Origin: Polytrichum commune | Taxonomy: Eukaryota; Streptophyta; Polytrichopsida; Polytrichales; Polytrichaceae | DNA: 64,000 bases | Direction of reading: 5' to 3' | NCBI GenBank assembly: GCA_950295325.1 | Contig: OX485808.1 | Location: 13,828,501 to 13,892,500, forward strand | Shown: positions 1-64,000 of the stretch, in pieces | How positions within the stretch are numbered: the stretch's first letter is position 1 | Layout of the letters: the number at the start of each line of letters is the position of its first letter | Translations under genes and position numbers: made by a program | The notes under the pieces: model-generated | Databases searched by the model: none | What the model saw: the letters and a program-made list of their open reading frames with translations, nothing else | What the model was told of the DNA's origin: nothing

Positions 1-481
1 CATTGGTCCTCTTGATTGTGTTTAACTACCGATCTTAGAATGTTGTCTAAATAGTGACCACAAAGTTCAATCTCATTGTAACGCGTGTTTTTTTTGGTGT
101 CCATTCTTAACTACAAGCCATATAATACTCAAACATGTATTTGTCCAATTAAGAATAATGACAAAAAAGGTCCACATACCTTGCCATGGAAACTTCAACA
201 TTGATTAATTCATGCTTGGAGCAAAATGTGCCACATGTCACTTAATTTATGACTTAGGGTATGCAGGTGTTGTGCATCCACTTTTCTTAATTGGACCCCC
301 TATATTTGATTGGTACGTGGTTCGGTGAGGATCAAAGGGCAAACATCAAAAAAGACAAATGTTTAATAAAAATTGGACTACATCTTCAAATACTAATAAC
401 TTCTCTACACACTCAATAACAAACGTAATTGGGAGGACCTATGTATCCAGTTAAGAAATCAACAAACATGCACTTTTGATA

Positions 482-739
482 GTAATAATAGTAATAATAA
501 TAATCATAATAAACAACGTTAGGCAATCCGATGTGAATTTGAGCCCGTTGACCCTACCCTACTCAAGGATCCCCTTGGTGTAGGGTGGGGTTTACTGCCT
601 ACCTTGCAGTGAGTGGTCTCTTGCTTTTTCCGTCAAGTAGATAGAAGATTTCACAACCGGGAATCGAACAACAAACCCCTCCATTCGGATTTGGATACCT
701 CTTCACTGTCATCTGGTAGTTTAGGTTGATCTCGGACCA
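482..739 (-). mobile_element. SINE-like insertion with target-site duplication
   Basis: This 258-bp block interrupts one arm of the surrounding inverted repeat, and the other arm gives the empty site. It is flanked by CACTTTTGATA (471-481) and CACTTTCGATA (740-750), an 11-bp duplication with one mismatch. Read on the minus strand, it contains a pol III B-box-like GTTCGATTCC about 70 bases from its start and ends in an AT-rich run of ATT/ACT triplets. Internal promoter near the 5' end, simple-repeat 3' tail and duplicated target are the marks of a tRNA-derived SINE. The A box is weak, so the tRNA ancestry is not established. Confidence 0.68.
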
Positions 740-810
740 CACTTTCGATAACCATAACTAAAGCAAGGGAGATCAAATTTTCAATCCAGTTTTTGCATAT
801 GTTTCATTAT

Positions 811-1311
811 ATATTTGCTAATGAAATAGAAGTAATCTTTTTTTTGGGTGTGAATCTAATTGGTAGAAGTCGGAGAACGAAAAAAGAACCAAACAACACC
901 CACATACCTTGAACACACTACAAAAATGTGGCGGACCAAACTACATTACAATTTGACATGCCATGCTATTACAACACTTTCATTGTCACTTTTTCTTAGG
1001 CAGGACTAAGCAACACGTTTCACTTGTGAATCATGATGGACCCAATTCAAACCTTGGACGAGGAGAATTATTGCATGGGTGGTGCTGCAATCGAGAAAAC
1101 AACTTGACTCGGGGTTGAGCCAAATCAAAATCAAAGATGTTTTTTATTAAAAAGACAAAGAAAAAGAAAAAAGAAAAAGAGGTGATTTGGAAACTTGAAT
1201 TGGAGCATTTAAAGCTAACTAAGGTATGCGGGTGTCACTTGGTTCATTTCATTCATGTTCTCCGTTGTAGATTTACATAACAAAGCTTGTGTCGGATTAG
1301 CAACTCTACAA
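811..1311. other. Inverted-repeat spacer, no gene
   Basis: This is AT-rich sequence between the two arms of the inverted repeat. It has an A-rich stretch near 1140-1180 and no supportable coding frame. Confidence 0.6.
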
Positions 1312-2003
1312 TGAAACATATGCAAAAAAAAAAACGGATTGAAAATCGGATCTCCCCTGGTTTGATTATGGTTATCGGAAGTGCATGTTTGTTGATTTCT
1401 TAACTGGATACAGAGGTCCTCCCAATTGTGTTCACTATTGAATGTAGAGTAGTTATCAGTATTTGAAGACATAGTCCTATTTCTTTCAAACATGTGTCTT
1501 TATGATATTTGTTCTTTGATCCTCGTTGAACCATATACCAATCAAATATAGAGGTCCAATTAAGAAAACGATCCACTTAAGATCCATCTACCTTAGGGAC
1601 AATTTGCATAGTGAAGTATAGATGTGGAAGAGTGACGCTTTGCATGCTCGGATTTGTGTAGTTGGTGTAGGGTAAACCCTAGACAAGTGGTTAGTAATTT
1701 GATTGTTGGAGGTTGGTAAGTATCTATATATGCTTCGTGAATCGATGGTTGGAGGAGGTACTTTGGTTTCTCGATGTCCAACCATCAAAAGTACTTATCC
1801 TCCGGTCGTTGAATTACCAACACCTTACAAAAAGGTCTATTAATTCTAAAAGGGCAAAAGGAATCCCATTTTAGAGCACGTCTATGCGGTGAAGAGATAA
1901 TATGATTGCCATTGACATCGACTATCAAATGAGAAACATTTCCTTCACATAGAGAAGCATATACCACAATATGTCTCACATTTAGTGCTTTCAATTGCCA
2001 CCT

Positions 2004-2455
2004 GCAGCTCTCTAGTAGCTTGGGCGCCTTTTTGCTTAATAATTAACTAGTGCGCGAAAGTAAGTTAGGCAGTCCATAAATTCATATATTCTAAAATTGG
2101 GTAGTAATTTAAAATAAGTTAGACATTCATCCAAGTTATTTCTTTAATTCATGGATGGTTTTCCTAATTTCATACATGATGGCTATGATTAACCTAAACA
2201 CTTTGATTAACCAACATTCCTTACCCTAAAGTTTGTCTTTTACTTGTATGTCAGGGTTTTGCTTGGCAACATATTTTGCTTTGATATGATGCTACTTTGT
2301 TGGATTCCTATGAATGTCACTTGCATTATTATGATTTTAGGCACTCTTTGAATGTTGTTTCTTTCTTTTTTTGGCCACTCAACAAAATTAACTTCCCATA
2401 AATTTAGGTACCTTTAAAATTAATTTTTTTCTGCCCAAGATGCTAGAGAGCTACG
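2004..2455. mobile_element. Candidate MITE remnant
   Basis: GCTCTCTAGTAGCTTGGGC at 2007-2025 is matched in inverse orientation by GCCCAAGATGCTAGAGAGC at 2433-2451, and weaker similarity continues inward on both sides. The roughly 450-bp interior is AT-rich and non-coding. No convincing target-site duplication is visible next to the inverted ends, so this could also be a chance or decayed inverted repeat. Confidence 0.4.
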
Positions 2456-5400
2456 GTACATGTTTGACGGGTGAACAATTTCCAAGAGGCCTCATAGGAG
2501 CCCATGTCAAAACCAAAGATGTTTGTTAATTTGTGATTTGGATTAATATGTTGGAGTCAAAAAACTATAACCTTTTTTCATAAGAAAATTTAGGCCTATT
2601 TTCCCCAATCGAAATTGGAGGTGCTAGGTAAATCCTAGGTAAGTTGTTGCTTTTTCATGATTGGAGGAAGGTACTTTGGTCGTTGGAGGTTAGCTTTAAA
2701 CCGATGGTTGGAGATAAGTATTGTCGTGGCCATGTTGTAGGCCACTCAAGTGGTGGACAACTAGGTCGGTGATAGTTAACCCTTAACAACTACTTTTTGT
2801 ATGTCAACTCTAAATTATGTCATCAAGCCACACTTTAAAGCACATTTTTTTAAAATTTAAAATTTTGTAATCATATATACACCCTTGTTCTTTAGGGGTT
2901 AAAGGACCAAAGGTGTCTTCATGCATGATATGTGACGATTTGTACGAGTCTCCAACATGAATTTTAATACACACATACTATTACAAGTATTGAAACCTTA
3001 TTTCACACAACTTGTTTTAAAAAAGAAGTGAAACAAAGTGAAGTAGTATGTGATAGCGGTGATTACATATTTACAAAATGCATTTGAGTTTTAAGTTCTT
3101 TATACGAGTCCAAGTCTTCTTGTATTTTATTCTACACAAATGCATGTTTCCAAGATGAATGATGCATATTATAGATGGTTTAACTTTAAGTAGAATCACT
3201 CTTGACATTTCAAAATTGAAAATAAGAGTTTTATATCCCTCCATATGATGTCTCAAGAGGCTCATAATGTGTCTCTTGAAGTCTTTAGAGTTCAACACAA
3301 TCGAGACCTTGGGAGGATCTTGATTGGTCTATGCAACACTTTGTGCCTAAGCTAGAGTAAACAAATAAAATTGGTGAGTTACCAATATTTTTGGTGCTAA
3401 AGGTTGTATCATGCTTATGTATTACTATTCAACAAATTGGAAATATGTGGATTACAAGGTCCATGTACCAAATGTTGTATGTTTTAGCTAAATATTATTT
3501 TTGTGCATTCACGTAATTATTGCCCTATTTGACTCAATGTTTCCATGATAGATCCCACTTTGGAATAAAATGAAATGAAATTGTTTTTAGAATCCGGGAC
3601 ACCAAAAGGCTAGTGAGATTGAAACCCAGGGAGGTTAGTCCATGTATCTTGGTGGCACCACCTAAGAACACGTGATACTATAATGGCAGGGGGGGGGGGT
3701 ATTTTCCTAAGTTAGAGCAATTCTTGGCACCCTTTAATTCTCTGATTTTCTAAACCAACCAATTAAAAATAAGGCATTATTCATTGTAACATTTTTAGTA
3801 TCTTCGTTTATATCACCCTACTTGAAAGGATTGAAACAACCTGATTCCAAAACATGAACAACAAAAAACACCAACAAATTTGTGTTCGCATAATGTAGTG
3901 AGTTTACAACTACATGGTCCAACCAAATCCACAATTCAGACAGAATAAAAATGAGCCAACTGACAAATTCACATAGTAAAGACCTCAATGCATGAGAATA
4001 CAAACTAAATTAGGTGAAGGCCTCTTTGTTGAGCACAAGTTAGTGTTTCATAATGTTTAACTTAAAGATGATCATATGCACGACAAAAAGATATAAGGAT
4101 ATGATCTACATCCACAATACAACACTGAGCATAAAACAAGCACATGAAAACCATTCGAAAATGGGGTGCGTCATGCTTGTCTAGGATTTGAAGTTTGGAG
4201 TCTAGGATTTGAAGATGCGCAAAAATAGTGGTGGAGCATTGACTCCATAGCATTTAAAATACTCTGCAAGTTCCAAAAAGGCCATTGAGTCTTCCTTTGG
4301 CCCTAGCACGTACTCCATGTACCAAAAAGAAGCACCAAAAGCACAAATTGAAGCCTAGGACGAAACCCGAAAAGAAGAGACAATGCAACTATGTGAAATT
4401 TACTAGCATCAACCACAATATGTTGCACAATGCTTAGCATGGGAGTTTTCCTCCTTGTATCACTATATTCGGGGATCGGAGACTTTTAAATGATTTTGAG
4501 ACTATTTAAGGACATGGTTCTCAAATAAAGAATAAGAAAACACAAAAATATATTCAATGTGACTTAATTTAAATGAAATAAAGCAACTTGCATGGGTGAT
4601 ACTAACCAATTTGGCACAAATACATGTCATCACAATAAGAAATTGACCCAGATATTAAACCATTTGCATTTATTTTGAGACTTTCCAAAGTCTTTGGTTA
4701 ATGAATATAATAGTTTGTCCTTAAAACACCCTTTGACTCAAGAGCAATACAAAGATATGCATATTCTCAACTTGTACAAACCTCATGAAACTAAAGTGTG
4801 TTGGCATTGCTCCTTGGAAGTTTAATCTTCAACACCATTTTGTTCATTGGTGCAACAATAGCCATTTAAGACTATGTTGATGTGAAGATCTAAATGCACA
4901 ACCCTCCAACTCTAAATTACATGGTAGTCACAAAGCTCGCAGAAAACCCTAAACCACGAAAGAACCTTATGTCCGTAAGAACACCCTAAGCTAACACACT
5001 TGTAAATCCTCAATAACAACAACTACATCCTCAATGACAACAAAATCTCCAATTGCTCCAAGACTCCAAATAAAAAATCATAACATTTTTTCACAACACA
5101 ATTTGCAACCACACCAACAATCTTAGGTGAAAACAAAATCCTCATCCACAACATAGCGAGAAAATAGAAACCCCAAGAAACAATAAGAGAGGAGAAAAAT
5201 ATTGGCGACTAGATCCTCATCTACCATCTTATTTTGTCCAAAATGGATAGAAATTCAATGTTTCCAATGATTCGTTCCAACTCAATTTATTAATATTTTC
5301 ATTATGAATTTTGTTGTAGACACTAATATTGAAGAAAAATTATTATTTCAAAGGAAAAAAATGATATTCCTACTTACTGACGGTTTTTCTTAATTGTAAT

Positions 5401-8400
5401 TATTTTAAAATTTAGAGTATCATTTAGTATTAGAAATCAATTTATGCTAGTGTGCTATGTGCCACCATGAATTTATTTCTATGTTATTTGCTAAATTTTA
5501 TAAGTGAATGTGAAGGAATTATTCTATTATTCTATCAATTAGCCTCTTCATTATTGTAATTAGAAGTTAAAGAGTTGAATGATGATGTTGATTGGATGTA
5601 CTTAGGTATGGAAATTAGCCTAGCTAGGCGACATTTCTAAAAATAAATATTAAGATATTATTAGTAAAACATGATTAAGCTAAAATCAAGGACCGAAATA
5701 GTAGGTTAGGATGTGCCTTAAGATATGAAGATGATTACGAAGATCCAGAGCGATTACATGCCAAAACGATCAAATAAGTGAAATTAAGTTAAATCAATTA
5801 CTGGATTGTAATCTCTATTATTTGACATAGTAAATAATACATCCACAAGATTTTTTGTTTGATAAATATCTTTTTAGATTACAAAGTCAATGGCGGATGA
5901 ATTCGTTGTATAAAAATCGACAACTGCCGAGTTTTTAGATGGATATCCAAGAAAAGTAGACGGTGAATGAAGCTAGATCTAGTCAAGCGGGATATGATAT
6001 AGTGCAAATGAAAGAAATGACTCCCCTCGATCCGCTTGAAACAACCCTTTAAAAGGGATTTTGACTTTAATTGCTTCATATATCAATGTTTCAATTTTGG
6101 TCTTTCATTTTGGATTCCAATCTCCAACGACTAAATCCTTTGTTCTATTATCTCCCATCTTATTTATAACCAACTCTTACCCTTAAACAATGACACGCAA
6201 CCCTTTTTTTTTTTTGTGAATTTGAGTGTTAGTTTAGTATTGTGTAAGAAAATGTGAGGTGTTGTTTACTTCTTAAACAATTAGTTTATCTTGTGTGTAT
6301 ATATATAATTTCTAGTGTTACATTTACAATGTAAATTATCTTCTTTAGTAAATAGATGACACTTAAAATCTAGGAGGTTTTTAACTAGTCAATCATCTTC
6401 AACACAATAAAGACATAAGCTTTCAAAAACTTGTCACAAGTTACTTCTAAGTTCATTATTTCTGTATCTTTTATGTGTAGATAAATCATGAAGTTTTTTT
6501 TTCCAGCAATATTAATCTTGTAGTATATTACACTTTTTTATGCAAGTTATGAATGTTACAATAAACAACTTAGAAAATCACCTTGTTGAGGACAACTAAT
6601 TTTTAAAGGTTGCCATCGGTTGGTCCCAAAACCATTCTCTATAAATTTTACATATTTGAATAGACCGTGCAATCTTCTTTTTAGTACAATTAGTCCAATA
6701 AAAATCCAATGTTTTTGTGTAGGAGTTATATGTATTTCCATGGGATAACCTTGATTTTAATATACACGACTTTGTAGATTCAACACAACTTTTCAGAATT
6801 ATAATTTTTTAACAAGTCTTACATCTATAGGTAGACCCGTTTCTTGTTCTTCTAGTCCAATTTTTTTTATTATATCCAAAAAATTTACATGAAATTATAG
6901 ATGTTTTCATAAGGTAGCTCAAAAACCATTATTCTATTTTATTTTATTTAAAAAATACTTCTTAATGCTCATATTGGAATTTAAGTCACATTGGGATGCA
7001 TTGTGGTGACAAATTCATTAGAGGGATTTAAGTTGCTCATTTTACGGCAATTGAAATTGACTTTGACTTGAAACATTTAGTAATGGTAACTAGATTCATT
7101 TAATACACCGAAGTCTATCGAATCTTGATCGAATGTTGTTTGTGGCACAAAATAAGTACAAATTTACTTTTGGATTGGAAACCAAGGATTTTTACTTTAC
7201 TTCACAATGAATAATCTAGGGATTGAAAGTACATCATGATGGTTTCGAACTTGGCTAATGCCCAGAAATGCCAGAGTGCAGTAGATTTGTGTAGACTCAC
7301 CAAGTAAGTAATCTCAGATTTGGCAAAAACGTGTGGTGAGTGTGAAAAAGCCAGAGACTCGAGGACAAGGAGCAAGAATCAGGAACGCCAATGAGGTTGT
7401 GGGAACGAGGGGTGAGACTCAGGAACACCGGCTAGACCATGGGAACAAGAACCCGTGATCGGGATCACACCAAGGCTTGGGAACGAGGGCAAGGAGCCCT
7501 TATTTATAGGAACATGTGATGAGATGAATCAGTGGATGGATGAGCCTTAAATGAAAATCCAATTATTAGATGAATTTTGATACCAAAAGTTATGTATAGA
7601 GTGAAAATATTTTAAGTAACTTAATTCAATAATTCAGAATTAATATTAACACAATGCTATTTTTAAATGAAAATTAAACAACAAAAACAAAAAATCAATC
7701 TGAAGCATTGAGGTAATAGTTATTTTTTATGGTGTTTGGAAGGTCTTACATGTTTCAAATGAACACATTTGCATGAAATATGTTAGAGAAGCAACTTTGA
7801 GGTTGTAGAGCAAGTCAAATCACACAATACTGTATTTAGTGTCACCAATACTATTTGTCTTGCTCAATACTACTTGTAAACCGCCTATGTAGTGTCACCA
7901 ATACTAAAATTAAACCTAAGATTATTTGTCCTTCCAGTGTAAAAAATTTGGGCATTACAAATTTTCACAGTTGCAAATACAGTCACATATTGAGTGATTT
8001 TTCATCCAAATTTAAATCGTCCATGACACTATCTTATTACAAAATTGTTGGGATGCACAATATATCAAACTTTGTTTCAATAATTTGTGTTTGGATGAAC
8101 TAAAAGTAAGTTAGGGTGAGAGTATTTATTAACTTATTCATAAGAAGTGGCACTAGAAAATTCACCACAATGACATAAAATACCAAATGGCACTAAATAA
8201 TACATAATTTAATGTAGTATGTTCACTAATTAAAGAAAATATCTATGTTATGGATGATACTACACTGACTATCCAAATTAGTGTGTGCGGTACTAATACT
8301 CAAAACAAACACTATTTTGTCAAGTCTCAAAAGTAGTTGGGCCTGAAGTAGTTATTGAGTGAAACCAAATTAATGAATTCTTGCTTATTTGCAATACATT

Positions 8401-9160
8401 TCAAGAAGATTAGTGCATACTCTAAGGCGCTCGTAGAGCGATAATGCTTTTTTCAAATATGAAAACACATGCTTCTCGGGGGGGACACTTCACTATACTT
8501 TGTGTGAACACGTGCGTTAAAGGGGTATTTAAATGAGGCTATCACATAATTGGAATATTTGAGGTATATTCCCAAACATTCCCGGTATATTCTTGATATA
8601 TTCTCTAATTATTCCTTACTTGAATTTTAAGCATCCTATATTACTTCTAAATTTTTCTAAATTTTATTGCTCATGAATAAAATACACCCTATATTTTAAC
8701 GCGCCATGTTTACTAATTTTCCTAAGTGTCCTCCCCAAGACATGCTTGAAAACAAATAATGCCAGGATGAGTAGTGCTAGTACTTTCAATGAATATTGTT
8801 GCTATGGAATAGTATTTCAGTGGATAGTGTTAGGATGAACGGTGCTTCCTAGATCTTTTGCTGGCACTAATTTCAAACCATACAAAAATTTAGTATGACC
8901 TCCACCAATTCCCTACACAAACTATTAGCCCTCCATCATTCATTGGGATAATTAGTGTAGTTGCATTGGTTAAATTTCAAACAACAAGAAAGGTTAGGAA
9001 GGGGGGGGGGGGGCTTCAAAGTTAGGGTGCCGTATTGGGTTAGTGTGGGCCCTAGGGGTATGACAGGTGTTTGTTGGTTGTTCATATCTCTTTCTTTAGT
9101 ATGAGATATGTGAGATATTTGATGTTATTTTGTTGTTTGGATTTTATTACAGTTTTTGTA
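2456..9160. other. AT-rich intergenic DNA, no gene recognised
   Basis: About 6.7 kb without a supportable gene. Open frames here are short, lack recognisable domains and are scattered over both strands. There are homopolymer runs, including 11 G at 3689-3699 and 13 G at 9001-9013. I see no RNA gene. Confidence 0.6.
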
Positions 9161-9394
9161 GGCGTCGCGTTAATATCCCCCCATCGAACTTCTATCATTA
9201 GGGTTTTTTGCAGCCCGTCGCAGGGTCTTGGGCCGCGGATACTGGACCCGGTCCGTGGAACGGCCCCGGAAGGTACACCCGATATTTGACCACGGCGTCA
9301 GACCGGGCCCGATTTCGGTCCCGCTAATGAAGAGTTGTAGTTATCGTCAATGATGGACGGAAAAAAAAGAACTTTCTTAACGGACGGAGTACTC

Positions 9395-9640
9395 TGCACT
9401 ACGAATTCAAAATATGAGCTCCATAGGGATATTGAGAGCGAGTGTAGTGAAGACGGCACCGTAGTGCACTAAGATCCTATATGTGCGGATCTGGATATTT
9501 CAAATCTGCACTACTCAATCCGCCCGGGAAATCAAACTATGCCGGGTAACACAACCGTTCTCGACTGGTGAGACGTGTCTGGTAGAATGTCCTATGTACT
9601 GCCGGAAATATATGATATGGTTTGTTGTGTTCTGCACTAC
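9395..9640. promoter_or_regulatory. Cluster of four TGCACTAC motifs upstream of transposase
   Basis: Exact copies lie at 9395-9402, 9461-9468 (reverse strand), 9507-9514 and 9633-9640, within 246 bp and upstream of the first supportable transposase exon. The same 8-mer recurs 11 more times through the element. A protein-binding role is inferred from this density and placement. No start site or TATA box for the plus-strand gene could be fixed. Confidence 0.45.
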
Positions 9641-9944
9641 ATCGTCGCCCTGCAAACGGTTAAATTGATGCCTAATCCAATGCATTCTTATCTCGCTGCA
9701 TTGCATGTGTGCTTGAATCTTGAGATCGATGTCAAGCTTAGAATCACTTTCAGTTTGACTTAGGCGTAGTCCTTCGAAGAGTTTCACCAGATGTGAAAGT
9801 TGTCATGGTATTGCTCGAACGGCAGTATGGCGTTAGACAGGTCTGCCACTTTCGATCTGGATAGTAGCAGTTTAGTTAGGAACGATGCACACTGCGACTA
9901 CTCGAAGGAGGATCTCGGGGATTGTAGGGTCCAATCTGTATTGT

Positions 9945-12900
9945 AGCACACGCATCCATCCTATATTGATTTAACAGTCTATGATGATTGTCTACCGAAG
10001 ACTGGCACGGGTGGTTATCTTAAATCTGTACCAACATCTGCTCTTAATTACATCGACCTTGGGGACGCTAGCGATTGTCCTCTTCTAGACCGTGCAGAAC
10101 AGACTATCAGTAAAAATTAAATCCAACTTACGTAGACGTCACTGCGTATGTCGACCTTACCTCTGACGACTGGACATCAAATTCTTCTTCAGTCACGGAT
10201 CAAACATCAGACATCGCAACATGTAATCAGTCTGCCTCCTCTTCCTTCTCTGATGCAGTTAATGGATCCCAAGGGCAGAGCTCTGGAGAGGGAACTTCCT
10301 CTATTTCGCAAAACAGTGATTCCAATCGTGATTCCAGTCGTGAGAGTGATGTTTCATCAGTTCAGAGCAAGTCCAAGCATGAGGTTAAGGGGACCAGGGC
10401 CGGAAGATGTGCACCAGACTCGAAGCCAGCGGAATCGAAGAAGGCAGGTAAGGAGAGAAAACCTAGCCGCCACATTCTCTCCGAGGACTGGGAGGAGGAG
10501 GACACTCCTTACGAGGGACATGAGCGTGAAGAGGAGCTGGTAAGGGGCCTAAGGGACATGAAGCAAACTCCTCCACCGGGTCCTTTCTCCAGAGAAGATT
10601 TAACGTGGCTCCCGATTTGTACACAAGGCGGAGGACGTCACTATATTCACGACGTCGCAGTAATCCCCTGGAGGAGACTTCAAGATTTTAGAGAGGGGGA
10701 GGGTCAGGACAAATCGTACCCCTGTCACTTCAACAAGGAGATGGTGAAAAAAAATAAACCTGGAAGTCTGGTATTCCCGAGAGCAAATAGTGCCGCAAAG
10801 GTTATCAAGTAAGTTAAGAACTGTAATTTCCATATTCATTTGATTGTTTACAGTTGTAGTGCATCCTGAAAGACTCACTTTACAGTTTATTTGTTATCTT
10901 TTCATTACGTAGTGCACTTCATGTATAGACGTAGCGAGCTGAATAGTTTCCGGTAGGTATTGCACCACATTCAGATTTAACGTGCTTTCTCCATCTCCAC
11001 TCTCTTAGGTTCACCTGTAACTTTGGACCTGAGGACAACTCGCATATTTACATCAAAGACCTGAAGGGGCTTCTCCAAGCAGAACAACAAAGGAGGCGAA
11101 AGAGAGTAAAGACAACGTTAGAGAAGAAACGCAAAGGTAAAAAGGTTACACCGGATTTCAATGCCATGTCTACAGACAGGATCACAGGACAGAAGAAGCC
11201 GAGGATTGGGCAAAAGGCAGCAAACATGTCGATGAAACGAGGATGTCAGCGGCATTTCCTGGCTAAGCAGAATTATATGGACACTACATTGTGCCACTTG
11301 GTGTACAAGGTTACGGAGCACGTTAATTGTCATGGCGAACAATGCCACGGACTCATGGTGGCTGGGTTCAAACATTCCATGGGAAGTTCGTTGTCCGAGA
11401 ACATGAAGAAGAAGTTGGGAAGTATGTTGGACATGGGACTAACCTCCACTCAGGTGATGATCCAACACAAGGCTTTTGTGATGGAGATGGCTTTATCGAA
11501 TGCCCCGGTGAGCAGGGACATGTTCGTGATGGCTCATGACGTTCGAAACATAGCAAACAAGCGTGCGGAGGAGACCTGGATGAAGCACAAAAAGGAGACA
11601 TTAAGCATCCGACTCTAGAAAGACGAAAACATTAAGCAAGTGTTTTTTTTACCAAGAGCATGGTTTGTTGGACATGAACAAGGTAGAACAAGACGACGCC
11701 CCGTTCACTCTTGGATTCCACACAGATTGGCAGATGACAATGCTCTTGAAGTTTGGTCACCGTAGTGCAATCTCGATTGATGCCACGTTCGGCACAAGTC
11801 ACTTGAGGGTAAGTTCACTACCAAATCCTCATGATTGTATCACTGGATTTCTTAGAGCATGACGTTGATTATATTGGTATAGGTAACCCAACATCCGACT
11901 CTTTGTCAACTCTTTGTGGTAGTACCCTCTTTACACCGTAATGGTGTTTGACGAATGGCGGAACGGTATACCTATTGCCTATTTCATCATTTCCAGCTCC
12001 ATAGAGAACGCCTTAAAACCTGTGCTGCAGGCGCTGAAGGACAAGGCCGTCTCTATGAATGCAGACTGGAAACCTTCTTCCATCATAGTGGACAACGCGT
12101 AGGCGGAATTGAACGTTCTACAGTAAGTTCATATACATTATACGAGTTCCAGTAAAAATCTCTTGACAGTATTGCATAGGGCATTATATTGATTTGAGGA
12201 TCGGTTGTGACCACTTTGCACTACATGGAACTCTGGCCGACATCGAAGATATTTCTTTGTTTCTGGCATGTTAAGAAGGCGTGGGCTGAGAACGTGGCAA
12301 CAAAGATAAGTCGGATTGAGGATAGAGCGAACTTATTGAAGGAGGTAGGAGATGTATTCTATGGCAAGAGGTATGTCGTTGGGACAGACCCGGTAGCATG
12401 GGCAGCGATGCTATCTTGTGAGCGGTGAGCAGTGAGTGGCGAGCGGTGAGCAGAAAATTTGAATTTTTTTTAAAAAAATTGATTTAAAAAAAAAAAATCA
12501 GAATATTTGACTTAATTCTTACACCGAGTAGGACTCTTCGTATAGTTTCTTTACAAATATGACTAAAAGTAGATGGTACGTTTAACTGTGGATGGTGCCT
12601 ATAACCGTGGAGTGGAAGAAATTATAAACTTTTGAAAAAACCATCCATAAAAAGAAACGGAAGAAAACGAAAAAAAAAATTTAGAAAAAAAACTTCCAAA
12701 ATAATAGGGAACATAAAATAAGGGATAAGAATGTAAATTAAAATTTTAAGTATTTATCCACGAAAACTCAAAAAAAGGAAAACAGATAATAAAAAAAATG
12801 ATTTTTTTTTGTCAAGGTCCTTTCGGATCCGAGACAAGAATATTCTATAGTCACAATTGAGAATAAAAAATAGAGAAAAATGGTCATAGGGTCTATATCA

Positions 12901-14148
12901 TACATTTCATTGAAAAATTTGAAGAATAAAAATTCAAATTTTCTGCTCACGGCTCACTGCTCACCGCTCACCGCTCACAAGATAGCATTCCTGGTAGCAT
13001 GGGCTAACAAAGAGCTCGACAAGATTCGCGATCGGAGGCCTTCAGCTGCCAAATTCATGAAATATATTGATAAGCATTGGCGGAAGAAGATTGGAATGTG
13101 GTGTGCAGCAAATCGAAACGTGCCTCACGCAGGACAAAACACAAATGCTGGGATCGAGTCGTTTCATGCTAATTTGAAGAGGATCCTCTTGCTTGAGAAG
13201 CAACGGTTTGCAGGACGTCGGTTGGATTGGTTGGCTGACGATCTAAAGAACAAGGTTACCGGTCATTACTGGTATGCTCGGGCTTTGAAAGAGTTCGGAT
13301 TTGTCTGAAATATCAAGCAGGAGTTTCTCATTGCAAGTGCTATTCTCCTAGCCCACGAAATTCCGGACTCCTACGTCTACCTGAACCCAGAGGGGGACGA
13401 CATTGCACTGGTGGTTTCAGTTAACAACTACCCCAAGATTTGGACAGTGTATGGGACTAACACGGAGTGGGCGCAGTGTGATTGTTTTGTTGGACAGCAG
13501 AACACAATGTGCAAGCATGTTATGAAGGTTTTTATGATGAAGCATCCGGCTATTGACGAGGGCTTAATTATACGCGAGGCTGGCACTCGGTGTGGGATGG
13601 AGCGAACGATCCCAATGGAGGATGTTTTTGGGTCCACCGAGCAGGACAACGACGGCGAAGACGAAGTGAAGTTCGTGTCAGCTTTCTATCCTCCAGGCGG
13701 GAGCAAAGCGTCGACCTCATGTAGTGCAGAGTCCAACAAGAAGTTGAGCCTTGGAACGAACTCGAATCTGATTGTCTTAAGTGACAACACAGAGCCAGTT
13801 AAAAACCAGTCTGAGGAGCGTCAGTTTAAAACGTGCGGAACTGAAGGGAATCCGATAATTATCGAGTCTGCACTACCCTCGCATAACAGATCGAAACAAG
13901 ACGACCCTGCTGAGTTGATTCGGGATATCTTGAGCACTGCAGGGAAACATAGCGAATTGCATAATCACTTGGTGGCAGACTTGAAGTGTATTCGCGGGAG
14001 ATACAGAAAGATGATTGCTCGTGGCATTGCATGCAAGGAGGTCAAAGAGACGACCCCCACGTTTCCTCTCAGGGAAGGGGACTGGTCGCTTAAAAGAAAG
14101 CTAGGTCGATTGGAAGTTCCTAGGGCAAGTAAGCGTTGTAGAGCATAG
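9945..14148 (+). pseudogene. MULE DDE transposase with SWIM zinc finger (broken)
   Basis: This was a Mutator-family transposase, which cuts and rejoins element ends. An acidic, serine-rich N-terminal region (about 10115-10808) is spliced by a clear GT-AG intron (10809-11008) to a basic region. The catalytic core follows with SIDATFGT (first Asp), IIVDNA (second Asp), CFWHVKKAW and NAGIESFHANLK (Glu). The SWIM finger CDC-x8-CKH is near 13470-13520. A second intron is 11809-11922; a third, about 12123-12198, leaves a reading phase that does not match cleanly. Breaks are TAG at 11616-11618, one extra T in the T8 run 11643-11650, TAG at 12100-12102 where the family has Gln, TGA at 13306-13308, and the MITE at 12403-12993. 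An A-run near 10112 may hold another shift. The N-terminus is not defined. Confidence 0.85.
12403..12993. mobile_element. 591-bp MITE nested in the transposase exon
   Basis: The insertion is flanked by a perfect 10-bp direct repeat GTAGCATGGG (12393-12402 and 12994-13003). Its ends are inverted repeats of about 65 bp that start CAGCGATGCTATC on the left and CAGGAATGCTATC on the right (reverse complement). They continue through several GTGAGC-type iterations into an AAATTTGAATTTTT block. Skipping the insert rejoins the transposase reading frame exactly. The interior is AT-rich and non-coding. The 10-bp target duplication fits a Mutator-type non-autonomous element better than a hAT element (8 bp), although the CAG ends recall hAT. 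Confidence 0.93.
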
Positions 14149-14347
14149 ACGAATCGAACTGTTAAGTGCACTGCCTTAATACTTTCTAGATCTAACACTG
14201 TTCACAGTCGGAATGTAGTGCGTAGAAGACAGGAGTAACAATGTGTACTACATATATTTTATTCATCAAATGAATATCAATTTCTATCCAAGAATATTTC
14301 TTATGAAAGTCCCACTACGATTTCATGTCCAACGCTAACCATGCTGC

Positions 14348-14812
14348 CTAGAGGGAACTATCAGGGGCGTTGTGATGACAGGAAACATTGGTACTACTAG
14401 CAGACGTCGTTGAAGGTGTATCACGGTTGACCTTTTGACCACGAATCGGACCCTTCACAAGCGAACGATACGAACTGCTTCCGTGAACCTCCTCAGGCCA
14501 ACCAGACAGCGGGAACCGAATTATCTTCCTTGACTCCCCCCCCCCGCCGTGAAGACGGCGTACCAAATGTATGCCTTGACTTATAGGACCTTCAGATTCC
14601 CTGAGTTCCACCCGGGCCTCTGGACACACTACCGGATCTGACTCGGAAGACTTGCGCTTCGGTTTAGGTAGCACGTACGAAGTTGGAGTGTTCACATGTG
14701 CCATCGGTAATGACACCGCTGAATCTTGTGCGAGTGAGGCTAGGATGGTGACGACTTCGTCCTCCAACACTTGAATTGAAGGGGAATCCATAGTGTTGTC
14801 CCAGACCATCAT
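14348..14812 (-). CDS. Small uninterrupted MULE-borne ORF, unknown function
   Basis: A 154-codon frame on the minus strand lies between the transposase and the Ulp1 gene. No known domain is recognised. The N-terminal third is acidic and hydrophobic (a short amphipathic stretch around residues 15-35). The rest is Ser/Pro/Arg-rich with a basic PKPKRK patch that could be a nuclear signal, and a GGGG run. It has its own promoter signals: a TATA box about 40 bases upstream and telo-boxes further up. Unlike both neighbours it has no stop or frameshift. By position it could be the analogue of the small second gene of VANDAL elements, but there is no sequence evidence for that. Confidence 0.55.
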   Translation of the reverse strand: MMVWDNTMDSPSIQVLEDEVVTILASLAQDSAVSLPMAHVNTPTSYVLPKPKRKSSESDPVVCPEARVELRESEGPISQGIHLVRRLHGGGGESRKIIRFPLSGWPEEVHGSSSYRSLVKGPIRGQKVNRDTPSTTSASSTNVSCHHNAPDSSL

Positions 14813-14844
14813 GGATGGGAAAAATGAGACGTTATCGTATGGGC

Positions 14845-14940
14845 AGGGTCTTTATATAAATATTTATTGTCTGTAAATCCAAAGAGTGACACATTGCCGG
14901 CTTGGTGTAGGGCTTAGGGTTTAGGGGTTTAGGGTTTCCA
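14845..14940 (-). promoter_or_regulatory. TATA box and telo-boxes upstream of the 154-aa ORF
   Basis: On the minus strand a TTTATATAAAG TATA box sits near 14848-14858, about 40 bases before the ATG at 14812. Upstream at about 14915-14937 are three tandem AAACCCTAA/ACCCCTAAA-type telo-boxes, a motif common in promoters of plant genes active in dividing cells. The order telo-box, TATA box, ATG is what a plant promoter would show. Confidence 0.6.
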
Positions 14941-15086
14941 GAATAAATATAATCCTCTGATGCATTCTATGGTTCATGTAGTGCCGAGCGATACTTTTCT
15001 GATTGGTAGTGCGCGTTGGAGAAGTACAAAGAATGCAAGGTTGACATTGAATGATTATCAGTACCCACACTGTAGGAGATTTACAT

Positions 15087-18000
15087 TCACTCATCTATGA
15101 GAACAATACCATGTGGACCGTCATCTACCTCCACGTTGCAATGGTTTCCTTCGCTGCATCGAACGTCACTGTTGTTTTTCACTACACATCCATCGTCCTT
15201 ATCCTGATACGATCCTCTGTCAAACCCAACCGACGATTGGCACAACGTCCTATCTACCGACCATGTGAGCATTGCGGAGACAACAGCTCGTTTCAGATTT
15301 TGTTTCATGTCCATCACCTCTCCCATGTCAAAAACGTCGGACATCTGCAACATAGTCAGACACCGGTAAAAAAATCAATGTTAGTTCCAACGAGCATGTG
15401 GCGGTAGAGTGACCTAGAGGCCGACTACAACGGTAGAACACTGTGGGAAAGGTACAGACCTCGCATGTCCAGTCCATGACGTCGTCTCCCATTTGGAACG
15501 CCAGGTACATGGTGACGAAGCACATAACGTAGTATCCACACGACCATCCATCCTCCTGTTTTGGGCATCGAACGTGTATCCAGGTCTTAATATCACTACT
15601 CTTCTCCCACATTGCTGTTCCTTCCGACTGCCCTATGGCCATGCACCATACTTGTCCGAGGCATTCATGCAATTTTGCAGAACCGTGGAAACTTACTGAC
15701 GCAGACGGTCTGGAGTCGAACTTTAAGAAGGCGTGGTCGGAGAGCACAGCTAAACTCCAGTGATTGCAGTCAACGACGGGAACCATGACGGTCCTCCCTT
15801 TCATGCGCTTAAACCCTGATTTCTTAGTATAAAACCTGTGTAGTGCAGAGGTTGAAAAGGGTTTCTCGACTAGGACACGAAGACTACATCCAACTAGGGA
15901 ATTGCATAGCAGGACATCATCTGGGATTATAGTCTGGAACCATATCGTAAAGAAATCCATGAGCGGTGTAGTGAGTAATCCGTCCTTCGAATCGAGGACT
16001 TCTATGTCTGCAGTCAGACGAAGAATTGTACTGCCCGAGTCAAATATGAACTGCATGTGGCCCCTTGCGAGATCACCACACTCCGACTTAATGCGGTCTC
16101 TCATGAGGTTGTAGGCACTGCAAGACAACACGGCGTCAAACTCTAGGCAGTACAACGACTGGTTGCAGGACAGTGGAGGTAGCACAAGCACGGCGGTATA
16201 CTGCAACGGCAACACATACGTCTTTCAGTATTACACCTACTTGAGATCCATCAGCGAGGCGTTTTTTCAATAGAGCATCAATTAGGCACCTCAAAATGTA
16301 CACAGGGAAGGCTTTTCCCCATACTACCTACAACTTATGATTGCAGAATCCAGGGGGGAGACCGACATCGCCACCGCATTGTCTTCGGGGGGTTTCCTGT
16401 CCCCCAAGGTCAGTCTTAGATGGTCTTCTACGACTTTGTTCACGGCAGCAAGGTCCATTGCGCGAACCGGGGAATCCAGAAGTTGTGAACTCCCAGACTG
16501 TAACCTGAACGCTACCCGACTCGGAGTCCGCCTGAACCACCCGGATCCAGCCCGCATAATTGGAGGCGAGGGGTTCATCATATGTTGAAAGAGAAGTTGC
16601 CTCTCGTTCTCGCTGTCGTCGACCATGGGGGGTAACCTACTGTCTAAGCATATATGGGATTCAGCCGTTACTGCTGAAATCATTTGCAATGCCGCCTCAT
16701 TCTCTGCGCCGTCCACGGTTGCCTTGTTCTGTTTGGTGGGATCTAACACCCCCAACGGCACTACGTTGGGCGGCACTACGGGTGCCGAGTCGGATGCGCA
16801 TCCCTGTGGTGCGAACCCGAGTTCAACAAAGGTCCGCAGTAGCTCTTTCTCGCGTAGCTCCAGCAATAATTGTACTACGCATCCAACGGCCTCCTTCAGT
16901 TCATCAGGAACAGGTACTTCGTTGTCCAGTCCCAGCATTGACCATCCAATGTCCACGTTTTCACGAATACATAACATCTTCGACAAAACCTAAAAAACAA
17001 CAAATGAACAACAATGTAAGGATGTCTGCCCGACCTAGGTATATCCAAATCGTCACTGACCACACATAGGAGAAGACACCCCCTCATTCATTACACTTAC
17101 CTCGTTACAGTGGGCACGTAGTGCAGCGGGATTATTTGAACCAGTCCTCCACCACATTGCCGCTAGTTCTGCCGAGTATTTCCCGCTCCGATGCAAGTCT
17201 ACTATGGTGCGGCGGGCAACGCGGTTCAAAAAAGTTTCAATGGTCTCCAAGACGTCGTCTTGGTTCCAGCCCTCGAACCCCATCAGCCCAAGCATGTCTC
17301 CCCAACATCGACGGATGGGAGCACAAATTCCGCCAAAAATGTAGGGGAAAAGAGCCCATCCAATATCTACGACGTCCTGTGCACACGCTGACAGTCGTTT
17401 GGATTCTACATCGTCTTTTGCTATTGCCAACATGTTCCGCCTGGTCATCCCCGTGATAGGATGTGAAATTGGCGAACATCGTCCGAAGGAAATGCGTCCG
17501 TATAGCTTCAGAGCGCGGACGATGTGAGGGCAGTCCAACTCTAAGGACATGGGTTCCCCCTTCACGTCTGCCTACAACGCGGATAAAATGTCGTGGAGTT
17601 CCTCCTGCGTATGCTTCCACGGTCGTGTCGGTACCCCTGGAGCTATTTCCTTGCTAAGAATCCTGAAAAGGGGAGACCAACCCCAGTCCGTATCCTCCAC
17701 TCGCATTGCCCTCTCACGATCAAAAAGCTGGAGTTGCCCTACAATATGAGACCTTCGTCGATCCTCCAGAGCCACTTCGGCGTTGAGGCGTTTGGACACG
17801 TACTGCGCTTTCTCCCGGATATAAATTAAGTATTGTTCCAATTTGGCCAATTCGGCATTTCTCCCCTCGTTGTTTGTCAACTCGATGTACGGATTCCAGG
17901 GCTTCACCGATATCATGACGAAGTTCAATTCGTCCGCGTGTTTGGCATCGATCACGCCCCCCGCCTGCGAGACATGCGACATGGTTTTAACCTGGGTCTG

Positions 18001-19886
18001 CCCGCACTACCCGCTCCCTGACTTGGAGCCAGAGCAACAAAACATGCACTACAAGAAAGGACATGTCTGAGAATACCTGTGCTTATTTCCACGCCACCCA
18101 GGGTCCAATTGCTACAAGAATCCTTGCACCAAGTTGGTCACGCTTCTCCAGGCTACGAAGCTCAGCCATGCATTGTTCAGCATTGTGTAGCAATTGTCGG
18201 TCGATTATGACGCATTGCGGCGACTCTTGAATCAGGTGATACAAGCCCGCGATGCCTTGTTCTGGAGGAGGAGGGCCAATGTTCGGGTATGTGTTTTCCA
18301 CTGTTAACGACGATGCATAACGCCGAGCTTCATCTAGAACCTGTTCTCTAGTGGAATCCGGCGTGAAACTATACTTTGATGTATTCGCCTCTACCTGCAC
18401 TATGCCAGCCGTACTGCTTCCCTTTCCGGCGTCGACATGTATCAAGGTGAAGAATCCCTCCACATTGCCGAAATCCTCGGAGATCTGATGGCTGCAATCG
18501 CAGTCCTCTCTCACCAGAGATAGCACTTCGTCGTCTCCAACTCTGTCCTTCTTCTTCTTCATTGCTTCCGCGAGCGAGGTAGTCTTCTTCTTGTTGCCGC
18601 CTTCGCGATCCTGTTTATTGCACCCGGAACTTGGACCGTACCATTCGCGTCCCCGCTTCGACGACGTGCCCCGTATTGAAGGCTCATTTTTCGCTGATGG
18701 TTTATGAACGACCGGCACAACACCAGTAGGATTGTCGCTACCCTTTTCCTGCACTACAGTAGCACTACCTCTGTGGATTGCGTTCTGTACCGACCCTTCT
18801 ATCCTTTCGGTCGTGGTGTGAAGCTCGGAAGAGGTAGGTGGAGCCGGAGCCTGTTTTAGCGTCTTCTCTTTGACCCTAACATCCTCTATACCTACACCGA
18901 CCGATGTTTCTTTAGAGGTAGTCTTTGTGGTCCTGCTCTTCCTAGTCTTCGGCTGCACTACAGGGTCTGTATGGGCTACGTGGGCTACGTGAGCTGCAAT
19001 CTCTCTCGGGTTCCACGGGCGCCGTCCCTCTTTCTCAGGAAACGACAAACCCACTCCCAAAAGGATGTCCTTCAAGAGGTGTTGCTCGCTCTGTGAAAAT
19101 GTTGGGTACATTTTCAAAATTCATGTTCCAACCTCCCTCCACTTTTTGCATTGGTCCTTGTAGCGATGATAAGATAGAGCATTCTTATCCGAGAAGTCCA
19201 TGTGACAGTATTTGCACTAGTAATGGTATCGCTTCTTTGACCCAGGGTCCTCCCAGAAGTGATATCGGCACGTGTAATGCGCTTCTATCACAAGAGCCTT
19301 GTACTCTTCCTCGGTGTATAGACACGCACAGGGAACTCTACCCTGCTTCAACTCGGCCCTGTACACCCTCTCCCCTCCGACCGTGAATCCCTGCAACATG
19401 GACGGAATAACAGAGTTTAAATGGGCGACAACACTCCAAGAACCCTAAACCGACGTTCCATATCGACGACTCAGACGACTTAGACCTATGTCCGAACCTT
19501 ACCTCCTGCACACTCGATCGCCCCTTTGACACTAGTCTTGTCCATGTCTCCAGCCCCAACCCCTCAATAAGTCGTTTGTCTTTGTTTACGATAAGTTTGT
19601 CGTCATCAGGAAACTGAATTCGTGGGCCTGTTACTCCAACACCGAGAAAAGAAATAGAACCCGAAGCTATAGCGGGCGCCAACGTTGTCTTGCTTTCCCC
19701 TCGGGAGGCACTGCGGTTTCCAGATCGGTTCGACAGAGATATTGGAGGGACGCCGAATTCAATATCAGTGTCAGTTTCGGCATCACTCTCCTCAATTACT
19801 CCCCTCTGCAGACCCAATAGAGGTTCGAAGGCAGCGTCGATACTAACGTCCTCCTCCAATAGTTTGTTAGACCTTGCTCTGGTCAC
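15087..19886 (-). pseudogene. Zinc finger-Ulp1 protease protein of the MULE (broken)
   Basis: A long minus-strand gene whose exons join in frame at good splice sites: 19886-19503, 19390-18077, 17997-17101, 16989 to about 16326, about 16214-15460, and 15344-15087. The fourth-to-fifth junction is uncertain. Exon 2 begins with a classical C2HC finger (C-x2-C-x3-F-x5-L-x2-H-x5-C; CHMDFSDKNALSYH). The middle is Lys/Ser-rich and low-complexity. Exon 5 holds a C48/Ulp1-type fold with His in DCNHWSLAVL, Asp in KFDSRP, and Gln and Cys in KQEDGWSCGYYVM, so the catalytic residues are retained. Stops are TAG 19217-19219, TGA 19121-19123, TAA 18083-18085 and TAG 17572-17574. Ulp1 enzymes process or remove SUMO-like modifiers. 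In plant MULEs the real role is unclear. Confidence 0.8.
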
Positions 19887-20544
19887 TCTCCGCCACGGAT
19901 CTACAAGACCACAAGGGAATCAAAAAACGATGTGGAAATATGGGTTCAGAATTTAATACGATGCCTAATTCTTACATAATTTCCCTCGTGCCTAGAACCC
20001 AAGTATAACGTTTATTCATTACACCTACACCGCGAGCTCTCTAAACACAATCTTGACATGCTTGGCACCAACGCCCATACCTCCACCGAATCCACTGTAA
20101 CCCTAAACCCTCAAACGCAGCGTAATCCAGGAGCACGCGAAGACCTGAACTAATTTGCTAAAAAGAAAACCCAACATGTGAAAGGGAAATTAGTTCACGC
20201 TCCTCCAAGCCCCACACGAGAACACGCGGAAACATTGCGAGCACGACCGGCGAAATGAAGATTTCCACTCTCTAAACGCCCCCCCGGAGGAAGGTTTAGC
20301 CGCCCCTCACCTGGTTCCATTGCGCATTGCCGCGGCTGTCCTCGCCAGGCGACGCAGTAGGGCCTGCACCAGAAACCTAACCGGAGGATTGCGAGGACGT
20401 TTTCACGATCACCACCACCCCGAAATTCAAGGCTCGAAGAGCAGGGCCACACAAACGAGACACTGAGTAGCAGTACGATTTTCCCCCCATAAACGACCCG
20501 CCCTCCTGCAGAACAACGACGGTGCAGCACAAGCCTGGCTCGCG

Positions 20545-20570
20545 AGGACACTTCGCTATATATACAAAAT
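20545..20570 (-). promoter_or_regulatory. TATA box of the zinc finger-Ulp1 gene
   Basis: The minus strand reads TTTGTATATATAGCG here, a strong plant TATA box, about 670 bases before the first recognised coding ATG at 19886. This leaves room for a leader or an unrecognised first exon. A telo-box-like AACCCTAAACCCT lies at about 20099-20112 in the leader. Confidence 0.5.
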
Positions 20571-20922
20571 TTGAGCCAGGCCAGACGGTTTATTGTGCTG
20601 GTTGATTTCATTTACACTCTTCATGTCCCCCTCCGACAAGTACGCTCTGTCTTGCCATCCTCGTAGGTTGTTTATCGTAATGTATTTGTTTACCTGCAAT
20701 TTCTTTCCTTATCCCTTCTGTTTTCGTCATATTTGTAATTCTATTTTATCATAACCCTTTACATTTTCTATGAGGCTCTCATATTCTACCTCCAATTCTT
20801 CATTTGAAGATCTACAAAAATGTCATCTAACACTAAATGCGCTTTTGTAAATATTCAAAGTTACTAATTGGTACAAATAGTGTTAGAGTTGACATTTAGT
20901 GTTCTAACACTATGAAGACAAT

Positions 20923-21565
20923 TGAGAGTTCTGTAAGATTTTATAATGTTGTGCCTAATGTGACTAATACCTCGGCATGGTATTAGTCACATTAGTCACA
21001 TCATTATACAATCGTCCCTAATCTTAATGTATTGTATATGAATTTGCATGTGAAACATTCCTATCATTACCATGACCAAAACCAACACACTCCAACACGT
21101 AGTGGACCATTTTAACGATTTCTCGATTTAAAATTGAATTTAAAGCGAATAAAAATAAAAAATAAAAACAAAATAAAACAAAATATCAAATGACCGTAGA
21201 AACTTGCAAAATTCAAACTTCCTTGATATACTAACTATGGAAAAAAATATCAAAAACTTAGGCCTCAAGGTGTGAGAGTTCTGTAAGATTTTATAATGTT
21301 GTGCCTAATGTGACTAATACCTCGACATGGTATTAGTCACATTAGTCACATCATTATACAATCGTCCTTAATCTTAATGTATTGTATATGAATTTGCATA
21401 TGAAACATTCCTATCATTACCATGACCAAAACCAACACACTCCAACATGTAGTGGACCATTTTAACGATTTCTTGATTTCAAATTGAATTTAAAACGAAT
21501 AAAAAATAAAAAATTCGTAAAAATATGTCACAATATCAAATGACCGTAAAAATTTGCACAATTGA
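20923..21565. repeat. Two tandem 350-bp repeats, each with a 17-bp hairpin
   Basis: The sequence starting TGAGAGTTCTGTAAG at 20923 is repeated from 21273 with few changes over about 290 bp. Each copy contains a perfect 17-bp inverted repeat (CTAATGTGACTAATACC and its complement) around a 7-base loop: 20955-20995 in the first copy and 21305-21345 in the second. The unit is AT-rich and non-coding. It may be a tandemly duplicated MITE or a satellite fragment. Confidence 0.85.
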
Positions 21566-23950
21566 GAGTTATTTAAAAACTACCATGATAGCGTTCATTT
21601 AATTAGTAATTGAAATCATTTAAAAAACTATTCTCCTCAAATTTGGCCTCAAATCACTATTTCTAAGAGAGATAATTTAGGACTCAATTTTTGAGCATCC
21701 AACCATACGGATATGATATTGGCCTTTATATGAGCTATAAATATATAAATATACATATATATATCAACTGCCCATGTGGCAATGTGAATGAGAAACTAGT
21801 ACGTATGTGAAGGTATAATGGGCGGGATAGATGATTGAGAACAAACTTTGACCCTACATATATCATCAAATGGATGATAGGATGCGACCCAATTGGCATG
21901 AAACTTTTTGCATAAGATTTCTAACTAAAATTTGAACCTTCGAGGCTTGAAACTTATATGTTTGCATCAGATATGATTTTTTGAGAGCCCTTGCAATGTG
22001 TAGCACTATGTTTTTACATCCAATCTTACAAAATGTTTTCTAACTAACTTCAAAAATTCCAATTACCAATCCCAACCGTAGATTACTCAAACATAAAATG
22101 AACTATATTTTCACAAATTTTCATATCTGACACATTTCCTAATGTATCATGAGGTTCAGTCAAACACCAATGGAATTTGGGACATTGAATGACTTTGAAA
22201 ATTTCCACAAAGTTGAAATTTAGTCCAAATCCAATGAAATTGAAACGCTGGATGAAAAATAAAATTCATTCATTTTATATCAAAAAATCACCTCCATCTA
22301 AAAACGGAAAAGGTCTATTTTAAACAAAACCATCAAAATTAGGTCATTTTGAGTCTCTCAAGGACTTAGGGGTTAAGCAATGGAGCCTCTAAGATATAAG
22401 GCACTAAGTCAATTGGATGAATTAAAGGAAGCTCATGCTCACGCTTTAAAGTCAAGCGTAAGTTATTGCATTGTATGTCAAGCGAACTACACTTTGGTCA
22501 GTGTCACACACAAATGAACTTTTGAACAAACCATATTTATGTAGTATGTGATTATTCTTATGTGTAAATAAATGAAATCCATCGAGCCTTCACACACTTC
22601 AACATTTCAACTACCGTAGTTCTGAGGGACTCAAGTGTTGTTGCCCTCCAAGTTGGCCTTCAAAACCTGGTTTACTTGCTTCATGAGATAGTGAAGTTTA
22701 TTTCCCCTTATTAGGTAGACAACCTTATTCGGTTAGATTTTCTTAGTAGGACACCTATATTTGAGTGGTGTTTGTTTAGTGAGGATATCAAAGAGATTGG
22801 ACTACATGCTCAAAATGTGATAAGGTAGAGACACCTATTCATGACAATATAAGGGAATTGGTAACTGGGGAGTGCAAAGAGTATGGAATGAAATCATGAA
22901 TGTGTTAGCAAATCCGAAAGGAAGTGTTGGGCGTTGGAATCTAAATTTTTGCATGCTCGAGCAATTTTACACATATTTCTGAAGCAAGGGTGTTGTAGAC
23001 ACTTATTCTTAAGCCATAGACTTATCCAAAACAAACAAATGAACAACTGTGAAGCAACATAAATGATGGCGAGAAAAGTTAATGTATGTTATCAAAAATT
23101 GGGAGTTCCATCTAGTGACACCTCCCAAATGTCAAAAATTGCCATCCTTCATCCCTAAAACCACCCATGTGAAGTTCCGGGCAACTTCACATTCACTGTC
23201 AACCACTTTGTGGTAATGTTATAGGGGTCAGAATTAGGTCGTTGTCATGATAAGGTGTCTCTACCTTAACCATTCCAAGTTACTAGATAATCATCATAAT
23301 TGAAGCGATCTATACGATTATTTTATGAGTGTGAGACTCTTCACTTTGATATTGTATAATTTTTTTTTTATTGGACCTCAAAATTTGAGCCCTTTAATAG
23401 ATCCTAAACCGTTTTTTTACATCCTTTCGTCAAGAAATATATTCATTTATCTTTATTGCATTTGTGAGCCCAAAAATACACTCACATTGGTGCATTGCGT
23501 TAAAATGGTTCAATTATTGGCTAATAAGTGTGCACGGAGTTAAACTAGGTTGAGGGATGAGGAGGAATCAAATGAAATGCATGATAATGTGTCTTGACCC
23601 AAAAGACAAGAGAGAAGAGACAAAAGGGAATAACCCCTAAACCTAAATAAGACTGGAATTTCTTCCGGGCTGCCCGAGAGGCAACAGGGCAGCGGAAAAC
23701 TCTATGGGGGGAAGCACATCAATTTTTCTGTATTGTTCCAACTCTGCAGCTTTTATGCTGTGACCAGATCCCATGCTGTAGTAGAGTGTCCCAAATGGTG
23801 GTGAAAGAGATTTGTTGGTGGGCTGTTGTGAGCTGTTTCGCAGTTTTTGTGGTTCATACATTACACCTTCCATTTGTTGTTAAATGGTATTGCAGATGGT
23901 GTTAGTTGATGCTACAGTCTGAGATGCTTTAATGGTGGTGTGTCCTTCAG
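21566..23950. other. AT-rich intergenic DNA with a dispersed repeat relic
   Basis: No supportable gene. Around 22,690-22,860 there is a diverged copy of the sequence that forms the arms of the inverted repeat at 276-1585 (shared CACCTATATTTGAGTGGT and ATTGGACTACAT-type blocks). A 76-codon minus-strand frame at 23643-23873 shows no known domain. Confidence 0.5.
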
Positions 23951-24624
23951 AGAAATCTTGGAGTCGACAAGGTGCTGATAGTAGACTGGGATGTGCATCA
24001 TGGAAACGGCACACAAAAGATTTTCTGGTAGGATCCCCATGTGCTCTACATCTCTCTTCACAGGTGTGCCATCGAAGCTTGATATTTATATTATTGATCC
24101 CTTCAGGTAAAAGGCATGTGTGTACTATGCATCGATACACTGGAGAGTTGGAACCTTATTCTGACGCTAGAGTTTGGAAATTCATTAATGGAGACAAGAG
24201 CCTTCGTCTTATGGAGAGCTATTAAGGATAATGTGCTCTCCTAAGTGTACCTGCCTGTTTCTTTTGGCCTAACACATAAGTTCAGGATCCAGGTGATTTT
24301 TTCCTGATTATGTCTGCCTCAGTGTCTATCTTTTGAGCTTAAGTGAGGCACGGAAATTTTCTCTCCAGCATCTGTTGATGTTTAAAGTGAGTTGTGTTTG
24401 GTTTGCGCACAGATATGACGATGGAGAGTTTTTCCCAAAAGGAAATGAGGGTAATTTTGACCAAGTTGGGAGTGGCAAGGGGTTAGGTTATAACATAAAC
24501 ATCCCGTTGCCACATGGGGGATTTGGAGATGCTGACTTTTTAGCATTTTTGGAGCACATAGTGATGCCAGTCGCTTGTGTATTCAATCCTGGCATGATCT
24601 TCATATCTGCCGGATTCGATTCAG
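23951..24624 (+). pseudogene. Class II-like histone deacetylase fragment
   Basis: Two exons of an arginase/deacetylase-fold histone deacetylase, which removes acetyl groups from lysines with a zinc ion. Exon A (23951-24063) encodes the core around [11 protein letters not shown] with the paired His and the zinc-binding Asp/His. Exon B (24413-24624) continues in phase with YDDGEFFPKGNEGNFDQVG and the SAGFDS segment holding the last zinc-binding Asp. The splice junctions ag/GT and AG are good. A TAG at 24029-24031 interrupts exon A just after KIFW. A further short match (SPLLGVTGS-like, about 24836-24866) may be a decayed third exon. The N-terminal half and C-terminus are missing, so this is a relic or a captured fragment rather than a working gene. 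Confidence 0.8.
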
Positions 24625-24869
24625 GTGAGTCTCAAATACCAAGACCCTTGCACTTGCGAATAATGGACGTATCATGATGTGTCTATTAAGACATTTTTTA
24701 GTATGTATAATATGTTGTGTACTTACAAAGTGCACTCTTGGAGGATATTTGTCACGGACTGCTCCAGCTCTTTGTTCCGTTTCATTAAAATTATTGTTGT
24801 GCTTTTTCTTATGTATAAGTTGACAGGGCATGTAGAAAGTCCACTCCTAGGAGTCACTGGATCTTAACA

Positions 24870-26198
24870 CTGTTATCACTATATTCGTTAATTTGAGACT
24901 TTCTCTTGTCTCAAATTAAGTTATGGACCACAACAACATAATCTAATGTTATGGTCGTCCTACCTAAGCTATCTTGATATGATGTGAGCCCAAAAGGGTG
25001 CCCACATTTAGTCTTAGACCCTTGAAACGTTAGTTGATGCACTTTGAAGTAGCATGTTACTTCACAAAAATATAAAAAGAGTGAAATGTTAGTCTTAGAA
25101 GTACCATGTTGTAAGAGGCTAGGATGTGAGTTGTTATTGTGTTTTTACCTTCGGAAGGATTTGAGTGAATGAGGATAGGTAAGGAGAACTTGGATTGAGT
25201 AGTTAGTGAGTAGGCTAGTACAAATGGATGGAGACAACCAAAGTGACTCAAGAGGCAAGTGCATTCGAATTGGGATGAATGGAGGATCACATGGAGCGCA
25301 CAAGTGAACCACCTCATCATGGCCACTTAATGGGGAAGGCCCAAGGAAGAATGCAAGGTGGAGGATAAGCAAATTCTCAAAGCACCAATCAAATCACGAG
25401 TTAAGCATCGTGGTTTGAATTAAGTGGTGAGCGACGATTTGGGAAAGTAAGGGGAGAAAGTTATGGCGGCGGAAAGCGAAGGAGGCTAAGTTTGGGTTGA
25501 AGCATCCCAAGTTTGGTAAAGTGTGGTAGGTAGAAAGCCAAGGCTAGTTAAATGTTCGAATTAGGATCCTTGTTGATCATTTGAGGGAGGAAGGCTTAGA
25601 AGATAGGATTGGCGCCTACTAAGTAGGAGGAAATCTCAAGGGCTTATCGTGAGCCTTGAGGGTGCTCACCCCTCAAGCTTACTATATAATCCCTCATTCT
25701 TCCCTCACTCATCCTCTCTTTCCTTTGTGCTCCAAGGCACCCCACGAGTTATAAGTGTGGGTGTGGGAAGCCATATTGGAGCACATGTGTGTGCTTAGTT
25801 TTTAGTTTGAGAGCCAAGGCTTGTTAGCCTTGAAGAGGGCTTGACCTCTTGGTAGAATTAGTGTTGACGTGAAGGATTTTAAAGTTAATTCATGATTCCA
25901 ATTTGTGGTACTTAAAGTTCATGTTTTGAATACACGTGGTTGCAAGTTCCATGTTTAAGAGTTGAGCACTTGATGTTGTGATGAGTGCAAAAATATACTT
26001 GTGTGGATTAGTTATTCTTAGTGAAGTTAGGAAATTCTCTCTCCCCCTCTCCTCTCTAGGATTTTAGGATTTTAGGATTAGAGAAGAATTGTGTGATTAG
26101 AAAGGGGTTGTTAGTAGAATTAGGGAAATTAGGTAGGAAGATTAGTTAAGGGCTTGAATAATTAGTGAGGTAGTTGGGGATTACAACTACAAAGTTGT
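24870..26198. other. Intergenic DNA, LTR- or promoter-like in part
   Basis: No gene recognised. A TATATAAT box at 25683-25690 follows a G-rich purine tract and precedes a CT-rich stretch, as in plant promoters or LTRs. No coding frame or primer-binding site follows it. Confidence 0.35.
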
Positions 26199-26467
26199 GG
26201 GTTCATGAAGGAGCTGGGTTTATGAAGGAGCTGGGTTTGTTTAGTTAGAAAGTAAAGAGCTGGGTTTATGAAGGACCTGGGTTTGTTTAGTTAGAAGCTA
26301 AGGAGCTGGGTTCATGAAGGAGCTGGGTTTATGAAGGAGCTGGGTTTGTTTAGTTAGAAGCTAAGGAGCTGGGTTCATGAAGGAGCTGGGTTTTTGAAGG
26401 AGCTGGGTTTATGAAGGAGCTAGGTTTATGTAATTAGAAAGTAAAGAGATGGGTTCATGAAGGAGCT
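26199..26467. repeat. Higher-order minisatellite
   Basis: A basic unit of about 17 bp (GAAGGAGCTGGGTTTAT with variants) is repeated. It is also organised into longer blocks separated by TTTAGTTAGAA(G/A)(C/G)TAA(A/G)GAGCTG, giving a nested periodicity. At least ten basic units are visible. The array lies in non-coding DNA. Confidence 0.85.
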
Positions 26468-27049
26468 TAGTAGATAGCCTACCTAATTAGCTCATAGACA
26501 AGTAGTTAGTTACATTATGCTAGTTAGTGTTATGTGTGGCTTTCACAAGTAAATGTATTTGAGATTGACTATAGAGAATAGTGTTTTTTTTAACACTTGC
26601 ATCTTCTCTTTAAAAATAAACCACGTGCACAACTTAATGGAGAATGTGGAGCACTCTCGCGATGGCAAGACAAAGGAAGCAAAGACCAAAGGTGCGAGGG
26701 AGAGATTGACATAAGTCACATAAGTATTTCTTAATACTTAAAGGCTTATGTACGGTATGGAGACACCAAGTGAGACCTCTTATAGTAGCGATACGGAATA
26801 CACAAGTGATAGTTCAAGTGGTAGTATAGAGTCAACGGCACGGACTCCATTTAGGAGAGGGATATCCTTAAGGGCTTGTGTAGCTAAAGCAGCCGGATGG
26901 ACGTTATAAGCAAACAAAGACAAAATAGCACCCGAGCATAAGGAGGTTAAAATAACATAGTTAACTTGTGCATTCTCCACATACGTATTGAAATCGTACA
27001 TTGAGTTGTTAAAAGTGAAATTCCAGTTAAATCCAAGACCACTTGAAGG
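26468..27049. other. Intergenic DNA, no gene recognised
   Basis: AT-rich sequence between the minisatellite and the MULE-related fragment. A 73-codon minus-strand frame (26780-27001) has no recognisable domain. Confidence 0.45.
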
Positions 27050-27069
27050 GTGAACATTGCACTATGGAC

Positions 27070-28143
27070 TCATCCAAGTCCAAATCCAATACCGCGGAGG
27101 AATGTGAGCCCAAACCCACTACTCGGACTACGGACGCTTAAGGGTGGGGGGTTTGGCCTCACATATGAGTTTTTTAATTGGGTTCGCCTTCGACTAGAGC
27201 TTGGACTCATTCCCGCTGCTACGTGTAGTACCTGCTCAGCATACCTAACCCGAAGTGCCCTGGTACTACCTCCTTCCTGTCTTGCTGATCCACTCGACTT
27301 CGTCTGCATTGGAGTGCATTTAGGTTTGTTCATAGCAATTGGCGGAGGTCGCTCTTCTACCGAATTCAACGCCGCCTCTACCCGAGGAGCCCAGGGCCGT
27401 TGTCCTTCCTCACGTGGAAATGTGAGACCACACTGGGCTAATACTTCTACCACAGCCTTTGTGTCGGATGGCTTAAAGGTGGGGTACATTTTCAAAACCC
27501 CACCTTGCCCGTTGGTTAACCGCTTCCACGCATCGCACTGGTCCTTGTGTCGGTGATAAGACAGTGCGTTCTTGTCTGAAAAATCCATATGACAGCACCT
27601 GCACCAGTACCAACGCCGTTTATCCTTCCCTTGCACGCGATAGAAATGGTAGCGACATCGGTAGTGTGCTTCTACGATCAAATCCTTGTATTCATCTTCA
27701 GTGTACAAGCAGACCAGTGGGACACGTCCTTGGGTCAATGTAAATCGGTAGACATTCTGACCTTTCGCTGTAGTGCCTTCGATCAACCCCACTGGCCCGT
27801 TTTGTACGAGATTCCACCACACATCGAATCCGAGCTCCTCTATAAGTCGATGGTCCTCGTTCACATTGACGATACCTGTAGAACTGTCCCTATCGAAAAT
27901 CCCCCCCGTGATCCCGAGCCCGTAGCCAACCACCCCCGAATCGCAATTCTGATGTCGTGTCTCGGTACAGCCATTTTCCCCTGAATCCAATCCTTGCTTC
28001 TGCACTACCCTCGGCATCCCGGCTGCACCTTTGCGGGAGTGCGACGTCCTGAACCTGTAATGTGGCTTCGGGAGGTCTGGTTGATTGCTTGGTCTAGTTG
28101 ATTGCTTGGGAGGGGCGACGTACTCCTCGAACATGCTGTACAC
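27070..28143 (-). CDS. C2HC zinc-finger protein related to MULE Ulp1 gene
   Basis: A 357-codon uninterrupted frame. Residues about 95-240 align with the MULE protein at 15.1-19.9 kb. They share a stretch ending in RLIE-LG---W, the QGRVP-CLYTE-EYK segment, the classical finger C-x2-C-x3-F-x5-L-x2-H-x5-C (CHMDFSDKNALSYH) and LKMYPTF. The Ulp1 domain is missing. The last 60 residues are basic and Pro/Ser-rich with no counterpart. The 112-bp intron at 19391-19502 of the MULE copy is absent: the two proteins align without a gap across that point. The finger suggests DNA binding. Whether it is expressed is unknown. Confidence 0.65.
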   Translation of the reverse strand: MYSMFEEYVAPPKQSTRPSNQPDLPKPHYRFRTSHSRKGAAGMPRVVQKQGLDSGENGCTETRHQNCDSGVVGYGLGITGGIFDRDSSTGIVNVNEDHRLIEELGFDVWWNLVQNGPVGLIEGTTAKGQNVYRFTLTQGRVPLVCLYTEDEYKDLIVEAHYRCRYHFYRVQGKDKRRWYWCRCCHMDFSDKNALSYHRHKDQCDAWKRLTNGQGGVLKMYPTFKPSDTKAVVEVLAQCGLTFPREEGQRPWAPRVEAALNSVEERPPPIAMNKPKCTPMQTKSSGSARQEGGSTRALRVRYAEQVLHVAAGMSPSSSRRRTQLKNSYVRPNPPPLSVRSPSSGFGLTFLRGIGFGLG

Positions 28144-28269
28144 TAGTCTAAACCCTAGTACACCCTAACTATTCGAAACAACCCAACGCTCTATTTGGAT
28201 TACCATAAGATGACCCCTGAACTTGGGAAACATGGTGCCAGCTCCACCCTAAACCCTTCACAACCTATG

Positions 28270-28290
28270 TTACGGAGTTATATAGAACTA
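28270..28290 (-). promoter_or_regulatory. TATA box upstream of the zinc-finger ORF
   Basis: The minus strand reads TTCTATATAACTC at about 28278-28288, some 135 bases before the ATG at 28143. Telo-box-like ACCCTAAACC elements lie around it (28238, 28338 and 28437-28455). Confidence 0.45.
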
Positions 28291-28501
28291 CCTAAACCTT
28301 CACGGCAGAACGTAGACAATTTTGCGACATTAAAAATAACAACCCTAAACCTCACCCTTGTGTATCTGGTACTACACGTATAATGTTCGTGTCCGACCTT
28401 ACGCTCCGATCTTAGTCTTACATCCCACAGCCTTCTCTCCTGACCCTAAACCCTAAACCTCGACCTACTTACATGCTCCATCTATGTTGCACAGTTCACC
28501 C

Positions 28502-28631
28502 CGAACGCTTGCCCACAGCACTAAACCACAGCTCATCTCCCCATTCAACGATACACTACACACACCCGAACGCTTGCCCACAACACTAAATTACGGCTCA
28601 TCTCCCCATTCAACGATACACTACACACAGC
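28502..28631. repeat. Two tandem 65-bp repeats upstream of the zinc-finger ORF
   Basis: Units 28502-28566 and 28567-28631 both start CGAACGCTTGCCCACA and end with ACACTACACACA-type sequence, differing at a few bases. They lie in the upstream region of the zinc-finger ORF. Confidence 0.9.
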
Positions 28632-28975
28632 CGAACTCTAACCACAAACTAGGGCAACACAACGCAACACACGAAGAAAGGTGCACTTCGGACCGGGGCA
28701 CAACTCTAACTGCAGGACAATAAAAGACGATAGGGTGAAAAGATGACACTACTAAGCTCACGGACTACTGCACTAGGCCGGTTGACCCGGACCGGGTGGA
28801 CCGGGCCGGGTCCGGAGGCCTTATCGCGGGCAGGGACGTGTGGGCCGCCACGCGGGGGTCGGGGGGTTTTTGGGACCCGTTCCGCCCTCCAAACCCATCC
28901 TTTCGCGGGCAGAGGAAGATTGCCCGCGGGCGCTCTATTTCGGGGTTGGAGGGGGGGTCTGTAATGAAACGCTTT

Positions 28976-30355
28976 TTGTAGTGTGTTTGGGTATTTTGAA
29001 TTTGTTTAATTCCTCAATGGATTGTCTAGTTCCTTTTTCCCCGACCGTGATAGGTAGTAACTACTGGGTATATCTTCCACCTTTTGTATTTGAGTAGGTC
29101 TATTTGTTGTTCAATTTTCTATGTTTTTGTGTGATGATGATTTTTGGGTAAATTTTCATGGGGGATGAGGATATTGGTGGTTCGTTATGGTTTGGAGCTC
29201 CTTTTATGCAAAGTATGTATGGTCTAAGTTTGGCCATACATTGCCACTTTATGTTGTTAAATGTCTAATTGAGCATTGATGTATCAAGAAGGGTGAGGGG
29301 GGTATTATTGATTATTCTTGCATTGTCTAATGTGAAGAATTGATGAATTTGTGTGGCATATAAGTGTGTGGACTATGAAATGGACAACTTTGTTGTGCAA
29401 AGTGGTTCTTTATCCTTTGATGTATTGACTAGTATAATGTCATGTGGATAGGAGATGTGGCCATGTGTCCTTGTCGTTGCTTGAGCAAAGGGTGTAGTGG
29501 GGGTGTGGGTTGGAGAGTGGTCAAAACATGTTACTTTGAGGTTGCCAATGTATTGTGTATTCCTAGGCTTTAAAGTTTGGATAGTTTGTGTGTTGAATAT
29601 GTCAGGTGCTTTCCATAAGAAGTTGGATAAATGGTGGTTATTTTGTTCATTAAATAGCCATTTGTATGTGTATGAGAATTTGTTATGGGCAAAAATTGTT
29701 CATCCTCTCCTATGTTCTTTGTGGAGCATTGCTTGGAGTTTCAAGACCGCTCCATCATGTGTGGCATAAGGGGTGCTTGCTAGCCATTAAGGTAGAGGTT
29801 GTGTGGGTTGTATGTATTTATGGCATAGGGGGTTTCTTCTTTGGTTGCTCTGTTAATTGCTAGTGTGTCAGCGATCTTGTTGTTGGAGATTCTAGAGTGT
29901 GTTTTTACTTTCTGTATGGTTATTTTTTGTTTGGTCCAATTTATTTCGTGTATTGGTGTTGTTATTACTATTTCATTGGGTGATGATGTTCCAAGGATGG
30001 GTGTCTAATGTCTTTGTTTGGATGATGTCATTGCTTGGATTACATTCTTGGTTGGATAGTAAGGTTTGTAATTCTTAGTGGGGGTTTTAGTGAATCAATT
30101 GTCTTTAGATTGGATGTGGTCGAGGCAACTATCATATGCTAGGTGTTTGTGCTATGTATGTCTTATTGTTGAATATGTCTAGGAGTAGTATATTGTCAAC
30201 CAACATAACGTTGTACTTAGTTAAACAACTATGTTGCTTCCCTCCATTCGAGTATGGTGCCTTGTGTGGTTTGCCATTGGCATAGGTAGTGTTTCCTGGT
30301 TGATCATGCTCCCCATTTGTCTTTCCTGGTGGCACGGGGAGGATACTGTCAATTT
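28976..30355 (-). mobile_element. LINE-family 3' fragment (short copy)
   Basis: This segment is similar to parts of 48.7-51.36 kb, with internal deletions. Matches include 29,530-29,600 against 49,470-49,540 (ATTGTGT blocks, TTCAAAGTTTG-type words) and 30,215-30,330 against 51,265-51,350 (GGTTT-CCATTGG-ATAGGTA). On the minus strand near 29,840-29,875 it encodes IADTLAINRATKEE, like the end of an RNase H domain. The reading frames are broken. It ends about 135 bp before the CACTA element. Confidence 0.6.
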
Positions 30356-30489
30356 TTTTTGATTAAATCATGTGAGGAAAAATATAGGGTAGTTTGAATT
30401 CAAATGAGCAAATATTTATACAAATAATGGAATTATTATAGCTTGACCCATTCGATATTATATCTAAAATAAAGTACGTGCAAAGTATA

Positions 30490-31200
30490 CACTATAAGAA
30501 AACGTTGTTTTTTGCGATGTCAAAAAAAACGGCTGTGCGCGTTCGCTTTGACATGGAAGTTCTCCTCCGGGACATCACCTAAAATCCGTCATGTCAGACA
30601 GGGAAAAAATGCGGTGTGGACATGTGAAAACATGTTGAATTTCAGCACGTTTTTATGTGACGTCAGATAAAACATGGTGTTCCATGTTGTCCACGCACAA
30701 ACACGTGGAGGGCACCTGGACGCCACGCAAGCAAGTTTTTTGCGGGCAGTGCCACGTCGTGAGTTTTTTCATTCGTTCCATTGCTGACGTGGATTGCCGC
30801 GTGGATGCTTTTCAAATGACGTGGACTGCAAGGTTTGTGACGTGTCATTCACTGTTGCTGATGTGGAAAGTGCGTGACGTGGCGATGTGTGGTTTCGCCA
30901 ACGTCGTCTGCGACACGAAGATGTCACATGAGACATCTTGCTTGACGGGGGTATTTATTTTTTAGTTTTGTTGAGGTGATGCATTGTTTTCTTGGACAGT
31001 CTTTGTGACAGTAGGATGTTCTGTGAGACATCATATTGGGCATTACGAATTCTTCGGATGTGTTGTGGGCAAAAGCAGTGCGGGTTTGTTCATGATGATG
31101 TCGTTTACAAGCTTAGCCCGCCTTGCCGTGGATGCTTGCCTCAAACTCTCAAGCACGTTACTGACATGAAGATGTTTGGCTATTAGGACAACCAATTCTG
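30490..31200. promoter_or_regulatory. Left subterminal repeat region of the CACTA element
   Basis: Behind the 12-bp terminal repeat there are many short motifs of the types GACGTC, GACATC, GATGTC and TGACGTGG, for example GACGTC at 30659-30664. In En/Spm elements short subterminal repeats are bound by TnpA. That these motifs do the same here is inferred. Plus- and minus-strand frames in this stretch have no recognisable domain. Confidence 0.6.
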
Positions 31201-31520
31201 AGATGCTCGTCACTTAGGGCATCTACAGGAATAAACATCGACGTCACGTGTTGCACCAGAACGCCGGAACAAACATAAAGAACGTAACGAACAACTGTAC
31301 TCCAAGACTTTGCAAATCATGAAATGCAATGTATTGATATTGGAAAATGTTGCCATCCTACAGGTCACATTTACACATCAAACGGAATTCAAACAAAAAT
31401 TTAAACATTATGCATGATCGCGGTTTCAATGTATACAGCGTCAATTCTAGTCCTGCATGACTACGTTGAGGAATCGAGAGCACTCGAACGGATAGCCGCA
31501 ACGTCATTGATGTCGTCCAC

Positions 31521-34500
31521 TCATTTCTTCTTCTGTGTCTGTGTCTTCGTGCTAGTTCCCACCTGCCCCATCCCACTGCCATTCACAAAACCACATGACG
31601 TCTATTAGTGGTGATCCAAAACATCACACGGGATCACATGGTCGAAGTAACTACATACGAGTCCTCCTCACTCCTCCTGCATGCTAGCAAGCAATGTAGG
31701 CATACAAACACAAGTTCTCTCACCTTCGCAAGAATTTGGGGAGGTTTAGGCAAACCAACCGCTTTGGGTGCACCGAGTTTGGCCATTGTTGATTTCGCTT
31801 GTGCACTTCTACCCGCACGGCGAGGTTGGCCGGTTGACTCCTCCGGTACGGGCACATCATCCTGCCACAACATCACACATCAATTCTCATTGGTTTCAGC
31901 TGATGTCCACACGTGTCTGCTAACATTGCAATCTGTCAAGGCAAACGTCCAAGCAAATGTGCTTCTCGACATCTCGGATGGCACGATGAACAACATGCCA
32001 GACGAAAACATGAAAGAAAACTCGAAGAGGCAACGAGGAGAGGGTTTCGTGTATGTCAGGTATTCATGCGGCTTACTCATTGTTACCTGCTCCAGAGACA
32101 CAATCTCTTCAGGCACGTCCGCAACGCCGGATATCTCGGGGTGTCCCTCCTCACCGTCCTCCATGGCTTGCACTGGCACTTCCTCATTCGTGGGCTCCAC
32201 ATGGTCATCAACTGCGGGTGTCTCCGTCGATTTCTTCCCCTCTTCAAGTATATCCTCAATAATAGACGCAATAATATGTTGACTGTTGGTCTGCACTCCT
32301 TGGACGTCTGGAGCAGCATCGGTCGCAGCATCCTCAGCCACGTCGCTGGGAACATGAACCACGGACGCCAAGCGCATGTCCGCACCACCCATGACGCTCA
32401 AACCAACAGTGGGAGGTTGTTTCTGTGCCAACATTGTCAACTCGACCGTCGTGGACGTCAATGCCGAAGTGTCCTGCATCTTCACGGAGGATGAGGGTTC
32501 CGTCGTGTCGTCGATGGGAGTTGGGAGTTTCTGACCTTGATTCTGAAGAATCATCCGCATCATGTCCTCCATGCGTTTGTGCGACGCTGCGACATTCTCG
32601 CCAAGGCGTGTGACGCTGCCCTCCAAATCCGTCACTCGAGTGCGCATCGCCTCGATTTCGGAGCCATGATCGGGATGCACTCTGCGTTTTTCATCCTATA
32701 TCCGTTGATACTCTTTTGCAACCTCGGCATCAACCTCCGCATCGTAGGGTGCCCTGTTTTTCAACATCGTCTGCAACAAACAACGAAGGCATTTCGGATT
32801 GAACACGACATCAAGCATTAGAATGTAAAAGGTGCAGGCCCTGTGAATGTCTTATAACGAACATGCTTAACATATCCAACCATCTGAAAGCTCTAAAGTG
32901 ACATTGCCAACTCGGCAGACGTCTAAGTGCACGTTTTCACAGACATCTTTCGTCGACATTGACGTTGTCAGGGATATGAGCCGTCATAGATAGATAATAT
33001 TTATGTCAGCATCAACATGCGGTGTCAACATAGACATTCTTGCAGACATACACAAATTAAATTGATGTCAACAACGACATCTGTCTCGACATAGCATGGT
33101 AGGTATCTTACCAATCGTGACACGACTTCCCTTTCAATGGCTTTCATTTGTGCTGTGGTGGACCCTTTCCCTTTTGAAATAGACCGCATGTGCTCGGACT
33201 TTACTTGCGCTGCCTCAGTGGTGCGCATAGCTATAAGTGTCTTCCAATGCTCCGGATCCACATCAGCTGGTTTGCTCGCATTGTTGTCAATGAGCTGGTT
33301 TAGTCGCCAACGAGTGTTGATGAGCACCTTCGTTATGATGGGCCGCATCCACTTCTCGCACACTTTATCGCACTGCCCACACATCTCCCAATCTGCACGC
33401 CAAACACGGGCGTCAATTCCCTCAGACACTCCTCCCATCCCAGGATCCTTTCCAGCCAACATTGCCAGCAAATGCGCAATGCATACCAACAAACTTACAT
33501 CCTAGGGAGCAAGAGATTTTCATGCATGCCTAGACAGAAAGCGGAAAAAAATTCCAAGCATGTACTCGTCACAGTAGATGTCTTGGACGACATGTCCGTG
33601 TCCCTACACATGTCCCTTTCGACGCTGAGATAAACACAAAACGCAATAGAAGATCCATTCGTATCACAAGATACATGTGCCACATGCGAGGCATGCCAAA
33701 AAACTATGCTTACCTGCCAGTGTGGACGACTAACCCGGGCGTCAATTCCCTCAGACAGTCCTCACATCCTAGGATCCTTTCCAGCCAACATTGACAGCAA
33801 GAGATTTTCATGCATGCCTATACAGAAAGCGTCAAAAAATTTTAAGCATGTACTCGTCAAAGTAGATGTCTGGGACGACATGTCAGTGTCCCTACACATG
33901 TCCCTTTTGATGCTGAGATAATCCAATCACTTTTAGCATGTCTTTATGATGTGTGTGCTTTATCCTCACCGAACCATACATGCAGCAAATATAGGTGTTT
34001 GTTTAAGAAATGCAACCAAACAACAACCGCATACCTTGATTCATTATGATTCGTCCCTTTAAAGGTTTGCAAGTGCAGAAACCAGCGATGTGAACATCAA
34101 GACTAAGTCTAAGCCTTACCTTACCTTATTCTTAACCCTGCCCATATCATCAACCCTACTCCACCTGTTCAAAGACTTTCTGCCAAAATAACAAGTCATT
34201 ATGAAACCTTTGTGTGGTTGTTTATGTAATTTTATTCAAACAGCCTTTAAAATAGGAAATATGTTAAACTTTAAACCTAAATATAGACAGTCGCAACATG
34301 GACCAGTATCTGTAATGCAGTATGGGTTGTGATTAATTTAACAGGCACTTGGATCAGGTAGACAGCGCTGTACTCGCTTTACACCACCAGAATGGCTTAT
34401 CACACTACAACAATTCTCACTGAGTGCACAATCAACTTGTAGTGCTACATGCTCACTGCACAGTGTTCAGCGGGCGTCAATTCCCTCAGACAGTCCTCAC

Positions 34501-35984
34501 ATCCTAGGATCCTTTCCAGCCAACATTGCCAGCAAACGCGCAATATATGCATACCACCAAACTTACATCCTAGGGAACAACGTGGATTTCCATGCATGCC
34601 TAGACAGAAAGCGGAAATTTTTTTCAAGCATGTACTCGTCAAAGTATATGTCTGGGACGACATCTCCGTGTCCCTGCACATGTCCCTTTCGATGTTGAGA
34701 TAAACACAAACGCAATAGAAGATCCATTCACATCGCAATATACATGTGCCACATGCGAGGCATGCAAAAATGACTATGCTTACCTGTGTACAAACGTTTG
34801 AACAACGACTTTCTCTCATGCCGCGGCTGGCCTTCCCATCCTGTCGTGGGATCCAGATTCTTTGCGTACTTCTTAATATCGCTACAAAGGACGGCCTTCA
34901 TTGACCCAAATGGTTGCCCTTGCACGTCCAATTCCACATGTTTCTTCATGCTGGTGCTCCCCCCTCCCTTTCGTTTTGGTTGTGGCTGCGAAGTTTCACC
35001 CGCACCATTGTTGTCACCCTCGGAGTCCTCTGTGTCTGAGTGGACACAGTGGGTTGGGTACCCTCGGCTACACAAACCACATATTCAGATTCAATTTGCC
35101 CTATCTATGTTGACATGTTGTGGCCTATGACAGACGAGTATCAGAAGACATACAATGTATGTCTGCCCGATTGCCTAAAATCAGCTCTGTGAAGCCATGA
35201 AGACATAGGGCGCAACAATGGATTTTTTTTGCCTGCTCCGAACCTGAGCCTCTTAAGTTTCACTTAATTACCTGAAATAGACGAGCCATCCCCAAAAGTA
35301 CAATTTCATATGTAGATGTGTATATAACTGGCATAATTAATAAATCACAGGGAATGGGAGCACATCGACTTGGGTATCACAGGACAAAGAACCTGCGCCC
35401 ATTAAATTAAAACCCTAATTGCACTAATGTGGTCATCGGTATCTGCTCCGCCCCGATTCTGTTTCCAACAACCTCGATGAAGTACAATTTTCGATTGGAC
35501 GTCAATTTCGACATCTACATGTCTAAGCCGACATCGTGGGTGACGCATTCCATGACGCCGTTGACTACTCTGCGTCCAAATAAAAGTTTTCGTCTTTGCT
35601 GGGACATACCTGCGACTGAAACTAGCTTATTCTATAGTAACAGCGATACTAGGATAGGCTATCAAATGGAGGAGAAAGTGGCATGTGCCTCCAGGACTGC
35701 TCTCTGTCGGTCATCCCTCCGCTGCGGTCGCCTTCATCTGGCGCATCCTCCTCCGAAGATGTGACCTCAATTACCCTGCTCCGTTTTGGGGGAGGTGAGC
35801 CACGCCTCAAACCCTCCCTGCTTTTGGAGGTGGCCACACGCCTTGGGTCCTCCCTGGCCTTCGACCTCCGCTCTCGAGCTGCTCGCATGTGCTGCCGTGA
35901 TGCAGTGGCATCCGCCTCGGAGGGCGGCAGTGTTGGTGGAGACAAATCCTTCCGCTTGTCGCTGCGATCCCTGGGCCGCACCAT
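31521..35984 (-). pseudogene. TnpA-like protein (Transposase_24 family), one stop
   Basis: The second gene of the CACTA element, expected to bind subterminal repeats and help transposition. Minus-strand exons can be traced: 35984 to about 35700 (MVRPRDRSDKRKD, basic), about 35070-34784, about 33470-33112, 32770-32087, 31861-31724 and 31601-31521. The last three junctions are in phase with good GT-AG sites. Exons 2-3 carry the conserved region (QGQPFGS, WEGQPRHERKSLFKRLY, then PEHWKTLIAMRTTEAAQVKSE). Exon 4 starts with a heptad-like coiled coil (IEAMRTRVTDLEGSVTRL). The C-terminus ends in KKK. A TAG at 32696-32698 interrupts exon 4, probably a former CAG. Exons 1 and 2 have uncertain edges. 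Confidence 0.8.
33410..34790. repeat. Segmental triplication inside the TnpA-like gene
   Basis: Three direct copies of a segment lie at about 33,410-33,720, 33,736-33,920 and 34,470-34,790. All share GGCGTCAATTCCCTCAGACA, CATGCATGCCTA-ACAGAAAGCG and GACGACAT-TC-GTGTCCCT. Copies 1 and 3 also carry the same CTTACCTG splice donor (minus strand). Copy 2 is cut short, and about 510 bp of other sequence (33,925-34,440) separates it from copy 3. That sequence includes a relative of the repeat at 276-1585. Confidence 0.88.
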
Positions 35985-37398
35985 CTTCGACACAGGAGGG
36001 CAACACAGGAGCGTCGGACAAAACACCAAACTAGAGACTGAAGACGCAGGCAACCAGGTGAATGTAAAGACGAAGGCGGCGTGACCTATGACCGTGTGTG
36101 CACCTATGGCCGCGGAGACCTATAACCGTGTCTGCACCTATACCCGGTACAGTCCCCGTGTCCGCCCGAGGACAGAGGCGGCCATTGTAACGCAGCTCCA
36201 GCAGTGGAGAGCCGGAAAAAAAATTGGATGCACGAAAAAATTTGAATTCTTGCATGGCCTAAACTATGAGGCATACACAGGCAATGGGAGAATCACCTGT
36301 TTTGCAGGTGGGTTGAGCACGATGCTTGTTGGTGGAGTGGGTGGTGTGCAATTTTCACTCCCAAACAAGTGGAGCAAGCGTGAGCTGCGGCGCTGTAGTG
36401 CAGGTTGGGTTGCCATAAGTGTGTTTTGCTTTGTGGATGGCATCGTTGCACTCTTGTCTCCGCATTGTAAAACCAGATTGGACAACACTGCAGCGGCCTC
36501 CGAGTCATCCGCATCCACCCTACGCGATTGTTGTACTGTGTCTGCAAAACGGACAACCCTAGCATGCTTTCGTGGCGCACGCGACACTGCCATGCTGCTA
36601 AGTGCTGCTCTTTCAATGTGCGTACAAAGGTGAGGCCGCAACGCTTAGGGTTTACAGAATGTCGGCAAGCCTTTCCGGGGTCTTCTGTAACATCCACTGT
36701 GAGGTATACCCTGTGGGGACACGTGGGAAATGGTCATTTACATGGCATTTTACTTGCGTGGTAGAAACCGTCGTTTTCATAGATGTCATTTTTGACACCC
36801 ATGGTGACATGTGCGTATCCCAACGAATGTGTAGTGTCAGTGATTGTGGGACTGAAAGTCGTCTGGCTGAACGCCCGCCAACCTCCGCAGACTATGCCAC
36901 CAATATGGCGAATGTTTTCACGATCTTCCAAGTGAAAGTCTTCCATGCATGGGGATTCGTTGAGGCAATTTAGATATGCATGGACCGGAAAGGAAAATGA
37001 GCCAGTGTCCTCCAATATTTGTAGCATATGGAATCGAATGCAGAATGGCAACTTGCAAAACCCAAGCCCCACACATGTGTTTGTATTGAATGCACTACCG
37101 TGTAGTGTGGGCACCTTCATTTTGGCGTCCGTCAAGATGTCACCTTGGACAGGAAGTCATTGAAAGGGACGCCCATGTGGACATTCTCGATGACATGTAT
37201 GCAATTTCTCTGCACGTTATGCATGCAATTCCAAAGAGGAACAATGGTAGTTGTTAGAGCTTGATGTAGTTGGGAACAATGGTAGAGTCCGAAAATTTTC
37301 ACTGAAAGGTGACAATATATGTGGGCAGAGGCTCTTTTGGTGAGGTTCTTTTCGCACTTGGCATTGCGAACAACATCTGCTGGTTGGCTGGTCAGAAG
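35985..37398. promoter_or_regulatory. Divergent intergenic region of the CACTA element
   Basis: About 1.4 kb between the starts of the TnpA-like and TnpD-like genes, presumably the bidirectional promoter. It has short repeats of the CTAT(G/A)(G/A)CCG(T/C)G(T/G) type at 36085-36150 and two TGCACTAC copies (36395-36402 on the reverse strand and 37091-37098). Frames here on both strands (for example 36264-36641 minus) have no recognisable domain. Confidence 0.5.
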
Positions 37399-40300
37399 AT
37401 GAGTTCAGCGCAGAGCCGTGGTGCAACCATTCGTTTCACGGAAGACGGACGCACACTACGGCATGTCCCCGTTGGGGACATAATTCTCCACACGGAGTTG
37501 CGCATGGCCACGGAGAATAATGTGCGTGCATATAGGTGTCCTTGCAAAGACTGCAAGGGTGGACGACGGAAAACCATCCAAGTTATACGAGAACACCACG
37601 CTGCGGTAGGACGTGATCCATTCCTACATAAGTCTTTACTAGGCGGTGACCCCCCAGAAGGCTACCCAGCGGCTGGAATTTGGGTAGAGGACGTCTATTG
37701 TGACAACGACGTTGTAGAAGACATCCATGCGGACACAGCAACTCAACGTGTGGACACCGACGACGGGGTACTTCACCCACCTCTCCTGGATGAATTCCAC
37801 GAAGTTGAACGTCAGGTGCTAGAGGCATTGGGCAGAGGGGATGCACTCCACGAAGAGGCCGAAGCCGAAGGACGCTTGCATATGGAGAACGAGGAAGACG
37901 TTGACATTGAAGATGAATTGGATGGTTTGTACACGGAGGCCACCACTCCAGTGTACCCGGGTTCGAAAATGAGCGTTGTGTCCGCTACGATCATCATAAT
38001 GAACATGTGCTCGGTGTTCCGTGTGAGCAATACATTTACTGATGAGTTGTTCCGTTTTTTGTCCGGAGACTTGTTACCGATGCCCAACAAGTTGCCCAAA
38101 ACTCACTATGCGGCTCGGAAGAGCATCCGTCGACTTGGTTTGACCTACAACAATATCCATGCATGCCCCAATGGTTGTATTCTATATGACGAAGAATATG
38201 CAAATCATGATTCATGTCCCAAGTGCACGGCGCGACGATGGCTGGATGGCAGCAACAACATTCTAGCAAAAGTAATCCGACACTTTCCCCTAATTCCTAG
38301 GTTGAAACGGATGTGGCGCTCGTCTGAGATAGCGCGTCTATTGACAGGCCACACCAAGCACGTCAGCAGTGATGACATCATGCGTTCTGTGGTTGACAGC
38401 CCTGCATGAAAGCACATCAACACAGACGTCGCGTTTGGCAACTTTGGGTGTGACGAGAGGAACATGAGACTGGCTCTTGCGCTGGACGGAGTGAATCCTT
38501 TTAAACTAAACAACACCAACTGGTCGACGTGGCCGGTGTTGATATTGATTTACAATTTCGAGCCATGGTTGGTGACCAAAAAGTTTTTTATCTCGTTGTG
38601 CATATTGATTTCCGGTAAGAAGTCGCCGTCCTCTTCAAACATTGATGTGTTTATACGACCACTTTTGAAGGAGCTACAAGACCTTTGGCATGGTGTTGAT
38701 GCTTTAGATTTCTCCCAACCACAAGGGAATCGCACTTTCACTTTGCGTGCCATACTTATGTGGACCATTTCCGATTTTCCCGCATTCGGCCTCATTTCTG
38801 GTCTTACTTGTAAGGGCTACAAGGGGTGCCCTTGTTGTGGACCAAACACCAATGCGAGGATGGCAAAAACGGGGGACATGCTTCCAAATCGGAGCATTAG
38901 GGGCACCAAAATTGTTTACGGGGGCATTCGCCGTTACTTGCCCCGTCACCACCCGTATCGCCGGAATAAGAGATTCAATGGGGAGGAAGAGCAACGTCCT
39001 AGGCCAAAACCGCTGTCGGGGGATGATATCATTCGATATGCAGCTTAGCGCGATTCATACCTGCAGATGGGCGGGAGAGAGAACGGACCCAACGATCCTG
39101 TGCATGTCACAGGTGTCAAAAGACTTAGTGCGTTCTTCGAGCTGGATTATTGGCAGGTGATGCCCGTATAAGAATCCATGATTGCCCATCCTGTCCGCAT
39201 GATGTTGAAGTGGACATAGCGACGTCCGTCTCAGTCACATCGTTTGTAATGATGTCTACAAAGACGTCTGACCTAACCCAGAAGGCTATGACGATTACTA
39301 CCTTTGTTCAAACGGATAGACCAAACATGCAGGTGTCCATGAACTTGCTGGAAATGTGTCTGAAATTGCTCATGTGTCATGTGCAGCATCTGCTAGAGCG
39401 TCACATCCTTGATGTTATGCATTGCAAGAAGAATTTGTGCAAGAACTTGTTGAAGACTCTGTTTGGAATGAATGATAGTCCTGGAAGCAGGGTCGACGCG
39501 GAGGACCTGGGAATACGCGAAGAGATATGGTTGCAACCCCCACGGCGGCAACAGGATGGGTACTATATGCCGCACGCTCCCTATGTTTTTAGGCCAAATG
39601 AACGTGCGGAGTTTGTTGGAATCGTCTCCAATATTCGCACTCCCACAAACTACGTGGGTAGCATTCACAAGCGCCTAGCGGATGGGAAATTGCAGTACAT
39701 GAAAACGCACGACTACCACATTCTCATGCAACAGGCAAGTCAAGATTGACACCCTCGGGAATGTCAATGTTGTAATACAATGTATCAATGTGTCATAGGA
39801 ATATAGGCACACCCCGCATGATGTCTTGCGCGACCTCATTGCAAACATGGTTGACGCGTCACCATCCTGGGTGACGTTATCATCAAACTGTTCCAGCAGT
39901 CCATGTTCTTCATGACGCTCCTAGGTGTTGTGGGTGATGTCCAGGGGGGCGCGACACAATCTTTCTCTGACTTTCTAAGTACATGTCTTCTAGATTCTTC
40001 CAGTGGTTGTACGTAACCTTTTGGATGAAAGCGTGCGCGTTGCTATAATCAAAATGAGTAGAGTGTTTCAGAGACTGTGCGGTAAGAAGGTGAAGAGAAG
40101 CGACAAAGAGGGTACGATGGTGGATGTGGTGATGGCGACATGCGTCATGGAGAAGGAGTTTCCCCCGACATTTATGAATGTCATGACGCATCTTCCCGTG
40201 CATTTGGTGGAGCAGTTGTACACGTGCGGTCCAGTGCATTGTCGTTGGATGTATCCCATAGAACGGTACATGAAAACATTGAAAGATTACATTCGAACAT

Positions 40301-41652
40301 TCGCACATCCGGAGGGGAGCATAGCGGAAGGTTATCAAATGGACGACACGCTTGGATTTTGCACGGAGTACATGCATCAGTACAGAGGAACTACACATCG
40401 TGTATGGGACGTTGAAGAGGATGCAATCATGAACGATGAGATTCTGCGTTGCAACTCACAACAAAAGCGGAAGATGTCCGACGAGTTCCGCAACTACGCG
40501 CACGCTTTTGTGTTGGACAATGCGTCGTCATTGGAGCGTTGCAGAGAGTTAGTGGAACCCAAACTTTCTTTACTTGAGGCCTCGCTGATGTATGTTGTCA
40601 CCCCATGCAATATACATGTGGCATGTCAACTGTGACATGCAACCGTGCATGAGGGTGTGTTCGACATGATGTCCCAATTGACATTCTATCTGAGATATAC
40701 GCGTCACATGTGATTTTGCAGATGACTGGCACTAAGCATTTGCATCACTTTTATATACATGCAAGGGTCATTTCTAACCAGAATTTAATGGCACCCAACC
40801 TTGGGCAGGGAGTATATGGCAGCTAGAGTTTCGCATTGGAAAGAGAGGGAGGCCTTCCGGAAAATGTGTTGCCGTCGGCATCCGTCGTTGGCAGTGCGGT
40901 ACCCGGAGGAACTACACGATCTTCCTCCCTTTGCAACGTGGTTGACATCGCGGCTATCACGTCAGTGTTCCTCCGGCGAAGATGTGGACGTCGATGTTGT
41001 GCAATATGCGCAACCTCCTGAGCGATATGCAATCTCACACCGGAAAATGTATGCGTTTGGCATGCACTTCCGTGTCCGAGGTGCTGAGGGTGGCCTCGTC
41101 ACGCGCGATTCATGTGTGGTGGCCTCTTTTACATGACAAATACCATGGGGCTTAAGAAATGGGCGACCCATAGAGACAACCGAGGAGTATGTGGGCTACA
41201 TCGAAGAGATCTTGGAGCTAGACTACCAAAACCATTGCACCACCGTGCTAGTGTGCGATTGGGTTCGCCCAAGTGCAGATCCTCGACATCCTAACATCAC
41301 ACGGGATCAATATGGTTTCACCGTTGCCAACTTCAACCGCATGGATGGCAAAGTGCATTCAAACTCATTTGCATTTCCATTGCATTGTCAACATGTTTTC
41401 TTCTCCAATGACCCGACTCGGCCAGGATGGAAGGTTGTATGTCGCACGGACGTGAGGGGTAGACGTAGGCAACTACAAACCAACCAATGTTTACCGCGCA
41501 TAATCGATGTGGGCCACGATGCTGACTTTTTGGGTTTACAACCACAAATGGAAGATGTAGAGCCCACTAGGGAGCCTGCAACGGACAGCGGCATGCACAT
41601 CCCGGCCTCGTTGGATGTTCGTGGGGAAGAAGAAAACGAAGGAACACAGTGA
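37399..41652 (+). pseudogene. CACTA TnpD-like transposase (broken)
   Basis: The transposase of the element. Regions in order: an N-terminal transposase-associated domain with YRCPCKDCKGG; the Transposase_21 core with KLPKTHYAARKSI, ACPNGCILY, DSCPKC, GVNPFK and CKGYKGCPCC; LERHILDVMHCKKNL after a 230-bp intron (39157-39386); a DUF4218-like block with PVHLVEQL, GPVHCRWMYPIERYMKTLK; and a DUF4216-like C-terminus with GYIEEILELDY and YGFTVANFN. Another intron lies about 39740-40000. Nonsense codons: TGA 38407-38409 (family Trp), TAG 39046-39048 (probably Gln), TGA 41134-41136. No frameshift was seen, so decay is recent or purely by substitution. The start at 37399 is the Met nearest the conserved region. 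Confidence 0.9.
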
Positions 41653-42921
41653 AGTGGCTACGCCCCAAAGCACCTACAACAACGTCACATTACACATGGC
41701 ATGCAATGTATAAGATTGTGTAGCAAGGGATGCCTTGCTGGAGAGGAACCCACTGTCAAAGCTGATGTCTACTTGGGTGTCCGCAGCAATGTCCTTTGTG
41801 TTCAAACAAACTGATGGTCACAATTTTCTAGGCACACATCTTTTCCATTAGGAGTTGCTCGTCTATATATGGCATGTGGCCACGAGATTCCGCATGGGTA
41901 CTCGAACGTTTATCAGCATGTATTTTTGGAATTGTGTCTGCAATGAGGTGCTGTATTTTGCCATTCTTGCAAAAGTCTTCCCTTGTTTGAATTTAAATGA
42001 TAAACCTTGTGTCTAAATTCACAAATATATAAATCATGGAATTAAAAACAACGATTGCACAGTATGGCAATACAACCAACTTGTAAATGACGTCCGTTGT
42101 ATTCATGTACCGGAGGTTCATAGCGGGTCCGACACCAAAGATTTCAAAAAAGAGGAGTTCAATTTTTTTGGAAATTATCATTTAATGTTGTTGAAATCCT
42201 TTGAAATCAAAATCAACATATGACAAACCAAATTATAAACAATTGACTGAGAAAACATTCATTTTGTAGCAAAACCCGAAAATTTTATATTTTTTCTATG
42301 TTTAGCCGAAGGCCATTTTCCACTTTAATTAATTATTCAACTAACATGTGTTGAACACGCTATGAACCTATGGTATTTAATTGTGCTCAAACATGTCTAC
42401 CTTGTGGCAATTAGAGAATGACTCTATAACCCTCGTGTTTTTTGGTTCATCCGCCCCAAATATTTCAACGGAACTCGGGAGAATAACACGCATGCCAAGA
42501 ACCATATTCAAGAACCGTGAGAAATTTATGTGGCATTCCCTTGAATTTTTGCAAAGAAGTTTGTCTTTTATAGCCAACCACACGTAGTTGCCCATTCTCT
42601 AACCTTTTTTTTCCCGGGCAGCACTTTGAGTCTGCCCGCCGCAACTACATACATGCCATGGATAGACCTCTGGGGATGATGTGGCGTTAGCGGCCTTACA
42701 GACGCCCTGACGCAGGACGTCAGCATATATTAAATGACATCCACAAAAACATGGTTATCCTCCCTGACATCGCCATGTTGTGCCCCATGATCTGTCATGT
42801 TTCACGCAACGTCCAATAAAATCTACAATTCTGTGGGCGTTAATTGCCAAACATAGTGACATCTCAGAAGACATCACTCGTTTCTCTAAAACGACCCCAA
42901 AAACGCGGGTTTCTTATAGTG
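41653..42921. promoter_or_regulatory. Right subterminal region of the CACTA element
   Basis: Downstream of the TnpD-like gene comes an AT-rich stretch (about 41,980-42,600) with no gene. The last 250 bp are rich in GACGTC/GACATC motifs (for example 42716-42721), which mirror the left subterminal region, and the terminal inverted repeat follows. Confidence 0.6.
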
Positions 42922-43248
42922 ATAGGTAGTGTTTAATATTCATCAATAAACTAGGGTTTGTAATATTTGGAGGAACGAAGAATTTATGTGAGGTTCATTG
43001 AATGCCTTTGGATTGCATGAGAAATTGCCTCAATTGACTTAAAAATCATCGAATTAAGATGTTGGTTGTGGATGAACCTTAGATGTATTGGAGGTTGATT
43101 TATGTGACAAATACAATGTCATGTGACTGAGAAGGTTCAAACCTCCCTAACTTTTAATTTATGTTCTCGTGATTTATAATAATTTATGATAAGGACTACT
43201 TACTAGGGTTTGAGGGGCGGCAAGGGGTTGTGAGGGGGCCGTTTGTTG

Positions 43249-43310
<62 letters not shown>

Positions 43311-46300
43311 ATTAAATCAATGTTGATTTGGTCTTGTGTGCAAGTTTGGGGTGGTCATTGAGAGTTTCAAGATAGTATTAAATTGTTTCAAGATAGTGCT
43401 ACAACCATGCACCATTCAATTTTATTTGCATGTACGGTTAATGTACAGTTGACCTTTAGTTATGAATTAACGTCATCTTATAACAATTCCAAGAACTTGA
43501 TGAATGCTATAGTTTACAAACAAAATCGAGTCTATAAATAATTTTATGGTGTAAATTATATTTACCTATAGGGTCTTGAAAAACACCTCAAAGTGCCATT
43601 TTATTTACTAATAAGATGCCAACTATTGAAGAAAGCTAGATGAATAGCCCATCTTTAAGTAACCCCCGACTGCACGTGGTTTACAAAAGTATATAGCTTG
43701 TGATCTCCCTGGGTCTAATGGTAGTTTCTGATTCTATTATATCATAGATTCTCATTCTATCATGGTGGTTGTGTGATTGGAGCGTTATTTGTTGTGGCTT
43801 GTATATGTGGTAATTTTTGGTGATCGGAGGGAGAGGACTAGCTTGTTGTCGTATGGGGGCATTCACGGTTGGGGTACTACTTTTGGGTGTCTAACGGTTA
43901 AAGGACTAAATTAAATAACTTTACATAGTTGGTGTGCTTAGATTTGTATTGTGGAGCATATTTTGGATCATACCTACATCTAATATTCCATATTGAGTAC
44001 ACCGACAAAGTTAATTTACAAGGAATAGGGTTATCTAAGATATCATTCTGATTCCTTAACAGACATCCATGGGTGCTATCAAAATTGTTGACCTTAGGAT
44101 CAAGGAATGAAAAGGACAACAAAAATTAATTGAAATGATCTCAGTTTTTTTCCTCACAATTATTGTTCAATTGTGTACCAATAGAACTAAAAATGTATTG
44201 CATACCAATTGTATAGCTTTACATATGACACCAAACATGGCCAACAATACACAATAACATGGCTACATGAAAAATGAACGTTTAGTATTAAAATTGAACA
44301 TAAAAAAATATATGTATGGACACATGACACTTACACCAAGGTACTAGGATGGAAAACAGGAAATAAATCACCTCCGATGTACACTTCAATAATGAAATTG
44401 CTATTGATGTGGCCCAAACAAGTCATATGACCTCTTTACAAGTCCTATGACCTATATACTCATTTCATAAAGGATTTATTTATTATTGGTGATTATTTAA
44501 TAATAATTAATATCTTTCTTGATAAGTCCTATGACCTATCTACTTATTTATTTAAAATTTATTGATCAAATAATAGTAAATCATAATAAACGCTAAGATC
44601 CAATGCGACATAGTCCTTAATTCCTTTGTCCCAAATGTAGTATCCCAATCGTGAATGGCCCCGTATCACTTTGATCAATTTTGAAGTGTGTTTGTATCCT
44701 TGTCTTAATTTTTATGGGATTATTATGACAATTAAGTTTGGTAGCAAAAAATATGCATGTATAATGTGGTTGTTGAAAGCCGTGTAACCATGTCTAGACC
44801 TAGACTCCTTGTTATGACCACTCACACTTGGTCAAAGACCACTATCTTGAAGTTTGTGTTAGAATTTTAAAGGGTTTGTAACTTGAGTTGTAACTTGAAA
44901 GTGTTCACCGTTCTTATAGATGATTTGGGGGCAAGCCATATGGAATTGACATCACAAAATATCGAGGGTGGAGGAGGTGAAAACTTTGCCCTCACTATTG
45001 ATTACAATACTTTTTATGGTTGATTGTTTGTGGGCACTTATTATGATCCACTATTCCCAAACCTCCGCATCAAGTGTCAAAGTTGGTGTTATTGGACTAT
45101 TGCTTTTGCGAAAGGGTTGCGGCCACATAACTTCCTTTACTTGATCCTTCACTCAAAATCATGTCTACATACGTCACTTCACTCTATACTTGTCCTTAAA
45201 GCTACATGTGTGAATTGGATATGCCACGTGCAATTATTCTATCTACCGGTGAATGGTAAGGAGAGTCTTGAGCTCGAGGAGACACAAAAAGATAATATGT
45301 CAACTATCTCTCCAAAGTAAGACTTTTAAAAAATAAAAATAAAAAATCTTCATTACAGTCTCCGTTGTGACTTGCATGGAGCCTTCATAGTTACGTCTAC
45401 TAGGTGTTCCAACCAAATTGGCCGTTCCATTCACCCAACTTCTATTTACTAAGTCCAATGCTATTTCTTACTTGAATATGGGTGTCAAATATCTAATGTG
45501 TAAGTTTTTAGAGTGAAATTGTCGTCATTGATTGTCATCTTATACTAGAAATTGCTCAACCTTACATCTTAAAGAATATCAGTGAAACCAAAGAGAGCAC
45601 AATCTCCAAAACCTAGTCCAATATTATCATGATCTATAATAACGTGACCTTGCCATGGCGTTCGTCTCTTGAGAAAGCAACTATCAAAGTCTTCAAATTC
45701 AAATTGTAGGCTTTGTTTGCAGCCTGGGGTCGACACTCCTCGAAAGTTAGACACTACATGTGGCCAAAGATAGGGTCCTTTAAAAAATGATGGTAATTTT
45801 TTTTGAATCGGTTGCAATATAAGAATAGGCCTAACGTAATATATGACTTTGAGTTCAAAATAATGTAGGATATAATGAATTCCATGAACTTAAGTTTAGA
45901 TTAATTATAAGATACCATGCTATAAATCACGTATAATCTGTCTATGGCTTTGTAATAAAAACAATTCATGTTGTTCTTGAGTGCATATGTATTTTGTGTA
46001 TGTATGTTTTGCATTGTGGAATCTTGAAATTAGCCATGTGTGGAGGATAATCATAGGGCATACCATAATTGAGACAAGTTGCTTGTTGACTTATAATAAA
46101 CATATGGTACATGAAAATGACTCGCACCAGCCTTTCAAAGTAAATGAAAGATACTACAAAATATGCACAGTTAGAAAACTATCTAATTGAATGAGCCATT
46201 TAATTGATTATCACCAAGATAATATCCCCCAAATAATTGCACCCTTGTTGCATGTGGTTCCCATAAGTCACACTAAGTGTCAACCCCATGATTTGCAGCC

Positions 46301-47503
46301 ACGTGCTAGAAAAAAACTAAAAAGTCAACAATTGTTTTCCTCCATTTGAATGGATCCTAAATTCTAGTTTATTAATATCTAGTTGTTTGAGAACGCCTTG
46401 ATAGCTTGATGTGGTTGAGGCATAAGCCAAATTCTTGATGAGACTTACGTCAATGTAGTGTGTGATGGTTAATTTATCATTGATAGTGAGGTCATGATAC
46501 ATCTACTAATCCACTTAATTATTCGATTTAACAAGTGTGGTGTAGGATGTCTAGTTAACTATAATTATAGTGATTTTGCTTTGACTGCAATCCTTTGTTA
46601 ATAATCAGGCTTAGTGTCTCTCATTCAACCTCCTAGTGACAGATAAAAATTGCGCTTGCTGATCCCAATCTAAAATTAGGGTCACTTCACATACGAGCCA
46701 AGAGCCGTGACCATGAAATTGTGAGAGCCCGAAAGAAAGTGTTCAAAGGCCGTCCCAACACACCTCCAAAATCATGTAGTGTGGTCACGGGTCCTCAAGT
46801 GTAGTGTGAAGTCATATGTGACCGGGGCCTCAACCTAATGTTATTTCAAGGAATTTCTGTTCATGCAGGTCCTCACACATGATAAAATAGAATAAATCAA
46901 CGGTTGTGGGCGTTCGGAGTGCCATGATCTCCCGGTTTTGTGTTAGGCCTACCTTCAAGAGGTGGTTTTTGAAAATAATCCAAGTGACCATGAAACATGA
47001 TCCATTTGACGCCATGTAAGAATCCATGTAGACTTTACATCCATCTTGCATTCACATACTCCATTGGTCCCTCAAGCATAGTGTGAAGTGAACTTGGACT
47101 GGCCCTGCCTTTTCCACCAATGAGAGTGCTTGAATTGTAATGGTCATGGGCTCTCAGTCTCGTGTGTGAAGTGGCCCTTAGCATATACACATTCAGAGAC
47201 AAACCATAGTCTTATTCAACAACCTTTGGAACACCCAAGCCAAGAGCCTTCTTGAGAAGATTATTGGGCTGCACTCACATTCTCACATGATTTATGTCGA
47301 AGTACTTCAAATTATGTCGCACTCCACTCTCCCAATTGCACAAGGGGACCCGATTCCAATACTGAGTCCATGATACTGTGTTAAATGGCTAAAAAGCTCA
47401 GATACACCATAATGTTATAAAATAAAAATAACATCCATGTTTTTTATTTGGACCAATGGGAGCATGTTCTTCCTTACCCTGATCCCATTTTACCAAATGA
47501 TAA

Positions 47504-47542
<39 letters not shown>

Positions 47543-48689
47543 GCTTTGCTCTAGAATTTGCCTTTGAATTAAAAAGTAATATTACTGACAATCTAATATG
47601 AACATTCCAATAGGGCTGAGACACCTAAGGGAATCAACACCATAGTCAGATGGTTGAAACTAACCATGGGTTAAGTTACCATGGTAAAAATAGTTACCAT
47701 ACTCCACGTTTTAGGGTTTCCGTGACCTAAAACAACCTCTTTGCTTGACCACACCAATACTTAAGCCTCTTTTCTCCCATGTGAAAACTCTTTTACATGT
47801 GTGAAGGACGTGAATGTGAGAGCAAGGTTGGAGGGAAGGTGAAAAAACTGACATTGGGTGAATTAGAGATTGTCACTATCAAGTTACACAACATGGCAAA
47901 AGAGCAGGTTTGTATACTCATTGATTTGTAATGAGTATTGTCTTTGCAAAGCATCAATGGACTTGACAGGTGAGGTTAATGTGTGACATGGATAGCAATT
48001 GAGCTTAGCTGAAGACACCTGACACACGCCTTTCTAACACACATTTTGTTTGTTTGGGTTGGCACGGGTGCAGGTGAGGCTAGCTCTTCACATTTTCTAC
48101 ACCAACAATAGTACATTGTTCAAGTTTGAATACTCTTTCACCTTATTATATGATAAGCATGAAAGTAGTGTTATTGCTTTGAAATAGTATTTTGATTAGC
48201 ACACAACCACTACAAAGTAGTTGAGACAGTATTGATAAATATGTACAAGTTTACATATGATATACTCAACCTAGTACTTGATGATGATATTGGTGACATT
48301 GGTAACATTAGTTATAATGGCTTCCAAACACAATACATTGCATAGTTAGACTTTGTTCTGAACTAAGGTTTTGAACTCAGGTTATGGACTAAGCTTATGT
48401 ATACAAGTCATGTAATGAGCACACCAAATCTCTACATTCTGACTACTCATACCACACAGACAGAGTTTTTAGTTAACTCCTGAAAAATCAAGCCATTCCA
48501 TATTGTACAAAGCCTAGTACTACAAGCATAATGATAGACACTATGACTTGAAAGGAAATAGATTTGTGTTGAGGAAAATCCCACCCACCCACCCTTGCTT
48601 TATTTTGATGAAGAATAGAAAGGAAAGGGCCTCTGAAAAGAGGAAGATCAAGCTTTGAAAAAAGCTTTGAAAAAGACAACTCTCTCGGG
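42922..48689. other. AT-rich intergenic DNA with microsatellites
   Basis: No gene recognised in about 5.8 kb. A (GA)n tract of about 55 bp lies at 43254-43309 and a (TC)n tract of about 35 bp at 47507-47541. Near 44,430-44,560 the phrase AAGTCCTATGACCTAT occurs twice within an AT-rich local duplication. The open frames (for example 45024-45320) show no domain. Confidence 0.55.
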
Positions 48690-51600
48690 GGTATTGTTTG
48701 TGAGTTTTGGGTTCATGGGGACATGTCGATTGGGGCTTGGTTGTTGTCGAGCTTTCTTTTATTTAGGATAAGGTATGCGAGGTATTATATGGTTGTTTGA
48801 TGTATGTGTTTCATGAGTTTTTTTGACTTCTCTAGGAGGTATTTTGAATTTTCTAGGGCTTCGAGTGATTGTTTATGTACGGCTTCTCGTATCCCTGTCG
48901 TGACTATAATAAGGGGGTTAACATTTTATCCCATGGTTTTGAGCGTTTGAATGAGGGGGTCAAATCTATTTGTTTTTTTTTTTGTTTTTTTTCTTTCTCT
49001 TATGGCAATATTTGGGAATCTAGTCATACACCCATATGTTGGGTCTTAGCTAGGCCATGCACGTGTATGTGTTGGGGAGGCATGTGCACTGTATTAACCA
49101 TTCCGGGATTGTGATGTCTTGGGGCCAGTTGTGTTGATTGCCGGCATTTACTAGGGTATAGCACCTTGTGTGTTTGTTGGGTTGAAGTGTGTGTGCTATT
49201 TGGTAAACTGCTTTGTTTGGCATGGTTGTTGGACACATGTCCATCTAAGTATCCATTATGGGATTGTTGACTCAAGGGGTTTGTTGTGGAAGGTCCCGAC
49301 ATTAATTAGTGTGAAAAATTGGATGTGTTTGTTAGTTTGTAATGCTTGGCTATTTGTGGGCCTTTGAGATATTAGTTTTCGCATGTGGACAATAAGTGGA
49401 CCATGTGTCTCTCTCATTTATGGGATATAGTGTGCAATTGGGTTTGAGGTGGGCAATAAGCTTGAAGATGTTTATATTGTGGTTGCCCATATATTGTGTG
49501 CAACGGAATTTCAAAGTTTGTGTAATTTGGATGTTGGATATACATGGGGATTTCTATAAATAATTTTATAATTTGTGGTTGACTTGTTTGTTTGAAAGCC
49601 ATTTATCTACACATGGGAATTTATTTTTGGTGGAAAGGGTTTCTCGTTTCCAATATTCTTCGTTAATAGTGTATGAAAATTGTGGATCGAGTTGTCGTGT
49701 GTGGGTGCCAGGCAACTTGCTAGCCAATAGAAAGTGGTATGGCAATGTGTATATGGGGCAGGGGAGTGGTTTTTCCTTTGTGTATTCTATCATTGGCTAA
49801 TGCATCCACTATTTCATCCCGATGATTCATGTATGTGCTCAAACTTTGTGGATGAAGATTTTGTCCGGTGTCCAATAGATTTGGTGTACTTTGGCTACTA
49901 TAAGTGAATTGTTTGGGTGGCGATGTTGTCATGATGGGTGTCTAATATGGTTATTGATTAGGTTTATATTGTTGAGGCTATTTGTGAAGATGTGCATGTC
50001 TAGTTGGGTGTTTTGGACGGTTTTTATGGCGATTAGGACGTTGAGTTCGGCTTGGAGGATGATGTTTTGGTAGTTGGGTGATATTTTTTATATTTAAATG
50101 TTGTTGTTGGGGTTGTAGATTCTTGACTTGACAATGTTTCCCTCTATCTCTCCTTCAAAGTCTTTTTTTGGGGGGGGGAGGGGTGTCCTTCCTTGGTGTA
50201 GATTTCCATGTGTGTGAGAATTTGACATTGTATGGTGAGGGGGTGGGCTTGTTATGGTGGGTGTCTATGTGTATATTGTAGAGTCTTTGTATTATGTGTT
50301 GGAGGCCTTGTGGGGTTTGTGTGTTGCTCCGGGGGGGGGGGGGGTGTTTGATTGTGTACACAAAGTATAAAGTCGAGAGATGGTTTTGTGTATTGGTAGT
50401 ATTTTGGCCATTTTGGTGTTGGGTTGTAACGAATGGCATGTGGTGGAATGGTTGCTAGTGTGTGTATGTCGGCGAGTTGGTTTAGGGGGAGTTGTTGTGT
50501 TGACCAATCATTGTGATTGAATATTAGGATGGTTGTTGTGGCGGTGCCCTCTTTGGCGGCCATTCTAGCCCAATGTATTGCTTCGAGGATGGTACTATGG
50601 CCGGTTGGGTGTGCCAAGATCCGTATCATTTGAAAGATTTGGAATGTCCCATAGATCCAAATATGATGTCCTAGCTGTGTGGTGAATTGTATTGTGTGAG
50701 TTGTAGGGGGCATATGAATTGGGACGAGTAGTAGGAGTGTGTGATTTTGAACGAGTTTATGAGGATCTTTGTAGTTTGGGATTTTAAGGTATGGTGTTGG
50801 TTGGTGGGGTGGATGGTTTCTATTTTTTTCTTGGGTATGGAGGTGATGTATCTTTTGTGTGAGCCATAATATTTATGTTGCAAAGTGTTGTGGTGGGGGT
50901 TGGAAGAGTGTGGCTAAGTGGGATAGGTTATTGTGGGAGAATCTATTCCAAATCCAATGCACTCTTTTAGTGGTGATTGTGGCCATGTGTCTACCCTTGG
51001 TGATCATATATGTGGGATTCCATGTCTTGATTTTGTATGATTGGTTTGTGGGTGATGATGTCTTTGTCCATATTGCATTTTTGGGTTGATAATGTGAGGT
51101 TGGCAGTTTGTAGCAGGGATCTTATGTATTTAGGGTCTTTGGTTTGGGTGTGGGTGTGGGTGAGGCAACTTTCATATGTTTCAAGTGTTTGCTTTGTGTT
51201 TGATGCAATTCAAAATTGGCTAAGAAATAGCAAATTGTGGTCTAGTAGATTGTTGTCAGTTTAATAATTATATTTCCTTCCGCCATTGTGTTGTGGTGTC
51301 TTGTGGGGTTTCCATTGGTATAGGTATTGTTTGTGGAGAGTATGTGCTCCCCATTTTTTTTGGGGGGGGGGGGTGGAGGTTTTGATGTCTTTTATATTGT
51401 GGGATTTGCTCCTAAGTGTTGGGTGGGGTTGGGGAGGGTGGGGGAGGTGCACTTGGTAGAGGGCTTCTTGATGAGTTTGGGTATGTGTTCATATTTGGTA
51501 CGGAATTCGTCTAGGGTGAGGATGGTTGTTATGGTTTCATTTTGCATTTGGGGAGGGATGTGATGCCATATGTGCAAAGTTTGTTGAGGCATTCTTTGGT

Positions 51601-53030
51601 TTTATTCTAACTTTCTAGTGAAAGGATTGTATATATTGGGTTGGACAACCATCCTTGTTTGAGGGGGTTATCTTTAATGAGGAATGCACGATCAACAATG
51701 GTGACATGTATTTCATATTCTTATCCTAAGAGGAGTTATGTTTGAGCTATGTATGATCTTGTGCATGCTTGGTGTTTTAGTTGGTGGTGGTGGGGGGGTG
51801 TAGTGAACCTCCATATTTAGTAGTGATGTATTTAGTGAGATCTTGATAGATTACGGTAAGTTGTCTTGGGTCATTGAGTGCTTGGCCTATGCAATTGACA
51901 TAGTCTAGGAGAACGAAGGATGTGTTTATGCCAAAGTCTTCATTGAAGAGGTGCGTGAGGGTGTTGGCCATATTTTTGCGTATTTTACATATTTTTTTAG
52001 TGAATTTGCTGAGTATTTTTTCTACTTTTCTAATATATGGTTTGGAGAATGGGGTTGTGTAGTCGGAGTATGCAATTCCGGGTTTTATTATAGTGTTTAG
52101 GATTTCAATCTTTTGGTTTGAGGTTGGCTGGTGATGTAGAGAGGAGTTTTTTTTTTGTTTTTTTTTCCTTCTTAAATGCTTTGCTCGAGATAATTTCTTT
52201 TCAGATTCTCCATTTGAGTCACAATATCAAGTGTCACGGGTAGATCACTCCATTGTCAAGTTGAACACCACGTGCGACCAAAAAAAATCTTCTTTTGGTA
52301 AGTTGCACCACCAAAATGGGTCAAAATTTTATCAAATTTTTTTCATGAGTAGGTATACACAATACCTATGACATGGTCAAAAGTGGTAACAAAATTTGAT
52401 GATTTGTTTTTTTCATAAAACATACCATTTCTAACTAGAATGACACAGAATTGAACTAAAACAATTACTAAAAAAAATAAAGATGACTAAAAATTTCAAA
52501 AAAGTATACAAAAGATACTATCAATGGTTATGTATATGTAGAAAAAATATCATAAATTTTAAAATTATATATGGCATGTAATATAGGGGTAGCAAACTTT
52601 GTCCACACGTGGTGTCATTTTGACAATGAAGTGATCTCCCCGTGCCAGGTGTATACCTAGATATGTGTATGGTGAGGGCGGAAGAATTTTTATTCTTATA
52701 GGTGGTGTTTTGGGCTTGGATGTAGACTTTGAAGGTGGTTGGTTTAAGGTTGGATTTGTTCAAGTATCCAGTGATGGCACAATTTGAGAGTGAGGTCGAT
52801 GTGAGACCATTCTACAAATTTTTGGAGTTTTTTGGATTTGTGGTTGTATTATTTCTATGTCATATGTGATTATTGCTAGGTCGTCTAGATATGTTGTAGT
52901 GTTGCAGGTGGCTAAGGATGTGTTAAATTGGTATCCAAGGTCATCCTTTCTAGCCATCGGAGGAGTGATTTTAAGAATAATTTGAATAAATGGGGGTGCT
53001 AGCATGGTAAAGTGGACCATAAAGTGCTCT
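48690..53030 (-). mobile_element. Degenerate LINE-like retrotransposon
   Basis: Read from high to low coordinates on the minus strand, this is a decayed pol gene. At 53,020-52,760 lies a reverse-transcriptase palm remnant with the catalytic motif YLDDLAIIT, followed by NKSNLKPTTFKVYI. About 51,970-51,780 encodes NTLTHLFNEDFGINTSFVLL-type sequence. From 50,713 to 49,720 there is an RNase H-like remnant (EAIHWARMAAKEG, and EIVDALANDRIHKGK near its end). Stops and frameshifts are frequent. Long G runs lie at 50331-50344 and 51362-51373. A shorter copy of the same family is at 28,976-30,355. The 5' part and a poly-A tail were not identified. Confidence 0.7.
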
Positions 53031-55639
53031 AGTATACTAAAACCATAATGGTTTTGGTCAATGGCCTAAAAGTAGTATCAAAGTGTTGTTTAAATTGGGA
53101 TTGTTTTTCATAATGAACTCTACTGTTTTGTTTGATTCTAAAATGTAGGACATCAAGTTGAGATCCTTAAAATTTATCATTAAAAGTGATGCTTAAAAGA
53201 AAATGGTAGTCTAGTTCTGGATGTAAATTTTACGACCTTAAATATTTTAAGGTTGGAATTTTTTCATGTTCCTTGAATTCATTATCTACTTGAGGGTATC
53301 ATTACAACACTTTGTAAAAAATAATAAATTTAATGCAAATTTCATTTATTTTAAACAAAATTTAGATACTTACTTGTTCAATATCACCTACTTGCACACT
53401 ATGGAGTTATTTATAAAAAAAGATTGGTTCAAATAGAGAAACAATGTGAAAAGAGATAAAATAGAGCTAGCCATTCAATTAACATGTGACAATTTAGGCC
53501 ATAAGCTATGAGATATAGAAAGTGAGATTTTTGAAGGCTATAGTTTGATAAGAGTGGCCATAACCGTAGAAAAGTAGCACATACTAATTGTTTCTATCTA
53601 TAGGCAAAGTTTTCTTGAAGAAGGGTCTTAGACCACAATCTTTCCGGCATCAAAACTCTACCAGTTTTGGCAATTGACTTGTACAAGACATTGAACTTTA
53701 TATGGATAAAAGAGATCCTTTTCGTGAAGTAAATTTACCCTAGCCTATGATTGATAGTCGATTCGTGGATAAAGAGTGATTCTTTAGTCCATTGTCTGCT
53801 TAACCTTTTTGTGAACGTTTGAGAGCCTTCAATTGGAGTGAACCTTGTCACATTTGTATGTCAGAACTAGTGTGCAAGTCTATGGTCTTTGAACCATTGA
53901 GTGAATTTGACTCATGAATGCCTTGAGAGATGGAGCTAGATTATGAATGTAATTGAATGCAGACATATTGTATGTGTATGGTCTATCAACCTAAGTATTT
54001 TAAGTTGAAGGAATTGATACCAATTTTGAAGAGGAGACAACAAGAGAAGTTGGGCTTATTGGTCTATCATCTTGTGTAGATCATGTGAAGAATTCACAAG
54101 AATATGTGTATATCTGGTATGAAATTCAATATGAAGTCAATAGCCTATGTTTGGGAAGAGTATCAGGGAGTGTACACCAAATGTGGGATAATCTAGGGTC
54201 TCTGTGAGAAGGAAATTTCCAGATTGCCTTTTCATGTAGCAAGAGTCTAAGATATGAGAGACAATTAACTGTTGATTGGAGTTGTTTAACATTAAGTTGT
54301 AGAAGAACTTGGAAGAATGATAGGATGACCCAATCCTTCATTAAAAAAGAAAAGAAAGTAAAAGAAAAAGAAGTTCTTTGGTGATTGTCATAAGTGAGAA
54401 AGATCTTATCGCAACCAATTTGAGTGTTGTCTTAGGAATTGCATCATTGAACCAAGTTGTTGAATGAGTGAAGGCAAATCTTAGAGAGGGAACATAGTCA
54501 TACTGCAACTAAAAGTCACATGATTTTCAATTGAGAGTGTTGTCGCTGTAGTATGTGAATGATTTATCCCAAGTATAGAATCTAAAGAGTTTTGAGGAGA
54601 TAAATACCTTGGAATTCAATAGACCATTGTCATGTGCCAATTAGATATCTTGCGTGTTCTTGGTGACTGTTGGCAGGATTGGAAGTTCCAAAAGATCAAG
54701 TGGTTGAGACCATTGATTATCTAGTGGAACTTGGAGCCGAAAAGATACCATGGATGATAGAAAATAAATATGCCTTAGGCTAACAATTCTTGGGATAAGA
54801 AATGAATGTTGTGGTGGTACTTTGATGAAGGACCATAGCCTGGTTGTATGTCCTTATTAAAGATTCAATTAAAGAACATTGCAACCCTGAGAGGGTAAAT
54901 CGACAGATTTTTCAAGTTGAACTAAAAATGGTGAGACAATTGATTACTCTAAAGTGCCTTTGGCTTTGGTATAGAAACTCAAATGTGATATTACATTTAG
55001 AACAATTGACTATGATTGTGCCTATGCATGTGCACCCCACTTGATCCCATTAAAATGAACTCACTGCCAAATTATTGTCTGGGTAAATGGGTGAGATCGA
55101 GTGACTATCACAATTGCATGAACAAACATGGAAAGATTTTGAAATCTTTAACCCCCAAATCATCAAATAATTATTAGCTCAAACCTCAAATGATATGAAA
55201 TAACCATGTGTTTTCCTTATATTAACTTATCTAAGACACATAAATGATACCCAAATCACCTTTTAAACCTTAGTGTTTCCTTGAGTTTGTTTGTAACCAA
55301 AATCTAAACTATATTTTGGCGGTGTTGCCCGGGAAGGCTTCAGTTGATGTAAGTCTCGACAGATAGGTCTATTAGAAAATACTAATAGGCTTGAATCTTG
55401 AGTGAGGAACTTACATTAAATATTTGGGAAATTTTAAATTTTAAAATAACAATTATTTCTTTAAATATTTTTAAAATCAAATAAAAATTGCATTAAAGAG
55501 CAATGCCTAGAATTAAATTCAAAGGTCTATTTAATATATCAACCCAAAGTATGGAAGTCTAGAGGTCATCAAAGTTCACCAAATTATTCTCTTAAATAGA
55601 GATCCATTGGACTTTCCAAATTTTATTTGGAAAAATTAG
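53031..55639. other. Intergenic DNA, no gene recognised
   Basis: AT-rich sequence with short frames only (for example 54844-55044 plus and 54126-54341 minus), none with a recognisable domain. Confidence 0.5.
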
Positions 55640-57375
55640 ACCTTATAAACTATATTCAATTCAGAAGCATGGTCAATTCTCACATTTCATTGGTCATGAG
55701 CAAGACATATTCTTCTTGCATTATGGCCTTCCATTTCCTTGTATCTTCGGATCTCACGGCTTCGCACAAACTCAAATCATTGTCAAGACATACTATATTG
55801 CCATGTTCTACATCATGTTGATGCAAAATGTGGTTCTTCCACCACTCTCCAAGCGGTCAGTGCTTCCTTGTGGGATATCTTTGTTCTTCACTAAGTCTCT
55901 CCACGTTAACGCCAACTTCATTCCTTGTTGGTTTTCCGATTCCCTCTAGATTTGTAGCGTGATTTTCTCCCACTTGTTCCTTACACTCTTCAATATCTTC
56001 ACCTAAATCAACCAAAGGTGATTTGAAAGATTCGTCCATTGTATTCGCCGTAAGGGTTTCACTTCTCCCACCTGGATGCATCTCCAAATCATTACCAACA
56101 CTTGTACTATCCTCCATGAACACAATGTCTCTATTTTTAATGATTTTTTTGGTTTGCAAGCACATTAACCTATATGCTTTGGTGCCCTCAAAATATCCTA
56201 GGAACAAACATTTGGTACCCTTTGCATCGAATTTACCCCTCTTTTCATCGGGTACCATAGCATAAGCAATACATCCGAACACACGCATGTGAGTAATCCA
56301 AGGCCTCCTCCTGCTCCAAGTTTCTTCGGGCGTAATCAAGGGCAAAACTCTTGGTGGACAACAATTACGTGTGTAAACTGCATTCACCACCGTTGTTGCC
56401 TAAAATGACTTGTTGAGTTTTAACCATGAAGCATGCTCATCGCCATCTTCATGATGGTGCAATTTGAACGCTCTGCCACTCCGTTTTGTTAAGGCCTATA
56501 CAAGGTGGATGTTTGCTTCTTGATGCCATGTTCCTTCAAAAAACGTTTGAACTCCTTCAAAATGAATTCCCCACTGTTGTCCAACCGAAACACCTTAATC
56601 TTATGTTTTAATCGTGTTTCTATAAAGGCCTTTAATTCCTTAAACTTCTCCAAGTACTCCCCTTTCGTCCTCAACATATACACCCACACCTTCCTTAGAA
56701 AATCGTTAATAAAGGTGACAAAATTCTTTGAACTGCCCATGGATGAGGTCCTCATAGGGCCATACATGTTCCAATGCATAAACTCCAAAGGTGTAGTCAT
56801 TCCCCTCCCCCATTGTTGGGAAACGCCGCCCTATGTTGTTTACCCTCAATGCACGCTTCACAAACCAACAAAGATGTGGGACGAAGGCTTTTACCAAGGT
56901 TCATGTCACTTACCATGCTTCAAAGTGCATGAACACTCTTTAGGTTCATAAGCCCGAGTTGGCAATGCCAAGCTCAAGTGCACCGTCTTTTGTTGATGAT
57001 TGCACCATGTTGGCTGGATATGTTTTGTGCATCTTGGTGCAATTCATTTGGTGCAAGTTGCCTTAACATGGCATTATTGCAATAACTTTGCCATCTCTGC
57101 CTCACAATGCACTCATTTAACTTGAACTTCATCTTCAAACCGCTCGACAAAAGTTTGCTCACCGAAAGCAAATTTGCTTGCAACTTAGGATGCCAATTTA
57201 GATGCAAATACATACGTTGTATTTTGATCATCAATGCCTCATATGAGCATGTTTTTTTTAATGTTTTCCTTGCCATAAGACAATGTGAATAATAAGGTTT
57301 CAAACACAAGAATTTATAAAATATGAAATATAAACTTGATGTATATGGCTTGATGTATATGGCAAGTCCATACAA
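55640..57375 (-). mobile_element. Truncated Ty1/copia retrotransposon remnant
   Basis: On the minus strand this holds the middle of a copia polyprotein. First comes a gag-pre-integrase/integrase zinc-binding remnant (about 57,375-56,800). The integrase core follows (56,800-56,489) with YGPMRTSSMGS and FRLDNSGEF, then a C-terminal block (56,390-55,857) with MRVFGCIAYAMVPDEKRGKF and KCLFLGY. The start of the reverse transcriptase comes last (about 55,740-55,650; EAVRSEDTRKWKAIMQEEY). The similarity stops near 55,640, before the RT active site. Frames are interrupted by stops and shifts. The catalytic Asp of the core (normally HxD after PLE) lies in HWNMYGP and is changed to Asn. Confidence 0.85.
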
Positions 57376-57572
57376 CTTGCGTATATGGCCGTATATTGAG
57401 ACCCCAAGTCCTCAAAGGGTTAAAGGGAGCCCTCACCCCCATTAAAAAAAACACAGACAAAAGACAAGCAAAAGGTGACTCACTCAATTGGTTCCAAAAC
57501 AAACCCAATTTAGTTACCTACGTGGATCTTCCCCACCATCATGATAGGGATGAAGAGCGCTCACTTATTATG

Positions 57573-57870
57573 AAAGGGGAAAGGGGGAGTGTAGATATAA
57601 TTGTAAAATTGGGCCTGAAAGTCAAAGTGCATGGCTATAGGGGACTCTAGTACTTCTTGTGTTAAATACCATGGCCTTGTGACAAAATGGTTGACCAAGT
57701 TGACCCAAAGAAGGATGGGACCCAACAACCTCTCCTCCACCTTTGGGAGAGCCTTTAGTTTGGAGAGGGCGTCTCTTTACAAGTCTCGCCTTACTAGATG
57801 TGGTCCGAAGCCACCTCGATCAATTGTGGGATCCTTTTGTACACCCAATAGTATCAAAAGCGAGCCCCCG
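57573..57870 (+). mobile_element. Candidate short LTR with PPT and PBS neighbours
   Basis: A 254-bp segment (57590-57843) starts TGTAGA and ends TTGTACA, giving TGTA/TACA inverted ends. Immediately before it is a purine run, AAAGGGGAAAGGGGGAG, like a polypurine tract. Just after it is AGTATCAAAAGCGAGCC, resembling the initiator-Met tRNA primer-binding site GTATCAGAGC. Together these look like a retrotransposon LTR. No second LTR was found, and the neighbouring copia remnant runs on the opposite strand, so it is a different element. Confidence 0.45.
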
Positions 57871-59670
57871 GGGACAAAAGGGAGGCCAAAAGGGCGAAGG
57901 AATGGACCCACACGAAGCGAGGTAGAAATGCAATCATTGCTCAAGACAAATTTCAAAGAAAACTATGAGATTGAAAGTCCTCACATCCTTGGCATCTCCC
58001 TCCACTTGTGTCTCGATTGCCAATGACAAAACAAGTATGATGCGTAAACCTCTTAACTTCAAGTATTATAATGGGCAACTCTTAGGAAAGGAAACAAAAC
58101 ACAAGCTTATTTTGTTCTATGTGTGCACGATAATTAGGGCTAACTTCTCACCTTTACTACTATACCACGCTTTTGGCTCGAGTACTACAAGCCAAATGGA
58201 AGAAGCTCATATGAAAACACAAACTAAACACTCAATTCATCCTCGGCATCTCCTCTTGTGTCTCAATTGCCGATGCCGAAACCGGGAGAGAAAAAACCAC
58301 ATGTGATTGATTCAAATTTAGCTTTGAAATAGTTAATGGGGTGCCAACTAAACAAGGCGAAAGATGAGTCAATGAATGTGAGAACCAGCTGCTAGTTACA
58401 GATGAACCGGTGAAGTTTGAGAAGTATCCGGTTGAAGTTCAAGACTTTGGGAAAATTACCCACCATTTTAGAGGAATCTATGGTATATACCTCACATAGA
58501 TAAAGAAAAACCGAAAGACCACAACATGTAACCGGTTGGACTTGGAAACACTGGGATTTTGATCATGTCCAAAAATCTCCTTGGACATTGAAACAAAATG
58601 GAACTTTAATCGTTCTACATGATAATTAAGGCACTTTTTCTTTCCCTGAAGGGCCATGCATATCATCCTAACATAGTTTCCGTCACTAGTCTTGATTGCA
58701 TGAGCTAATTGTGGTCGTGTCAAGCTTTGCAAAAGTTGTCGCATTGGGAATCACGCATGGGCACTTTCAATGTTCCATTGTTACAAAGTAGCAATGTCTT
58801 AGTGTTACGTTGTTAAACCACATAATTGTTTCATAATCGGTATAGGTGTACATGGTGGATCGATGTTGCCATTTTGTTCCCCTAGACGGTCTCAATATTA
58901 AAGAATAAAGGGGAATGGATTTTCTATGTTCCCCAGAATGTTCCTTGGAGGAGAATAACGTGGGGAACATCAAAATCCACTCCCACCTTATTCTTCATTA
59001 TTAAATTAGAGTGTGAAATCTCCATCATCTCCCTTAAGTATACGTTAATAACATAGTCGGAATAAATCTTGGTAGGAAAAAGACATAGGTTCAACCCTCG
59101 CCACCTGCACCTGCAACCTGATAACAATTAAATATCATATTTTACACAAACAATCCTATTTTAAAGCATTCCGAATTTTTAAAACAACCAAATCCCTTGA
59201 GTTTCCACTCAACTGTAATGCATTGGAACACTGTAACATTGAATGTGTGTAATCACGGGTACAATGTGCACATGTACATGTATGTGGTCCCCGAGGTGAT
59301 ATGCTTTTCCATTCCTGGCATGACCATATAATTAGCTTGTGCATTCAAGACTAGTGACGGAAAGCATGTTCGGGCGCATATCATGCCATCCAATGGCAAA
59401 TTTGCACGTGCTTTTAGGGGTCGAGTACATAAAGCAACGCAAAGGAAAAGGATGGATGGATGGATGGATGGATGGGGTGCCATCCGTGCCCTTTAAGCCA
59501 ACCATTTTTACGGCATCTCTCTCTCTCTCCTCTCTTATGGAGGCCCCTTTTTGTACCCCAAGTTGTCGTATGGAGAAAAAGCCTCGAGTCTCCCCTTTCA
59601 CCAAAAGTCGGGGTGTGATGTAAGATAAGATGAGGGCATGTACTAAGTGGGCATTGAAAACAAACACTTC
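57871..59670. other. Intergenic DNA with small hairpin and SSR
   Basis: No gene recognised. 58896-58934 and 58961-59003 form an imperfect 40-bp inverted repeat (GGAATGGATTTTCTATGTTCC against its relative) around a 26-base loop. A (GGAT)n run lies at about 59450-59476. The phrase CTTG(G)CATCTC---TTGTGTCTC-ATTGCC is present twice (about 57,985-58,025 and 58,235-58,275). Confidence 0.5.
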
Positions 59671-59671
59671 A

Positions 59672-60653
59672 GATCTTGGACAACTGCCAAAATAACTATA
59701 GTTAACTAATTCATTTTAATGCATTTTAGGGGAACAACTATAATTAATTAGAAAAAATCAACACCAGATTAAATAACAACCATAGTTAACTAGAAAAATT
59801 CCAAGTATTATTGGCTGTGTCTGTAGGACAGAGACTATGCATCGACTTCTATGTTTCAAGAGCAAATTTCCTAATCACTTTGCATTCACACTTGGACGTT
59901 ACTTGTTCATGTTATTTTTGGTCTAATTTAATATACGTGGATGGTGAAAGCTTGCACACCTTGGACAACTAACCAACTAATTCAACTACTAATTAACTAG
60001 TTGTCTTTTGTAACTATAGTTGTTTGCGATTTGACCTGCCAAACAATGTAATTAACTATAGTTGTTCTAAAATCTAGTTAACTATAGTTATATATGTCTA
60101 GTTAACTATAGTTGTTCCCTAAAATGTATTGAAAAAAACCTAATTGACTATAGTTGGTTATAGGTATAGTAAATAACAATGAACTGACATGAGCAAAGTG
60201 TACAACTATAATTGTAGTCTTTCATAAGAAAGGACATAGCCTCACGTTTCTACGGTTTTCTTGTTATATATTCAAAGAATTTTGTCTCTTGATTTGTTTT
60301 AGTTGAGGGTCTTTAATATGCTTGGGCCACTGAGGATCATCATGAAACACCTTTATACAATCATTCACAGTGTTAGGCTCTAGAACAACCTTCATGTACA
60401 CCACCAACACAAATAACACGCTAATGACACTATAACACTACAATAGAATTGCGTGAACATGTTATGCTCAACTCTAGTTGACTAAATGTTTAGTTTACTA
60501 GATATAACTATAGTTAACTAGATTTTTTGGTAGACCATATTTTAAACAACTATAGTTAACTACATTATTTGGCAAGGCAAACTGCAGACAACTATAGGTA
60601 CGAAAGGCAACTAATCAACTAATAATTGAATTCATTGGTTAGTTGTCCAAGGT
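59672..60653. repeat. Foldback repeat rich in TTAACTATAGTT
   Basis: 59958-60100 matches the reverse complement of 60500-60653, both outer ends reading ACCTTGGACAACTAACCAA. A third, partial unit starts at about 59672 (CTTGGACAACTGCC) and is inverted relative to 60,100-60,160. The near-palindrome TTAACTATAGTT recurs about ten times. The whole is non-coding. It may be a foldback or MITE-type element, but no target duplication is seen. Confidence 0.75.
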
Positions 60654-63600
60654 CTAAAACTTCTTTACAATTTGCACCAACTTCACTTTTAGAATATTGT
60701 TTAGCCCTTATCTTAATCACCCGAAAAGGTCCACCAATCAAAGAGAAAATTCAATCGGTTTTAAGCTCAAGTAATGAATTTTTTGGATTATATTTTTTCA
60801 TTCCACTTTCCTCACTCTGAAATTTTCAGTTTTTATAGTGCATTTGCAAGCTCTATAAGCTAAAGAATTCATATATGTTGTATGGTATGTTTGTTCTATC
60901 CAACTCTCACATTTAGATACTTTATTTGGATTTGAGCCTACCATGAGATTTTTATACAGTTTTTTTTATTTGTTTCATAATCCTCGGATTGAATTTTTAT
61001 TAAATGTTTGATTAAGATTAAGATTACTTTTTAAATTTAAATTTAAATTTAAATGCCTATTGAACTTTCGTTAGTAAAAATGAAACACCTGAGTAAGATG
61101 TTATTGCTCATCCCATTAAAAGTTACCCATCCATGTTAAAACATGACCCCCTCCTCCCCCCCCCCCCCCCCCCTTCCAAAACATTGTTCTTAGTTTTGTT
61201 AGGATGAGTTAATTTTCCGTTTTCTACAGAAGTTATAAATTCTTCCTACCATACTTTTAATTGTAGAAAAGTTCTATGTATCCCAACTTACCATTTTTAC
61301 GAACACAATCTCTTGGCAAAGACCCTTCAATTTTCCTTTTGTTACAAACTTCACTATATGAGGAGATTGGTAGGATTCTTGAGATGATGATATTTTCCAA
61401 CTTCAAACATGTTATGCAACTTAAGTTTTCTAGTGAACCAAATCAAAAGCTTGTGTGACTTCAATCCTTACCCAAAGCATAGTACAATTAAGAAAGAAAA
61501 GTCATTTGAGAATGATGTGTTGACAATCAATGATCCCGTGGCTTGTTCTAACTAACTATACACATGTAGTATAAATTTCGTCCTTCATAATTGTCCTTTT
61601 GAAGTCAACTCCAAGTTAGGTCTCCAAATAATACCATAGAAGACAATTGGTCAAACTCTCGCTCCCCCCCCCCCCCCCCCCACCACCCCAATTAAGTGTT
61701 TGGTTGTGCCTTACTAGATAAATTCATGATGTTTGAAGCTGATTTTGATGTTAATCATTTTTAAAATAAAATAAATAAAAAATAAAAACTTTTCTCTACA
61801 AAGATCCCTAATTTGTCCCACTAGACTTTCAATGGATTTTGTAGTGGTCAAGAGACACGAACGTTGTTGTCATACTACATTGTGGGGTAGTGGTTGAGAA
61901 CCCATACTTTTAAACAGTCCATTCCACTGAGAAAGCTTTGTGCATAAAAAATAATAGAAAATTCTCACTACATGACATAATATTATCAAAAATAGGTTTC
62001 TTAAATAAATGAGAGGTGCCCTCGTATCTTTCCAAAGAAGAGAACAATCTTGGAGTTTTTGCTTTCATAACATTGGTGACATGGCTGCAACTTGTATTGT
62101 CATTGTTGGTCTCTTTTTCAATTACACTCAAAACTATACATTGTGAAACATGGCTAACTTCTAGTTGATAAATGAAGGTGCATTGCTTTCAAATAAATGG
62201 AGATTGCCTTCAAAATTATGCACCTTGTCAACGATGTCCAATTCGTTGTAGGTACGTTTATCCAAAACTAACTCTATATACCATAATCGTACATTTGGAA
62301 GTTTCAAACTATATGATAGTGATTGATATTGTAGTTTTTAAGTTATGTGTGTTGGTTTTGGGCCTCCAGGCTCCTTTTGTTGTCATCCATCATGCATTTG
62401 AATCTCGTCTCTAAAATTTATTGAATGGTTGAGCATTAATTCAACAAACTAAGTCCAAATTTACATGTTTGTTATTGGTCAAGGCTAAATATCCCACCTC
62501 TTTGAACTAGGTACCCATCATTGAGATAAGGGGGTCTAGTAATAACTTGACCCCCATAGAAAATGGTTGATTCATCTCAAGTGGGTCACCCTAGACTAAT
62601 TTGGGACCTTTGATGCTAATTCCGAAACTAAACCTTCTCAACAAATAAATATGCAAACTAGAATACAATTGATTGTGTGTTCACCTTGGGTGATAGTAGT
62701 GGTGGGTATCTAGCTATGGCCTTTGTTAGTGGGCAACATTATTTAGGTGGCTATATTAAGACAACCCTTGCAATTTTAGTTGTTCCATCGCCCTTAATAG
62801 TCTCCCAAGTGTAATAGAAAACATACAGCCAGATATTTGCTCATGGTCATCATAATGGCCCGAGGTTTGTCATTAACTTTCAATATTGAAGGGTTTTGGT
62901 ACAAGGGAGTGCATTGAGTAAAGAGTCCAATTAAGAAAATCAAAATCAAATCAAAAACTTACATTCATCTTAGTTTCCCCCACCCTTTGCTTGATCAAAG
63001 TAAAGAATGTATGGTCGATAAGTCGCTTATAAAAAATTCGAGAGAGCCATCCTCATCACACTTTACAATAACTAGAAACTGTATTGTTTCATTGTAGGCA
63101 ATTCCATATATATGTATTTAGGGAACAAAAACTTCCAAATGGGATCATTTTGGAGAAAATTAAACAGTCATAGGGTTGCCAATGCCATGTACATGTGGAT
63201 AAAACAGAAATATTCTACAAAAGTTCTTTGACTCAAGGGAGTCTTCACTTATTTCAAAGAATGCTTACTAAATCATCTTTTCATGGATCAGACAGGGAGG
63301 GTTGGAAACAAAATCTGAGAGCTTAGTAAGCCGTGTGAGGTTTCTTTACTAGAGATCTCTCTACACATTGAAATTACTTCTTGATCGGAGACACTCATTG
63401 TGATTAGTGATCAATTTCACATAACTTAGGCTCTCTTCAGAACATTGCAACATGTAAAGGCATTGCAGGTGTTGAGAGAGAATCATTCAGTTTTTTTCTT
63501 TTTGGGGATCAGTAGTCCTTGTAGTAGAGTTGTAATCTTAGACCTATAGAGCTTGCAAGTCCAATAAATTATCACTTAATAAGAATTTCTCAAATCTATA

Positions 63601-64000
63601 AAATGGAATGGAAAGCAAACTTCAAGAAGTTTAATTCATTAGTTGAGCTCAAAAACAATCATAATCATGTTCAAGATGGAATCCAAATTTGACCACCAGA
63701 AAACCGAAAGGGGGCTCCCCCTCAGGCAAGTGTATGCCACTGATGTACTGAACAATGATCTCGAGGTGATTGATACTGCAGAATGCACATAACACGGTTA
63801 TACAATAAAAGATGCTCAATGCATAAGGAGAATTTATGCAACTTTTGAAACCTCACTGCATCACAAACCTAGACTCTCACATGGGAAGCATGTTAGTTTT
63901 TGGTCCACCATCAACTTTCACTAATGCACAACATTATGTGGTCACTCGTCTGAATAGGACACCTATAATCAAGTGGTGTGTGGAATTGCTTGTAATTAAG
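60654..64000. other. AT-rich intergenic DNA, no gene recognised
   Basis: No supportable gene. Two long C runs (18 C at 61156-61173 and 18 C at 61664-61681) lie 490 bp apart, and AAATTTAAATTTAAATTTAAA is at about 61031-61051. The last bases (about 63,930-63,990) contain AGGACACCTATAATCAAGTGG, related to the arms of the repeat at 276-1585. Confidence 0.55.

Follow-up and report, generated by a model that had tools for sequence, protein, structure and literature searches.

The stretch of DNA analysed here (the window, 64 kb of the Polytrichum commune genome) contains a transposon body at 9160 to 20764, made up of an upstream region, a transposase gene on the plus strand and a C48-protease gene, gene A, on the minus strand. 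Based on homology, this element is a MULE-type transposon of subfamily A with a transposase gene and one or more C48 genes. Its left end lies at about 9160, where homology to the related loci L001, L002 and L004 begins (9161, 9152 and 9162, respectively), and the homologous block reaches about 20764 on the right (20763 in the comparison with L026). Neither terminal inverted repeats nor target duplications were found at the element, the right end of which is not fixed. The fuller form of the element has a transposase gene and two tandem genes, A and B, with products in which a C2HC zinc finger at the N-terminus is followed by a helical middle domain and a C48 (Ulp1) protease domain. The C48 gene adjoins the transposase gene in the related elements chosen.

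Genes of the element

The transposase gene (10525 to 14148, plus strand) was delineated by homologous blocks at about 10525-10812, 10962-11811, 11923-12123, about 12200-12403 and 12990-14148. A weak SWIM finger match in the last of these was the sole domain match of the window exons. One transposase exon is homologous to the L025 element (E 2.4e-18), which has an open reading frame matching PF10551 MULE (3.1e-8). The transposase frame is broken, and the window copy is therefore probably dead. It is also interrupted by a nested insertion of 586 bp with inverted ends (12404 to 12989), which does not contain the word described below and is missing from the four other subfamily A copies read.

Gene A is represented on the minus strand by three parts. 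The putative C48/Ulp1 domain (15328 to 16224) was matched below the cut-off in the window (E 0.0082) and above it in the relatives L008, L012, L015 and L020, with 5.5e-8 as the best value. The helical middle domain (16324 to 18006) is conserved in related elements, has an in-frame stop in the window copy and gave no match at E <1 in a fold search. The N-terminal part (18083 to 19919), recognized by its open frame and homology, includes the finger core at 19148 to 19216, C-x2-C-x3-F-x5-L-x2-H-x5-C with the helix SDKNALSYHR, and an in-frame stop immediately precedes this core. By sequence comparison gene B is a tandem paralogue of gene A, being 33-38% identical in long alignments and 48% identical over some 200 residues around the finger. 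In the window only a 5' remnant of it is left (27186 to 28687, minus strand; finger core at 27535-27603).

A short word accumulated throughout the element

The preliminary description had reported fifteen exact copies of TGCACTAC, on either strand, between 9395 and 18961, and all of them were found at exactly those positions. A cluster of four (9395+, 9461-, 9507+ and 9633+; 246 bp, 9395 to 9640) lies between the left end and the transposase gene, and two copies are located in a probable intron (10856 to 10863 and 10909 to 10916, both minus). Transposase exons hold four (11762 to 11769, minus; 12217 to 12224, plus; 13721 to 13728, minus; 13869 to 13876, plus), the C48 domain exon one (15840 to 15847, minus) and the middle-domain exon one (17118 to 17125, minus). 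One copy is placed between two open frames of gene A (18045 to 18052, plus) and the last two in its N-terminal open frame (18750 to 18757 and 18954 to 18961, both plus). Thus, eight copies are exonic and seven are not, as assigned by homology and reading frames, or by the open frame only for those at 18750 and 18954; the word does occur in the upstream region, probable introns and exons alike, as had been claimed. The three copies that had been counted outside were also present, making 18 in the window, but the one at 28001 to 28008 (plus) lies within the gene B remnant and is a sixteenth copy of the same composite element. The other two, at 36395 and 37091, are upstream of a separate transposon gene, probably of CACTA type.

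None of 100 dinucleotide-preserving shuffles of the window reached 18 copies (mean 1.77, largest 8). The whole genome contains 13,363 copies (6654 + 6709) in 407,808,757 bases, or 3.3 per 100 kb, from which 0.31 copies are expected in 9.57 kb, in agreement with the earlier estimate of about 0.3; the fifteen observed correspond to a 48-fold excess. Some of the genomic copies sit in unrelated tandem repeats. The better core of the word is the 7-mer GCACTAC, or (T)GCACTAC, and not the full 8-mer: the 7-mer occurs 22 times in the element compared to 1.0 expected under an order-2 Markov model. The bases 3' of the word vary among sites, and the flanks of GCACTAC were less than 70% alike at all 22.

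Protein-coding constraint had been dismissed as an explanation. In synonymous-codon shuffling of the window exons, the six copies observed were reached in 0 of 1000 shuffles (mean 0.66). Among other loci the observed count was never reached in 18 of 23, namely all four subfamily A loci, L026 and 13 of the 18 others; the remaining five reached it in 3 (L008), 212 (L021), 12 (L023), 2 (L022) and 2 (L024) of 300 shuffles. Beyond the window and L026 these counts refer to all open frames of at least 200 codons, some of which overlap or are antisense. Conservation of single sites between subfamily A copies was not clearly above that of other 7-mers, with 20 of 22 GCACTAC sites intact from the window to L001 (0.85 for other 7-mers), 11 of 19 from the window to L003 (0.66) and 13 of 14 from L003 to L001 (0.65). 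The CpG observed/expected ratio was 0.88-0.89 in L001, L002, L004 and the window element, 0.78 in L003 and 0.58-0.77 in L005-L025, and in flanks it was 0.35-0.47 (six pieces) or 0.80-0.83 (three pieces, 29-44 kb); as an indicator it is too loose to use.

Words and fingers of related subfamilies

Four of four ten-kb pieces from other subfamily A copies were enriched in TGCACTAC (16, 17, 11 and 18 copies), and the gene B part of L026 contained 12 GCACTAC in 8.3 kb compared to 0.8 expected, as well as the finger core that it shares with gene A. In 21 loci of other subfamilies, TGCACTAC was missing from 18 and found once each in L012, L024 and L025. Going beyond the preliminary description, related subfamilies use different words of one frame. 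Most non-A loci have words of their own, GAA[G/T]GAC or GCAGAAC, within the common frame TGNANNAC(A), which can be written T-G-N-A-N-N-A-C-A, and the top word was a GNANNAC 7-mer in 15 of the 21. By class, the words are TGCACTAC for A, TGAAKGACA for 2a and TGCAGAACA for 2b. The classes are nearly exclusive: L009 has 34 GCAGAAC and 2 GAA[G/T]GAC, L020 has 0 and 52, respectively, and the A loci also contain 5-7 GCAGAAC. At two coding places, the 2a word and the 2b word occupied a common position in the alignment (8 pairings compared to 0.46 expected). No such coincidence was seen in the alignment of A sites with 2a or 2b sites (0/117, 0/50, 0/141 and 0/110), and the A-B rows of this comparison were set aside because the L026 frames include part of gene A. 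In the two 2a loci examined, L014 and L020, the word stands in tandem arrays, and no tandem array covers the sites in the window's subfamily A copy. Weak words overlap the background, as the L018 word scored 13.6 compared to 14.5 for one background piece, and four of five background pieces exceeded their simulated maximum, by less than the element loci did. A TGAAGGAC cluster at C1:436k belongs to another dispersed repeat, which also lies beside L017 and L011, and the word count of L017 is therefore inflated.

Of 16 further 5' pieces from related elements, 15 encoded the finger of the C48-protease gene. The helix residues of this finger vary with the word bases across subfamilies, a covariation that shared descent confounds and to which L013 is an exception; L011 has a finger-like match and no significant word. 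The cores of A and B share 21 of 23 residues, and their 23 codons differ by 11 silent and 2 replacement changes. As the core is nearly identical in A and B despite the silent differences, and its helix varies with the word, the N-terminal C2HC finger is the likeliest candidate for the reader of the word. It is not the sole conserved piece of A and B, since the surrounding 200 or so residues are also kept. A C2H2-type pattern (C-x2-C-x3-F-x5-L-x2-H-x3-5-H/C) fits both genes, and its F and L positions vary elsewhere. The predicted structure comprises short strands and a helix (pLDDT 64). Profile matches in the PDB were mostly to C2H2 fingers and weak (E 0.018 and up), and the Pfam zf-C2H2_4 match was below the cut-off. 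In the fold search, spliceosome proteins led and DNA-bound C2H2 fingers were among the best matches, all at E 0.5 or worse. A single zinc finger usually reads 3-4 bp, so a word of 7-9 bp would call for dimerization or an additional contact.

The word as a probable self-address and its alternatives

We consider it reasonably probable that the word is the element's own address tag, read by an element-encoded protein, most likely the C2HC finger, and used for anti-silencing. As TGCACTAC builds up throughout the MULE, the density of the word would direct the finger of genes A and B to extended tracts of its own element family and to hardly any other genomic DNA. Binding of the word by the finger is suggested by sequence comparison, and a role of this binding in countering silencing by the example of Arabidopsis VANC: once bound, the protein may strip silencing (DNA methylation) from the element or block it there, possibly using the SUMO-protease-like domain, and the element's genes would then be expressed. 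In related subfamilies, the finger helix and the word would have changed jointly while the frame was kept. The self-recognition idea of the preliminary description gained support from the enrichment in A copies, the subfamily specificity and the finger that varies with the word, and its choice of a zinc finger as reader was strengthened by the recurrence of the finger in related elements. Of the two results it had named as fatal to the idea, a lack of enrichment in related copies and an equal enrichment across the genome, neither was obtained.

The word could instead be a transposition site, with the transposase or a helper coating the element via repeated short sites and no part in anti-silencing, which we regard as unlikely. 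En/Spm TnpA and Ac transposase use subterminal repeats in such a way, four of the fifteen sites crowd into the first 500 bp from the left end, and in the loci chosen the transposase gene and the C48 gene are neighbours. Moreover, as terminal inverted repeats were not found, other recognition sites may be needed. However, most sites are interior and exonic, over about 10 kb, and it is the residues of the C48-gene finger that vary with the word, in a comparison made on the finger alone. Less probable still is a host DNA-binding protein (recruiting an enhancer, insulator or silencer function) for which the element accumulated sites; one family of host factors could account for the frame common to the subfamilies, but the near absence of each word class from the others is hard to square with a shared host reader, and the excess in exons of both genes also speaks against it.

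The reading of the word as a by-product is very improbable and has largely been refuted. Unrelated tandem repeats do contain TGCACTAC, the 2a words lie partly within tandem arrays, most background pieces also topped their simulated maximum, and the site at 18045 extends as CACTACAAGAAA, resembling a CACTA terminus. In the element, however, CACTA ends were ruled out as the source by the varying bases that follow the word, internal duplication by the dissimilar flanks and the lack of an array, and codon bias by the shuffles in the window, the A loci, L026 and 13 of the 18 others; a satellite or genome-wide enrichment was rejected on the genomic count.

If the address-tag reading holds in full, this would be a VANC-like self-addressing anti-silencing system in a non-seed land plant, with a different reader (a C2HC finger joined to a SUMO-type protease) that has coevolved with three to four word classes in a fixed TGNANNAC frame; this larger claim is possible, and we put it forward tentatively. 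It would imply a deep common origin with the VANC system or striking convergence, and a natural finger-to-word code. That a transposon can lift silencing from itself and from nothing else, and that reader and tag can change together, is already known from Arabidopsis VANDALs. The genome of P. commune holds many related elements, with no fewer than three classes of word and a single small finger varying alongside them, which makes the coevolution of reader and tag testable by binding assays on a few short proteins. Should the anti-silencing role hold, such systems would be far older or have multiple origins, and fusions of finger and protease could be used as tools for addressing the epigenome sequence-specifically. 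A literature search, with subscription papers mostly outside its scope, gave no account of a MULE with a self-motif read by a zinc finger.

The PRDM9 and KRAB zinc-finger proteins, in which the residues of the helix and the DNA word they read change in concert, are similar in their way of working only; here a single finger without an array is encoded by the element and probably protects it. VANDAL MULEs lack terminal inverted repeats and have a 9-bp target duplication, and VANC proteins contain DUF1985 and DUF287. DUF1985 had 0 matches in the genome, a weak negative given that the controls gave no signal either, and 20 middle-domain members did not match it even at E up to 10; the candidate reader here is a C2HC finger. 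Like the window element, VANDAL21 and VANDAL6 are MULEs with accessory genes and a short word that is dense in the element, rare elsewhere and different between related families. The host here, judged by its NAC and WRKY counts, is a probable non-seed plant, unlike that of VANDALs and unlike the eudicot hosts of the Kaonashi (KIU) and other Ulp1-carrying non-TIR MULEs, which share the C48/Ulp1 gene but not the two tandem C48 genes with fingers. According to the available part of a review (PMC13317346), Ulp1 capture dates to the monocot-eudicot split, and Ulp1-carrying VANC genes also act via motifs on their own kind (citing an EMBO J 2022 paper). In the accessible text of PMC5735166, VANDAL words form tandem arrays in noncoding DNA, as in the two 2a elements, and VANC21 sites are mainly noncoding, whereas the subfamily A words are scattered outside any array, about half of them in exons. 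The VANC21 and VANC6 words given there are YAGTATTAY and AGTTGTAC; the former contains GTATTAC and thus fits GNANNAC, and the latter has the G and AC of the frame in common but not the third base.

The word in the window element

An exact count placed 18 copies of the 8-mer TGCACTAC in the window, 15 of them between 9395 and 18961 at the starts listed in the preliminary description; the three copies it had noted elsewhere were found at 28001, 36395 and 37091. None of 100 dinucleotide shuffles of the window contained 18 or more. The genome total of 13,363 (408 Mb, 64 contigs, both strands) corresponds to 0.31 copies per 9.57-kb stretch, in agreement with the chance expectation of about 0.3 put forward earlier, and genome counts were also low for TGCAGAAC (9611) and TGAAGGAC (17,514). 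The 7-mer core GCACTAC was the top 7-mer of the element, with 22 copies observed against 1.0 expected, balanced between the strands (12 vs 10) and lying in dissimilar flanks. The preceding base was T in 15 of the 22 copies and the following base A or G in 17.

The left limit of the element, a MULE-type transposon of subfamily A, was set at about 9160, where homology to three other copies starts. The transposase gene, recognised by homology and tied to the Pfam MULE domain via the locus L025, runs rightward from there on the forward strand and is broken inside an exon by a nested 586-bp insertion (12404-12989), which is missing from the four other copies read. This insertion has inverted GCTCACC-rich ends, and its CpG observed/expected ratio of 1.19 was the highest among the pieces measured. 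To the right of the transposase gene lies gene A, on the reverse strand, whose product includes a protease domain of the C48 (Ulp1) type; the domain match was weak in the window copy (E 0.0082), and homologues in L008, L012, L015 and L020 were above the Pfam cut-off (3e-4 to 5.5e-8). Both genes of the window copy contain stops or frame breaks. Two direct repeats of 291 bp, 93% alike and each with a 35-bp inverted repeat pair, were observed at 20923-21563.

A search with the C48 region of gene A gave six matches at 91-100% identity. Four more C48 matches, at 37-38% identity, were 9.5, 12.3, 24.9 and 37.3 kb away from a gene-A match, as computed from the positions of the listed matches; among these, the gene-A copy at C1:19.67 Mb had no such neighbour. 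At the locus L026 this second gene, B, is located right of gene A on the same strand. Only its 5' part was found in the window, as a remnant at 27186-28687 that holds the TGCACTAC copy at 28001. GCACTAC sites surround both gene A and gene B.

Words of related copies and other subfamilies

Enrichment in related copies had been proposed as a check, and all four other A loci were indeed enriched, with 16, 17, 11 and 18 copies of TGCACTAC. In 21 loci of other subfamilies, picked from homology match lists and not at random, TGCACTAC was absent from 18 and occurred once each in L012, L024 and L025. The top 7-mer fitted GNANNAC in 15 of these 21 loci, or in 16 after merging repeats with similar flanks, while only 0.8% of all 7-mers fit; one-base variants gave T-G-N-A-N-N-A-C-A as the fixed positions. 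Among the loci that missed this pattern, L016 and L022 were led by CAGAACA, with the frame continued at 17 of 27 sites in L016 and 9 of 18 in L022, and L015 by AGAACAC, with the frame continued in only 5 of 15. L021 was led by a telomere-like repeat, GAATGAC being third when repeats with similar flanks were merged, and no significant word was obtained for L011 by 7-mer scoring against simulations.

Word scores, based on 20 simulations per locus (highest null score overall 12.2), were 25-53 for the A loci, 46 for the window and 22 for the B part. Other loci reached 34-60 (L009, L010, L019), 36 (L016), 21 (L022), 14-48 (GAA[G/T]GAC loci) and 20 (L024). Five background window pieces scored 6.0-14.5, and since four of them exceeded their own null maximum (8.2-9.2), the simulated null is imperfect for real DNA. 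As background reaches 14.5, L018, L025 and L015, whose words are the weakest, do not stand clearly above it, and because the loci are related, it is preferable to treat them as three to four word classes when counting independent evidence. L025 (C6:201468-210467) is a distant MULE with PF10551 and a top word of its own outside the pattern, ATGTTAC (13 vs 1.7 expected), so word build-up may extend past the C48-carrying clade, with the L025 score near background.

Coding constraint and a candidate reader

The window exons contained six TGCACTAC copies against a mean of 0.66 after synonymous codon permutation within ten listed frames (exon sites 11762 and 12217 fall outside this count), and none of 1000 permutations reached six. 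Protein-coding constraint thus fails to explain the word, as the preliminary description had argued. The observed count was likewise reached by no shuffle in 18 of 23 other loci (300 shuffles each; 500 for L026); in the others it was reached by 3 (L008), 212 (L021), 12 (L023), 2 (L022) and 2 (L024). Subfamilies 2a and 2b had their own words at the same aligned position in two coding places (8 pairings vs 0.46 expected), and A word sites did not coincide with 2a or 2b word sites at aligned positions. Conservation of sites between copies had also been suggested as a check. In the five-copy alignment GCACTAC accounted for 26 columns, among which several gains or losses had occurred, and intact fractions were near background in most pairings, giving no support for selection on single sites.

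A C2HC finger lies near the N terminus of the C48 protein, with the pattern C-x2-C-x3-F-x5-L-x2-H-x5-C for genes A and B. L008, L015, the A loci, the B loci and 15 of 16 additional 5' pieces (all but L046) carry this finger, and L011 matched it partially. In L004 (near 253-459) one zinc ligand is altered (CKYC to CKYY), and the locus still carries 18 TGCACTAC. Twenty finger sequences share eight invariant residues, including all four ligands as well as D, K and R within or next to the helix. The predicted model has short strands and a helix (pLDDT 64), and the PDB profile matches of the finger were mostly C2H2 fingers, all weak (E 0.018 and above). The helical middle domain gave neither a PDB fold match nor a Pfam match above chance. 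Genes A and B were 33-38% identical in long alignments and 48% over 200 residues around the finger. The 23-codon finger core of L026 had 11 silent and 2 replacement changes between A and B, a pattern pointing to selection and away from recent conversion. Helix residues varied with the word, A-L occurring with GCACT, M-T with GAA[G/T][G/T], T-T with GAAG[G/A] and T-V/I/L with G[C/A]AGA, except in L013 (M-I, second base A); this covariation is confounded by shared descent.

Relation to VANC and other carriers of the word

Through dense copies of a private word, a protein encoded in the element would be able to target its own family. Words of this kind are bound in Arabidopsis by VANC21, different ones are targeted by VANC6, and each protein causes methylation loss in its own TEs (PMC5735166; PMC10398659). 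By analogy the finger-protease protein is the proposed reader, and would most likely cause a VANC-like loss of methylation in its own TEs. The system probably works like VANC anti-silencing; membership of VANC is not claimed. In Arabidopsis, VANC proteins carry DUF1985 (PMC5735166); a search for this domain gave no match in this genome and was silent in 14 control genomes too. VANDALs are reported to have tandem word arrays (PMC5735166), as do two 2a loci, whereas no such array was found in the window's copy. GTATTAC, a stretch within the VANC21 word, conforms to GNANNAC, while the VANC6 word fits incompletely; with a calculated chance of about 2% for GNANNAC within a given 9-mer, this fit is a lead only. 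NAC (28 exon matches, about 14 genes) and WRKY (34 matches) are both sparser than is usual in seed plants, which suggests that the host is a bryophyte or lycophyte. A review dates Ulp1 capture by MULEs to the monocot-eudicot split (PMC13317346). If the host is indeed such a plant, that date would be too young, or capture would have happened more than once.

The TGCACTAC copies at 36395 and 37091 precede a run of open frames on the forward strand (37306-41652), probably a CACTA-type transposon. One frame has a weak Transpos_assoc match (E 0.013), and we take it to be a CACTA-type transposase. TGCACTAC was also contained in unrelated tandem repeats, L029 299-3950 (C1:2.25 Mb) and L030, with units of about 127, 307 and 109-132 bp. 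Window 26198-26467, L047 960-1321 and the flanks of L017 and L011 share a dispersed repeat whose tandem units, of 17/46/63 bp, read GAGCTGGGTTTATGAAGGA; copies of this repeat can raise the genome counts of TGAAGGAC.
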